NCBI GenBank assembly: GCA_018902385.1
Contig: JABSSW010000072.1
Location: forward strand, 1-64,000
Direction of reading: 5' to 3'
Origin: Physcia stellaris
Lineage: Eukaryota > Ascomycota > Lecanoromycetes > Caliciales > Physciaceae
DNA: 64,000 bases
The notes beneath the pieces are model-generated. The model was not told the DNA's origin, did not search any database, and saw only the letters and a list, made by a program, of their open reading frames with translations. Position numbers and translations under genes: made by a program. Below are positions 1 through 64,000 of the stretch, one piece after another. How positions within the stretch are numbered: the first letter of the stretch is position 1; every line of letters starts with the position of its first letter.

Positions 1-85
1 CCTAACCCTAACCTAACCTAACCCTAACCCTAACCCTAACCCTAACCCTAACCCTAACCCTAACCCTAACCCTAACCCTAACCCT
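1..85. repeat. Telomeric repeat tract (CCCTAA)n
   Basis: About 13 units of CCCTAA, the C-rich strand of the TTAGGG repeat used by most filamentous fungi, with a few shortened CCTAA units in the first 25 bases. The tract runs to the first base of the window and stops abruptly at a GCTAGCGG junction. Position 1 is therefore at or very near a physical chromosome end, and everything to the right is subtelomere. Confidence 0.97.
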
Positions 86-878
86 GCTAGCGGTAACCGC
101 CGGGTTAAGTCATCCGGCTAGGCCTGCCGGTTTGCAAATGCAATTCTGCAGCGTGACAGCGAAAATTAAAATATAATTTAAAACAATGAACGTTTTTAAT
201 AAATTTCACGTATTCATAAACATATATCGATTTTCTTGAATTAAAATTATTAAAATTCAATTTTAATGTTCAAATAATTCAATTCAAAAATTAACATTAT
301 CATTTGTAAATATAAAATGAATATTTTATTTTGTTTGTATAATTTTTAACGAAAATATTTTTATGTTTTTTCAATTGATATTATTAATTCACAATTATCG
401 TTTTCGAATTACATACAATTTGTTTTATGTCGATCGTTCAATAATAATATTACAAACACGAAACGATTTAAAAATAATTTTTTATTATTATTGTTGAACA
501 AATTGAATTGTTTTGAAATTAATAAACGCAAAATGCAAATTAAACACATAATCGACAAAATATTTTTCGAATTATTATTAATATTTGCGAATTGAATTCG
601 AAATATTAAATCGATTACATTTTGCAACGATTTATTTTATTTTATTAACAACACGACAATCATAATGATTAACGCATTGCTATTTATACGTAAAAATTCA
701 AAAATTCGTACAATTGAACAAAGAAAACGAATATACATTTCGAAATTTGCAAAACAATTAATTATGCAATAATTAGTTTGAAAATAATATAACTTTTTAC
801 TATACATCTTTGATGCAATGCTTTTTACATTTGTTATACATTTTTCGTGTTCAAATGTTTTATCATATTAGAAGACAG
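86..878. other. AT-rich subtelomeric block, no gene
   Basis: After about 80 bases of ordinary composition, the sequence from about 160 onward is very AT-rich, with many runs of A or T and recurrent GAATT/AATTC words. It returns to normal GC content near 1000. The only open frames are short and low in complexity, so I call no gene. RIP-type mutation or a decayed repeat could explain the composition, but CA and TG dinucleotides are still present, so RIP is not shown. Confidence 0.7.
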
Positions 879-985
879 AGACGAAGTTCTTGTCAAATGT
901 TTTGTGAAAAGTCGAACGAAATTCTTGTCGATTGTTTTGTAAAAAGTCATTTCAAATTTCATGTCATCTATTCTGAATCGAATTC
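879..985. repeat. Decayed 34-bp tandem repeat
   Basis: Two clear units of 34-35 bp, each with the core ATTCTTGTC or GTTCTTGTC followed by TGTTTTGT and AAAAGTC, then a third, more diverged unit. The array sits on the boundary between the AT-rich block and the normal-GC subtelomere. Confidence 0.6.
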
Positions 986-1009
986 ATAACATTCACTCGC
1001 AACAAACTG

Positions 1010-1292
1010 CTCTAGATCGGCGAGAAGATCAGAGATTCATCTGATTCATCGTTTCTTCTTGGAGAACGAGCTACTGTTAACGCCACATGATGGGTGTCTG
1101 TTCCGCAGGCACTCAGCGCTTGAGTGCTTTCTTGTCCTTTGTCCTCTCGCTGCTCTAGGTCTGCGGGGAGATCAGCGATTCGTCCTGATTCATCGTCTCT
1201 TCTTGGAGGGCGAGCTCCTGTTAACGCTACATGACGGGTGTTCTGTTCGCAGGCACTCAGCGCTGGAGTGATTCCTTGTCTCTGTCTCGGCT
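1010..1292. repeat. Two-copy tandem duplication of about 142 bp
   Basis: Unit one (1010-1152) and unit two (1153-1292) match over almost their full length. Both contain CTCTAG near the start, then GATTCATCGT, TCTTCTTGGAG, CTGTTAACGC and GCAGGCACTCAGCGCT in the same order. Open frames cross the duplication in several phases and none resembles a known protein, so I treat it as non-coding. Confidence 0.8.
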
Positions 1293-1590
1293 GCCATCCC
1301 GCCCAAAGCCAACGACCGCCAGTCTGCCAGCCGTGCGGGTGAGTGGAGCGGAGGAACCAGAAGCCTACAGCGTGTCCATTCTGGTATTCGGCTAACAGTC
1401 ACAGTGGTAGCCGTCCATCCATCCTGAGCATTCCCACGGTCGCAATGTCCCTCCGCAATCCGCATCCTTGCCTCCAAGACCTCAAGCCTTTCACGATCCA
1501 AGCTACAGCCCACTGCACGAGTCCAGAAGAAGCGGAGAAGCCAGATACGGGGTGGGGAAGTACACGGCGGGTGTGCTGCGCGGGGCATCG

Positions 1591-1990
1591 TCTAGGACCA
1601 TTGCAGAGCTTATGCTCTGTCTCTGTGTACCGAAACAAGCAATGCGCACAGAAGAGCTTGGATTGTGGGATACAAGGTGCAGGACGGGAGTGCAGATGCT
1701 GCGTCGAGGGCCATTGCAGTTGCTTATGCTCTGTCTCTGTGTACCGAGACAAGCGATGCGCGGGGCCCTTCAAGAGCTTGGTTGGGACACACGGCTTGGA
1801 AGAAGGTGGGGAGTGCGCTACTACGTCTAGGACCATTGCAGTTGCTTATGCTCTGTCTCTGTGTACCGAAAGCATGTCCGCGGGCTGTCAAGAGCTTGGA
1901 CACAAACTACAAGGACTCCAGGAGTGGATGCTGCGCCAAGGACCATTGCAGTTGCTTACGCTCTGTCTCTGTGTACCGAAGCTCCCAGCA
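1591..1990. repeat. Four dispersed copies of a ~45-bp element at ~115-bp spacing
   Basis: A block reading CCATTGCAG, then GCTTATGCTCTGTCTCTG, then TGTACCGA occurs at about 1596, 1706, 1829 and 1939. The cores are strongly conserved while the 65-75 bp between them differ much more. Open frames of 90-270 codons cross the region in several phases, which is what a repeat of this kind produces, so I do not call a gene. Confidence 0.75.
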
Positions 1991-4900
1991 TGCAAGAGCC
2001 CGGGACGTTGGCCAGAGGATACAGGGACTGGAGGTTGCGCACCTGGAGATCGGTTGACTTATGCGGCCTCCGCATGTCAAAGACAGCCATGGGAAGCTTC
2101 GAGACAATGGATAAAATCGGAATTCTGGCAGTCTAGACCTACACATGGGCTAACATGAGGGCAGGCATAGCTGGCTCGAACGTCCGTCTACAACGCCAAT
2201 CACACGGTCGCTCATGGGACACACTCTACGGTAGAAGGAGACTTCGAGGAGGAGGTTTACAGAGGAGAGCAGACGTTGGAGACATGGACTGGAACAGTTG
2301 ACTTACCTACGCCGATCACGCTGGACTTGGGGATAAGACGCATGGAAGGAAGGATAAGCCAGATAGATCTTGTGAACTTATGGAGACCTGCTAACATTTG
2401 TTGGAGATGCCTGGATTCTTGACATTGCATTCGGTGTTTGTCCAGGGCATGATTGAGCAAAGGCGAAAGATCAAGCCGTCATCAAAGTCGGTCATGCGCG
2501 GAAGGTCACAGCAACTGGCAAAAAGCTTAGGGACGTTCTCGAGATGGAGACGCTTCGGTAACATCTCATTTGTTTCTGTCACGCTAAAGCAGCTTGCAAT
2601 GTTGACTGGGAAACAGATGCTATCGCTCATCCTCAACCCCATCGCCCGAGACTCAGTCCATTACCATCATCGGCAGTGGAGGAGAGGAAGAGGACATCGA
2701 TCACTCTGATGACGATGCGAGGAGTCATCGATGGCTGCCCGTTCTGAACCTCTTTGTCCAAACTGATACCTCCGCAGGTTCTGCTTGTCCGTCTCCGCGA
2801 TTGGTGGCTGCCGACTCGATTGATTGCCGTGAACTTGGGGGATCTCCGTCATCGTGGAAGAGTGTTTTGGGTAGGCAATACATGCGCCATCACTTAATTG
2901 CGTGGCTAATGCTCGATCCAGAATACTGGGCGGCTGCTATCAACTCCCGAGCTTGTTCGTTTCCTGGACTACACTTGGACTTTCCATACCCTGAGGGCAA
3001 ATGCTACCTGATGGCCAAAGTGGAAATGGTGGTCCGGTATGTCTACCTTGCGTAGATAAAGTACATTGTCTTCTGCATGCCTACTCGTTTCTTCATAGCC
3101 ATGATTAAGTCGACAGCAATGCGCACAAGCTTCAAGCTCGCAGCTTTGTAATCCTGACCTAGGCACGGCTCTGAGACCAGACCAACTAACTATCATTGTC
3201 CAGCCCTTGCTCGCTCGACTTCGAAACTTCCGCTATCCGACAGGACTGGAGCGATGCATCGTCGCGATGCCGCCATCGACCTTTCAGCTTCAGAGGAGGT
3301 TGCTTGAGGTACAGTCATCTGCGGTCTCTGGCCAGGAGCGCATCTACGTACGTTACCTAACTCTTGACAGGTGCTCGAGGGAGAAGATCAGCCTCGGGCG
3401 GGAGTATTGGAGACGTCTGAGTGCCTGTCGAGGTAGCCAAGATGAAGACGGTCTTCACAGTTGGGCTTATTGGCAGCCGTAAGTTCGCACTCCCCTTTGG
3501 TTGGCATTGCACTGCAACAGGCAATACGCGCTGTTGCATCTCCAGTTGGCCTAGCATGATTGTAGAGAATTGCGCAAAGTCAAGGATCAAAGATCGCCTT
3601 TTAGTTAACACAGGATTTGGCAGGTCAAGGAGACAAGGCTCTGTGGCAAACGCAGCAGGACCTTCCTTCTACTGTAGCTCGCCTTAGGCACTGTGGCTTC
3701 ACTGATGGATCTGTGTGCTCTGCAGTCAAGAATCCAGAGGACGTTGGCCGGTCTGGCAGGAGATCTATGTCATCAGTGTTGGAGCACTCGACAAGGCTAT
3801 CCCTTCAGTCAAGGGAAATCTGATCCAGGTTGGACGTTGCTATCGAATTCGTACGTGCTGTTCCAGTTCGAGTGCCGGTCACACCTGAAAGATAACCTGT
3901 CCTGGACACGCGTAAGAGCCTCCACGAGACTCAGGAACACCGAGGAGATTGGTATTTCAATGATCTTGTCTCGTTCATCCTTGTGCTGAGCTGGATCCTA
4001 TCCTCAGGTGTTGGCTTGTAAATCTAGAACGGCCTACCTTTGCTCTGGCTAGCTGGAGACGCTCACAGCGATGATAGACACATCGGTGTCCAAAGTCAGG
4101 ACGAGGCGGCGTCAATGTCAACTGCTTCTTCATGTCGGCCTCAGCTCAGTTGCTGGTACCCTTGAAGAAGCTCTCCGATTCTATTTCCGGGATGGACCAG
4201 CATTCTATCTCTAAGCCACGACGTGCGTCAGGAGGCTTTGTAGGTAGTTTCTATCAAGAGAGTTCTCGACAGCCCTGGAGTGTGAGCAGAGGATGCTGCG
4301 CCAGGCAGTCTCCGTACTGTTTAGTCCGCCACGGCCTTTGGCACAGGCTTCCAATAGAGCGCACAGGACAGCAGCTACCGACTTCTCACGAGACAATTGG
4401 TCCAGGCGACAAGCCTACTGGCGTTGTGATAGGGAACCCTCTCTCCTTGTCCGGGAACAGGATTTCAATCAGGTAAATAACAATCCAGTCCTCTCGCATC
4501 CGAAATTGGATATTTGCAATCCAACTTCAAGCTCCAGTGTCCATGAGTCCTCAGATGCCTCTTCGGGTTACCAAATGAGTGATGAGAAAGCTAATTTGCC
4601 TGCTTAGGGAAACCAAAGAGCTTTGGAAACGCACTCGCCATATCTCTCCCCCGTGGCAACCCAGCCTCGTCGAAGACTCATAGTCCCGAAGTCATCAATA
4701 ACTTCCCTACTTCTAACATTATTTTGGGTGACCTTCGAGCTGGCAGTCTGGACCCATCGAATACTTCTTGTTCTTTGATTGCAATGGATTGAACCCTACA
4801 AAGCATGCCTTGCCTGGATCTTTGCCGTGTGGCAAGCTGCGAGGCTATTTGATCCTTTGAAAGTTCCGCCTTCGGTGTCACAGGCATGACCAGAGATATG

Positions 4901-5640
4901 CTCTGTGTTCGGACCTGGAAAGGGTGCGCGCCACATTCAGAGAATCCTCCTGTTCGCAGAGCTTTTCGGTGGTCAACGGCTGATGTCCGTTTCCAGAATG
5001 GATGGCGATTCCCAACTCAGGCAAGACTGACGAGGGGAAGAAGTCCAGATTCAGCAGAGCATCAATGATCACGTGATGGTAGAGGTTTGACGGCCGGTAC
5101 GGTGGAACAATCACCCCCAAAGATATCGACGGTGGCAGAGGAGTGCTTCCAGGCTACGAGCTGGAGGAAACAATTGGTGAAAGTGTGAAGCGCGGGCACC
5201 AGGGAGCATGTTATTACTCGAACTTCAAGGACTTTGAGAAGTGAGGGAGTTCCAAGGATACTCGCTCCAGACACGACGGTCGGCATGAGTGACGGGGATG
5301 CTCGCCTGCTTCCTGGCTGTTGTAATGTCGCCTTGTCTTGGAGTTTGATCGATTGTGGGAGTGTTAGAAGTCACAACACAAGGAGGAGCGCAAACAGCAC
5401 GCTGAGACTCGCTTACTCTTTCACAATACTTTGGAAAAAGGAAAGAGAGGGTGGAGACAAGGAAGCTTAGGAAGAACAGCAAGAGATACGTGGGACAATG
5501 CCCATTTACGCCCCGGACCGCGCTGCATCAACGGAGGCATTGCCCATCTCTTAAATCGAGAAAGCGAGACTGCTCTCCTGGGTGGGTCAACCCCTACCAA
5601 GCCACCAATATTGCGCGACTCTTTATCAACAGCCAGACGC
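1991..5640. other. Gene-poor subtelomere, no supported gene
   Basis: Only scattered open frames below about 115 codons on both strands. None has a recognisable domain, and none can be joined by consensus introns into a longer plausible protein. I looked for a telomere-linked RecQ-type helicase, which is common at fungal chromosome ends, and found no helicase motif. The sequence is probably decayed repeat or old coding DNA. Confidence 0.5.
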
Positions 5641-5654
5641 CCTGCTGGAAGCTC

Positions 5655-6590
5655 CGGCCTTCCCCTTCTCACTGCCGCACCCCGTCTCTCACTGCTTCCT
5701 GTTTCCAAAGCTGCCGAGAATGAAGAAATGGAGAGATCTGTGGCCACGAACGAGGGGATTTGTAAAGGACGAGGCTGAGATGGAAGTCATCTTTGGTGTA
5801 AGAGCCACCCAATTCCTGGTTGTCTCTTTAGCTAATGCATCTGAATGGGCACGGCAACACTAACGGTATAGAGCGAGGCCTCTAAGAGACCCGGGACCGA
5901 GAGATAAAAGCATTGTGTTGGCTGCAGCAGCATCCTCCGCGTCTCGTACGCAATCATCGCATCACACCTCAGCGTGCTTTCTTCCGAATAAATCACCCCT
6001 TCTCGCTGCCGCAACTGGTCTCTCACTGCCGCAACTGGTCTCTCACTGCCGCAACTGTCTCTAAAGCAGCCGGGAGTGGACGAAGGGTTAGATGCGTGGC
6101 CACGGATGATGGGAACACGAAGGACAAGGCTGTGGTGGAAGCATTCCCCCTTCTCGCTACCGCACCCAGTCTCTCACTGCATCCGTTTCCAAAGCCGGCG
6201 AGAGTGGACGAAGCGATAGATGCGTGGCCACGGACGATGGGAATACGAAGGACAAGGATGTGATGGAAGCCCTCTTCCTTTTGTTTGCCGCACCCGGTCT
6301 CTCACTGCATCGGATTCCAAAGCTGCCGAGAATGAAGAAAGGGAATACGAAGGATAAGGCTGTGGTGGAAGCCATTTGGTGTAAGAGCCACCCAAATCCT
6401 GATTGTCTCTTTAGCCAATGCGTCTCAATGGGCACAGCGACACTGACAACATCCAGTGAAGCCTCCGGAAGGAAGAGACCATGAGAGACCATGACCGGGA
6501 GACAATCATTATGTTGGCTGCAGCATCCTCCGCATGTTGTTCCAATCATCGCAAACCAGACTCCATTGCACAGCGTGCTGTCTCCCAGTC
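5655..6590. repeat. Decayed repeat family, about four copies
   Basis: Cores reading CCGCACC or CCGCAAC, then GTCTCTCACTGC, then a CCAAAGC-type stretch and GAGAATGAAGAAA or GAGTGGACGAAG recur near 5663, 5997, 6148 and 6268. A second shared block beginning TTGGTGTAAGAGCCACCC occurs at about 5792 and 6381 and continues through GTTGGCTGCAGCA. The region is therefore a nested duplication, with a short unit inside a longer one. No coding function is apparent. Confidence 0.7.
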
Positions 6591-7189
6591 CAACGAAAGA
6601 ATGAGAGAATGGGATGCGACAGACAGGAGGCGACAGAGGTGCAAGCTTGGTCAATGGTGATGCTTTCTAACCCGTGATACGATCAGCGAATAGAGTGGTA
6701 GGAGAGGTTTCCAATAGCATACCCAAGATCGCGCGGTTATGGTGGCGCTTGGTAACCACGAATGGAGCGAGAAGATGCGTGGACAGCACAATTCCTGGTG
6801 CAAAGCCTTCCAGGCACGACGCGGCTGGATACCATCAGGGAAATTGAAGGGTACAGCATATTGAAGGAGCGCTGGCGAGACTGGACAAGGAGATGGTGGA
6901 AAGGATGTTTGCACACTCGCGACGCTCTAGAGTACCGCTTGTGACGCAGGCTTGGCGGGCCGGCTTCCGTGATTATTGCGCCCTCCAGATTATTATTGCA
7001 CAGCCAAACTCTGAGAGAATTTGCTCCAACGCGTGCGCATAGGCAGCTTCTTTCCACCGGGAAACCGCTCTTTCGGCGCTCCGGTGAGAGACCGCTTTCC
7101 GAGGGAATGGTCGGCCAATGACTCTCCATACTTCACACCAACCAGCATCGACCTCAGCATCCTCAGCCATTTCACCGAGTCTCTTAGCA
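6591..7189. other. No supported gene
   Basis: Open frames up to 130 codons run on the minus strand, but they lack domain motifs, credible introns or a consistent frame. Confidence 0.5.
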
Positions 7190-8450
7190 CCTGGAACACC
7201 TCGTCAAGTCAGGCGTACAATTTGAGCTTCGGCCGAACCGGCATACTGGCGAGTTAACCTTGAACGGTGCGATTTGATGGAAGTACGCTGACTCTTCCTC
7301 GACGACAGGCGTTCCACCTCAATAAGCCTACTCATCTTTCTCTCCTATCTCCCATCTATACTCTCTCTACTACCTTACCACGGCACCATCAGAATGTCTC
7401 TGTGTCTCGCACGGTCGGCATCAGTCTACCCAGAATGTCAGGACGGAGAAGGGTGCAGCTTGATGAGAGATCCAGACTTGCCCACCTGAAGGAGTGGTGG
7501 ATCGTATCACGAACGATGCCATGATAGGACTTGGTTGGATTGCAAGCATCCGAGCTCTCGCGCGTCGGAGCGCAGTCATGGTATTCGCGTTCGCCTCGCG
7601 CAAATCCCGACTCAGTCACTACAGTGGAGTTCCCTCGACGACTGGCATAATGAGCCACTTCATGTCATGCTCCCAGAGCACAAAAAGAGTAGGGGAAGGA
7701 GGTAAGGATCATGAGAGAGGGCCCGGAGTGGCGAAGACAACGTGACCAAGCGAGAATAGGCATGGCCAATACAGCTCCATGGCTTAATCGCCTGTTCAAG
7801 TGAATGGCCTGCCAGTTACTCTACCTCCTTTGCCTTGAGCCACTATCAATGTTCAGGGTCCTTACGGCCATTCCGCCGAATCTCTCAACGAAGCAGACAT
7901 GCGATAAGTCATAGCCAGCTGATCGACTGCCTGGTAAGTTAGCTCCGCAATGAGACGGTTACTGATGGACGCTGACTCTCACTCGACGACAGGCACTCCC
8001 CAACTACAGGCTACCTCTTCTTCCACCTCTACCCCTACCATCTCACACGGCTCTATGATACCGCCGTATCTTGGACGGTCGGCACTAATCCGCACAATCT
8101 CTAAAGACGGCGGAAGGAAGCTACTCCGTGGAAGGTCTGGATTCGGCTGCCTAGAGGCGTGTTTGGCGCATCGCGATACCTTGCTAGTAGGAGGTGCAAA
8201 CATGCTCATCGGAGTGAATACAGGGTTTTGCATCTGCCACATGCAGCCAGCCAGTACAGTAGGGAACACTGGACAATTAGCATGCCGGGTCACTTCATTC
8301 CATATTTCGAGAGCAAACGAAGAAGGGCAGGAAAACGAGGCAAGACTCAACAGAGGGGCTTCGAGCGACGAGAATGGTGACCAGACAAGAATGGGCATGA
8401 TCAATACGACTTCCTCGATTAGCCCTGGCGAATGGCTGTCATTACCCGGG
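7190..8450. repeat. Old tandem duplication, unit about 650-700 bp
   Basis: The segment from about 7260 and that from about 7950 share an ordered series of matches: GCTGACTCT, TCGACGACAGGC, CCACCTC/CCATCT-rich pyrimidine tracts and ACGGTCGGCA. Near their ends, GGCATGGCCAATAC (about 7760) matches GGCATGATCAATAC (about 8395). The copies are much diverged. Neither carries a recognisable reading frame. Confidence 0.5.
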
Positions 8451-9640
8451 ACGTTACATAAAGTAGGCAGAGCTGCTTGAGGGGTTTGAAACGCTAAGAG
8501 CTGGAATAGCTAGTGATTGACAGATTTCGCCAAAGCTCCGGTCGCGCAGCCCCAGTACTTTGAATGCTCGTCTTGACTCAAGGTCTCCTTTGAACATCCT
8601 CAACTGCGGCGCCTTCGCCTCCTCGACGATCCTTCCCCGCCACCGCGATCCTTCCCCTCCTCGACCATTCTTTCCCTCCACCGTGGTCCTTCCCCTCCTC
8701 AACCATTCCTCGCCTCCAAGACGACCGTACAAGAGTCGTTTCATACTGAGCCGGCGCTTCGTAGGTAGTCAAGAGACAACTGCCGTTGCACCAGCTTTCA
8801 GAAGCCATACCGCAGAAACATTGGCGAACCGTGAGCTCTTCCACATCATTGGACAAGCCCTGTCGTTTGACTGCACTGACCGCATGGCAGAATGAACTCG
8901 CGCCACCACTCCATCCTCAACAAGGGCAGCAGCAGCAGCGCCTAAGGCACTCCCGAAGTCTACCTTACCTCCGCGTGCAGCCATCTCCACAGACCCTTCT
9001 CACCTCTCATCCTGCTTCTATGCTCACTCTTGGTCCTCCGATCACCTAATATTAGCTTCTCAACTACGCTAGTACTCGGCTGGGAGATCGGGGCAGGCAG
9101 ACCAACAGGGAGAGGTCCACTTTGACATCCTTTGGGAGGGACTGGGCTGAAGGTCATACTCGAGCGGAAGATTAAGAATTCAGGAACTGGGATGACATCG
9201 TACGATATAGTGGTGATTGTTGGGAGCAGATACGCTACTCAAGGACATCGCTAGAAGCCATGACGCAGCCTGTCGACAGCAAGCGCGATACCGGTTTGCC
9301 AGCAGACGACGCACGACGATACATATTCCGCGTGGGAAGTTCGGGAACCACCGGTGGAGCTTGGGTGGCGGGTTGAGACACTTAAAGGTCTATTGTCGTC
9401 TTGAGCGTAGGGAAGGCTAGGGAGAAAGGCCATATTGGAATTCTTTTCAGGGCGACGTTCTCTCCGTCTTTGCGATACTGTCAGGTACGTAACCGCAATT
9501 TTCTCGGCTGCCCGAGCTTGCTTCCCTGTGGGATTCTTGGATGAGGTTCCTGACCGCGAGGCCGCTGTATTCTAATGGAGTCCTTGTCTGCTCGGGTCCT
9601 TTGTCGTGCTTGTGGGTCTCTGACCCGCTCTCATTTGCTT
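8451..9640. other. No supported gene; CT-rich stretch at 8625-8730
   Basis: Low-complexity pyrimidine sequence with degenerate repeats of CCTTCCCC and CCTCGACC lies at 8625-8730. The rest has only short open frames without motifs on either strand. Confidence 0.5.
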
Positions 9641-9803
9641 GCATCCTCTTCTCCATTGCATCCTCTTCTCCATTGCATCCTCTTCTCCATTGCATCCTCT
9701 TCTCCATTGCATCCTCTTCTCCATTGCATCCTCTTCTCCATTGCATCCTCTTCTCCATTGCATCCTTTTCTCCATTGCATCCTCTTCTCCATTGCATCCT
9801 CTT
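9641..9803. repeat. 17-bp minisatellite, nine full units plus part of a tenth
   Basis: The unit GCATCCTCTTCTCCATT is repeated head to tail from 9641. Eight of the nine full units are identical and one (9760-9776) differs by a single base. Because 17 is not a multiple of three and the unit has no stop in any phase, all six frames stay open. The open frames here, for example a minus-strand one rich in MQWRRGCNGEEDA, are therefore by-products of the repeat and not evidence of a gene. Confidence 0.95.
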
Positions 9804-12150
9804 TCCGTTCCATTCTCTTCTCTACTGCCTAGCCCGTTGGACTTCAAGATACGCATAGTCATACCAATTCTATATATTTCCGCAACTAGACAGCTTGGAA
9901 GGCCATGTGGAGGTAGACCAGCTTGTGCTCTCTTCATCGATTCATTGAGAAGCTCGGAGCGGATCTGTGGTGACGACGGACAAAAACAGTCAGCCTTCTT
10001 CTTGTTCGCTTTCCTAATCAAGAAGCCTGAAATGTGCCGAAATTAGTTTCCTTTCCAAGCCTCGGACTCAAGGATTAGGATCGAGGTGTTTGACTGGCAA
10101 GACTTCGTTCACTTTACGTTCGAGGAATACAGGCGACCTTGAGCTCGGAAGCTCTTGTTAGCGGTCTTGGTCTGAGACAGTCGTTCCCCGTTAATGACTG
10201 CCCACCTCGTAAATCCGTTCTCATTCCTGTTGCCTTACGTATCTGGAGGCAATCGGATTATTCGCAAGTCATATTTCATCAACACGCGTACAGCTAGCTC
10301 ACCGACGAGTCTCGATGACACAAGCCCTTTTTGAAGGACACTAGGTGTGTAGGCTTTCGTATTCCGAGATTTATCCAGATATCTACTCATGCCAAACGCC
10401 AGTCCGTCTTGTATTAGAGACCTTATTGCAGCCCTTAACATATACGTAGCCCTATTGTGCTTCTAGCCCATCTTTTGCGCCCTACTGTATGAGGCTGCCA
10501 CTCCCTTGAGCCAACACCCACCCTGATTCTCTCCGTTATGAAACTCTGCTTCTGGCTACGCTATCCTTCATTCGTTTCAAAGTGCTTCATCGCTTCGAAT
10601 CGCGCAATCCTACACTCGTTTGGCCGTCGGGCGTGCTCCCGTGAAGAGTGCCGCCTTATCATCATCGACATCCTGCCGCGCGAAATCACACCTTGTCAGC
10701 ATTAGGCTGATGCGAAGGGATCCATCACAATTATTCGATCTGCTGCACCTGTTGCTGTTACTGCTTCCACTGTGGGAATCGCCGCTACTCTGGCTCTCTC
10801 TCTTCCCGAATCACTACCTCTTGGTGGATCATGGAAGAGCTTGATTGAGCGACAATAGCCAGTTGATCCGACAGTGTTGTTGTTTCTACTGCCGTTGCGG
10901 AGTTCGACAGACGACAGAAGGTAAGAACTAACCTGTAGTCTTGAGAGTCGTTGGCCGACCTTTCATGTAATATCGTCTGAGCCTGGAAGAACTTGGAATG
11001 GAAATGAGAATAATCAGTAATGAAAGGACAATTTGAGACTTGCACTGATGGATTACTTGGCTGATAATGCAATTTGGAAGGCTATAGCTGGAGATTATTG
11101 TTTTGAGGGAAAGTTGACCTTGAGCAAGTAGCAGCTTTAGTGGTCTTCTCAGTGGTGGTAAAGATTTTCGCAATATAATAACGTAACATGCGCTGCATTA
11201 ATGCCAATCCACCGAATCAAATCGCCGAAGGCAGGAGGAAACCATGTCAAAGACAGAGGTACATAGAATCTGCATGCAATGGAAGGGGCAAGCAATGTGC
11301 CATCAATGAACGTAGCTCGAAGGAACCCGCTGCAGTGAGCCTAGACGTGATGCATAAAAGTCCTGGAGTCTATCAGCTCAAAGTAAAAACTAAATGACAA
11401 GACTGTCTACACGTTGAAGGATCGAAGTATGAAAAAGCAAAGCTAGATAAGGGAAGTATAACGGTTGGTCTTCAAAGGGCGGGAACCTACTACTTCCATG
11501 TACCCATGAGCTTTCAGAGACAGGATTGGTGTGGTAGACTCGGAGACTCGGGTAAATATAGCAGCTCCTTGAAGTGGGTAGCTAGGTCATAGTAGGTGTT
11601 ATTCATGTCAGAGTTTGCAGCACTCCATACTCTGGCTTTTCTGGGATATCTGTCTTCATCGCATTCCGGGATGATACGAATCAACGCATCCCGTGTTCTT
11701 CATCACTGTTTCGCCGATGTGAAGCAAGCGCAAGACAAGAAGTTGGGGAGATATTGTTGTAACCAGACCTCCAAGAGTGTATCGCCACAGTAATTTTATC
11801 CACCTAGCTTTCTACCTATCTTTGTGTTGAAGGAACTGTATCATCCTCACATAACGCTGCGCTTGGCCCAATATGTAATACCTTAATACGATCCAGTTGA
11901 TGATTTGGCATACGCGGCCTTCGTTGAACTTGGGGTGGCAACGATGAATGGTGGCTTGAAGAACGTGTCCAAAGGACCAGCAGAAGTCGATATTATTTTT
12001 GTGTGCAGCCTCTGTTGAGAAAGCGCCTCCACTTGCATCGTTCGGACTTTTGCTGGAACACCCCAAACCTGGACTTAACTTCAAAGCTCCTGTTGTTGTG
12101 AACTCCACCTACTTCTCCTCTTCCTCTTCCACCACGTCTTGCTCCTTCTC
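9804..12150. other. No supported gene
   Basis: About 2.3 kb with only short, motif-free open frames on both strands and moderate GC content. I see no RNA gene or repeat I can defend. Confidence 0.5.
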
Positions 12151-12183
12151 CACCTCCTCATATTTCTCCTTGTTTTATTTTGC

Positions 12184-12300
12184 CTTCTCCTCCACTCTCG
12201 CCTCCTCCTCCACTCTCGCCTCCTCCTTCACTCTCGCCTCTTTCTCCACTCTCGCCTCCTCTTCCACTCTCGCCTTCTCCTCCACTCTCGTCTCCTCGGC
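12184..12300. repeat. 18-bp minisatellite, about six units
   Basis: The core CACTCTCGCCT recurs exactly every 18 bp at 12193, 12211, 12229, 12247, 12265 and, with one change, 12283. As 18 is a multiple of three, the frame is kept. The plus strand reads as repeated STLASS, and the minus strand as repeated ARVEEE, a charged coiled-coil type sequence. A 237-codon plus-strand frame spans the array, but its composition is that of the repeat. If there was a gene, the acidic minus-strand reading is the more protein-like one. Confidence 0.85.
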
Positions 12301-12559
12301 TTCCTCTTCGTCCGCGATCCGCATCGTCTCCTCTCCTCTTACTCCATCCCTGGGACCTCCTCTTGCTCCTCTTCCGCTTTTGCTTCCTCTGGTTCCTTGT
12401 CCAATGCTAGCCTATTTCCAAGGGGAAGGCTCTGTCGCTGCCACCATCCTCCACGCTGATTCTTGCTGCTGCTTTCCCAGTATGAACAACGCCCGCAGCG
12501 ATTGTATCAAATACGACTCAACGCGGGGACCAGCGAGGCACTTAACGCAAACCTTAACA

Positions 12560-12895
12560 TCAACCGAAGCTGTGACTGCAGAAACCGAGAGGGTGGCAGC
12601 GAAAGCCAGAGAGAGAAGGAAGAGGCGGGGGCCGGGAAGTAGATTACGGCCATGCGGCGGCGGGTGGATTCGGTGTTTGTGGGCGATGGGAAAGGCGCTG
12701 TTGAGGGTATAATGTTGGTAGGGGTTGGTGGCGGGGGATGATGTAGGTTTGGGAGGCGGGGAAGGAAACGGAGAATGTATCGCAGGTGGAGTTGAAGGTC
12801 TGGCTGCTGAGGATGCGAAGGCCAAGAGGGAGGCAGCGAAAGCTAGGATGGAAGCCGAGAATGCAGCGCAGCTGGAGTAGAAGGTCTGACTGCTC
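12560..12895 (+). pseudogene. Remnant of a gene with helical Ala/Lys/Glu repeats
   Basis: On the plus strand a 28-codon (84-bp) unit beginning at about 12787 reads GVEGLAAEDAKAKREAAKAR and continues with an acidic helix. A second copy begins at about 12868 (GGAGTAGAAGGTCTGACTGC against GGAGTTGAAGGTCTGGCTGC) but runs into stops at once. A related segment near 12570 reads TAETERVAAKARERRKRR. This looks like the debris of a coiled-coil protein with tandem repeats. I do not recognise the family, and no start or complete frame is visible. Confidence 0.4.
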
Positions 12896-12910
12896 AAGTG
12901 TCGGTAGCAA

Positions 12911-13747
12911 GTCAGTAGATTGTCACAGGAACAGGAGGTTATTCACCTTGTCTGAACACGGCTCTGGTGGTCGCAGGGTTTGCTCTCTTTGATCTCCATG
13001 TTCCATTCCTTGCAAGGCTTACCGCGTGATGAAGATCTAGACACGCACGGGATGGTGCCAGAAATACGCATTTAGAGATCAGGGTACGACTAACAGCTTG
13101 CGCAGCGTAGGTTGCAATGAGACCGTGTGTGGCGGAAATGGGAGGTCATAGACGTATTTCCACGCTGAATGGGCAGTAACATCGATATTTGACATGACTA
13201 GGCGCGTCTGGTATGTGGAGGTGGTGGATGAGTACTGTGAAAAGGACTAGATGTGTACTGTCCCGTTTCGTCAAATGTGTGGTCCCCCTTTGAGAACGGA
13301 CCCGCTTGTCTTCGGACATGTGGAGAAAAATGTAGGGAGAGACCGAATGAACACAGTTCCAGCGATAGTAAAGCGTTTAGGTAGAGGAGCTGGTGTAGGA
13401 GAAATAGGACAGTCACTGAGTTCCCGCCCACTCGCTGCGGGGTAGATCGTAGAATTGACTTTGGGTTTGGGTTTAAGTTGCCGAGCGGCGCGGGCCGCTG
13501 AGCCTCTTTGCGGGACCCTGCGTGCTTGCGAGAGGGAGGCTCGAGATGGTCCTGAGGGAGACCGATCACAAACGTCACAAAGGTGCACTCCAACCACATG
13601 AAGGAGATCAATCAGCGTAGACAATGGGGCGTAAGAAGTAACTAAATTCCGCGCTATCATCCTATATACAGAAAGGGAGAGATATATTTCTCAGCCCACA
13701 AATTGCCACAGGAGACGAAAGCAGAGCTCTCAAGCCTATATGTGGAA
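12911..13747. other. No supported gene
   Basis: Short overlapping frames only. This is the 3' side of the Ulp1-type gene that lies to the right on the minus strand. Confidence 0.45.
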
Positions 13748-13837
13748 AGGAGAGCAGCGGAAGAAGCTCGATCCTTGAGGAGAGCAGCGGAAAAGCTCGA
13801 TCCATGAAAGAGAGCATCATTGAAAGCTCCATCTTTC
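13748..13837. repeat. 30-bp array overlapping the stop codon of the Ulp1-type gene
   Basis: Three units of exactly 30 bp start at 13748, 13778 and 13808. The first two share GGAGAGCAGCGGAA and AAGCTCGATCC, and the third is diverged and contains the stop codon of the gene on the minus strand. The core GAGCAG...AGCTCGA resembles the arrays at the ends of the Spo11-like and zinc-knuckle genes. Confidence 0.75.
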
Positions 13838-15543
13838 CAGTTGACCAGCCATGCACCTTCGTAGAGTATGCATGTCTTCTGGCAACAATGTGAGAAGCGG
13901 CCAACTCTCGACCAACCACCGCGCAGTACACAGTACAAAGGGACCGCAGTCAGAGTCATTGCTCTGCTGCGACTGCGGAGGCGTACGATAATGACCATTT
14001 CGCACATCCACCCTGCCTGATGAAAGAGTGAAGAGGTGCTGTGCGATCAGCCTCCACTTCGCGAGGAACTCGGCGTCATACCCTCCTTTGCTGGAGTAGT
14101 AATCGACCGTCGGTGCTCCCTGATTCAAAGACAAGACTGCCATGACCCAGTGATTGTCCATGACATGAATGGGGAAGAAGTGGTGTCCAACCTCTTCAAT
14201 TTTCGCCCCTGGATATGGCGCTGGGGGCCATGCTCTTGTCAGCAATTGCCCGGCTTCGAGACCCTTTGCCAACCAAGTAGTCCAGGAATGCCACCTGGGC
14301 GAGCCTTCTTGTTGATTCATGATAGAATCATCATCAAGCTGGAGATGGCCGTTGCCGAGATGACAGACCAAAGCCAAGTAGCAGTCGATGAGGCGGTCGG
14401 TGAGCCAGCTCCCATCGATCAAAGCCACCATCTCCGCTGGACTGAATTGGCATGGAGGGCTTAGGAGACCTGCACGTTTGGAGAGAATGGGGCCTTTGTC
14501 GTACCATGTAAGGCATTCAGGCTCGCCATCGAGCTGATTCTTCTCCAAGACCTGCGCATGGGTTAGTGCAGGGGTGGTCTCTCACTCTCCGTACGGCGCT
14601 TCTTCTCACGATTGAGCGGAGCACCAGTAAATACTGCAGGAGCACGCTTGGTCACCTGCTTAGGACCCGAAAACTTGTCAAGCTGTGCTTTTACTTGTAC
14701 AGGTGCCTGCGAAGCAGCTTCCTGTTTCTTCTGTAAAATACCGCGAATGTGCTCCAGCCTCTCGAGAGCCTTTCTAGGCTTAATAGGCTTTTGAGCGGTC
14801 ACGTCCATGGTCTTAAGCGCTTGGCATATGTTGTACCAGGCCGCCTCGCATCGCTGGACCTTCTCAATGTCTTTAGCCGTGACAGCTGAGTGCCATTTGC
14901 CTTCGTCTCCGATGGCCATTTGGAATTCTATCGCTTCAGCGACAGCAAGCTCTAGCACCGCTGCAGAAAAGTATTATCAGCATTTTCCATGCTCGATTAA
15001 ATGCATGATTGGTCTCCTAGTGACATAGCAAGCACGTGGAGGGAATATCTCTGGCGTTCTTGATACGATTAAAGCAGCCCCGTTAGAGAACGGTGGCAAC
15101 CACGGACACTCTTTATCGACGTAGGTGAGGACGCAAGGGCGGAAAAGCAAGAACAGGAGGAATACAAGTGACTTACGGGTCTTAGGTTCCCAGCGAAATT
15201 TCTCTTCTATCACTGGATTAGCCTTCAGCCACGTTGCAGCATCAAACACCAGTTTTATCAATGTAAAGATGATGGGGTTGTCAGGACTGCTATCGTCATG
15301 CTGGATGCTGAGATCCTTCAGTCTCATTAAGATGACCTGGCAGGCCAACAAGATATAGACTCCAAAGTCGCGTAAAGCTGATTCCTTAGCCTTCTGGTCT
15401 GTTGCTCTAAGGTATTCTGCAAAGAGTAAATTGACCGAGGACCAAGATCTGCACAACTCACTGTCGTCCGCCACCAGTGGTGGTGCTCGAGGCAATGGCA
15501 ATGGCCGCTTACCTACCTGGTCTACTTTTGCTTGAGTAGCCAT
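13817..15543 (-). CDS. Protein with C-terminal Ulp1/SENP-type (C48) cysteine protease domain
   Basis: Four exons fit: 15543-15177, 15110-15036, 14960-14635 and 14551-13817, giving 500 aa. Intron two has a TGCTGAT branch and CTGCAG acceptor, and intron three a CTAAC branch. Residues about 290-480 are a Ulp1-like catalytic domain, with His390 in DNHWVMAV, Asp406 in TVDYYSSKG, the oxyanion Gln452 and Cys458 in QSNDSDCGPFV, in the order and spacing of SUMO/NEDD8 proteases. The enzyme probably removes or matures a ubiquitin-like modifier in nucleus or cytosol. The N-terminal half is helical and unrecognised. A deleted copy lies at 38.2 kb and pieces of the upstream flank at 29.6 and 42.7 kb. Ulp1 domains occur both in host deSUMOylases and as passenger genes of some transposons, and the multicopy pattern favours the second. 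Exon edges are inferred; the catalytic domain is clear. Confidence 0.85.
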
Positions 15544-15639
15544 GACTGAGCGAGGACACAGATGTGGATTGACTTACCTTACTTACCTTGATGGATACGT
15601 CTACGTCTGGGTTCGAGTGGTTGATAAAGCAAATGCGGA

Positions 15640-16060
15640 ACTGCCGCTTCGCACTTTCCACTTCCGCATTCCATCCAAGGTCGGCCTGCTGAACAGGGAT
15701 GCTGATGCAGGGAAGGCGCGTGGAGTCCCAACCGTCAAAGAAATTGCTCGAACCTTCTGCTCGTTATATTGCAAGCGGCCGTTCATTGTTCTCCTCTTCC
15801 TTGTTCTTCATTCATTCGGAACGTTGTTTTTCGCCCATCGCTTCTGGGGGGTCGTCCCATGTCATACCAACTTCATAGTTCGACCGCGTAAGTAGAGGAG
15901 TTAGGCGACCATGCTACTGTCCAGCAGAACTCTTGTTGTGGGTGTTTTCTTGCAAAGACGGTGCTCGCTGGCCGGGCCAACCACCAAAGTCTCTATACAC
16001 AAAGCCTTCAGGGGCATTAGCTCGGGTCACCGTAGGTCTGTCACATGCCTCGCTCACATT
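15640..16060. repeat. Upstream flank of the Ulp1-type gene, repeated elsewhere
   Basis: This segment just 5' of the Ulp1-type gene is similar to 29570-29965. Shared words are GCTGATGCAGGGAAG, CCTTCTGCTC, CATGTCATA and AACCTTCAGGGG/AGCCTTCAGGGG in the same order and orientation. A short piece around GCTGATGCAGGGAA is also present at about 42790. It contains open frames, including one of 117 codons, but no motif. A divergent promoter or part of a repeated unit are both possible. Confidence 0.6.
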
Positions 16061-17480
16061 TCCAGTAGCATCACAGAATTCTTCAGACGCTATCGGTGCC
16101 CAAAGAGCAGTTCGGATGAGTATGATGAAAGCATCATGGCACCTCTGGAAGGTAAGTCCTTGCTGACTTGGGTAGCATCTTGGGAACGATCTGGAGACTT
16201 TGAAAGATGCACCAATTGCTATTCGTGACTGGGTATGCAGACAGAGAAACCTGCATGGAAGGTTGACATGCAATTGCACTTGGCTCCAGTGTGTCTCACT
16301 GATTCAAGTACATGCACACCTGCTTACCTCTGTTGATTGTGAATATCGTTCCCGCAGTTTTACACTTCGACCTCTTGTATTTTTATGCTGGATGTTTCCC
16401 TTAAGGCTCTTGTCTATGGGACGCCCATCTACTGCTTCTAAAGCCATCAACGTCTGTCTTGGCAGTCTGGTGGATACAAGGATACAGGTATCATGGAGCG
16501 CTCCACAATTGCGTTCCCCTCCTCGAGACTACCGTTCAACAGATCCCTTCAATGGGTCTGCAGAATCTTCTAGGATTCGGCAGGATGTCTCAGATAGCTT
16601 GGCGTAGCCTGTCGTCCCACCGCCGAAATTGGATAACAGTCCGCCTACACTGACTATGATACGAGCAGACAGAAGAGTCATAGACAAACGGCTAGAGCAC
16701 TGCGTAGATACTTGGAAATTCATTTGATGGTCAACCCAGCTGCCAATGGTGAGAACCTGAAGATGGCGTAAACCGCTCGGTAGGTACACATCAGTCCTAG
16801 GTTTGTAGGTAGAAGTACCTGAGTTTTCGTTTGTGGAAGACCAGGAACAGTCTATATCGTTAATTCTTTGACACCATCAAGCGCAGACAGTTGATAAGCG
16901 TTTGGTTCTAGCCTGAATCCACGACATATGACAGGCGACAGCTAAAGGGAATGGAGTGAAGACGAAAACAACATCAGAAACTTGCGAAGTAGTGCAAGTT
17001 GAAGAATAAAAGAGGCGGACGAAGCCTACCTATCATCTCTTTGCCTCCGTATTAATAGCTACCGGCCCCTACGGAATTCGAAAATCTCATCATGATCGCA
17101 TCCTCTGATCAATACCGAAGATTATCATAGCATTGGCCGCCACCGCAAAAGCCAGCTGCTGTACTGAAGCTTCTGGGCTTTATCGCAGTCATGCTTGGGC
17201 GAGGCCTCACGTAGCGTCGATCGAACCGAAGAAACACTTCTTCAGCCCTCAACCTAGTCTAGCTTGCTCGGGGCAGTAGGCAGCTGTATTTATTGATGAT
17301 CCAACCGGCTACTCAGTGATAGGCTTCCGAAAGCCATTCTGAGTACCTGATAGTAGGTGGGTTCGTCCGCCAAAGACTTACTCCGGGTGGCATCCTCGTA
17401 CGACGACCTGATGACGTTATTTACTCTATTTGATTGGGCGATATAGAGCCTGCGGTGGCTATCTGTCAGTCCTGCAGTGC
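16061..17480. other. No supported gene
   Basis: About 1.4 kb with short open frames and no recognisable domain. It separates the Ulp1-type gene (minus) from the decayed AAA copy (plus). Confidence 0.5.
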
Positions 17481-17486
17481 TGAGCT

Positions 17487-18365
17487 GTGGAAGGCTTCCT
17501 CAACATAGCAGCCAGGCACTTCTTAGAGTCTACGCTTGAGGAGATCGTTGGGTCTGAGCAGGGGAACGATACCATCACCACGGCAGCGAGTGTGCATATA
17601 GAACAGCCTCATCTTGCAGGAAATCCCAATCATCTGAGAAGCCTTCTCCATAACGTATCTGGAACGGGAAAAACAGCGATGGTAATGTCCGCAGCCAACG
17701 CAGCTGGAGTACAGTAGCTCCCTGTAAGCTGGCAATAGTGGAGAAAGAGCTTGCAAGCTTGTTCCAGATAGCCCAGGAGAATACGCCTGGGTAAATTATC
17801 CTAGAAAAATTCAGTGTCTATTTGCAGACGGCGGCAACGAAGTGACAGCTTAATTGAGACTCTCGATATCGCATTTCCACGAAGGACTGACGGTTATTGC
17901 CGCGACAACGAGTCCATGTTTCCAGCATCGCGCGGTACGTTGCCTTGACGGATATCATGCCGCCGGTGGAGGAGAAGGTGCCGAAGAGGAGTACTCGCTG
18001 TGGATATCATTAGGAGTATCCAGCAATGACATTTGGAGGGCAAGACTTTTCCTGATGCAGAACATGCCAGCCAGGATCGTGGACGGTCTGTTTTGCAGCT
18101 GTTGATGAGGAGAGTTTTTTGTCTCGTCGGGCTGCCAGAAGGCGTCTGCAGCAAGCCTGCGTGGCACATCTTGCCGGTAAGCTTCTCCATGACAATCTCT
18201 AGAAGTCTATCGACCCGCTTGAGAACTAAGGCGGAAGATAGGTTTTGTCGTAAGACTCGGCAAGCTTTGAAGCATTGGTTGGCTTGGATAGCAGAATTGA
18301 GACTCTGGTGGTTGGCCCGGCAGCAAGATCTGTTGAAGCCCCGTGCGGGAGACTGCTCGCAATAA
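17487..18365 (+). pseudogene. Decayed AAA ATPase, inverted copy of the neighbouring gene
   Basis: Conceptual plus-strand pieces match the intact minus-strand AAA gene at 18.8-20.8 kb in order. LEEIVGSEQGND corresponds to GEIVGFDRAKK, LLHNVSGTGKTAMVMSAANA to LLHGPPGTGKTTMARSAANS, and HEGLTVIAATTSP to YEGVTVIAATNRP. The Walker A GTGKT survives, but the pieces lie in different frames with stops between them, and the region around Walker B is replaced by out-of-frame sequence. It is a dead paralogue in opposite orientation. Its similarity shows that the AAA gene has been copied locally. Confidence 0.8.
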
Positions 18366-18404
18366 ACCGATAGAAACTCGTTGATACATACAATCTTATC
18401 CCAT

Positions 18405-18600
18405 GGTCTGGTGTGGTGCTATCCCGCCTTGCATCAATATGATAATACGCTTACCCGTATTTGGCACATTGCGTATGAAGACATCATGAAGGCGACATGA
18501 AGATGGCATGAAGAAAACATCATCTTCTGCTTTCGCCCCAAGTCGGGTACCCGTAGATCTATCGGTGCTTCTTAGAAAATGGCATTGTTTACTACTAGAC
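18405..18600. repeat. Shared downstream module, copy 1
   Basis: Begins ATGGTCTGGTGTGGTGCT and continues through CTTACCCGT, TTTGGCAC, ACATCATCTTC and CCCCAAGTCGGGTACCCG. Related sequences with the same order and orientation lie at 20950-21075 and 25765-25970. Each copy lies 3' of one minus-strand gene of the block, here the AAA gene, beyond its tandem array. It may hold a 3'-end or other regulatory signal, or be part of an element. Confidence 0.65.
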
Positions 18601-18680
18601 TATAGGATATAAATTCTACCTAAATGTCTACCACGTCAGATTTCTACGCAAAAAGCAGTAGCCGGAAAGGTGACATGTCG

Positions 18681-18788
18681 AGGCGGAGGAGATCAACTTG
18701 GCAGAGATCGATCCTCAAACACTCGACAAGTCAAGGCGGAGGAGATCAACTTGTTAGAGATCATCCTCAAGCACTCGACCAGAGGTCG
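18681..18788. repeat. 53-bp tandem duplication just past the AAA gene stop
   Basis: Two units start at 18681 and 18734. Each has GGCGGAGGAGATCAACTTG, then AGAGATC, ATCCTCAA and CACTCGAC. The array begins less than 20 bases beyond the stop codon of the minus-strand AAA gene, the position that arrays occupy at the ends of three neighbouring genes. Confidence 0.8.
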
Positions 18789-18804
18789 CTGGTTGCATCG
18801 TCAT

Positions 18805-20834
18805 CTAAATGCTCTTGCGGTCTTTTGCCCAGGCAGCGTGACGTGCTTCATCGCTTCCCGAGTCACGCGCGTCAGGTTTGACCTCCTCGATGGCGGCTTC
18901 CATGTCTTCCAGAGTGATCGGGCCAGGCTGCAAGTCAAGCGAGCTACCTATAGAGCGTCAATGTCAGCACGTTATGCTGATCGATATGTGAGCGTTGCTC
19001 GAGTTTGGCGACGACTTTTCCAAGCAAACCAACACCAACACGAAAGGTCAAATGCAGCCAAAATTTAAGGGAAAAGACGATAAATCGAGTTGGATATTAC
19101 ATCCTTTCCGAATCTCCATTCATGTGGACTTCCAGTATTACATCCCAGAGACGTGTAATAGATGATGAGAAGACAAGAAAGGTGGGGACTCGATCGCATT
19201 GGAGGCCAATGTACTTGGGCTAAGAGAGACTTACCATGAAACACTGACGCCCCAGTATCATGCGGAAGACATGCAACTGCTATGGTCTGACCCTGGAACT
19301 CCACCTATGTTATTGTAAGCGGTAGTTGGCCTGAGTCTTTCAATGCTTACTTACGTTGCGGAAGTGGCTCGGAGAGCTTTCATCGAGCCTGTCCTCGGTG
19401 TTGTTCCATGCAATGCGAACGACTCTTTGCACGTCATCGCCAGTAAAGCCAGCCATGTCTCGACCTAGCTGTTGGATTTGCTCTTCTGTCAGCAAATGAT
19501 ATGACAATGACTGGATCTTGAGCCGTAAAATTTGAGTGACCTCTTCCGTAGAAGGTAGGGCGACATGATACTTAACGTCAAAGCGACGAAGTACCGCGCT
19601 GCTAATGAGCCAGGGACGATTGGTCGCGGCGATTACCGTCACCCCTTCGTAGGACAGCGACATCTTTACCAGCAATACGGACGCAACTCTTTGGCTGCTT
19701 TCTGACTCTGGCTTGTCGCCCACTGCGAACAGCTTGTCTATTTCGTCGAAGAATATGATTGCGGGCGCACTCTCCTGAGCTATCTGAAACAGAGCTGCAA
19801 TGTTCTTCTCACTGTTACCAACGTACTGGTTCATGAGAGAACTGCTGAGGACCATGAAAAGTGCAGAATATCCGACTGAATTGGCTGCGGACCTGGCCAT
19901 GGTTGTCTTTCCCGTTCCAGGTGGACCGTGAAGGAGTAGGCCTCTATAACGGTTCGAGTTAGGCCGTCGTATGTGGCCGCTCGCTGCCTTAGTAATGATT
20001 TTTTTCGCCCGGTCGAATCCGACTATCTCTCCAAGCCCAGGCCCTGGCTTTGTAGGGACCCGCATCGAGTCAATCAAGGCACGAGTATCTTCCGGTATGG
20101 AGGCAGTCTTGGAAGTGGAAGCCGAGGGCTGTGCCGGCCGAGAGGCATCTTCAGGGATGGAGGCAGTATTGGTAGTGGAAGTTGAGGTCTGTACCGGTCG
20201 AGAGGGTTGTGAAACCGCTCTACCAAAGGTTAGCCTCTGTCGGCAAAGGATCTTCCGTTACTTACTCTGTCGGTAGCTTTGCCTTGACGCGCTGTGATAA
20301 TTCAGCAAACCTCTCTCTGTGCTTGGGGAAGATGCGATGGGCTTCCTCCATGCTATTCTTCTCTGTGTAGAACAGCACCATCACCATGATGTAGTCCAGC
20401 AGTACAATACTGACTGCGTGCACGATGTCCTCCTGTCCATTTGTCTCCGCAATCGCAAGCACCTTCTCGAAGGTGACGATCGTCTTCAACATAGCTTTCT
20501 TGTCGCTCTTTCGGACTTCATGGTCTGGTGGATATCGAAGAGTCCAAAGCTGGTCGACCAGGCTGTGTTTGCGGCACTGGAACCAGGCTTCGTGCATCTG
20601 CTTGAAAGTAGCATCGCCAACGTTGATAGTCTTCCAAACATGGAGTAGATCTTGATCATACCTCCTTGCTGACAAGCCAGTCGCAGCCCCAAATATTTGG
20701 CTTAGGGATGCGTCTCTCACTTCATTGACGAGAGGGAAGGGCTCGACAGTCTGCTCCCCACTCTGAAGTCTCTTGTTGCTTCTGCCGTCTTCTGAATCAG
20801 CACCACGCTTTTGACCTGTCTGTGGGCCTGACAT
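18805..20834 (-). CDS. AAA ATPase of the Vps4/katanin (meiotic clade) type
   Basis: Four exons keep phase: 20834-20266, 20219-19355, 19304-19235 and 18947-18805, giving 548 aa. Residues 1-189 are a helical N-terminal domain of unknown family whose last helix is MIT-like. Residues 190-235 are a Ser/Thr/Pro linker made of two copies of a ~22-aa unit ending in TASIPED. The AAA module follows, with Walker A GPPGTGKT (287-294), Walker B IIFFDEID (343-350), sensor-1 region VIAATNRP and a VLRRFD arginine finger, then a C-terminal ITLEDMEAAIEEVKP helix as in Vps4-like proteins. It should be an ATP-driven remodeller of a protein assembly; the substrate is unknown. The start at MSGPQTGQ is chosen over an upstream in-frame ATG because homology-like sequence begins later. 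A dead inverted copy lies at 17.5 kb. The intact catalytic motifs argue for a working gene. Confidence 0.88.
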
Positions 20835-20949
20835 GGTGTGGAGATGGAAGAATGTCGTAGTGGCAACAAGGTTGATGTGGGAATGGGAATGGAAGCTTGA
20901 GTGGAATCGAATGTTCGGAGAAAACGTAAGGTACATTACACTCAGCGGT

Positions 20950-21075
20950 GACGAGACGCTTACCCGTCCTTGGCACGGAACATATGAAGATGACATGAAG
21001 AGATTATCTTCCTCCGATCCAGCCCCAAGTCTGGTAATCGTATGTCTGTCAGCCTGTATTATTACAATTGCATCA
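20950..21075. repeat. Shared downstream module, copy 2
   Basis: CGCTTACCCGT, CTTGGCAC, ATGAAGATGACATGAAGA, ATCTTCC, GCCCCAAGTCTGGTAATCGT and GTCTGTC occur in the same order as in the copy at 18405-18600. It lies between the end of the Spo11-like gene and the start of the AAA gene, both on the minus strand, so it is 3' of the first and within the upstream region of the second. Confidence 0.65.
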
Positions 21076-21306
21076 TTTAGGGTAGTATCGGAGCTTGGGC
21101 CAGGGTGCTGCTGGTCACAATGGCATGTATCTACAAGACGTGATGAACTGCTAGAATTGGGAAGTTACTTGTTTACAGAGGCGTGTCATTTAAGCAAGTG
21201 CGGTTACTTGACCCGGAGATGTTGAAGATGATTGCGACATGTAGAGAAATGGAGCTTATTACTCTAACATTGCATATTTCTAGCTACCAACTACAAATGA
21301 TTGTCT

Positions 21307-21420
21307 CGGAGCAGGCAAGAGCTCGACGGAGCAGACTAGAGCTCAACGGAGCAGGCAAGAGCTCGACGGGGCAGACAAGAGCTCGACGGAGCAGACTAGA
21401 GCTCGACGGAGCAGGCAAAC
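21307..21420. repeat. 20-bp array next to the Spo11-like stop codon
   Basis: Five full units of 20 bp plus a partial sixth, alternating between CGGAGCAGGCAAGAGCTCGA and CGGAGCAGACTAGAGCTCGA. The array ends 10 bases before the stop codon of the minus-strand gene. Its GCAGACTAGAGC core also occurs in the array at the end of the zinc-knuckle gene (26041). Confidence 0.9.
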
Positions 21421-21429
21421 TGCACTTGA

Positions 21430-23116
21430 CTACACAAAGAGGGCTTCGAGGTTTTTAAGAAGCTCTTCTTTTTGCGTTTTGGTCATAGGCACCGCTGTTG
21501 GCACCTGTGAAGCAAGGGAGTCAGCTTCGCTTGCTGGAGGCTCCGGGACAGAGTCCAGTAACGCCTGGCTATCGATATCCTTGTATCTTTCGCCAGTCGG
21601 TGAACGCACGGATATTGGCTGCTTGGCCTTGACGCTTTCAGTCCTGACCTTGACGGGGCTTAGATCCTCAACCTTGTCGCGGACGTATACCTTTGCGTAA
21701 AGGTTGCCCACTTGAGTGAGGTCTGCTAAGCGAAATTTGCTGGCGCTTTCCAGCATCATCTCTAGCTCGGCTTTCAGCTCTGGCTCGTAGTCCAGCCATC
21801 CTGCCTTGCAAAACCCTGCAAACAAAGATCTGTCTCTCTTAGTAGACTTGACCAGTTTGTTGTTGAGCTTCTTTGACATCTTGGACTCCCAGCTGTCCAT
21901 GGCTTTGATGACATTGTCATCAGACTGGTGAGGTCGGTCTCGGCGGAACTGTGCCTCATGCTGTGCCTTGAAGGCGGCAGGAGATTCCAGCAGATCCTTG
22001 CGAGATGGGCCTACCCACCGAAGTTTTGGGCAAACTTCCGTCTGGTTGCACCAGGCGCTGGTCACGGTCCCGTACTTGAGGTTGTAAAAGATCTGGACTC
22101 CTTCGAAATCGTGATCACTGAAGTACAGAAAGGGGACAGAGGCAAGTTGTTCACTTCTGTAGAGCATGTGGAGAAGCTCTTTGGTCGCACTTCCTGGGCA
22201 GCCGGACGTCATGATCAGGATGACATCTCCGATTTCTTCCGCTGACATCAGCTGCTTGAGATTTCGGTGCTCTATGACGAGCACGGCGCGGACGGGAGCG
22301 TGTTCTTTGACAGCAACAGTGAGACTGTCAATGAGCGGTGAGATGGTCGTGGCCCCGCTCTGCCTCTGAACAGCAGTCTCTCGAAGGTAATCTCTGGGCC
22401 TACCACCTAGGACATCGCGATCTCTATAGAGCTGCATGTTCTTGACCAATTTCATGGTAATGGTGACCCCACGAGGAACCGAGATCTGTCCGTTGCCCTC
22501 GGGTTTGATGCCAAGGGCCCAAGGGTGCACGCCTATGGTAACCGCGAGGTCCTTGATATTCTTGCGGACCTGGGCCATGGTCATGTCCTTGGGACGGCAC
22601 TAAACCGATCAGCCAACTCCTTTCGGGGTCGACTAAGCCTTGACTTACTTCCTTGTATTCCACAAAGCGGTTCATGACATCTTCCTGTGACATCAAATGA
22701 TCCGCCATGGAGGCGCCGAGTTCAAACATACCTTTCCAGTATGCCACCGTCCCCTTGTTAAACCTGCGCGTGATTTTCTCATCTTTCCGTAGGAAAAGAT
22801 GGACGCCATCAAGCTCCTCCAGAACCACTGCTCCTTTTGCAGTGGTGGAGCTCAGGCGTAAACCTACAGCGCGATTGGCGTCCAACTCTGTAAACAGACG
22901 TTCGATCCTTGCGACGATCTAGGCGAGATTAGCATTGTTCCATTCCCAAGTAAGTGCTGAATCGTTGCAAGGTGGGAAGTAGAGTGGAGGGTACAGTAGA
23001 AAGTGCAGTGGAGGCGAGCCCGAGGCAGTCTTCGTGGACGAGCTGCAAGGCTCGGAGCAGATACGTACCTGACTTGTAGTTGGCGCCTCACGCCAGTCGA
23101 GAGACAGATGAGACAT
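21430..23116 (-). CDS. Spo11/topoisomerase VI subunit A-like protein (TOPRIM)
   Basis: Three exons keep phase: 23116-23069, 22918-22649 and 22599-21430, with GTACGT and GTAAGT donors, giving 495 aa. Residues ~100-145 match the winged-helix catalytic region of Spo11/TopVIA: VRKNIKDLAVTIGVHPWALG parallels the conserved helix, and Tyr104 in FVEYKE lies 13 residues before it, about where the DNA-cleaving tyrosine sits. The TOPRIM domain follows, with Glu216 in VLVIEH and Asp268/Asp270 in FSDHDFEGVQIFYNLKYGT. The C-terminal ~130 residues are unlike Spo11. It is much diverged from meiotic Spo11 and is likely a second paralogue. By family knowledge it would make a covalent 5'-phosphotyrosyl double-strand break; activity here is inference. 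No TopVIB-like GHKL subunit is visible. Divergent from the chromodomain gene. Confidence 0.85.
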
Positions 23117-23509
23117 CGTCAATCAATCGGCTGGCGATGAAGTAGCGATGAATGTGTGGGCTGGGTATGATGGGAGAAGGATCAAAGAGGCAGGGAATTC
23201 CAGGACTCTCCAATGCCAGTCCCGGATGACCGCTAACTCCAAGCTAAGCGAATTACCAATATTTCATCCAGATCAGATAAGATGGCAGGCTGTTCTCCGT
23301 CCAATCTTTCGGTAATGGTCCCCAATACCTTATCGCTGACGCGGCAATATTACGGTGGCCAACGTCATTGATTTCAGCTAGTCTGTCACGGGATTAAGGC
23401 AAGCTTGCCCACCAGCCATCCTCTGCCTCTTCCATCTCCTGCCACTGAAAGATTCCATTGCACCTCTGTTCGTCATCCAAGCAACCTTGGCAAAATCATC
23501 GCTTGCAAG
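23117..23509. promoter_or_regulatory. Shared divergent promoter region
   Basis: The 393 bp between the starts of the Spo11-like gene (minus) and the chromodomain gene (plus) must hold both promoters. No clear TATA box or repeated operator stands out. The arrangement suggests co-expression but does not prove it. Confidence 0.5.
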
Positions 23510-25032
23510 ATGACTCGAACTACCTCCAGCTCCCAAAACCCAATGACCGGGATCACGCTTCCCGATAGGGTCAAGAGTAAGCGAGGCAAGAGGTTGCGAG
23601 CTCGTCATGCAGCCTCGACGACACCACGTCATCTGAAGCCATGGAGCGCACCAGTAAAGATGGTGAAGCAATCTTTCTTAGAGGACTATGACGGCGGTGA
23701 GGGATTGTCCACTGTCTACGAGCTCAAAAAGAGACGCGCACAGAGAGAGTGAAGCTGGAATGCCAGGGCAATTCAGCCGACTTCAGCATGTCCTTGACGC
23801 TCGAAAGACAGCATGTGGACAATGAGGAAACCCTGCTGTCCGTGAAGCTCCCCAACGATGACTATCGGATCGGCATTCGCCTTTTCGAGGTTGATCGACG
23901 TATTGAGGTGATCAAGACCTCGAGTTCCTCTAGGCAATCCAGAGAAGATTGCTCAGTCATCTATTTTGATGACTACAGGAATAACTTGAAGCAAGGCAAG
24001 GCCATGCTAAAGAGGCTTGCAAATGTACTAGGAGAGATGCCAAGCAGATGGTTTACTTACCGTAACTTCCTGCCAGTCGGCCAAAGGGCAGAGGTAGCTA
24101 CCACTGCCGATGCCGCTCCCCCTCCCTTTGTACACCATGTCAAGGGCGGCCTCACGTGGACCTTTACAGGCGCGTTGGCAAGCTTTGACTTCCAAAGGGC
24201 GCTCGGAAATCTGACGCTCGAGGATGTAGAGACTGACCCAGACAACCCCTTCAAGACCGCCAATCCGGCAGTCCAAGGTATGGTGACCAGAGGGAAAGCT
24301 CGAGAAATGGGCATTTTCGTTCCTGAAATCTCGCTTCCAACGAGCGATAGAAGATCTTGGCGACTTGAGCGCCGTCGCGTCGCCCGCCAAAAGAAGGCAG
24401 GGTGGATTGCTGACGAGACCCAAGGCGCTTGCTCGTCGGAGACCCTTCAGCGGTCCGACGCTGGTCCGTCGGAGACCCTTCAGTGGTCCGATGCTGGCCT
24501 ATCGGAGACCCTCCAGAGGTCCGAAGCTTCATCATATGGAGCGACGGAGACCCTTCAGCGGTCCGATATGGAAGATCTTGAAGCCATGGAGGCTCGCGAA
24601 TTGTCCCTTCCTGCAGTTGAGACAAAGTCCGCTGGCAAAAGGAAGGCGCGCAATGACAAGCCTGAACCTGAGTCTGAGACTGACGCTGGGGAGGGTGAGT
24701 ACCTCATTAGGAAGATCACCGACTATCGGGTGGATGAGGAGCGCGGAGAGCAGTACTTCGTCTTTTGGCAGAATTACCCCGACCACGAAGCCAGCTGGAA
24801 CGACGCCGCAGATACGTCTGAGGCAGCGATTAGGGACTTTAGGTCCAGTACCAAAGGCGCGAAGATCGTCAAGGACTATCGCACCAGTACGGCAGGTCAA
24901 GCAGCACTTGCAGCACATGAAGCTGCACAGGCCGCAGAAGCTGCGTCTTCTTCTCCGCCGGCGGTCGCACCAAAGGCCAAGGGGAAGAAGGGCAAGAAAG
25001 GCAAAGGGCGTAAGGGCAAAGGCAGAAAATAG
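23510..25032 (+). CDS. Chromodomain protein with ETLQRSD repeats
   Basis: Exon one is 23510-23696 and exon two 23744-25032; a 47-nt intron (GTGAGG...ACAG) restores the frame and gives 491 aa. The N-terminal ~300 residues are unrecognised. At about residues 290-330 four units with the core SETLQRSDAG follow in tandem (33-bp DNA repeats). Residues ~381-432 are a chromodomain: EYLIRKITDYRVDEERGEQ, then YFVFWQNYPDHEASWND with the aromatic positions expected for methyl-lysine binding. The tail is Lys/Gly-rich (KGKKGKKGKGRKGKGRK) and probably binds nucleic acid or acts as a nuclear signal. Likely nuclear and chromatin-bound. Chromodomains occur in host heterochromatin proteins and at the end of some retroelement integrases, but no integrase is present here. 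The small intron is inferred. Confidence 0.8.
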
Positions 25033-25764
25033 CTGTGTTAGCAATATATTACGTTCTCCCAACCGTCGTTGTGCATTGTGTCCAGAGTGAATATGTAATA
25101 GAAGTAGAATCGTGAGTGAGGCGGGAAGATCGGAACGTTGACCAACCTGACCACATCTGCGGAGTTCAACAACTCAACAAGCGCAGCAGAGATTCAGTCA
25201 CTGTAGGTTGTAAAGTTGTCCCAAAGCCCCCAAGGAAGAAATCTTAGACAAGGATAAATTCAATCAGAGTCGTTGCTGTTGCGTCGCATGAGCGGGAAAG
25301 CGCATAGAGGGATTGGCAATGATCCCAGCTTCCCGGTATCTTGCCGCACTCGTACATTAGTCCTGCACGACTACAATTAGCGTGTCTTAGAAGAAAAGTT
25401 TGTTGACACTACATGTCCTGCAAGATGAAAATGTCGTTGTTAGCAAAAATGAGACAGCACTTGGTGGAATCGAACCCCAGAGCAACGGGCAAAAAGTTCA
25501 AAGTAGCGAGACCGGTGTTTGGAGCCCGGGGGTTTCGATCCCCCTCAACGAATCAACGAAGAACCAATTCCAACTGGTAAAGCCCCTGCTACGGTCTCTT
25601 GATGTAATCCAGATGCGCCTAATTCAATAATATGTCATTCATTACTTTGGTAAGATTGTTCCCACGTCAAAGTACCTGCCAAAGGATATTACTCGAGAAG
25701 TGCGGGTTGGAGGAATATCACTGGATCAATGCGATATTTGCGCAAGGGACAGTTGTATCATGCC
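25033..25764. other. Intergenic; tRNA-like B-box pair, no gene
   Basis: About 730 bp with no convincing reading frame. At 25462-25550 there is a plus-strand hairpin-like GGGGGTTTCGATCCCCC, resembling a tRNA T-arm, and a minus-strand GGTTCGATTCC that fits the B-box exactly. Neither has a matching acceptor stem and A-box at the right distance, so I do not call a tRNA; a tRNA fossil is possible. Confidence 0.4.
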
Positions 25765-25970
25765 ATGCTCTGGTGTGGTGCTGTTTTTGCTTTTCGTCCA
25801 TCCCGTCACCGCCTACATGCTCAATGCAACAAGCCGTATACTCATACCTGGCACAAAGTGATCGAGTTTAAGAGGAGACATCATCTTCGAATTCCGTCCT
25901 GAGTCGGGTAATCGTAGGTCTATCAGGGAATATCATCAAAAAGACAAGTCACAAAGATTTAGAACCACTG
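25765..25970. repeat. Shared downstream module, copy 3
   Basis: Begins ATGCTCTGGTGTGGTGCT and continues to ATACCTGGCAC, ACATCATCTTC, GAGTCGGGTAATCGTAGG and TCTATC, in the same order and orientation as the copy at 18405. It lies 3' of the zinc-knuckle gene, beyond that gene's array. A run of 21 A (26020-26040) separates it from the array. Confidence 0.65.
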
Positions 25971-26040
25971 AGTACCAGGCCATGAGATTGTCTATAACAT
26001 AAGCTAGGTACAAAACGCCAAAAAAAAAAAAAAAAAAAAA

Positions 26041-26185
26041 CCTGGGCAGACTAGAGCCTCACAGGTAGCCCGGGCAGTCGAGAGCCTCACGGGTAAGCAG
26101 AGCAACCTGGGCAGTCGAGAGCCTCACAGGTACGTTCCACAGAGAAGATAGCTCGAGCTCGGGCAAACGAGAGCCTCACAAGCCG
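26041..26185. repeat. Array overlapping the zinc-knuckle gene stop codon
   Basis: Four irregular units of about 28-50 bp share CGGGCAG or TGGGCAG, then GAGAGCCTCAC or TAGAGCCTCAC. The last unit contains the stop codon of the minus-strand gene. The first unit has GCAGACTAGAGCC, nearly the same core as the array at 21307-21420. Confidence 0.8.
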
Positions 26186-27255
26186 AATTGTGCTTTCTCT
26201 TCTTCTTCGTTGAAGGAGACCTCATCGTGCAGCCATGAGTTGACAGCTCGCGGGAGGCTAAGCCCAGTCCGAGCGGCCAAACTCAAGAATCTCCAGATAT
26301 CCTCTGGAGATTGGACAAGATGACTTGCTGCGAATCGCATGTCCGCCTCATCGTCCACTACATCAACTCCCTCAGGAGCAGGGCCAGCCATCTGAAAAAT
26401 GTACTCTTCTTGCGCGTCATGAGTAGACAACGCAGAGAGACGCTCAGCCAATTCATTGATTGACTCTATGGTGACAGGGGCAGTGAGTCGAAGGATGGGT
26501 CGGGACGTCTCTTGGACATCTCCGTTCTTCCCCTCATCTTTCTTCTCCCCATCTCCCTTCTTACCGTCGTCAGGCTTTTCGCCCTCCTTCGGCTTCTCGC
26601 CTTCAGGCTTGTCGCCTTTAGGCTTGTCATCTTTGTCCTTCTTCTGAGGACGGCGGCGGTTGTTCTTCTTGGTGACCTTGTCACCGTCCTTTTTGACTGG
26701 CTCGAGGAGCGACGGCTTGCCGCCTTGCTTCCCCTTGCCTTTGGAAGAACCTTTGCCCTTTTGCCAGGGCTTGCCCTTGTTGGCGGCAGGGTTGTTCACG
26801 GTGGGCCCATGATAGACATTTTGGGTGCCTCCTATGATTATGGAAGCCCCAGGGTACCCGCCGACAGCTCCAGGGTTCATCGCCATCATGCCCATACCCA
26901 TAGCAAGATTGCCTGGCATGCCGGCAAAATTGCTGGACCCAAATTGCTGCAGCATGGGCATCATTTGCTGCATTGGTTGCATCTGCTGCCACTGCTGCTG
27001 CTGCTGCTGTCCTTGTTGCCAGATCGTGACCTCTTGCGGGGTCATGAACGGGCTGGGCTGGGGGCCTGTGGTGGTCAATTGTCCCACAAGACGACACATG
27101 CCCTTGTGTCGCTTTCCACAGGTCTGGCACAAAGGCCAGCACTCAACTTTGGGGTCGTGCGGCTTACCGCACACAGCACACTTGTCAAAACGGGGCTTTT
27201 TGCCGCCTCCGCCCTTGTCGCCGCTGCCCCCGTTGTTGGCCCCACTGGTATCCAT
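26176..27255 (-). CDS. CCHC zinc-knuckle, Gln/Met- and Lys/Gly-rich protein
   Basis: A single open frame of 359 aa starts at MDTSGANNGG. Residues ~25-55 hold two knuckle-like motifs, CAVCGKPHDPKVEC and CQTCGKRHKGMC (Cys-x2-Cys-x3-His-xn-Cys), of the kind that bind single-stranded nucleic acid. Then come a Gln/Met-rich segment, a Gly/Met-rich segment, and a long Lys/Asp/Gly/Pro low-complexity linker starting near KGKPWQKGKGSSKGKGK. The last ~110 residues are a folded-looking acidic domain ending in EEEEKAQFGL. I do not recognise the family. An RNA- or DNA-binding accessory protein is a fair guess. CCHC knuckles also occur in retroelement gag proteins, but this protein lacks other gag features. 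Its stop codon lies inside a tandem array, as for its neighbours. Confidence 0.7.
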   Translation of the reverse strand: MDTSGANNGGSGDKGGGGKKPRFDKCAVCGKPHDPKVECWPLCQTCGKRHKGMCRLVGQLTTTGPQPSPFMTPQEVTIWQQGQQQQQQWQQMQPMQQMMPMLQQFGSSNFAGMPGNLAMGMGMMAMNPGAVGGYPGASIIIGGTQNVYHGPTVNNPAANKGKPWQKGKGSSKGKGKQGGKPSLLEPVKKDGDKVTKKNNRRRPQKKDKDDKPKGDKPEGEKPKEGEKPDDGKKGDGEKKDEGKNGDVQETSRPILRLTAPVTIESINELAERLSALSTHDAQEEYIFQMAGPAPEGVDVVDDEADMRFAASHLVQSPEDIWRFLSLAARTGLSLPRAVNSWLHDEVSFNEEEEKAQFGL

Positions 27256-27355
27256 TGCAGTAGTACTCCTATAGATCTATTAGTTGACTGCTTTCTCACA
27301 AACTGTTCCGAATCCGAGCAAGACGAGGTTCCATGCACGGACACTCATTTGGGGC

Positions 27356-27570
27356 GAATGGCACGAAGAGTACACTGCAAGGGTAGGTCGCTCCAGACAA
27401 CTCTGAGAGCCGATACAGGAACCAGAGGCGGTCACTCGACTCGGATTGCATTCATGTCGTAGCGAGATGAAACAATGCCGACTCGAGTAACCTGGGGCTC
27501 GATGGGAGATAGGTACGCTCTGGTGTGAATGGCAAGAGGAATACTCGTACAATGCAAGGGTAGGTTGCTT
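27356..27570. repeat. Direct repeat pair upstream of the zinc-knuckle gene
   Basis: GAATGGCACGAAGAG...TGCAAGGGTAGGTCGCT (27356-27392) and GAATGGCAAGAGGAA...TGCAAGGGTAGGTTGCT (27527-27570) are direct copies about 170 bp apart. They flank the region where the promoter of the minus-strand gene should lie. Confidence 0.55.
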
Positions 27571-29569
27571 ACATTTTCTCTTCTTTCTCCTGACTTTGAT
27601 GCTACTTATTCTAGCGATCTATTGATGGATGTATATGAGAAGGTTGCTGTGAATACTTTCTTGCTACAGATGTAAAATGCAGAGGGAAGAAGAGGCCGAG
27701 AGAGGACGCGCCTTTATTCAGTGCGCCAAGCCTTGATATCGTCTCGCTTCAGCAGATCTTATCAGATGGGCGTATTCCCAGAACTTAGCCTTATTCCCTT
27801 CATCCATTTACTCCAGCTTACACAGACGCTACTCACCGAGGCTCAAGCATTTGTGGCATCACTCTAGCCTGTATGTCTTGTCATGCCTACTACTAGAGTC
27901 ATCCGCCAGCAGTCCATCAGCGAAGACGACATCATTCTCTCCGCGTCGGCTTATCCCGGTGGCCCTGCCTTTCTTTGGAGCCTGTCGCAGGCGCGTGGGT
28001 GAGTTCCTCGCCTGCGAAGAAGAAGAAGAAGAAGCAAGCATTCTATTCCTGCTATACTTCGATCTGACACTCTAACCTGTCCGCTCTAGGAAGCTCTTCC
28101 CAAATTCCCTGAGGTCAATCACCTACGACAATGGCCCGTTCCTTCCTACGCCTGCATGACTCCCACAAGCACTCGGCTCTTTTCCTTATCCTCTATAATC
28201 TCGCCTACCACCTTGTACTTTCGGAGCTCTTTCGCAGATACTCTACAAGAACCACACTGCCTCCGACAAGAAACACAGACACACCGAGTCACAGAACGGG
28301 TTTAGAGAGGATGAAGAGCACTGGGTCTGTCAGTAATACTTGGAGCTCTCTGGAATCCCTTCTCGCAGCCAGGACTTTGCATTCTCATACTGGTAGTCAG
28401 GACCTGAAAACAGGCTTGGTGTACTCTGCACCTCAGCACAGTTCGGTTACAGCAAGTTCAACCTAGAGACGCTGCTCTGCAGCCGACGCTGTCAGCGTCA
28501 TTACAGCCGCACCAGAAGATGTGTTTTTGCCAGGCAGGCACGTCACCTTCCTCAGCATTTGCGCTTTCCGAGCCCGACACTGTCTCAGTCTTGTATGGGG
28601 AATTATAGATCTTCAGCGGGTGTGTATTTCGCCTACAGATTGGGCAGACCACTAATGAGAAGCAGTGCTACGAGCGTCTGACGCTTATTGGCACACATCA
28701 TGTTCATGTCGGATGTCCCTTGCTACAGTCCTTCTCGCCTTCCAAAGGTTCCATAAGTCACCGAAACGGAAACCTACCGAGCCCCAAACACCAACGGTCG
28801 CTAGAATATACGCTAAGTTCCATGCAAATTACCAGTCAATGTCGAGGGAGTACGGAAGTACAACTAGGCGCATGGTTCACGATGTGTCCTCTCGCAGCAC
28901 CCCTCCCACGGTTCAAACTCTCGCTCTCCTTGCGCAGCGGTCCTTGCGACCGTACCGATTCGTGTGTCAGGAATTACATGGCTCAACACAGAGGTTGCGA
29001 TACGCATGTGTGAGCCTAGGAAGATATCTGCTCTGGATAATCCGGAGATGAGTGCTGGGAGAGTATGGAGATGGCGAGCGGTCCTTTCTATCCGTCGTCG
29101 CGAGGATCGATCGCTTCTCTAGCAGGCGAAACCCTCATGGTGGACTATTGGCTACCACTACTACGACGAAGTTGAGTTGCTTCAGTCAGGACGTCCTCCT
29201 GGTGTCACTGGATATTGTTCTAGTGGGAATTGCCTTAAGATATTGACGCTCGTGAGTATTCCGAGGCCCCTCTGATGATCGCTGGAGGGCAAGTGTTTCA
29301 CTTATCGAGTACATGCTGACCTGTTGACCCACTAGTACTGCCAACCAGTTTCTCCCATAACAATCCTGCATCTGCTTCCCCATCGGCACACCTTTCTCCC
29401 AGACACGCTCGTCCACATCAGCTCTAAGCGTCTTCTCCCTAAGACAAACCTAATCTATCTATACCAGGACTTTAGGTGGCTGGATCATGCGCACCAAGCG
29501 TCAGGCACAATTTCACCGCAAGGGTAATTAGCAAGATGGAAAGGTTACGGATCAAATCGTCAGAGTGTG
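27571..29569. other. No supported gene
   Basis: About 2 kb of short open frames with no domain, credible introns or repeats. A frame starting at 28131 has a hydrophobic N-terminal stretch, but nothing else supports it. Confidence 0.45.
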
Positions 29570-29965
29570 ACGAATGCTGCAAAGTTCGGTCTGCTAGGGA
29601 GGAGTGCTGATGCAGGGAAGATGGGGAACTGCTCGGTCGGACCTTCTGCTCCTCATGTCATAGGCGCCCGCCCATTGGTGTCGCTGCTCGATCCTCGTCC
29701 TTCCGAAGTCCTCGTATCCTACTCACCCGCACCGGAGGAATCGCTCTCATGTACATATCAACTCCACAGTCCGGACGCGCACACAAAGACGGTGGTACAG
29801 TTCAGCAGAGCCCATGTGGATATTATCGAGCTCACGGGGTGCTTTTCTTCCATATGCTGTGCTCGGCGGTCGGGTCAATCACCAAGAGTCTATCCAGAAA
29901 CCTTCAGGGGTATTAGCAAGCGCTAAATTAAATCTCAGGAATGTCACAGAGTCTAGGTCAAAGCT
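29570..29965. repeat. Diverged copy of the Ulp1-gene upstream flank
   Basis: Matches 15640-16060 in order: TCGGTCTGCT, GTGCTGATGCAGGGAAGA, CTTCTGCTCCTCATGTCATA, then GGTCAATCACCAA, AGTCTATCC, AAACCTTCAGGGGTATTAGC. No Ulp1 coding sequence follows it, so it is a stranded piece. Confidence 0.6.
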
Positions 29966-30529
29966 CTTCCTTTCCGACGATTCAAGCGCAGATCAAAGCC
30001 TTACCTCCAGGTGTTGACAAGGGTCGATCGGCCAAAGATAGTTGGCAACCACCAATAGACGAGATGCATCCAGTGGCCATGATCCGAGATCCTGAGGAAG
30101 AGCCTGAAAAAGCATTCAGGGACGATGCATTGAATAAGTTGATTCTGCCAGCGCAGTGTGTCTGAAGGTGTGGCTCTTTATTTCTAGGCAGTCAGTACCG
30201 CGCCCCCACAACTTATACAGATCCAAAAGCCATGGAAGCGTTTGCCAGAGGTTCACCGTTGATTGCAGAAGATCCCTCTCCCCTTGATATCGCGCCGTCG
30301 CATGTCCTTGCGTATCTGCCTGGTGGTCGCAATTGTCAATAGAAGCTCGGGGCTACACGATCAAATGAAGATCCACACTTTTGGAATGCTTGCGTCTTAG
30401 TTTGTTTCTGACCGGCGAAGTCTAATCCCAGACATGCACGTCCAAGGTGTTGATGGATCGGAACGGAACATCATTAGTCCGGTGTGCCGGCTGTTCTAGA
30501 TTTTTGGTGGCTTGATAGAACTTCCCACA
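29966..30529. other. Left flank of the LTR element, no gene
   Basis: No supported frame or repeat. The last five bases (30525-30529, CCACA) are the left copy of the target-site duplication of the LTR element. Confidence 0.5.
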
Positions 30530-30752
30530 AGAAAAGTGGCTCACTAGCACATCGTCAAAACGTACGAAATAGTATGATGTAATGCCTTCAAGGATAGTCT
30601 TATTGGATGCTAGGTATCTAGATGTAAGTATGTACAAACTGCATATCCCACATGATGTTTTATCAATGCCTCTATGTCATGCCAATAGGACCTAACCCTA
30701 TTGGTCCTAGTGTTTCGTTGCTCGGGCAATTTCGCACTCCTTCCCTCCAACA
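30530..30752 (-). repeat. 3' LTR of the element
   Basis: 223 bp, about 98 % identical to the copy at 35354-35576. The outer 5' end, read on the minus strand, is TGTTGG. The other end is CTTTTCT and not the usual CA. The immediately flanking CCACA is repeated on the far side of the element. Confidence 0.93.
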
Positions 30753-33700
30753 GCTCTCTTTCATAACAAGTTGTCGTCCCCGACAACATCTCGTTAAATC
30801 ATCTCCAAGCATGTAGCATAGATCCCCATACGCATAGCAATCTTGACATCGAATATTGGGCCAAATAGACCACGTTGTGTGCGTAAAGCAATGGGATTCG
30901 TGAAACAGATATCGGAGAATGCCGAAAACCCGCAGAAGTAGGGCTTTACCCTCGTCGCAATTGCACGATACCAAAAGACTGTTTTGCAGGCCCGAAATAC
31001 CGAAATCGTATGCTGACTCGTTAACCTCGAAATTGAACGTTTCTAATCCTTGCAAGCTGCCGGAGAACGAGGCCATTTTGTATGCGAAACAACCAAATAT
31101 CCCAGATGTATTGACTCTTATTGCCGTGCCCGAGAACGTGGCCATTTTGTGTGTGCATTCTGCGATTATATCGAGGATTCTAACCATTGTCGAAGTGCCA
31201 GAGAACAGGGCGATTTTGTATGTGGATTCTGCAAATATCCCAGCAACGGTTTGTTGACTTCTTGATTCGATATGCTTCGACTTTAATGATCTCTTAATCT
31301 TCACCTTCGGGCGTGCTTTGTAGTCAGTTTTGAGGTCAAATAACGTGATGTAATCGTATAGTGTCCACAGAATCATACACGGCATCGTGATGTACCGGAT
31401 CCAGGCCAAACAATAGGCCAACAGAGCGTGGTGTACAACAGGCTTCGTGATCGTAGACTTCGTAATCGTAGTATCGTCGGGCTTTGTTGTGAGATCTGAA
31501 ATTGTGTCCACGAAGCAGATATCCTGCTCTCCTTCATAACATGAAGTCGCATGATATACTTTTGCCATGGCTTCATTATCGTATTCTTCAATAAGCTCAG
31601 CGGAGCACGTCGAAGACTGCTCCCTTCCATAATCTGAAGTTGCATAATCAGCAGAGCACGTCGAAGACTGCTCCCTTCCATAATCTGAAGTCGCTTCGGT
31701 GACTTGCATTGTAACTGGCGGAGTAGGCGGCGAAGGCGATGAAGGCGAACGAGTGCTTGAATATGTGACTGAATCAGTTGTATAGGCCTCGAAGTCGATA
31801 TCAATGCTGAGGTCAAAAGCAGGAAGTGCAGGAAGTTCGTAGACGTAAATCGAATCTTTCTCCCATGTCTCCGTATTCTCGGTATGATGTACTGTCGGGT
31901 TTTTCGAAGATACAGCTATTTCAGTAACAGAATCAAAAGCTCCAGTAGCCAAACCATCCTTATTCGTGAGATTCTCAAGAGATAGCATATCCACTGCGGC
32001 CGGCATCTCGGTATCCTCAGAGCACGATGCGGACGAGTTTTTCGAAAATGTATGAAGAGTACGCTTAGAATCAAAAACCTCCTTTTCTGTAGTAGCGGCA
32101 TTCCAATTACTTGTTTCAGAAGCAAGAATCTTACCCTTCTTTGACTCGGTATCACTGATATCCACCATAGCTGCATTGATCTCTGGTAAATCGCACGGCA
32201 TTTGCTCCAAAACAGACAGAGACTCGTCAGCGATGCTGACTTTGGGTGATGACTTCTGAAAACTCGCAGAAACAACAGCCCATTTGCGAGACTCAGAAAC
32301 AAGAACTTCATCCATTGACTCGGTATCACTAGTATTCTCGATAGCTGCACTGATCTCGGAAAATTCGCGTGGCATTTCCTTCAAAGTAGGCGAAGACTCG
32401 TAGACGGTACTGGTTTCGAATGACGGCTTTTGCAAAATCGTAGATTCTGAAGCAGTAGACTTTGCGAATGACTCGATGTTCGTGACATCCACAGGTATAC
32501 TGATCTCTGGTCTTTCAGGCTGTGTTTGCTCCAGAAAAGGCGGAGACTCGTCAACAATGCTGGCTTCAGGTAACGACTTCTGTAAACTCATAGAAACAGA
32601 CCCATCCGGCGATTCTGAAGCAACAGACTTCCCAGGGGTATTCCTTATATCCTCATTACAGCTCTCTGATAAATTGCATGCAATTTCCTTTGGTACAGGC
32701 GGAGACTCGTAGACAGTACAGATTTCGAGAGACGGCCGAGCACGCCAATTCCGGGTAAGCCACGGTTTCGAGGTATGCGCAGTTGAAGATGTACGAGTGC
32801 TTGATACTGAGCATTTCTCTTGCATTTGATAGGGCCTTTGTTCCAAAACGGGCGGAGACTCGTTGGCAACACTGATTTCAGGTAACGTAGTAGACGCAGG
32901 CCATTTGCGAGGCCCAGAAGCATTAAGCTCGGTTGATTCGTCCCTTTCTGCGGGCTCCTCAGGTCGAATAGCTTGTTCATTGGAGACAGAATCACATATT
33001 GGCTCTGGGTGACTAGGTAATGTCATCACATTCTCCGAGATCGAGCTGTCAGGATGCGAAGTAGTCTGAGGTCCTTCAGGTATCCTACCCGAGGCCGAAA
33101 CGTTCGAATCCGAAGAGTTTCCATTGATGTGTGGCTGATTCAGCTTGCTTGCAGACACGGCATATGACGGACTTTTCAACTCTGAGGGCTGGGCGGTGGT
33201 TGTAGCAAAAACCTCGCACGGTTGACTGTCCTCCTTGACAATATACTGACTGTCCTTGGCTGTATTCTGGAACGTGCTTTCGGCTTTTTTATGTTGTGGT
33301 GAAACGGAACGATATCGCTCGATTCGATCAACAGGTATTGACTCCGGCTTTCGTGTATATGGTTCTGGTTGATTGTTCATAGCAAACTTCAATGCGGCTG
33401 CCATACCTTGTGTTTGCATAACGGTTGATAATTTCTTCTCGAATTCGTTTTCTAGTGCTTGCTTTTTGCTCGTTATGTAGCTTGATATTTGCTCAGCAGC
33501 TTCGTATGCTCCATAAAGATTCCATTCAGACGTGGCCAAATACCTGTTCGACGTGGCCAAATATTTGTAACGCATTTTGCATCGAAGTTGTCTATCATTC
33601 AATCCATTCACAAACTTCTCAATGACATGATCCAGCACGGTGATTTCTGACAGACTCAATATTGCGTCATCGTCGTCCTTTTCTTTATCCTGACCACCAA

Positions 33701-34779
33701 GGCCTCTAAGAATTTCGTAAGTGCGCCGATAGTATTGCCCGAGTGACTCGTCATTCTGCTTGAGCTCTTTAAGCTGAGTCATTCATTGCTTGCGAGTTGG
33801 TGGCTTTCGATCTGGATACTTCTTCCTGACAAGACTGATAAATCGCTGCTTGTCCGCTTCGTCTGGCTCGTCCAAATCGAGAATGTCTTGAATTTCTGAC
33901 TGTTGACTGACCCACTCGGCTGCTTTACCAATAAAACAAGCTTCCACCGCATATATCCATGAATGAGTTGACAAATCTTTGAACTCCTGCTCACAGTTGA
34001 CGAAAAAGCGCCTGGCGGACTCGGAACCATCGTAATCCTTCATGATTGATGTACTCAAGTAGCATCCATGCGATTCATTGTGACTGAGGTACTTCCATTG
34101 CTGAGCGTTTTGTACCAAAGCGGAGGTATTTTTATTGCAGCTTGTATCGCAAAGGCTAAACTGGTATTCTGGTCCGAAATCGGTAGATAAGTAGGTAGAC
34201 TCCTGCAATGCTGGGTCCGCAATCAAGCTCTTGTTCGTAACTTCGGTACTTCCTCCACCACTTGCTATACGCCCAAATCCAAGGTATCTTTGTGACTGTC
34301 CTTCGCTTCTCGATATCCTGACCGATTGACTGAATGGCAGGTCCGCAATCGGACGTTCTCCTATTGCTGTTCCTCCTACTCCCCTGACTGCTCGTATTGC
34401 TGCAATCCAAGCTCTTGTTCGTAACTCCGGTACTTCCTTCACCAGTTGCTGCACACCCAAATCAAGGTACCTTCGTAATAGATCTTCGCTTCTCAATATT
34501 CTGGCCAAATGACCGAATGGCGGGTTCGCACTCCTTTCCTTTCTCTTTCTCCTACCCTCCTGATTGCTCGTATTACTCTTGATATCGGTATTTCCGTTAC
34601 CGCTGAACTCGTACTAACACTGAAGTACTTTCGTGAATACCTGTATCATTGCGGCGTGTTCTAATTGACTGATTGCTGGGTGACTGAACGTGTTTCGGAA
34701 ACTCGTTGATATTCATCATGTAACAAGGCTTCCTAACATCCTGATCTGTTGATATTGACACTGATACTGATATCGATAC

Positions 34780-35180
34780 TGGATGATTTGAACGGCACGT
34801 CGTTCCTTGTCCTGCTGATATTGATACTGGATACTTGAACGGCACGTCGTTTCTCGTCTGCTGATATTTCGCTCCAAATGACTTGGACGGCACGTCGTTT
34901 CTCGTCTGTTGATACTTTACGTTGAATGACCCGAACTGCACGTCGTTTCTAGCCTGTAAACACTGATTCTGATCTGAACAGCACGTCGTTCACGGACTTC
35001 CTGAATGATCTGAACAGCACGTCGTTCACGGTTCACAAACACACTGTATTTTCTGACCTGAACGGCACGTTGTTCCAGGTCTACTAACACACTGTATAGA
35101 ATGACTTGAACGTCTCGTCGTTTCTCGTCGACTGATACTGAATGGCTTGAACGGCACGTCGTTTCTCGCCTGCTCGTACT
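34780..35180 (-). repeat. Leader repeats of the LTR element
   Basis: About nine units spaced roughly 40-60 bp apart share GAACGGCACGTCGTT or close variants, separated by CTGATATTGATACTG-like spacers. They lie between the 5' LTR and the gag-like region and may be part of the leader of this family. Confidence 0.8.
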
Positions 35181-35353
35181 GTGATTCTGACAACTGATAA
35201 GCTGAATACTGCTTCTAATATTTCATAGCTGTATTTGCGTGAAACTGCTTGGATTTAATGCTGAAATGGATTACTTTTCGATATCGATATTCCTGTCAGG
35301 AGGCGGCTAGCAGCGACCTGCTCTGACGTTCGGTTTATTTTGGCAAGATCTCC

Positions 35354-35576
35354 AGAAAAGTGGCTCACTAGCACATCGTCAAAACGTACGAAATAGTATG
35401 ATGTAATGCCTTCAAGGATAGTTTTATTGGGTGCTAGGTATCTAGATGTAAGTATGTACAAACTGCATATCTCACATGATGTTTTATCAATGCCTCTATG
35501 TCATGCCAATAGGGCCTAACCCTATTGGTCCTAGTGTTTCGTTGCTCGGGCAATTTCGCACTCCTTTCCTCCAACA
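35354..35576 (-). repeat. 5' LTR of the element
   Basis: 223 bp, the partner of 30530-30752; the two differ only by about five transitions. The right copy of the target duplication, CCACA, follows at 35577-35581. The bases just inside, read on the minus strand as GGAGATCTTGCC, are where a primer-binding site would lie; I cannot match them to a tRNA. Confidence 0.93.
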
Positions 35577-35840
35577 CCACATCTAGCTGAGATAGACGCT
35601 AAAGGGTTCAGCGCTGTCTAGAAAGGGGCGATCTTCATGCTCTTAACCTAATATGACTTTTAGTACAGGGTATGCTTTAAACCCAGCATTCTCTATGCTA
35701 AAGCGTTTTTCCCGCAGCAAGATACAAGGGCGTTGATGCAAAAACGCCACTACCATATCGCTTTGAGGTACTAATCGTGTGATGTGGAGTACTTACTGCA
35801 ACTGCGCCTAATCTCTGGCGTTATGTCCATCTTCGGGAGG

Positions 35841-35850
35841 GTATATATAA
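35841..35850 (+). promoter_or_regulatory. TATA-like box of the DUF2235 gene
   Basis: GTATATATAA about 140 bases upstream of the chosen ATG at 35989, on the right strand and after a gene-free stretch (35582-35840) next to the LTR element. Confidence 0.5.
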
Positions 35851-35988
35851 CGTCTCGTTTCTTTCTCGTCTGTCCCAATCTTGTGGCTCCTTCAACTATT
35901 AATTCCCTTTGTCTGGCTGAGCCCGATCCTAATCGTCCTTTGCTCTTTACGTGATCCACTACAATCGTTTGATCCAAACCAAACCAGG

Positions 35989-38024
35989 ATGTCAGGCTAC
36001 GTGAAACCTGCTGAGACTAATCCAAAACCCGTCCCAAAAAGGCTGATTGTGTGCTGCGATGGCACATGGCAGTCAGCCAATCATGCAACCCACGAGATAC
36101 CGTCGAACGTCGCCAAAATCGCTCGCGCAGTCTCAAAGACATACGTCAATGAAGATAACCTTTATTGTCCTCAGATTGTATACTACGATGCCGGGGTTGC
36201 CACAGCAGACATTTTCGATAGTAAACTTTCTGGTTAGTGTCTCACTATCATCTTTTGCGTAGTACAAAAGGTCAAGCTTGCTGTTCTGTTACCATGTTAG
36301 AAGCTTTGTACGATGAAAGGGCAACGAACCTTCATACTATCACGTTGTCCTGAGGTGTGATTAACTCTAGCGATACTAAGGCTTCGTGTTTCCTATGGTG
36401 TTATGTGGTCCCGGAAACATAGATTGACCTTCGCACAGGCTACTTCGGCTCAGGACTCGATGAGAACGTGTGCGAGGCTTACAACTTTCTTGCGAATAAT
36501 TACTGCGATGGCGATGAGGTCTTCTTCTTCGGCTTCTCTCGAGGTGCCTACACAGCTCGTGCCTGTGCTGGCCTAGTCGCAAATGTAGGCCTCTGCAAAG
36601 ACATCCAGATGTCTCGATTCTGGGAGATGTATACCGTCTACAAGAGCAAGCCTCGTGAAACTCCGATTGGGGACACAGAATGGGGAAAGAAGAACGATGC
36701 AATCGCTACGAAAGATGACAAATACATGAAGCCTGAAGACTGGATTACCATCTCCAAAGGGGACAAGACGATGGCACCCTATGCAGTACGTAAGGGCGCT
36801 GGCGCTGGATGGCTGGAGTTTTGCAAGAAGCCAGTCATCAAAATCGTTGGGGTTTTTGACACTGTCGGCTCTCTCGGGTATCCAGTGAACATTTTTGTTG
36901 ACCTCTCAAAATGGAACGAGGCCTATCAGTTCCACGACACGGATATCCATCCAGGTGGGCACATCACAAGACTAATCGCGAGCGGCCGAAATGCTAAAGC
37001 TGCGTGCTACAGAGATCGAGAACGCATTCCAAGCCCTAGCGCTTGACGAGCGCCGAGCACCATTTTCGCCTACGCTTTGGAACATGCCCGGCGACAACAA
37101 GAAGACGAACCTAATCCAGTGCTGGTTCCCAGGTATTCATGTTAACATTGGAGGAGGTAGTAGCGACGGACTCAAGAAAACCCCGAAAGGCGACCTCGAG
37201 TCAATGGCCAACACCACCTTCGCATGGATGGTCGATCGATGCCGACCTTTTCTCCATTTCGACGATAAAGTTCTCCTCTTCATCCTTGACAAGTACTACC
37301 AAACCCTTCAGACGCTTACGGATAGAGAAATCAAGGGTGGGTCCCACTCATCTGAAAAGGAGACCGTTGGCTGGGGGTCGGTCTCAACCACGCCGGTATG
37401 GTGGAGAATGCCCACAAAGGCCTTATGACTACTATTGGCGGCCTTGAAGATCGGACACCAAACCACTATCCCAATAAGCCCGACTCACATGAGTTCATCC
37501 ATCCTGTCGTGTTCCATGCTCAAGATGAGCAGGGTTACGCCAGTCGCGCGCTCGAAGGGTTCAAGCGAGTACCTGGAAAAGAGGAAGATGCCCACGGAAA
37601 AGGTCATGTGTGGGTCAAAACATACACCAAGCAAGAAGCGGAGAGTTGGAAGCAGAGCTGGTCAGGGTGGGTAGACTCTCTATTTAATCGGCGCACAATC
37701 AAGAAGACCGAGGAGTCTGTGACAATCACGATCCCAGAGTTTGTCATACCGAAGATGGTTGTTCAGCAAAACTCAAAGGCGCCTGGACGATACTATGCCA
37801 ATCCTTTGGAGCGGCTGCTTATTATCCGCGACTTGTGGACCGAGGAGCAGACTCGGCAGGCGTTCGAGAGCGAGGACAGCTTCGTGCATCATAAGACCAA
37901 TATACTTGCTAAACAAACCCAGAATGACTATCTGATGAAGTTGGATGAAGACAATAAGGCCACAAAATACATTGGTGAATATGTGGCTTGGGGTACACCA
38001 GTGCAAGATGCGCCAAGAGCTTGA
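35989..38024 (+). CDS. DUF2235 alpha/beta-hydrolase-like protein
   Basis: Exons 35989-36232, 36439-36954 and from 37013 join in phase; the rest runs to the stop at 38024. The DUF2235 signature is clear: RLIVCCDGTWQSA near the N-terminus, IVYYDAGV, then FFFGFSRGAYTAR with the GxSxG nucleophile serine, and later HDTDIHP...LALDERRAPFSPTLW and WFPGIHVNIGGG with the catalytic His region. The family has the Tle1-like phospholipase fold of bacterial type VI effectors, but most fungal members are uncharacterised and likely cytosolic hydrolases. The frame changes by one base around the GGGGG run at 37373-37377; on either side the protein continues sensibly (TVGWG, then NHAGMVENAHKGLM). The run looks one G short, so an assembly error or a recent mutation is likely. 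The C-terminal ~200 residues are fungal-specific. Confidence 0.85.
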
Positions 38025-38184
38025 GCATACTCTAGTCTCGTCATCCCAAAGGCATTGGTGTCGGATGGTAAGAAGAGGAATGGAGAAGACTAGAAGTATG
38101 GAAAGGAGATGATAGAAAATGAACACTATCAAAAAGTCGTCTCTGGATGATTATGCAACCTCCGATCTTTCCTCCATGTGCTTC

Positions 38185-38490
38185 CTGTGCCACTATATGA
38201 GATTGATTACCCGTCTACCCGACCATGGAAAGTGCTGATGTTACTCTTCTGCAGCGGTGCTAGAGCGGCATTCCCAGACTAATTGGTTGGCAAAAGGCCT
38301 CGGAGCCGGGCAATCGCTGACAAGGGGATGGCCCCCAGCGGCATATCCAGGGCGAAAATTGAAGATGTTGGACACCACTTCTTCCCTTGTCATGTCATGT
38401 CATGGACAGTCACTGAGTCATGGCAGTTCTAATCGTAGATTACTACTCCAGCAAAAGAGTGTACATACCATGTCGAGTGGAGATGGTGAA
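38185..38490 (+). pseudogene. Deleted copy of the Ulp1-type gene
   Basis: CATGGAAAGTGCTGATG...TTCTGCAGCGGTGCTAGAGC repeats the end of intron two and start of exon three of the gene at 13.8-15.5 kb. It is fused straight to the exon-four part reading TNWLAKGLGAGQSLTRGWPP (WLAKGLEAGQLLTRAWPP in the intact gene) and then DYYSSK-like sequence. About 0.6 kb between these parts is missing and the catalytic Cys region is absent. It is dead. Because intron sequence is kept, it was copied as DNA and not through a spliced RNA. Confidence 0.85.
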
Positions 38491-39881
38491 GTGAGAAGAA
38501 CTTCAGGGGTCGCCTGCTGACATAGTAATTCTTGCCCCAAAGTATGCGGCTGCTCGACTCCTTTCCGAAGGATGTATTCCAGAATGACTTGCATCGAGGC
38601 TGTCGTCATGACTGCTTTGCCTCTTTCCATGTTGAGACAAAGAACCGAAAGTTTGCCGCCGCTAAAGCCTCATTCGCCTCGTTACTGGCATAGAGGATGA
38701 TTTGAGTGTGATTGTATGGGCGGTGAATCTCCTAGCAAAAGTAGCAGTCCGGGGGATAAACAAGCCAAACCGAAGCTGCCACTGTGCCGATAAATCAAAT
38801 CCCCCTAGACTCCCAAGACCCGAGCCGCCGAAGGACAAGTCCATAGACGGCACCAGCGTCGTTCCGACACAGAACAACCCAAAAAGACGCCGAGCGAAAG
38901 GGGAATATAGTATGTGACCTCCAGAAGAAAGAGGCGAAGGATGGAGAACGGATCGAGAGTTAAGGGAAGTTGAAGCGGCCTTTGTAGGCGGTGTCAGGCT
39001 CCCAGCAACCAGCTGCAATTTCGCCTCATCCGCTGGAGTACCCTGGTTCAGCTAATGGACTAATCCGAGGGGCTAGACTTATGCTTTTCCTGATGTCATC
39101 TGGAATTCAACAATCATACCCGGGGCCACTCGCATGTTCGATCTGTTACATCGATACACTCAGGTGTAGGGCTTGTCATGGCATGTATCGACTGCGCTCG
39201 GGTATCATCCGTAGACGGTACCGTTGATGAGTGGGTTGAAAAAGGCATTCTGTGCTCCAAACCGGATAATAGCTGTTTTGCTTACTTCGACGACCCTATC
39301 TCAATCTATTAAGGTGATATTTAGAAAAGCTTAATCTAAATTAGACAATATGTCAGTATGTATGTCGCAGATGCATTCTGAAGTCGAGTAAGAGACGGAG
39401 TCTCGTTTGGAGGCTCAAAGAGTAGACTGCAAAAATAGACCAGCTCAAACATATTTGATTATCGATGCAGGATGCAAAGGTGATAGCTCAATTGGAATTG
39501 AAGAGTCCTTCCATCATCTCTTTTATTTTCTCTTGTAATGAAAGGTTCCGAACCTAAGTAATCAAGAGATGACGCGCTGTTATTGTCAAGCCTTGAGATC
39601 GGCCCGCTTGCATGCCAGAGTTGAGCCGCGGTGACCGTCAAGGCATCGTATGAGATGAGCACCCCACAGCAATCGCCGAGGCTACTGCTGAGGGTAGATA
39701 TAGAGGAGGCAGACGGCTGAGGTTACATGCTTGTCATCTTCCCGCAAGCTGTCTTCAAGTACACACCAAAAGCCATCAACGCCGGCAAGGCTGCTCTGTT
39801 TCGTATAGTTGTCATGGTTCGTATTGGTGAAGATAGATAATTAGCCATCCTCAACCAAGCATAAGTCAGTAATGCTAAACT
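38491..39881. other. No supported gene
   Basis: About 1.4 kb with short frames, none with a motif. Confidence 0.5.
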
Positions 39882-42213
39882 TCATACTATCTGAAAGTTC
39901 TGAAGCTCGATGCCTCTAGCCTTCAAGGCATCGAAATTTACTCTCGGATCGAAAAAGGAAGGACCTTCTCCAGTATCGTCGTTGACCCAGCAGTTCCGAG
40001 CATCCTTTTCAGCATGGCTTACCAGGCGCCATCCAGCTGGGAGTGGCCCCAGTCTTGGATCTGTGATCTGTGTCTTCCCAGTATCTTGATCAAGGAATGC
40101 GCAATTGTTTGCGGAATACTGCGGAAAATATTTCATTACAAGCCTCCAACTCTTAGGAAGTGGTCCAAGGAGTGCTTCACCGCTCATGATGCCGTCCAAA
40201 TAACAAGGTCCGATCAACTCGTACTGTAAGGCGTTCTTCTGCCGAAGAAGTAATGGTGTTGAGCAGCCGAGCATGATGCATATTACGTCCCCTACTTCGG
40301 TAGCCTTAGGCACCAGACCAAGATGTTCGTCCGTAGTCGTGATCAAAGATCTTCCTTTCATCATCAGGCAAGCCTGCCAGATGAACTGATTATAGAGTTT
40401 GGGGGGATCTTGTGAGCTTCCAAGCGCCCGTGACCTGCACTCACTGAGATACTGTATAGATTTTTCTAGCTGGGGATAACCAGGTTCAGAAGGAAGTATG
40501 CAATCAGAAAAGGCGCCACAGGTCAATACATGAGATAGAGAATCGAGTGAAGCTTGAGGAGTCTCCACAGGCTCTGAGCCAAGCATCCCAGTGATCCAAT
40601 TTGCAACGGCTTCAGCAGAATCGCCTTGACCTATACCCCGTTGATCGGCCAGCCCAACTTGATATACCGTCGCAGCTTGAATTCCCATTACTGTCAGCAC
40701 TCCTTCGCCATTGCAGCTCGCTAGAGCAGTAGTATTAGCGTCCGCCCTTGCCGTTCATATTCCCTCCACGTCGGTCGATACGGGCCAGTCAATCCACGTT
40801 GGCATAGTCGAAGTTGCATCTCTTCGGTCACACAGACGCAGCATGTCCAGGCTCTTTGTATTTTCTAAAACCTGCAAAAAGGTATCCTGATATACCTGCT
40901 GCGCTGAAATGGTGTAATCAGGAAGTATGCCCTTTCGATCAGAATCGTGGCACAAAGTCAGTATCCCGTATACTCTATCTCTATGATCCGAGTACTGACA
41001 GCCTCGCGTCTCATACAGCCTGTCCATTATCTGTCTTTTCGGCATGAGATTTTTGCTCGATAGGCTCGGTGCACAAGTATGTAGGCCAAGTAAGGTAGTT
41101 CTGGAAAGAGTTCAGATCTGTGTTTTTCTAGCCAAAGTAATGAAGTACAGAGATGCCAGAAGCCAATGACCATAGATCCACATGAGAGCAAAATCTTATT
41201 TCTAGCCAGCATAACTTCCTGCCAGATCCAGAGACGCCCGAACCACGGCCGGCTTAATAGCTCGCATATCGATGACCACATCTTTACATCTGGCAACGTA
41301 CGAGATCGGAACGGTTTTGAGTTCGGATCCAAGTCATAAGGAGAACCTGCCGTTACCTCAATCCGCTGCTGTGAAGCAAGGGTAACTCGCGGCCCCAGCT
41401 CACTACAGTATCTCATCACATCGCGGCTGCTATCGCTATCAGGGCCGAGCCAGATCAGAACGCTATCTGCCGTGCCGTAGATGTCCGGCATTCGTTGTAC
41501 CTGGCTGCCTCGTTCTTTAAGATCTTGCTGGTTGACACATATTGCATCAATCCAGAGCAGACGGGACCGATGCTTGAAACGAAGATGCTCCAAGGCTTCA
41601 TGGAGGTTCCTCGTCACAAAAAGGTTTGCTAAGCGTGATTTCTTAGAGCTGCCATTGTTGCGATTCTGTGTCTTCACCTTTATCTCCAGAAGATTGGATT
41701 TATCACCCCAAGTGTAAGATAAGGCTTCGAACTTCAGATTCTCTAGTTGTGCGATAGGCGTGGTCTCGAGGGATACGACAATCGAGCTTCCGAAGCGTCC
41801 AGGAAAGAGCGTCAATAGCCTGATCTCCTATTACATATTGGAAAGAATGTTATCAGCAGTGTCATTATGAAGAAGTGAACGAAAGTTAACTTTTATTCAC
41901 AAAAGTCGTGGAATGAAAGGACAAGGATGTGAGAAACGCTGTGGTATGCATTAGTGTGGCACTTCGGTTCCAGGAGCTTCTTAGATGTGGATCAACTGGA
42001 ACGTGATCCGGACGCGCTCTGGGAGCGCTTTGCTGCCGGGAACCCATAAGCACGAGCTCTGAAATGCCTCCCTCGACCAGTGTAAGAAATATGCCTAAGA
42101 TTGCTTACATTGGCCGCTTCATCAAGCGGTGTATAACGATACAACATCGTTCCAAAATCATTCAATTTCCCTGTGAGATCAATATGAACTCCTTGAAGCC
42201 CGTTGCAGTTCAC
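39882..42213 (-). CDS. HET-domain protein with C-terminal WW-like repeats
   Basis: Exon one (42213-42109) ends LYRYTPLDEAAN and exon two starts at 41827 with EIRLLTLFPG, joined by a 281-nt intron with a TGCTGATAAC branch. The HET core follows: FEALSYTWGD, LLWIDAICVNQQDLKERGSQV, IYGTADSVLIWLGP and, after a gap, DHRDRVYGILTLC. The far C-terminus (from ~40050) has two WW-like motifs, LPKSWRLV...DTGKTQITDPR and LPAGWRLVSH...CWVNDDTGE...DPR, likely Pro-rich-ligand binders. HET proteins trigger cell death after non-self fusion or other cues. The frame shifts by one near 41040 beside A runs, and an in-frame stop lies at 40755-40757; unseen introns, assembly errors or decay are all possible, so intactness is uncertain. 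Confidence 0.8.
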
Positions 42214-42856
42214 ACAAGCATTGATGCGTGACTGGACTCGAGGACTGTCACAAGAAAAGCCTCATCGACCAGGTAGCGACGGACGGGAAAGCGGACGGTA
42301 GGTGCAAGGCTTTTGTCGTACCATCCGACGATAACTGAGATCGAATAGCAAACACTGGAGGGTAGAGCACGTAATACGTTCGATCCCGGAGACGGAGTAT
42401 CTTATGCAGAGTGGGATGCTGATGAGGCTGAATGCCTTACACGTCACCACATAAGTCTTGGCACCTTGGCATCCCTTGACCTCGTCTCGCTCTCCGTAAA
42501 GCGGTTGATGGCTTTTTTCTATATTGACATCAGCGCCTGCACGGCTATCATTTTTGGAATGGTAATTATTCTTCACGATGATGAAGGTCATGAAGTAGCT
42601 ATGGTTAAGGAAAGTCTCTCCATCTTGTGACCACTTCCTGGCTGCCGTACATCAATGATCTATCCGGTGATTGAAATTTACGAACCATACTCCAATGCAC
42701 CCCTCGGTTCTATTCCTCCCTTCCAACCTCAAAACGCTAATACATCCAGGATTTCAATCCATCGAGGTCGTCCTCGGCCCGCTAGACAATGGTGCTGATG
42801 CAGGGAAAGCGCAACAGCAACCAACGAGCAGGGGAAATGCTTAGACACCCTTTGAC
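42214..42856. other. No supported gene; short relic of the Ulp1 flank near 42730-42810
   Basis: The only recognisable sequence is GGTGCTGATGCAGGGAAAGCGC with weaker similarity to its left, matching the start of the repeated segment at 15640. Otherwise nothing. Confidence 0.45.
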
Positions 42857-43371
42857 CTATGTGCCAGGCGGTTTCCCACCATTCTCACAGTATTGAGGAA
42901 AGCCAATACAGTCAAACCCCGCGCACTTCACAGATGTCTGCACCTGCGGCGGTCCAACGTCCACGCTGCCCGACCCAACAATGAAAACGAAACTGCCGTT
43001 GATACCGCGAAAGCTGCAGACACCTCTATCAACGTTGACACGGATATGCGAGACGCTGAGCGGGTTGTCTGTATGAGTGTTGGGTCAGTCATTTAACAGT
43101 CATGGTAGAAGAGTGACATCGTGTGATTTTGGCCGGGAGTAACATTGAGGGAGAAAATCGGAGCTGGTAGTAGGAGAGGAGTGTATAACGTACTTATCGT
43201 AATATTTTCACCTCGAAAGGGAGGGCTGAGGGAATAGCTTGGAGGATTCGGCCCAGCGCCTTCGAAGGTGACGGTATCTTGTTGGCGCGGCTCGAGTGGT
43301 GCAGGAGCGGCGCTGCTAAATGTTGGGATCGATGCTAAGAGCACAACTGCTGCGGTGGTGATGAAACGCAT
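42857..43371 (-). CDS. Small secreted protein, GPPQ-type
   Basis: Two exons, 43371-43194 and 43068-42857, join in phase through a GTACGT donor and ACAG acceptor, giving 129 aa. A signal peptide (MRFITTAAVVLLASIPTFSS) is followed by a short Pro-rich piece with a dibasic-like PRQQ site. The mature part contains TVTFEGAGPNPPSYSLSPP, NNPLSVSHIRVN, VCSFRGINGSF and the conserved VDVGPPQVQTSVKC, with four cysteines in the C-terminal half. This pattern is common in short extracellular proteins of ascomycetes; their function is unknown. A TATAAG-like motif lies about 125 bases upstream. Confidence 0.85.
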
Positions 43372-43941
43372 CGTGGTGGAAATTTATGGAGCTGGAAGAT
43401 GTAATTTGCCTCAGTGAGATTTTTCGCGGACTGGTCTCAAGGTATCCTGGGTACTATGCGAGCATAGAAACTCTTCAGACAGGATGGGAGTCTGCTCTTA
43501 TACGTAAGTTCTTGCAGAACTAGATTGCGTGATTGAAAGCCGAGATGATGATAAATACCGCAGCTGCTCGCTTATTGACCGCCAGAATATTTATCATCAT
43601 AAACCATGATCGAATACTCGGTGAATTACGAAGTCTAGAGTTCTCCGAACACCATACGTCAGGCCAGAGGACGGAATAGCAGGTGATCCAGAACGACGAC
43701 GAAATTCGGCCATCTCGAGGTCCGTGAACCAGAGTGAGATCAGCACTAATGGTGAGCACGGCTGACAGCAAAGGCCGGTTCTACTTCCCAAGAGGTTGTG
43801 GTCACGTTCTGGCTGCCTGATGGCGTGGCACAGCCTGCTTACTGCTTACTCGCAGCCTCTGGAATGTTGCACCTCCGCCACCTGAATCTTACAAGACTCG
43901 GATTCTCAGAGCAGAGCACTCACAAAAGTCGCGCATCGAGG
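43372..43941. other. Upstream region of the secreted-protein gene, otherwise empty
   Basis: Divergent spacing between the secreted-protein gene (minus) and a hypothetical gene (plus). Short frames only. Confidence 0.45.
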
Positions 43942-44710
43942 ATGGGTTGGTATAACATTACAACCACTTTCCCCCTCCTGTCACTAGCCCGAGAGTTGCG
44001 GGACAAAATATACTATTTCCAACCTCCTCAAATGCAAGCGTGAATTAGCGAATATGTCGGCAGGATACTGCTACTGGCCGACCCCAAAACTTCTTCTCAC
44101 ACCACCTTCTTCGACACTACAAAAGAAGTTGACGCATCCACTCGAAGTTGTGAATTTCTTCTTGGCAGCACCTCATTCCTTGGCGCCTTACCGCCAGACG
44201 TATGGCTGGAGCCCCGAGAAGCTCACCAACCTTATGTGTGTTAGTCTTTCTGTTCGGAGAGAAGCAGAGGAAGTCCTCTATCGGTGTTTTATCTTTTTCT
44301 TCCAATACGGCCTGTATGAGTCTGCGTCCCAGGATTTTGTTTCCGAAGTGAGCGCCGCTGCAAGGCTATGCATAACGGCATTTGCGTTTGTTTTGAGATT
44401 CAAGCCGATCTTGACCGAGGATTGGAGCGTATGGCAAACGAACAGCGAGATCTTGGCAGAAGGCTTCAAGGGTTTGAGGGTTGTGTCTTTTGAGATCCAG
44501 GTATACGGGCAGGCAGAGGAGTCAATGGTGACGCTAGCAAGAGAAGGTATTGTCTGGGAATTGCTAGCTGTGGCTCAACCGTTCACAGGAAGAGGTGTCG
44601 ATGTCCAATGGGTAGGTGTTGGTATGGGCAGGACTTTGGCTGAGCTTTGCCAGGAGGAATCCGCCAAGGGGGGTGATTGTTGTGGAATTTCCGGAAACGC
44701 CCCCGAATAG
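43942..44710 (+). CDS. Hypothetical protein, F-box/2EXR-like N-terminus
   Basis: From ATG 43942 the frame reads FPLLSLARELRDKIYY, similar to the LPxELRxxIY start of many fungal F-box-like or 2EXR proteins. A 218-codon frame from 44054 then contains LMCVSLSVRREAEEVLYRCFIFFF, also typical of that group (early helix, then an R-E-A-E-E-V-L-Y motif). The two parts lie in different frames around 44000-44040, next to an A4 run; I find no good intron, so a one-base error or decay is likely. Function is unknown and no catalytic motif is seen. Confidence 0.5.
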
Positions 44711-45060
44711 ATATTTCTGGGCAGATAGCTGTCGCAAGCGACTGAGGCCTTAGGTCGAGAATTCGTCTGAGTGCTTCACGGCATCTGGTTATTAGACCGC
44801 AAAGGGGGGTTATAGAGTAACCAGACGAGTTATGATGATGCTACCAAGTGACACGAAACAAGCGCGTGACTTTTGACTGGGTGGGTAAGTCCTTGGTTGT
44901 AGCATGGGCGCAGGATATGACCTATCGTTCAGACCTGGATATCTCTGGGTTCGTCCCTAACTTGATGCCTTCTACGATGACATTCGTTCTCGACACGCTT
45001 CGCTGTCTTACACTTCGTGATCTTGTTTCTGTCAGCTCAGTTTATCGAGGAGTCTAGTCT
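44711..45060. other. Convergent intergenic region, no gene
   Basis: Separates the hypothetical gene (plus) from the second HET gene (minus). One 69-codon frame at 44848 has no support. Confidence 0.5.
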
Positions 45061-47485
45061 TTATAGTATTCTCAGCTCCTGCTGGGTGTTTTTGAGGTAA
45101 AGCTTCTTTCTCGTGCGTTTATCACCATAAAGTACTTCGAAGGAGCTTTGGTTCCAAGGCGAGACTGCCTCCTCGAACCAGCCCCACCGTTTGTACGTGC
45201 CCTTTATAGAGGTAACGGGCTCCAATACAATCCCAAAAGTCCCTCTTCGCTGGGCATCGCTGACGACTGGCAAGAGATAAAGTGGTCTTTCGTACCAGAA
45301 CGCAAAAGATCCTTTCATTTTGAAAGAGTCGAGTAGCTCCTCCATCTCCCGAGACCTATCGGCCTGGATGATCGGATTCCTCATCGCTCTTCGCGAAAAG
45401 TCGGAGGTTTGAGGATCAACGTCTGGCATGGCGTAAAGCTGCATCCCAGTTTGTGGGAGCACAAGGTTGTACTTCAGGTCCCAATTATAACTGTCTGAGG
45501 GATATAGTAGTGCTGGGTGTAAAGCACCTCGAACACGAATCCAGCCGCCTGTCACTTGACCAAAAGCATCCGGTGACATGAGATCAATGTGACTATCTAT
45601 GACGGTTATGACGGAAGACAGCTCACGTTTAATAAAGTTGTTAATGATTGGCATATCAACAGAGGCCCATGACCACGATGGTGCACGATACCTGGAAGGG
45701 GATCGCATATCGTCGCTCTCGGCTCGGCCAACGCGCCAGATTAGTTCGTTCGGAAGGTTTTCTCGCCATAGTCCGGCTAGATAGTCACTATTGAGTTCCG
45801 AGCGAAACCTTTTCGCAACTCCTGAGAATGCGACGAGTTTATCTTCCTCTTTCGTAAGTGTGCATGAGGAATACCACTCCACCAGCCTCTGCCATTTCTC
45901 ATAATTCTCGGACATGCGTAATGGGTTTAGCGCAGTCATTCTATTTTTGAATGAGAGCTGTGTTCCGTACGTGATTGGAGCCGAACCAAGATTTGCTTGA
46001 GAAACGAAAAATTTGGCTATGTCAGAAGGCTCTACAGTAGCATCGTCTCTTTCCGATGAACCTTCAGGATAACCTCCCGCCAGCAATTTCTGCATCATAG
46101 CCAGGTACTCGTCTGACTGCAGGTCTACTGTTGATTCTGGCTTATTGCGAATATCAAAAGATGATCCACAGGTAATCTCTGGAATACCGCGTGGGTATAC
46201 TTCACTGGCATTCAACTCGCAGCATTCCCACAAGAGCTGATCGGAACCGAAATGCAGAATCCTTGGCGCTAGCCACCGTTCTTGACAGACCCATCCGCGG
46301 CGAGAGATTGGAGCGTAATCCAACTGTTCGTCCCAGTATCTTTTTGGTACAAGGATGCTAGTACGCCGCTCCACATCGTGGCCTATCCAACTGGTCACGA
46401 TTTCGCAAGGACTTACTTGGTCAAAGTCTCTTGGCGGGAATAGGCCATCAAGGCGTGCAGAAAGGGATATAGCTGACATATTACAATATGAATGGGAGTA
46501 TACGTCCTGCATTGTCATTGATTCCACTCGCCATTCCTCTGGATCATCTTGAACGATGCATAGTGAGTCGATCCAGATGTATCTAACACTGAAGTATGAT
46601 CGAGCCGCGATAAAGGCATCCTGAAACGTCTTTGATAGGGATAACACAGGTATAGCGCAAGAAAATTGCTCGACATTCGAGAGCACAGTTCGAACTACTA
46701 CAGAGTCAGCCCAGCGATGGCTGAGTGTTACGTATGGGCCTGTTGGAGGAGTATTCCGGGTATCGATCAGCTTGACGTTATCTTCATTCGATATTCCAAG
46801 GTCCACGAGGCGAGTAGGAAACCAAGCCGATGAGACGTCACCTTTTTCCATTGTACAGGTCTCTAGCCACTTTTGCATCAAGCTGATAATCGGAGTCCAC
46901 GTGGGTGACCCGCTCCATTGATTGCATGTGATCAAATCTTTTCTACATGAATTGAGCCATTTCTGGACAAGACTACGAGTGGGTATGGCCTGGGGGCGGT
47001 GAACCCGTTGGTTGCAATGGACGTGCCCTGTGCGGCACGTCTCCAGCCAACGTCTAACGAGATTTCGTGTGGGCTGAGACAATGCGCTCTCGTGCAGCGC
47101 CTCGTCCGCGGCTAAAAAATTAGAGATCTCTGATAAGATCAAACTCAGCATTCAAGTAAAAGCAAAAAACGTTACGTTGACGGTTACCTTGATATGGAAC
47201 TAGCCAAAAAGACAGAGGGACTACCGCGTCCCCTTCAAACATGAGGTTTAATTCGCTGGCCTGCCAGGAGCTTGTCTCTGGGCTGGGCGACAACGTAAGG
47301 ATCAGCTTCCCATTGATCTCAAGTGGGCCTTTTCCCAAGCGCTGAGCTGCCCGCTGAACCCGCGTCCAGTAAAGGCTGCAGATGAAGCAGCCGGACTCCG
47401 TAGACGCGTAGAGACTTCGAGTCGATTCGTGCAACGTACGACGTCGAGGTGACTCGAACATGGACTGGCAAGTGCTGCAAATCAT
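45061..47485 (-). CDS. HET-domain protein with a triplicated W-L-x2-C motif
   Basis: Two exons, 47485-47188 and 47111-45061, join in phase (GTAACC donor, TTTTTTAG acceptor), giving 782 aa. The N-terminus has the CSTCQSMF and CFICSLYW cysteine pairs usual in this HET subclass. Residues ~110-190 contain three successive copies of a unit LVxxWLxxC...CNQ (LVRRWLETC, LVQKWLNSC, LMQKWLETC), which is normally single. FPTRLVDLG then leads into the HET domain: YVTLSHRWADS, FIAARSYFSVRYIWIDSLCIVQDDPEEW, MQDVYSHSYCNMSA and RRGWVCQERWLAPRILHF. The C-terminal half is the usual variable region, with a YRAPSWSWASVDMP motif. Probably cytosolic and involved in incompatibility or defence cell death. The frame looks intact. 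Confidence 0.92.
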
Positions 47486-48173
47486 TTGGCAGACCCAATC
47501 TCAGCTGTGAACGAGTCGAGCTAAACCCTTTCTCTTTCGGTGTAGACCCCATCAACCTGGTGATTTGCTGTTTTCGGGTCCACAATGGCTTTCTTAGTAA
47601 GAGATTCACTTGAAAACCAGGATTGTGAAGCAACGCAACGTGGAGATTTCGAAAGCAATCGAGGGGATCTCGGAACAAAACGGCCCGGCCAAGCGAAGAC
47701 ACGATCTCTTGGCGTTTATCGATTCATTGACATCGAGTAATCTCGTATCCACATACCATCTCGCTACGTCCATTGATCCGGGTCCGCGATCGCTTCCGGA
47801 AGAACGTGCCAATCGCTGGAGGCTGCGAAGAGATCAAATGTCTTCTCTGTCGAGGGATAGGAGACTCGATTGGTCGCACGATCCTGCTGAAGCTACTCAT
47901 CAACAGCACGGGCCGACTGCCAGCGCTACCGGATTGTCGAGACTTACTTTACCATCTGGTGTTGGGGCTAATGTATCAGATGAGAAATTTACCTAGACAA
48001 GATGACCGGTAATCTGCGCATAGGAGAACACCCATTATGGATGCCGACATTATCTAAGTTTCGTAACTCCAGTCTGCATAAACTGCTCTACATGTTCCCC
48101 GCCCATTCCATTCAATTTCCCCTCGACATCATCTCCCTCCAACAAACCCCCATCACCATTCATTCCAATTACC
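47486..48173. other. No supported gene
   Basis: Short overlapping frames on both strands without motifs, between the HET gene start and the end of the SDR gene. Confidence 0.5.
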
Positions 48174-49487
48174 TCAATAAGTAGCACCAGGCATCAACCC
48201 AAGCCGGCCTCCATCGACCAGATGAATGGTGCCAGAGCAATACGCGCCTGCTTCAGAGGCAAAATACAAGACCGTTCCTCCCATTTCCTCCTCTCGCCCT
48301 GCTCTACCGAGAGGTTGCACATCTTTGGGTAATGCGCCTTCAACGGTCATGTCTTCGTTGCCGAAGACGGATGCCATCATCTCCGAGGGGAAGACTAGGA
48401 TTTGAGATTACAGTTAGCGAGTTCGGATTCAGGGAATGACGTTTCCTTTTTCTCCTTTTCGAGCCTGAATCCGCTCCCTGGAAGCAGGCACATCAAAGCT
48501 GCGAGAGATAATAAAATGGCGGTTAGAAGGACAAGGTAAAGGAAAACGAAAACCACCATCCAAGACAGCCATCACCCCCAGCAAAACATCCGTACTTTCC
48601 ACACCCAAACCCCAAAGAAAGACCCCAAAAAAATTCAAAGAAGCAACTCACGACCCGGCGCCAACCCATTAACCCGAATCCCCCACCCCACCAGCACCCC
48701 CGCCAAACTCTTAACCAAATGATTCACCGCCGCCTTAGAAGTATTATATGCCAACCCCCTGCACCCACCCCCGATGAAACGCCCCAATCGAGCTCGTAAC
48801 CAGAATCTGGCTCTTCTGCCTCACATTCCCCTTCCGATTCCCCAGATCAAGGAGCGCGAGGAAGGCGACGGCGGTGTAGAGCGCGCCGGCGACGTTGACG
48901 GTGTACGTCTCTGTGAAGCTCTCGATGGGGATGGATGCGAGGTGCGTTTGTACTTCTTCGATGGACATTGTCTGGGAGGTGGAGGGGAGCAGGGCGCGGT
49001 TGGTCGGGCCTAGGATGCCGGCGTTGGCGATTAGGAGGTTTATGTAACCGGTTGCGGAGGCGATGGTGGTTGCTGCGCTGGACAGCGAGGCGGGGGATGT
49101 GATGTCCGCTTGGATGGGTATCACTTTTCCGACGGCTGCTGCGGGCTCGTCTGGGGCTTTTTGAGAGGAGTTGGGAGGGGGGTTGAGTGTCGAGTTGACA
49201 CTTTCGGCGGCGGCGATGAGCTTTTCGAGACGGCGGCCGAGAATGTATACCGTTGCGCCGTTTTGGGCGAGGGCGCGGGTCATGGACAGTCCGATGCCTA
49301 TGTTCGTCTGATTTAGTTCATTCGGGGATGTCGCCTTAGGGAATGAATCATGGCATGAGCTTGGGGTTGTTGGGAACAGGATAGGGATGAGAGGAGGATG
49401 GTTACCGGTCCCGCCGCCTGTGATTACTACTATGAGGCCTGCGCAGGAGAAGAGGTTGGAGCGGTCTAGGAGATTGCTGGAAGCCAT
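48174..49487 (-). CDS. Short-chain dehydrogenase/reductase (classical SDR)
   Basis: Exons 49487-49406, 49297-48652 and 48394-48174, all with consensus ends. The Rossmann signature is formed across intron one (VVITGGGTG|IGL). NAG is in LLIANAGILG, the catalytic Ser in LVTSSIGAF, and the YxxxK pair in AYNTSKAAVNHL; NGLAPG and an SGTIHLVDGG tail complete the fold. NAD(P)H-dependent oxidoreductase, probably cytosolic. Between GAFHRGWVQG and AYNTSKAA the frame shifts by one base at a CCCCC run (48755-48759 on plus); one G fewer on the coding strand would restore LAYNTSK, so an assembly error is likely. Next to the MFS gene and at the edge of the putative cluster. Confidence 0.85.
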
Positions 49488-49569
49488 ATTGATGGGGTTG
49501 AGACTGTATTCTCGAGAACACAAGCTAGAGTGGAGTTGCAAGACGGCTGGGACTTGGGTCTTGTGGAGG

Positions 49570-49588
49570 GATATATACACATATATAG
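49570..49588 (-). promoter_or_regulatory. TATA-like region of the SDR gene
   Basis: Minus strand reads CTATATATGTGTATATAT, about 85-100 bases upstream of the SDR start codon. A TATA box is plausible. Confidence 0.45.
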
Positions 49589-49850
49589 GGGCTGGTTCGA
49601 CGGTAACATAGTATCTTTAAGTGATCTACAGTGCAACACGTCAGCTGCATGTTGCGGGCTTGATCCTACGCGGTGACGTATTTTCTCGCCTCGTCCACTA
49701 CTACCGTCCTTTACTCACTAAATTCTGTCGTTCGCTCGCACAGTATTGGACATCAAAGCCTACATACACTAACCTTGAGGAATTTTCGGACACATAAGTG
49801 TCCTGCAGTCCAATCAACGATAGATTCCATCCATACTATAGCTAGTCAAA

Positions 49851-51677
49851 TTATAATCGAGGCTGGAATTTAGGATTAGTCCTGATCCTCTCGCCCAGTG
49901 TGATCAGAAGTAGAGAGGACGGCGCAAACGCCAGAGCGAGAAACCCTAGTAAGCTGTTGCCCCATCCAAGACCAAGTCTTGCATACAAAGCTGGGCCAGC
50001 CAAAGGTATACAGGTACCGAAGATCGAGCGTACCACTGTATTTGCTCCAATGGCGCTGGCAGCAAACATAGTGTAGGCGTCGATTAGGTACATCTGTACT
50101 GGCAGAAATACATAAAGTATCCCAATCCCAATCAACCCAGTCCCTATGATAGGGACAATCCAGTGTGTATGTTTCTCGACCGTCCAGCCATACCAGAAAA
50201 GGCCGATAGGCACGAGGAATGCGCCAACCACAAGAGGTGGCAGACGATCTTCTGGCTTCATCTCCCCACGCTTTGCTTTCTGGCGTTTGATATAGCGATC
50301 CGAGAACATTCCAACGGTGAGTTGGCCAATACAGAAGCCGATACCAAGACCAAGGTAGGCAAGACCGGCTTCTCCTGCGTTGAAGCCGTATTGGTCTTCA
50401 AAGACGCGCGTGAAAGTGGTGAAGAGGAGGTACATGTAGCTATACACAATGGAGACAAAGATTGAGAGGAGGACCACGATTGGCGAGCGGATCAGCATCT
50501 TGGTAGGGCGGATTGCTGCAGCTCGGATCAATTGGCGCGGAGATTGGCCTTTGTCGAATTTGGATTTGAGAGAAAGGTTCCCGGTTTCCCTTCGGAGGCT
50601 TAAGGTCTTCTTGTGTAAAAGTCGTGGACCGTAAGTCTCTTTGAGGAGGACGAGGGAAGCGATCGTAAAAACGCCAGACTGTAAGAGGTGAGTCCTATGT
50701 GCAAATTCACCTACATTGCAGACCTACAAGGATGACGACTAGCCAAAATGTCCATCGCCAGCCTACCTTCAGAGATAGGTAGCCTCCTGCTACGGGACCT
50801 AGGTATGAAGATTAGCATTGGATGCAGGCGTCCGACAAAACCAATACAGCACAACATTTCGTATCTACTACAGGTCCCTACGTCGCTTGTTAGAATTGAC
50901 TGGAAAGATAGTCGTGGACGAGTCATACAAGCAACGGTCCAATAGTCCACAGAGACAGCGCAGTTCCACGTTCCTCGGGTATCATCAAATCAGCTACAAA
51001 TCCACCCCCCAGCGTCAACGGGATACAGCAAGCAAGTCCCATGATAAGTCGGAACACAATGAGCATGGGTAAATCCACGCTGACAGCACATAAGATGGTT
51101 GCAATGAGGAAGACGAAATTCGCAGTGTGCATTACGGGAGCACGTCCGTATAGCTCGCTGAGTGGAGACAGAAGCAATGGTCCGATCGCAAGTCCGACGA
51201 CATAGATTGATACTAGCAGTGACGACAAGGCGGAGTCGGTAGAATGGAAGTCTCGCATGGCGGCGGGCACCCCGGGTGCAAATATTGTAGATGCCATCGC
51301 ACTAGTATCCATCCATCAGCTCGAGGCACAGCCAAACAGGGAGTGTCTGCCACGAACACATTGAAAGTGATGGCAGAGACCAAGGAGATGATAATCCATT
51401 TGTGCAGCGATGTCCAGTTCATTGGATTGCTGTGATCGTCTGGGCCATCCCAGTCCACCAGGTCTGTCTTTTCCTCAAGTACTGCCGGCTCATCCGACAC
51501 CGCTTTCTCGGGGTCGATATTTCCATCTTGAGGTAAGTGGTTGAGCTCGCGCTGTGTCTCGGATGAGTCTGATCGGGTCCCAGATGTAGTACGTTGGGAT
51601 GTAGGCTCGTCAAGGGGCTGGGCTTCAAGGTCGGTGGATACTGCCAGCGTTTGAGCTTCTTGCTGATGAGCAGCCAT
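49851..51677 (-). CDS. MFS exporter, DHA1 drug:H+ antiporter type
   Basis: Start MAAHQQEAQTL at 51677 and stop at 49851, in several exons whose exact edges I did not fix. The N-terminal tail is polar and ends in DDHSNPMNWTSLHKW, the NPxNW motif of fungal DHA1 multidrug transporters, followed by the first membrane helix. STIFAPGVPAAM, IGPLLLSPLSELYGRAPV, FRLIMGLACCIPLTLGGGFV and the motif-C stretch GPVAGGYLSLKVGWRWTFW (50.75-50.80 kb) are in order. The C-terminal half from 50531 has six helices. Likely plasma-membrane export of a small molecule. Its place between the SDR and cupin genes suggests export of the cluster product; this is inference. Confidence 0.88.
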
Positions 51678-52311
51678 GGTGAAGAATGGAGGTTTTGTAA
51701 GGACTGTGGTTGTTGACAGATAACTCCATTCGATTATAAAGTGCAAAAGAATGCAGTCACTCAGCAGCAGCTTAAGGACGCGTAGAGAGAGCCAGCCTCG
51801 TATAATGGTGTAAGTTACGGTAAGGAATGTGTCAATACATGGCCGATCATACCGGCTTTATCGATCAAAAGCCGCTCAGTGTCACCCTACCTTACAGATT
51901 AGGATACGGGAGAGATATGCAGAAGTCAGCTTCCAGGATGCGTGGAAGGATGGCCTTTTCCATTTGCCAGCCTTGTGTTTTGAGGGTGCAGATCCACATG
52001 CCGATCACTGATAAGCGATAACGCGCTACCATGGCACGCTAGTGATACTGGCGGGAGGGCCGGAGGAATCGGCGATTGCGGGGTTATCGGTACGCTAAGA
52101 CGGTCTAGTGTAATATGCAATGAATCTGTGTTTTTTGCATCTCTCGTCCCAAACGCGTCCACAACTACGTAATGACCAGGTTTGGAAACAAAACCGCAAC
52201 CATGAGACTCTCAAGCAAATACCTGTGGCCTCAAACTTCTCCCATGCCTGCTTGTCCACAGCAGTCTGAACTGGAATCACTACCCATCCATCACACCTCT
52301 CTCTCATCAAC
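51678..52311. promoter_or_regulatory. Divergent promoter region, MFS and cupin genes
   Basis: 634 bp between the two starts. A TATAAT-like motif (minus strand, about 51735-51742) lies ~60 bases upstream of the MFS start. No repeated binding site for a cluster regulator was recognised. Confidence 0.4.
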
Positions 52312-52892
52312 ATGTCTGCCCCAAACATCATCACCACAGGCCACAATAGCGACGGCCTCTCCACCTTCATCGACAATCCCAAGTACAAGGCTTTCTCTCC
52401 TCACGTAGGAATTCTCTATGGCACGGTCGGCGATGGACCGATTAACTTGAACGACAACGCCGACATCTCGGCTTTTGAAGCCCACGATAACCCGGGCCTC
52501 ATCCCGAAAGAGGGCAGCGTGGTTCTTGTCGCAGAATGGCCGCCTGGAACGGACAGTATCGCCAAGATACATCGCACGCTGAGCGTCGATGTTGGTGTGA
52601 TGATTGAGGGAGAAAGTGAGTCTATCGACCTGGTCTCTTCTCTACGCTACGTACATGTACCCTCACTTGTCATCCACGGCGAGTCTTCCTAATCTCCTGC
52701 TTTACTTACATTGTGGTTGCAGTCATATGTCAGCTCGACAGCGGGGAGACACGTCTGCTCAAAAAGGGCGATGTCCTCCTCCAACGTGGTACCAAGCATG
52801 CGTGGAAGAACCCCAGCACATCGGAACCAGCGCGTATGCTATGCTTTGTCATGCCAAGCCATTCAGTCAAGGGAGCAAAGGAGACGGCTTAG
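52312..52892 (+). CDS. Small cupin-domain protein
   Basis: Two exons, 52312-52615 and 52723-52892, join in phase (GTGAGT donor, TTGCAG acceptor), giving 157 aa. The C-terminal half is a single cupin barrel: a WPPGTDSIAKIHRTLSVDVG strand region with a single His of cupin motif one, GVMIEGEIICQLDSGE, and motif two DVLLQRGTKHAWKNPS ending FVMPSH. The metal ligand set looks partial (His in KIHRT, His in TKHAW), so it may be an isomerase, cyclase or binding protein as well as a dioxygenase. Such small cupins are frequent in fungal metabolite clusters. Cytosolic; no signal peptide. Confidence 0.88.
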
Positions 52893-53101
52893 GTGACGGT
52901 CGTTAGAAATTACAGATGTTCATTACGTTCATGTTAGCCTCCTCGACAAAATCAGTTTACTGGCCCAACGATCGGATGTCTGTTGCCTCTAGTTTGCGAT
53001 AATAGCCACGTAGATGTTCCAAAATAATAACCTACAAGCGTAAAGATCAATCCTGGCAGGCTCGAGACATCACGTTTCCTCTCCACACAAGATCTTTCTG
53101 G
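52893..53101. other. Short convergent intergenic gap
   Basis: Between the cupin stop and the P450 stop. No hairpin terminator or gene was identified. Confidence 0.4.
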
Positions 53102-54979
53102 TTATTGGCCCCAGTGTTGCCTTCTCTTGCAGCTTAACATAAGAGGCGGAGGACTGATCGTGAAATGCTCCTTACTCCGACTTTCGAAGTTTACCGCTTC
53201 GTACCCAGACGCAAACCCAACATCAAATTCCATAATCACCCGCGCTACCGTGATCCGGATGTTCATCAGAGCAAGTGGCCGGCCTATGCAGCCATATGGA
53301 CCTACAGGGGGCGGTCAGAGATCAAGATGTTCTACCAAGGTCGAATGAAGGCTTTACATACCAGCAGAGAACGGCGCCCAAGCTGACTTCTCTTTGATCA
53401 TATCCGGCTGCGAGTACCAACGCTCTGGAACGAATGCAGTAGCGTGCGTGTAGATCTCCTCTCCTTCGGATCCACAGTCAGTAACACCTCCAAGATTCGA
53501 GGCAGATAAGAGACAGCTTGAGTAACTTACTTCGGCCAATAGCATACTGAGGACACCAAACGGTCATGTCTCCAGGTATGTGCACGCCATCGATCTCAAT
53601 ACCCTCAGGCGGCGTCTTCCGTTGTAGCGCAGTGGGTACCGGAGGATGAAGGCGTAGTGTTTCGTAGATGACCGCGTTTAGGTGGTCAAAATTTGCAATG
53701 TCTTGGTGCAGAGCATCCGTATGCGGATTAGGAATATGAGGTGCAAGCTCATCCCGGAGCTTTGAAATATGCTCAGGATTTCGCGCAAGCTCGAGCATGA
53801 TATGCGTCAAAGTCGCCGCTGTGGTATCACTATGGTTGAGCACAAGTCAGCTCATGACTTTAGAAGCCTCTTTGAAGGTCTAAAGAGGGGCACTGACCTT
53901 CCTGCCACGACGATCAACTGGGAGTCTCCTCTCAACATATTCAAGTCCTTCGCGTCGTATTCACTTCCCGTTGACGAACTCAGCAGAGTCGACATCACAT
54001 CTGGTATACCTGATTTGGCCTACATACCAGAGATCAGCTTCGTCTTCCTTATGATGGTCAAAGTACTTACTCCCATTCTCTCGTCCAGGCGCTGAGCACA
54101 GTATTCGATGAATCGCCACCAGTCTCTAGTCAGCAACGGCATAGCAGTTAATACTCTGAAGAACCAGACTGGGAACATCCAAGCTAGTGGCTCCATGCCT
54201 TCATTCAATAGCTTTATGGCCCAATGCTCCTCACTGCTTTCAAGCATGTTGAAAGAGGTGCCAAATGTAAGATCGCCCATGACATCAAAGCTGTATAGGT
54301 TGAACCATTTGGTAGCATCGAAGGGTTGGCCGTCAAAAGCTTGGATTCGGGATATGAGCTTATTACGATATCTTTGGATTCGATCTTCATATCCGCGAAG
54401 CGCTTTGTCGCTGAAAGCTGGACTCCATTGGCGTCGCCTTTGGTCATGGAGGGTTTTGACTCGTATTGTTTGCAAAGAGACCGCCGGTTTCCCGATATCG
54501 TACCAAGCGGCCCTTGTGCACTGGGAGCCTAAGCCGTAGATAGCATTGACGGCCTTGGGATCAGTTATAGAGAGATCGGATGATCCTACTCTGACAAAGT
54601 CGCCATACTCAGCATGCAACTCCGCCACTTTCCGATAAGCTTGACCGTCTTTCAATTGAGCGGATAGCCAGAAATTCGACAGTCTCGCGCCGTATGGTCC
54701 AGGGAAGTTGTTCAAAGGATGGAAGAAGGCACGATAAACAATCAAGCTGGTATAAAGCCCTCCGAGAAAGCAAGAACCAATTGTCGACACCTGATAGATG
54801 GCTTTCTGCCATGATGGCTCGCCTTGACTTTTAAGGCCCAGGACACCGATTGCAGCGGTGATAGCCACTAATTGGATATACCTCAAACCATGTAGATGGT
54901 GTTCACCTCTCTTGAAATAGAATAAATGAGTTACAGCACCTACTGCGGCCGCGATGGCTTGCGCGAGCAACATCATCAT
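53102..54979 (-). CDS. Cytochrome P450 (first of a pair)
   Basis: Five exons keep phase: 54979-54071, 54019-53898, 53829-53531, 53463-53362 and 53301-53102, giving 543 aa. Two or three N-terminal membrane segments are followed by the Pro-rich hinge NNFPGPYGAR. The I-helix motif AGSDTT is formed across an intron. The K-helix ETLRLHPPVP and PERW are present, and the haem loop FSAGPYGCIGRPLAL has the ligand Cys. The extra N-terminal helices are typical of CYPs near fungal benzoate/tryprostatin-hydroxylase-like families, but I would not assign a CYP number. ER-bound monooxygenase needing CPR; probable tailoring enzyme of the cluster. All key motifs are intact. ATG 54979 is the first in-frame methionine of the run of three. 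Confidence 0.93.
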
Positions 54980-55862
54980 TGCAAGCAAATCGCCAAGAGC
55001 ATATCCCTAAGGAACAGTCGAGTTGAAGGAAATAACCCTGAGCACGAAGGGGACTGTTCACAGTCCAGCGAAGAGTCTCACACAACAACTGGGCTATGGT
55101 CGCTACGATCACGATCTGTCGGAGTTCCTCTCCGTCCGCTTCACGGCAAGAAGCATCGCCTGTGATCTTCAGCCAGCGATCGTTCGATCCAGACTTATCG
55201 GTAACGCTGGAAAGTAGCCTTCGTCTCGATACTCCCTACTCAACGGTAGGATCCTTGATACTCGATTCGTAGGATTGTCCAACCCGTGGAGGCTATGATG
55301 CAAAGAAGTCTGACCGCGCCGGTCTATAACGCATACGAATCCAAGGTCATTGAATCCTTCAGTAAGACTAAATCCGAGAGAACGTGGGGGTTCGCCGACT
55401 TGATCGTCAGCAGTTTCTACCAAGTTGAGAAGCGAGTTAAAAGTACCGAGGGAGCCTCTCACGACAAGAGAGCTTATCTCTGTATGATAATTACGGCTAA
55501 TCTAGCGCTCTTTTCCTGGTATTGAAGCTAGTAATGGTGGATGGCGATCACTCTACCTTAGCTGCCGAGAATTCCCCGAACCGCCCACCCTTGACAGTTG
55601 ACACGGATGTCTTGACAAGGATGATGGTGTCTTGCTATCATTGTGTTGCACTGACAGCGATGGATCATGAGAATCCTTCGCCTTTGCCAACGTTGCTTTG
55701 ACCTCCACGAGATGGCACCCGCCAATGGGCGTCAGCATCAACTTGGGCCTTGTCCCGTCTGCTAAGGGTGAGCTTGCAAGTCGCTTGTTGGTTCAAGGGC
55801 TCAAGACTATGGTAGAGTGAGAACAAAGACCTCTGCTCGGTGAACACATTCCCAGTTGTAGA
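54980..55862. promoter_or_regulatory. Divergent promoter region between the two P450 genes
   Basis: 883 bp separating divergently transcribed P450s. Contains a few short frames without support. No clear TATA box or regulator site was recognised. Confidence 0.4.
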
Positions 55863-57692
55863 ATGGATCCTCATCACCAGAGCACATTTAATATGGCGAC
55901 TTTTAATGCTAGTACCTTTGCGCCAGCAACGATGGTAATGGAGAATACCATGAAGTCGTCTCTTGGCGGCACTACTCTGGTTGCATTAGCTGTTGTTCTG
56001 TTTGCTCGAACAGCTATACAATTTTATGGCGGAGAGAAGCCCCCTTTCGCGGGGTTTCGAGTACCACTGGAACCCAGCTTCTTGGTCAGACTTCGGTTTT
56101 CCTGGGGGGCTCTTCCAATGATCAACGAGGGATACTCCAAGGTTGTAATTCTAGGTAGCCCATTAGGCGACGGAGCTGACTGCAGGATAGTTCAAAAACT
56201 CTTTCTACAGACTTGCTAGGAACGACAGAGATATTCTTGTAATACCAAACAAGTACGTGGACGAACTGCGGGGTCTGCCGCAAGATAAATTGAGCTCAAT
56301 CCAAGCTCTGATTGCCGTAAGACACGCTTTTCCATGCCAGCAAGTTTAGAGGCTGAACGTTGATACCGAAGAATCTCGTCGGGAAATATTCGGCATCTGA
56401 TCTGCTTCTGGAAAGCGATCTACACACTCGAGTCCTCCAAACCAAAATTACGCCAAACTTGCCGCACTTCGTGGATGCGATGAAGGTCGAGCTTGATCAT
56501 ACTGCGTTGAAGGCTATTCCGGAATGCAAAGGTAAGTCAAGAATTGTAGGACTGTGCCATTTTCTGACGGATCTTTACAGATCATTGGCAAGAAGTCGAA
56601 ATTTACGAGATACTACTACAATTTGTAGCCCGGATCTCTGCTCGAGTATTTGTAGGCGAAACATTGTGTCGCAATGAAGAGTGGATCCAAACCTCTATCA
56701 AATACTCCGAGCAGGCGACTGTAACAGTAATGATCTTGCGAGCCTTTCCAAAGTTCCTGCACCCTATAGTCGCACCCTTCCTCCCTTCCTACTGGAACAC
56801 CAAACACTGGGTTCGTGAAGGCAAAAGGCTTCTTGTGCCGGTGATCAGTGCTAGGCGAGAAGCGGAGCAGAACGATCCGGAGTATGAAAAGCCAATGGAC
56901 TTTCTGCAGTGGATGATGGATGGAGCAGACGATAATGACAAGGTACCCGAGAAACTTGCCCACAGAGAGCTCATCATGGGACTTGCGTCGGTACATACCA
57001 CTACCATGGCTGCGGCACACTTTCTGTATGATCTTTGCGCAAGACCCGAATATGTTCAACCGCTGCGCGAGGAGATCATTAGCGTTCTGGATGAAGACGG
57101 TGGTTGGCAGAAGATGACTGTGCATAAGTTGCGAAAGATGGACAGCTTTCTCAAGGAATCTCAAAGATTAAACCCAGCCAGTCTCCGTAGGTATCCATTT
57201 TACCTGGTGTAATCTATCAGCTAATCTGGATTAGTGGGCTTCCACCGTATCGTCCAGCGCAGCCCAATCACTCTCTCGGACGGCCAGACCTTGACACCAG
57301 GAACACACATCTGCCTCGCCTCGTACTCCATCTCGAGAGACGCAGACAATGTCCCCAATCAAGAATTCGAAGGATTCCGATACTACGAAATGCGCAAAGA
57401 CCCCGACGAAGACAAAGCAATGCAATACGCCATGACGGACAAGAACCATCTCCATTTCGGACATGGCAGATTTGCCTGTCCAGGTCGATTCTTTGCGGCC
57501 AATGAGCTTAAGATGATTCTTGGTGAGCTGCTTCTAGGATATGAGTTTAAATATGCGGATGGTAAGAGCCGACCGAAGAACATTAATGCTGATGAGTTCT
57601 TGTATCCTGATCCTCAAACTCGGCTGTTGATGAAGGGACGAGATCAAGAAAGCAAAGTCAGCGGAGCAATGCGATCAGAGGATTCGGTTTAG
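55863..57692 (+). CDS. Cytochrome P450, ent-kaurene-oxidase-like (second of a pair)
   Basis: Five exons keep phase: 55863-56141, 56191-56316, 56372-56531, 56581-57186 and 57235-57692, giving 542 aa. One N-terminal membrane helix (LVALAVVLFARTAIQF) is followed by INEGYSKFKNSFYRL, VIPNKYVDELRGLP and HWQEVEIYEILLQFVARISA. The I-helix is GLASVHTTTMAAAHFLYDL, with TT but with SVH in place of the usual G-x-(D/E). KESQRLNPASLLGFHR (K-helix ExxR as ESQR) and the haem loop FGHGRFACPGRFFAANE follow. These features match fungal ent-kaurene oxidase/GA P450-4-like enzymes that act on terpenoids. This fits the UbiA-type enzyme in the same region. Intact. Confidence 0.93.
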
Positions 57693-58062
57693 CTTGGACT
57701 GCAAAGTGTGGATAGTTACTTGTATAGCTCTGAGAGCAAAGATGCGCCTTTGATTGTGCATTTAACATGCGATCCGGATATTTGTGTGATGTGATAATCA
57801 GAATCAATAAGTGGGCTCTAGAAATATCACTCCTTGTTAAACGATGTTACGCATTGTGGATGGTATTCCCGAACTCCGTGCGGTCTTTATGCACGAATGA
57901 CGTTATCGAGAATGCCATCGTGCATTCCTCCACTCGCTGCTGCATCATCGCTCATAAATCGTCGACTCCATGATTCCTCGTCTCCGATCCCTCTTCATCT
58001 CATCCCATCACCTCCACAGATCCATAACCACCTCCTCTCATCCTCCACCACGCATCCCCAAA

Positions 58063-59174
58063 ATGCCACTCCTCGAGCGAGTGAAACACGACATCTACCC
58101 CTTCATAGACCCCACCAAAGCCCTCCACAACGCCGCTCAAAACAAAACAGTCCTCGTAACCGGGGGAAGCAAAGGAATCGGAAAAGTAAATCCCCCTCCA
58201 GCCCATCACCCTTCCCCAAAAACCCTAACCGTCGTCCGAAGGCCATAGCCCGCCACTTTGCCCTCGCCGGCGCCTCCAGGGTAATCATAACCGGGCGCTC
58301 CGGCTCCGCGCTCGAAGGCGCCAGGGCTTCGATCCGAGAGGCGAGTCCGGGCACTGATGTCGATACCGTGAGCGCGGATATGACTGATATGGACGCGGTG
58401 CAGCGCCTGTATGAGGGCTTCAGCACGCCGCCGGACGTGGTGGTTAATAACGTTGGCGCTGCGGCGTGTCAGGCCAAGCTCGTGGATGGGGATCCCGCTA
58501 CTTGGTGGGGCGATTATGTATGTATGAACCCCTAATTCCGTGTTTTCGTGCACTTGATGAAGGGAATCTTTTCGTTTTTGTTGGAGTTTGAGGGGGAGGT
58601 GGGGCAGCTGACGAGCACAGGAAACGAACGTCAAAGCGACGTATCTGTCCACTCGGATGTATCTCCGCCAGCTGCGGGCGGGCCGGACGATCCTCAATGT
58701 CTCGAGCAGCGTGTCCACGACCACGAACGAGGGGCTAAGCTCTTATGCTCTGCGAAGACGGCAATTAATCGGTTGACGGAGTTTATCCATCTAGGTAGGA
58801 TGTTGTTGATGCTCCACTCTAGCCCAAAAGCGAAAACGGTAACCTGATGCAGGTGATCTGCTTCAGAGCACTCCTCGCAAGGCGTCCGCTGCATCGCGTT
58901 CCACCCCGGCGGCATCCTGGATACGGGCATGGGCGAGTCGGCGCCGGACTACTTCAAGCCTTATCTGTACGATTCTCTGGATTTGGCGGGGGGCACGGCG
59001 GTATATCTCTCTACGCCGCGGGCGGGGTTTCTGGATGGGAGGTTTGTGTTTTCGAATTATGATATGGAGCTTTTGGAGGGGTTGAGGGAGGTCATTGTGA
59101 AGGATGATCTGCTGAAGTCGAAGGTGGATTTTGGGGACTGTTTGGGGAGTGCGGTTGTTCCGCCGGAGGAGTAG
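58063..59174 (+). CDS. Short-chain dehydrogenase/reductase (second SDR)
   Basis: Exons 58063-58185, 58242-58517, 58621-58794 and 58867-59174. TVLVTGGSKGIGKAIA gives the cofactor site, VVVNNVGAA the NNVG motif, ETNVKATYLSTRMYLRQL the N-T helix, and TILNVSSSVS the catalytic Ser. The YxxxK tyrosine and lysine are separated by a one-base frame loss at about 58750 (SSYAL, then AKTAINRLTEFIH). AFHPGGILDTGM and a C-terminal extension follow. A missing base in the reads or a recent mutation would explain the frame loss. An upstream in-frame ATG at 57970 would add MIPRLRSLFISSHHLHRSIT, an Arg/Ser-rich presequence like a mitochondrial signal; I prefer 58063 because the fold starts there. Likely a tailoring oxidoreductase of the cluster. 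Confidence 0.8.
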
Positions 59175-59481
59175 ATGAGGGGGGGTTGACGGTGCTTTTT
59201 CTACTTGCACTGGGTGCCACACTCACAAAGGTGGAAATGTCCCTCTGAGGTGAGAGAATTGATAGATGCAGAAGCACACTCATGATCCATAGAATCCGTC
59301 CATCTATTGAAGCGCTCAGGTCATCGGTAGCACTACCCTAATCCGTCACTCCAGATTTGCACCGTACGAGCTCACCCTCCTCACCCTAGCTAAATATGTC
59401 ATCCTTCCACTCAGCTACTTCAAAACCCTTTCACTTCCCCATCTTTCTTCCCCGGACCCAAAAGCCCCCAGCTCAACAACC
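59175..59481. other. Intergenic, no gene
   Basis: About 300 bp between the second SDR and the SnoaL-like gene, presumably the promoter of the latter. Pyrimidine-rich near the start codon. Confidence 0.4.
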
Positions 59482-60132
59482 ATGGCTTCGACTTCTTCAA
59501 CCATATCCTACGCCCAGCTCCTCGAGATCTCGCAAGCCTTCCAGTCCGCGCTGTCCTCGCTAGACGTGGACAAGATGCTCGCTCTGCGCGCACCGGATTG
59601 CCAACACGTCATCCTACCCGCTTCGCTTGGGCGGAAGGCGATGGGGAATGAGGAGTAAGATTCCTTTCTTTCTCTCTTCCTCTCTCTCGTAAATTGTACC
59701 ACAATCAACGAAACTCCACCAATTCCCTATTTTTCTCCACGCTTTCCATCTCCATGTCCCTCTTAAAATTGAAGGAATTAAGAAAAATGGCAAAATCTCA
59801 GATTCCGCACCACCTACACGCCCTACCTCACCCGTGCCCGCTTCCGGGATTACAACATCACGACGCACAGCACGATCGTCGATATAAATCACTCGAAAGC
59901 GGTCGTGCATGCCAGCGGCGAGGCGACGACGCTGGCGGGACCGTTTCGGAGCGAGTATGTTTTTGTGCTGAGCGTGGGGCGGACGGGTGGTGGGCAAGGG
60001 GGTGAGGGTGGTGGTGGTAAGGATGGGGAAGAGGGTGCGGGTGATGGGCAAGGGGGTGACAGGGTGCTGATTTCCAAGGTGGTGGAGGAGTTCGTGGATA
60101 GTGCGTTGAGTGCGCAGGAGGGGGACGGGTGA
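59482..60132 (+). CDS. SnoaL/NTF2-like fold protein
   Basis: Two exons, 59482-59654 and 59802-60132, join in phase (GTAAGA donor, TCTCAG acceptor), giving 167 aa. The pattern of a cone-shaped alpha+beta barrel is visible: LLEISQAFQSALSSLDVDKM helix, LRAPDCQHVILPASLG, YTPYLTRARFRDYNITTHST, VDINHSKAVVHASGEATT and the strand EYVFVLSVG. A Gly-rich insert of about 25 residues (from RTGGGQGGEG) interrupts the last hairpin before VLISKVVEEFVDSALS. Family members are isomerases, cyclases or hydratases in polyketide and meroterpenoid pathways, or simple binding proteins; the activity here is not predictable. It ends 64 bp from the convergent beta-propeller gene. Confidence 0.85.
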
Positions 60133-60196
60133 GGGGGCGCTTGCTGAGGAGGCAGAGAAGGAGAAGGAGGGGAGGGGAAGGGGGAGTGAGCTATTT

Positions 60197-61225
60197 CTAA
60201 TTGATATCGACTGTAAACACTTGTCCCCCTCCCACACCGCCCACGCCGGGGATTATCCCCGCGGTGGTCACGTACAAAGTCGCAGCATCCCGTGCCGTCT
60301 TTCCCAACATCGCCGCGTTCGGATGATCGAACGCCGTCTCCCCCGCGCCGCCTGCGAGCACGGTTTGTGTACGCGTCCGCAGCGAGAACGCGTTGATCGA
60401 TAGTCCCGTCGGACTACTCAGAAAGAATACATCACTCCCCGCCGGCCCCAGCGAAAAGTCATCATACGTCGCCTTCCCCAAATCGCGGGCGAGGACTTCC
60501 CCAATCGCACCGCTGCCATTGACGGGCAAGCCGTGCTTAGTCACCGCAATGCGTCCAAAGGTAGCGGTAGCCGAGTTCGTGAAGTAGAGCCACTTCCCGA
60601 GCACGTGGATCCCATTCACGGCAGCTTTTTGCGAGGAGTTGGGAGCCCGCTGCAGCAGAGGCGAGGTGAACGCTTTCTCCGCCGCGCCGGTGAAGAGGTC
60701 CAAGCGCCAGATCAGGCCCAGGACGCTGTCTGCGGCGAGCAGGTACCGATCTGAGTGCGGTAGGGCGGTCAGGCCGTCGAGCATGGATGCGTTAGGGATG
60801 GGGTATGCGGTCGCGGGGGACACGGAGCCGTCGGCGAAGAGACTGAGGAGCTCGATGCCGAATGTTCCCGGCACGCTTTGCTGCGTCGAGGCGCTGAGGT
60901 TACCGTACACCACTGCCAGGGTGCTGGGGCTCGGCTGGGCGAGGCCGAGAAGGGCGGTGTGCGTGCTTGCGTGGTAGATTGTGATGGGCTTGCTGGATGG
61001 GCGGTATGGGTCCAGGAGCACGAGGGACGCGTTGGAAAGGAGGGTGACGATGATTTTGCCGTTTGATAAGGTCGTTAGGTTCTCGACCCATGTTCCGTTG
61101 GGGAATTGGTGGAGAAGGCGCGGCTTGAGGAGGGGAGTTGGGGAGGCTGCGGTGCGCTGATGCAGGTTGCTGAGGAGGGAGAGGAGGAGAATGCACGTGC
61201 TCCATGCGATGGAGAGTTTGGACAT
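60197..61225 (-). CDS. Secreted six-bladed beta-propeller (SMP-30/lactonase-like)
   Basis: Single exon. I chose ATG 61225 (MSKLSIAWSTCILLLSLLSN) because it begins a clean signal peptide; an in-frame ATG 42 bases upstream would bury it. Product 342 aa. Repeated blade-like segments include PNGTWVENLTTLSNGKIIVT, LLGLAQPSPSTLAVVYG, LDGLTALPHSDRYLLAADS, VNGIHVLGKWLYFTNS and YDDFSLGPAGSDVFFLSSP, typical of fungal SMP-30/gluconolactonase/LRE-like proteins. Many N-x-S/T sites fit a secreted glycoprotein. The catalytic metal ligands of true SMP-30 cannot be assigned with confidence. Close convergent neighbour of the SnoaL gene; a role in the cluster (lactone hydrolysis or binding) is only suggested by position. 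Confidence 0.85.
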   Translation of the reverse strand: MSKLSIAWSTCILLLSLLSNLHQRTAASPTPLLKPRLLHQFPNGTWVENLTTLSNGKIIVTLLSNASLVLLDPYRPSSKPITIYHASTHTALLGLAQPSPSTLAVVYGNLSASTQQSVPGTFGIELLSLFADGSVSPATAYPIPNASMLDGLTALPHSDRYLLAADSVLGLIWRLDLFTGAAEKAFTSPLLQRAPNSSQKAAVNGIHVLGKWLYFTNSATATFGRIAVTKHGLPVNGSGAIGEVLARDLGKATYDDFSLGPAGSDVFFLSSPTGLSINAFSLRTRTQTVLAGGAGETAFDHPNAAMLGKTARDAATLYVTTAGIIPGVGGVGGGQVFTVDIN

Positions 61226-62649
61226 GTTTGCATGAGAAAGACTGGAGCGCGTGTGCGAGAGAAGCATGCAGAAAACGAGGACATGGCTTCGGGTTTTGGA
61301 GTATGCATCGTGAGCCTGGGACTGTATGATGTAGGGTCAAGGTTGCAACGCAGGATTTCGAGGAAATGAGCAAGATAACGGGGATCACGGAATAGCTCTT
61401 GAAGGATCACGGTGAGACTGCCTTGCCATTTTGTGGCTTTTGGCTTCATCACCGCACTCCAAGCTAGGATGAAAATGTCAAAGACAAACGAGTGTCGAGG
61501 TTGATTGCAATAGTTGATATCGGACACGGCTCGGCATTCATAGATTCTTTTCGTGCCGCTCTCATCGGTCCTCTTACAAATTGTTGAAGGAAGAAATGAT
61601 GCAGAAAAAGCAAAGTGTGGGATGCGTTGAAGTCAGCGAGGCTCTGAAACGATCGTCAGCACTTTCGGAGAATTATGTTAGAGGCTAATTGAGATAGGAC
61701 GATGGAACGAATCGGAGGGGACCTTTTAGCGAAAGGATTCGAGCTGTGGTCCCTGAGAGGTAGAGGGAGATGTAGGGCGTCGGTGCTCAGACGTTGGTCG
61801 CGTTATGGGATTGCTGGATTAGATGCTGATATGCGACATGACGAAAATGGGAATCGCATCGTCTTTCCAATAATACATGCCCAGGGCAGGAGCGGCATGC
61901 ATTAGTCCCGCACTAAAAATGACTCGATCTCGATTGGGAACCTCGTACGCGCTTGTGAAAGCTTGGCTTGCTGATACATAAATTACAGCCACGATACGGC
62001 CGTAATCGCGATCTGGTTGATAACAAGCACGTGCTAACGGCTTAACGCCGACGGGATCGGAAGAGCGAAGGGGAACTTACCGTTCAGCCGCCTTGGCCAA
62101 GGCTTCTTTCCACCACATCCATCTTCCTGTATGAGGTCGAGGATGGCCACGATAAGGAGCCATATGGCATTCACCCGTTAGCAGATAGAGGTAGATGTAG
62201 TTTGACGTCGGCTTGCATCGCATCCATCGCAAAGACGGACCCACCGCTGAGACACATGATGGTAGATCATTCAGTATGGTCCTGTTGGAAGAAGCAGATG
62301 GACGTGGGACTATCAAAGCATCAAGCTTGCCTTTGCCCTAGATCACTGCACCGCTATCCATGATCGACTCTTTCGCTCTTTTCTCTATGAAGACCTATCC
62401 ATCATTTGGGATGTAATCATTTCCTGAGGGTCGTAATTGTTTTCATCGACTCACTCTGCCATTCCATGTTTGTTTCGAGAAGTCAAGAGCTCCTACCTGT
62501 GCATCATCGATTTGTTGGAGTCGAACGGCAAAGGGTTCTTGGCACTGTCAGAGAAGTCCGAGGAAAATTCTGCCGTACGAGCCGAAAATCCAAGTCCGGG
62601 CGGTTTTACAATCAAATGCCAGCCCAGGCACTGAACAAAATATCCATAG
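61226..62649. other. Intergenic, no supported gene
   Basis: About 1.4 kb between the divergent propeller and UbiA genes. One or two small 5' exons of the UbiA gene may lie in the last 250 bases (for example within 62437-62634), but I cannot choose them. Confidence 0.45.
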
Positions 62650-63590
62650 AGTCCAGGAGTGGAAAAGGTGACTTGGTTTGCCAAACTACTATGGCTTTTC
62701 TCAAAGTCAGACATCACCACCTTTGTTGTCCCTGACACTGCGTTCGGCGTTCTGGGAGCTCTGTCGGGCCCCCTGCTCACCACAAACTCTTCTCCCGACG
62801 TTATGCAAATCCTCGCACGACTGCCGCTGGTAGCCTTTTTCATCTGGATCAACGTGCTCGTTTTTGAGCTGGCAAACCAACGGCTTCCGGAAGCGATTGT
62901 GGAAGACTCATATAACAAACCATGGCGACCGTTGCCTAATGGTCTGATCACCGCAGTCCAAACCCGTCGCCTGCTACTTGGAGTCCTATCATTGATATTG
63001 GGGGCGAGCTACTTTCTGGGAGTCTGGAAAGAGACATCTATTCTTTTTACATTGACCTGGATGTACAATGATCTCAAAGGCGGTGACGAAGATTTTATCA
63101 TTCGCAATATAATCATCGCAGCGGCCTTTGGTGTCTACAACGAAGGTGCTCTGCGGGTGGCTACCGGCCCTGATCATGATATCATCACACCGGGATTTTT
63201 GTGGACGACAATCGTCAGTGCCGTAATCTTCTCTACTATGCACGTCCAAGATATGCAAGACCAGGCTGGGGATTCTGCCAAGGGTAGACGCTCTGCACCC
63301 ATTGTCCTGGGTGACTATACGGCAAGATGGACGGTTGTTGTTCCTGTCCTCTTCTGGTCCCTCTTTTGCCCCTTGTACTGGGATATTGGGATTTTGGATG
63401 GTTCCTACCCATGGGGGTTGGCTCTGTCATTGCCGTCCGCGAGCTGTGGTTCCGAGACCCTGAAGCTGATCATACGACCTGGGTTATGTGGGCGGCATGG
63501 CTATCATGTCTCTATTTGCTGCCGGTCATCCATCATCCAGACGCTTTTATGAAGTATCCGGACGCTTTCATGAAATGGCTGCACGTTTGA
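62650..63590 (+). CDS. UbiA-superfamily membrane prenyltransferase or terpene cyclase
   Basis: Polytopic membrane protein. From 62650 it reads LLWLFSKSDITTFVVPDTAFG, then FFIWINVLVFELANQR with the first motif NQRLPEAIVEDSYNKPWRPL, LTWMYNDLKGGDEDFIIRN, NEGALRVATG, and the second Asp motif DMQDQAGDSAKGRRSAPIVL, as in UbiA enzymes. The atypical first motif (NQ instead of ND) resembles a fungal UbiA branch that includes the bergamotene cyclase of fumagillin synthesis, so either prenyl transfer or cyclisation of a prenyl diphosphate is possible. An in-frame stop lies at 62647-62649, so the true start is in an unseen upstream exon. At the GGGGG run 63413-63417 the frame is lost; one more G gives VGSVIAVRELWFRD...TTWVMWAAWLSCLYLLPV to the stop at 63590. 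Probably ER membrane. Confidence 0.85.
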
Positions 63591-64000
63591 AAAGGAGACG
63601 TCTGTCAGATAAATCTCCGCCATGATAGCTAGCCACATATTGGAATCTCCAGATCTTACAAGATCTGCTGTGCGGACCATGTAGGATTTCTATAGAAAGG
63701 CCATTCTCGAAGGCTTGCAAAGTCACTACAAATTACTATAGCAACATTTCCACGCAAATCTAGTTACATTCGGACGTTCTGGAATGGCGAAGAGTTGAAA
63801 CACTTCGAATAAACCAAATCTTAGCGAGCATATCAACCCACTGTTCATTAGTCATGCAGAAGATTGCCGTGGATTTCGATGGATAGGCTTCAACATGATG
63901 ATTTAGGGAAGGATATGGACACCTCTCCCATGCCGAGGAGAATCAGCCGGGCAAATCAATCTTTGCTCTCTCAGTGATAGATAAGAACTCATCCCAGAAC
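63591..64000. other. No gene seen in the last 410 bases
   Basis: No frame with a motif; possibly the 3' region of the UbiA gene and the start of the next intergenic stretch. Confidence 0.4.

What the first reader, a model, noticed from the sequence alone, without database searches (positions are those of the whole stretch)
13748..27255. Unnamed multigene block: Spo11/TopVIA-like + AAA ATPase + Ulp1 protease + chromodomain + CCHC proteins
Seen: five genes of nuclear/DNA-chemistry type lie together next to a telomere, with intact catalytic motifs in the three enzymes. They share 3' arrays and a downstream module, and there are decayed copies of two of them in the same window. Known: none of the described large fungal elements (Starships with a DUF3435 recombinase, Helitrons, Polintons, KDZ/Plavaka) has this gene set, and none of their hallmark enzymes is visible here. 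Inference: the block may be a new mobile or selfish system in which a Spo11-like enzyme cuts DNA, the AAA protein drives assembly, the chromodomain targets chromatin and the protease edits SUMO.
Basis: partly seen in the sequence, partly recalled or inferred. Interest (0 to 1): 0.9.

Follow-up and report, generated by a model that had tools for sequence, protein, structure and literature searches.

The report
Spo11-like five-gene cassette near telomeres
Next to chromosome ends of this fungus sits a set of five genes, one resembling the enzyme that breaks DNA in meiosis; the same set recurs elsewhere in the genome with its genes reshuffled, so the five appear to be inherited together as a unit that I could not match to any described element.

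Summary
The block is real. Its five genes (Ulp1/C48-like, AAA ATPase, Spo11/TopoVIA-like, N-domain plus chromodomain, double CCHC knuckle) recur together at two other contig starts of the same 44-Mb genome (C1, C17), at 27-44% amino-acid identity (four families measured) and in a different order each time. A fourth, divergent contig start (C24) keeps Spo11, AAA and probably the chromo gene. All five families independently make C1 and C17 the closest pair, so the genes diverged together. The Spo11-like protein keeps the catalytic Tyr and metal-binding Glu and DxD in all three complete sets and is not the host SPO11 (C27). Two complete sets start 13.8 and 14.7 kb from telomere arrays; broken relics lie inside contigs. 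Best reading: a co-inherited, probably selfish subtelomeric DNA-break cassette that spreads by break-and-copy. The cassette itself is near certain (about 0.95); the mechanism is inferred (about 0.4). Only one fungal genome could be searched, so presence or absence between strains is untested.

The parts
1..85 (.). telomere array (CCTAAC)n at the contig start
13817..15543 (-). Ulp1/C48-like protein gene (ATG at 15543; catalytic-domain ORF 13817-14581; N-terminal exons within 14563-15543)
   Evidence: Pfam C48 4e-11; recurs at C1 and C17; triad Asp replaced by Ser
17535..17916 (+). decayed fragment of the AAA gene
19236..20834 (-). AAA ATPase gene: helical N-domain (exon 20266-20834) plus AAA domain (exon 19355-20219), further exon from 19304; 3' end not determined
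21430..23116 (-). Spo11/TopoVIA-like gene, exons 23069-23116, 22649-22918, 21430-22599; putative catalytic Tyr at residue 104, metal-site Glu 216 and D268/D270
23510..25032 (+). chromodomain protein gene: cassette-specific N-domain, chromodomain, basic Lys/Gly tail; exon junction near 23.74 kb not fixed
   Evidence: Pfam Chromo 8.8e-8
26179..27255 (-). protein with two CCHC-like zinc knuckles and low-complexity tail
38164..38463 (+). decayed fragment of the Ulp1-like gene (77-88% DNA identity in pieces)
18397..18609 (.). MITE-like ~210-bp repeat (genome-wide family, not specific to the block)
20949..21079 (.). partial copy of the same MITE-like repeat
25757..25983 (.). diverged copy of the same MITE-like repeat
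15681..16022 (.). ~340-bp dispersed genome-wide repeat upstream of the Ulp1-like gene (not specific)

Best explanation
SHOWN (in this genome): a five-gene subtelomeric cassette, inherited as a unit, with a Spo11/TopoVIA-like protein that keeps the catalytic Tyr, Glu and DxD, an AAA ATPase with its Walker motifs, a chromodomain protein with a cassette-specific N-domain, a double CCHC-knuckle protein and a C48-fold protein that lacks the usual acid. INFERRED: the products act as one machine. The chromodomain protein brings it to methylated subtelomeric chromatin, the Spo11-like dimer breaks DNA there by tyrosine transesterification, the Vps4/CdvC-like AAA protein remodels or recycles the complex, the CCHC protein binds nucleic acid, and the C48-like protein binds or weakly processes SUMO-type modifiers. 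Repair of the broken end from an end that carries the cassette copies the cassette. It would thus be a selfish, homing-like element of chromosome ends that needs no terminal repeats or transposase.
For: Co-occurrence: own-genome searches with the AAA N-domain and chromo proteins gave 3 of 3 matches at C72, C1 and C17; the Ulp1 search gave the same three loci plus the C72:38-kb relic and one weak C22 hit; CCHC counterparts lie in the same loci. PF21180 finds 7 Toprim loci: 1 host SPO11 (C27), 3 in complete sets (C1, C72, C17), 1 in the partial set C24, 1 solitary (C52), 1 broken (C16). Co-divergence: C1-C17 is the closest pair in 5 of 5 families, each p <= 0.011; identities 43/41/40/44% against 27-37% to C72. 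Catalytic residues conserved after long divergence. Location: blocks of 11.6-13.4 kb starting 13.8 kb (C72) and 14.7 kb (C1) from telomere arrays and 12.4 kb from the start of C24, whose first 27 b match the sequence beside the telomeres of C72 and C1. Dispersal: relics of cassette genes on C7, C10, C16, C18, C39 and at C72:38 kb. No flanking repeats; no transposase, reverse transcriptase or DUF3435 among the ORFs scanned: 26 window pieces and 10 from C1, C17 and C24.
Against: No two intact cassettes exceed 44% protein identity in the four families measured, so no recent copying is visible in this genome. Gene order is not conserved. The C1 AAA gene has one in-frame TAA, so the C1 set may be decaying. 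The Ulp1 triad acid is lost. C24 lacks detectable Ulp1 and CCHC genes, and its chromo and AAA N-domain counterparts were missed by the ordinary searches and show only in profile or spliced comparisons. Relics could stem from chromosome rearrangement rather than transposition. None of the five products matches a TopoVIB-like (GHKL) partner family in Pfam. Three of the five contigs with telomere arrays (C46, C69, C77) show no cassette at that end. Only one genome was available, with no expression data. Homing by repair is not directly evidenced.
Confidence: 0.42

Rival explanations
1. A host accessory gene cluster: an old duplicated set of subtelomeric genes with a role in meiotic or telomere-proximal recombination or chromatin, kept by the host and not mobile.
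For: All three complete sets lie at contig starts and are mostly intact although old; old divergence without recent copies; no ends or transposase.
Against: Relics in at least five contig-internal places, some closer to C72 or C17 than the intact sets are to each other. Gene order reshuffled. Divergence of 56-73% between paralogous sets in one genome is high for housekeeping paralogues (inference).
Confidence: 0.27
2. A classical large DNA transposon with defined ends in which the Spo11-like protein serves as transposase and the AAA protein as target selector.
For: Gene types fit a cut-and-target machine; internal relics imply movement.
Against: No inverted or direct repeats flank any of the four blocks within 6 kb (1.5 kb on the left of C17); gene order differs between copies; no near-identical copies.
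Confidence: 0.12
3. A eukaryotic genome-defence module that works like bacterial Wadjet: a TopoVIA-type nuclease with an ATPase that attacks foreign DNA.
For: The Toprim exon also matches JetD_C above its cut-off (24.7 bits, cut-off 22) and PADLOC JetD models (best 3.8e-6); the AAA domain matches PADLOC IetA (4.3e-32) and TRIP13 models, although any AAA domain of this clade might. Co-diverging, multi-locus, subtelomeric.
Against: No SMC-type JetC or JetA/B counterpart among the five; the AAA is nearest to the Cdc48/Rix7/Vps4/CdvC group; the TOP6A-Spo11 model fits better than JetD_C (56.5 against 24.7 bits).
Confidence: 0.1
4. Remnants of an integrated large DNA virus or linear plasmid.
For: A C48-type protease, an AAA ATPase and CCHC proteins occur in some large viruses (recalled, no call).
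Against: No relative confirmed in the viral contig collection with 4 of the 5 protein alignments (32, 22, 75 and 58 pattern matches, 0 confirmed); genes have predicted introns; no polymerase, capsid or packaging gene among the ORFs scanned.
Confidence: 0.06

Closest known systems
Spo11 / topoisomerase VI A subunit
   Same: Toprim fold (PF21180), acidic Glu and DxD metal motif, Tyr aligning with the second Tyr of host RNIYYKD
   Different: Not the host SPO11, which is a separate gene on C27; 28-43% identical among its copies; no TopoVIB-like partner among the five; embedded in a repeated subtelomeric set
Vps4/CdvC/Cdc48-type AAA ATPases
   Same: Single AAA domain of this kind; best NCBIfam model is CdvC, far below that model's cut-off (118.7 bits against 650); PDB hits include Rix7, Cdc48 and Vps4; helical N-domain, with weak, non-significant MIT-like hits from a low-confidence model
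   Different: N-domain has no Pfam family; encoded in the cassette
SENP/Ulp1 C48 peptidases
   Same: C48 fold with His, Gln, Cys kept
   Different: Triad Asp is Ser in 3 of 3 copies; long cassette-specific N-terminal part
Starships, KDZ/Plavaka, Helitrons, Polintons
   Same: Multigene or mobile elements of fungi, some with C48 proteases (recalled)
   Different: No DUF3435 recombinase, KDZ transposase, Rep/helicase or polymerase/integrase found among the scanned ORFs; gene set not shared (recalled)
Wadjet JetD
   Same: Toprim of TopoVIA type
   Different: No SMC partners among the five; eukaryotic; other partners

Membership tests
Spo11/TopoVIA superfamily | Toprim domain of TopoVIA type | tested here: met
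   PF21180 over cut-off at C72, C1, C17, C24, C52; 1d3y E 2.8e-11 by profile
Spo11/TopoVIA superfamily | catalytic Tyr in the winged-helix domain | tested here: met
   aligned with host RNIYYKD in C72, C1, C17 and C52; C24 uncertain: absent from my exon model, a possible Tyr stands upstream in the same open frame
Spo11/TopoVIA superfamily | metal-binding Glu and DxD | tested here: met
   E216, D268 and D270 invariant in 5 of 5 sequences
Spo11 (meiotic orthologue) | being the genome's own meiotic SPO11 | tested here: not met
   a better-matching SPO11 gene lies on C27 (8.8e-28)
Spo11/TopoVI | TopoVIB-like GHKL partner | tested here: inconclusive
   no GHKL family among the five products scanned; the rest of the genome was not searched for one
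Ulp1/SENP peptidase | C48 fold | tested here: met
   Pfam over cut-off for C72 and C1; C17 not scanned
Ulp1/SENP peptidase | His-Asp-Cys triad | tested here: not met
   Asp is Ser in 3 of 3
Starship | DUF3435 tyrosine recombinase | tested here: not met
   none among the 26 window ORF pieces scanned; other ORFs not covered
KDZ/Plavaka, Helitron, Polinton | their transposase, Rep-helicase or polymerase/integrase | tested here: not met
   same scans; not all ORFs covered
DNA transposon (any) | terminal repeats and target duplication | tested here: inconclusive
   no repeats between the flanks of 4 of 4 blocks (6 kb each side; 1.5 kb left of C17); no empty site available
Wadjet | JetA/B/C SMC complex with JetD | tested here: not met
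   no such partner among the five
Selfish/drive element | presence/absence polymorphism and transmission bias | not testable with these tools
   one genome only; the genome search says it holds no relatives of it

The most novel reading that the evidence does not exclude
A new class of eukaryotic selfish element: a subtelomere-homing cassette that uses a Spo11/TopoVIA-type transesterase, aimed by a chromodomain protein, instead of a transposase or homing endonuclease, and spreads between chromosome ends by break-induced copying through the host's own repair.
Probability: 0.3. Interest if true: 0.93.

Novelty: categorically new. Interest (0 to 1): 0.82.

Why it matters
Spo11-type enzymes are known from meiosis and as topoisomerase VI. 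A multi-locus, co-diverging gene set built around a second, catalytically conserved Spo11-like enzyme at chromosome ends would show that this chemistry was also recruited into an accessory, probably selfish, system. It would make testable how subtelomeres gain and lose accessory genes, and would give a natural Spo11-type complex with four new partner proteins to compare with the meiotic one.

Tried and rejected
(1) The MITE-like module as a cassette end or cis-element: rejected, at least 40 copies genome-wide. (2) The 340-bp repeat and the subtelomeric repeats R1 and R2 as ends: rejected, all dispersed genome-wide. (3) Terminal repeats: none. (4) Relatives in viral contigs (0 confirmed with A1-A4) and, with the Spo11 alignment only, in bacterial/archaeal genomes (54 pattern matches, 0 confirmed). 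(5) AlphaFold2 without relatives: Spo11 exon pLDDT 36.5, useless; AAA N-domain 54.9, helical, 0 fold matches at E <= 0.001, several weak MIT-domain hits. (6) A Toprim-region tree: unresolved among C1, C17 and C72 (IQ-TREE support 40-41; only C24+C52 is supported, 89). (7) Classic CpA-type RIP as the cause of relic decay: not seen in the C39, C10 and C72 relics; the C18 relic lies beside a differently mutated stretch. (8) Literature, search listings only: (3 papers; 0; 1; 0; 24, 15 listed; 0; 49, 12 listed; 7, 6 listed) showed no title or abstract that describes such a gene set; (RIP) was a listing too. Only PMC12203943 was opened (passages). The library holds open-access papers only, so print elsewhere cannot be excluded.
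Full report
WHAT WAS CHECKED. The window is the telomere-bearing start of contig C72 (193 kb) of an unnamed 44.0-Mb, 147-contig genome. HET-domain genes and short introns point to a filamentous ascomycete (inference). The five genes of the finding are present. Pfam gives Peptidase_C48 (4e-11), AAA (1.8e-35), TOP6A-Spo11_Toprim (4.6e-15) and Chromo (8.8e-8); the fifth protein has no Pfam family. The Spo11-like gene has three predicted exons and gives a 495-residue protein.

THE SET RECURS. Searching the whole genome with each protein gave AAA N-domain and chromo matches only at C72, C1 and C17 (3 of 3 rows each). The Ulp1 search gave the same three loci, the decayed copy at C72:38 kb and a weak C22 hit (E 0.016, not followed). 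The CCHC search found C72, a decayed C10 piece and a weak C64 hit, but not its C1 and C17 counterparts, which are too divergent for it. With the loci in hand, all five genes were found at each site. C1: CCHC ORF 14678-15670 (-), Ulp1 about 16.87-18.45 kb (+), chromo about 18.75-20.54 kb (-), AAA 21.15-22.55 kb (+), Spo11 24.70-26.54 kb (+). C17: Ulp1 1.5-3.2 kb (-), AAA 3.67-5.06 kb (+), CCHC 6.13-7.22 kb (+), chromo about 8.9-10.8 kb (-), Spo11 11.3-13.07 kb (+). The window order is Ulp1-, AAA-, Spo11-, chromo+, CCHC-. Order and orientation differ in all three. The C1 and C17 chromo genes also end in a chromodomain-like stretch with a basic tail: C1 scores Pfam Chromo at E 0.026, below the cut-off; C17 was read by eye. 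A BLAST of all ORFs of 60 residues or more among the four regions held (E <= 1e-4) found no sixth shared gene family apart from repeats and a family with a zinc-finger-like motif shared by C17 and C24.

A FOURTH, DIVERGENT SET. Contig C24 starts with Spo11 (12.43-14.40 kb, -), a probable chromo N-domain gene (15.07-16.3 kb, +) and an AAA gene (about 23.0-24.3 kb, +). The chromo counterpart rests on hhalign E 0.0011 in a single comparison, probability 20.5%, and on spliced scores of 57 and 64 with the C1 and C17 queries against shuffle maxima of 46 and 43; with the C72 query it is only 45 against 41 (8 shuffles each). The AAA N-domain counterpart rests on hhalign E 0.00014, probability 52.7%, over 135 columns. 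Ordinary searches missed both. No Ulp1 or CCHC gene was found at C24. C52 carries a Spo11-like gene with no other cassette gene found within about 8 kb.

CO-DIVERGENCE. Pairwise identities C1-C17 are 43, 41, 40 and 44% for Spo11, AAA, Ulp1 and chromo, against 36/35, 35/34, 33/33 and 28/27% to C72. Counting columns where exactly two of three copies agree, C1=C17 wins in 5 of 5 families against the larger of the other two counts (89:53, 73:45, 77:50, 92:39, 26:9; one-sided p 0.0016, 0.006, 0.010, 2e-6, 0.003; for CCHC only the first C17 ORF was used). The families therefore tell the same history, as expected for genes that travel and function together. This is a similarity test, not a rooted tree; the tree of the Toprim region was unresolved for these three.

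THE SPO11-LIKE ENZYME. PF21180 finds seven loci in the genome: the host SPO11 on C27 (8.8e-28), C1, C72, C17, C52, C24 and a broken copy on C16. The host gene reads RNIYYKD at the catalytic site; MAFFT sets its second Tyr on the Tyr of RFVEYKE (C72), RFIAYKD (C1), RFIAYKD (C17) and RRAQYA (C52). My C24 exon model lacks it; a possible Tyr stands upstream in the same open frame. Glu of EHRNL and the DxD motif are invariant in 5 of 5 sequences. The profile matches solved TopoVIA structures (1d3y, E 2.8e-11). PMC12203943 (passages) states that the catalytic Tyr and two metal-binding residues are conserved in Spo11 and TopoVIA proteins. Conservation after more than 55% divergence implies selection for activity (inference).

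THE OTHER PARTS. The AAA protein has an N-domain unknown to Pfam and one AAA domain; its best NCBIfam model is CdvC, though far below that model's cut-off, and its PDB hits are led by Rix7 and Cdc48 with Vps4 further down. A low-confidence single-sequence model shows the N-domain as helical with a three-helix bundle before the AAA domain, and weak, non-significant MIT-domain hits; this is a lead only. The C1 AAA gene has one in-frame TAA. The Ulp1-like profile matches SENP1 (E 2.3e-9), but SENP1's YYDS Asp aligns with Ser in all three copies. It may be a modifier-binding pseudo-protease or use a changed mechanism (inference). The CCHC proteins share little beyond the double knuckle.

WHERE THEY ARE. 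An exact (CCCTAA)4 pattern occurs on five contigs: at the starts of C1, C69 and C72, and in reverse on C46 (393 kb) and C77 (147 kb), which I take to be right ends, their lengths not having been seen. Of these five, C1 and C72 carry a cassette at that end; no cassette match fell on C69 or C77, and only a weak chromo-like hit at 125 kb on C46. C24 begins with 27 b that match the telomere-adjacent sequence of C72 (96%) and C1 (89%). C17 lacks telomere repeats at its start. Blocks are 11.6-13.4 kb long and start 14.7, 13.8 and 12.4 kb from the starts of C1, C72 and C24, and 1.5 kb from that of C17. Given their contigs, random placement of all four within 15 kb of an end has a crude probability of about 5e-6; this treats contig ends as chromosome ends and uses a cut-off chosen after seeing the data.

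RELICS. Broken or partial pieces lie on C39:81 kb (Spo11, C72-type), C10:324-338 kb (CCHC, Spo11 of C1 type, chromo), C18:349 kb (CCHC) and 365 kb (Spo11), C16:397 kb (Spo11 with a stop), C7:655 kb (chromo, C17-type, two stops), possibly C46 and C56 (weak), and C72:17.5 and 38 kb. Weak hits on C22 and C64 were not followed. Several relics are nearer to one lineage than the intact lineages are to each other, which suggests dispersal within this genome after the lineages split. Rearrangement of subtelomeres is not excluded.

WHAT FELL AWAY. The 340-bp repeat and two further repeats near the blocks are also genome-wide. No repeats flank the blocks.

MECHANISM. Two layers should be kept apart. The unit (five genes that co-occur, co-diverge and sit at contig starts, at least two of them telomeric) is shown within this genome. 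That the products form a chromatin-aimed DNA-break machine, and that the cassette spreads by break-induced copying between ends, is inferred from domain chemistry, location and relics. The lack of recent copies means any spread is old or happens through sex or transfer between lineages, which one genome cannot show. A retained host function is the main rival.

NOVELTY. No described element that I know of (recall) has this gene set. The paper searches (listings only, open-access library) showed none. The viral collection gave no relative with four of five alignments, the prokaryotic one none with the Spo11 alignment. Fungal genomes other than this one could not be searched, so the family may have been noted elsewhere under single-gene names.

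Noticed in passing
L021 (C18:363834-366980) positions 1-1400; L056 (C52:338000-342294) 1251-3750; window 251-750: Stretches almost devoid of CpC and CpT (observed/expected 0.00-0.15 in 500-b windows; median of 1147 windows 1.0) while CpA stays normal and CpG is high. Against the C72 repeat copy the C18 stretch shows 61 C>T/G>A and 0 reverse changes: 33 of 38 CpC/CpT and 26 of 27 GpG/ApG sites changed, but 2 of 20 CpA, 0 of 17 TpG and 0 of 17 CpG. This looks like a repeat-mutation process of RIP type that hits CpC/CpT and spares CpA; RIP in most fungi prefers CpA (abstract of PMC2621366 in the listing).
   Followed up: partly
window 30530-35576: Two direct repeats of 223 b, 97.8% identical (30530-30752 and 35354-35576), flank ORFs 33783-34613 and 30672-33782 on the minus strand; the former reads like a gag-type protein (by eye), no Pfam match at E <= 0.01. 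Perhaps a non-autonomous LTR element.
   Followed up: partly
C24:18433-19443 and 21061-21921 (L050): Two tandem paralogues (32% identical over 199 aa) of an unknown family beside the divergent cassette; no Pfam match above cut-off.
   Followed up: partly
C52:299.4-300.6 kb (L013/L023): A solitary Spo11-like gene of the cassette kind with no cassette partner found within about 8 kb; conserved Tyr, Glu and DxD.
   Followed up: partly
window 36423-37046, 41027-41827, 45061-47151: A Tle1-like hydrolase domain (PF09994) and two HET-domain genes beyond the block.
   Followed up: no
G000 genome-wide; examples at C24:14854-15063, C1:19299-19523: MITE-like family of about 210 b with ~30-b inverted ends, up to 89% identity to the C24 copy, 399 first-look candidates of which 40 were scored.
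   Followed up: partly
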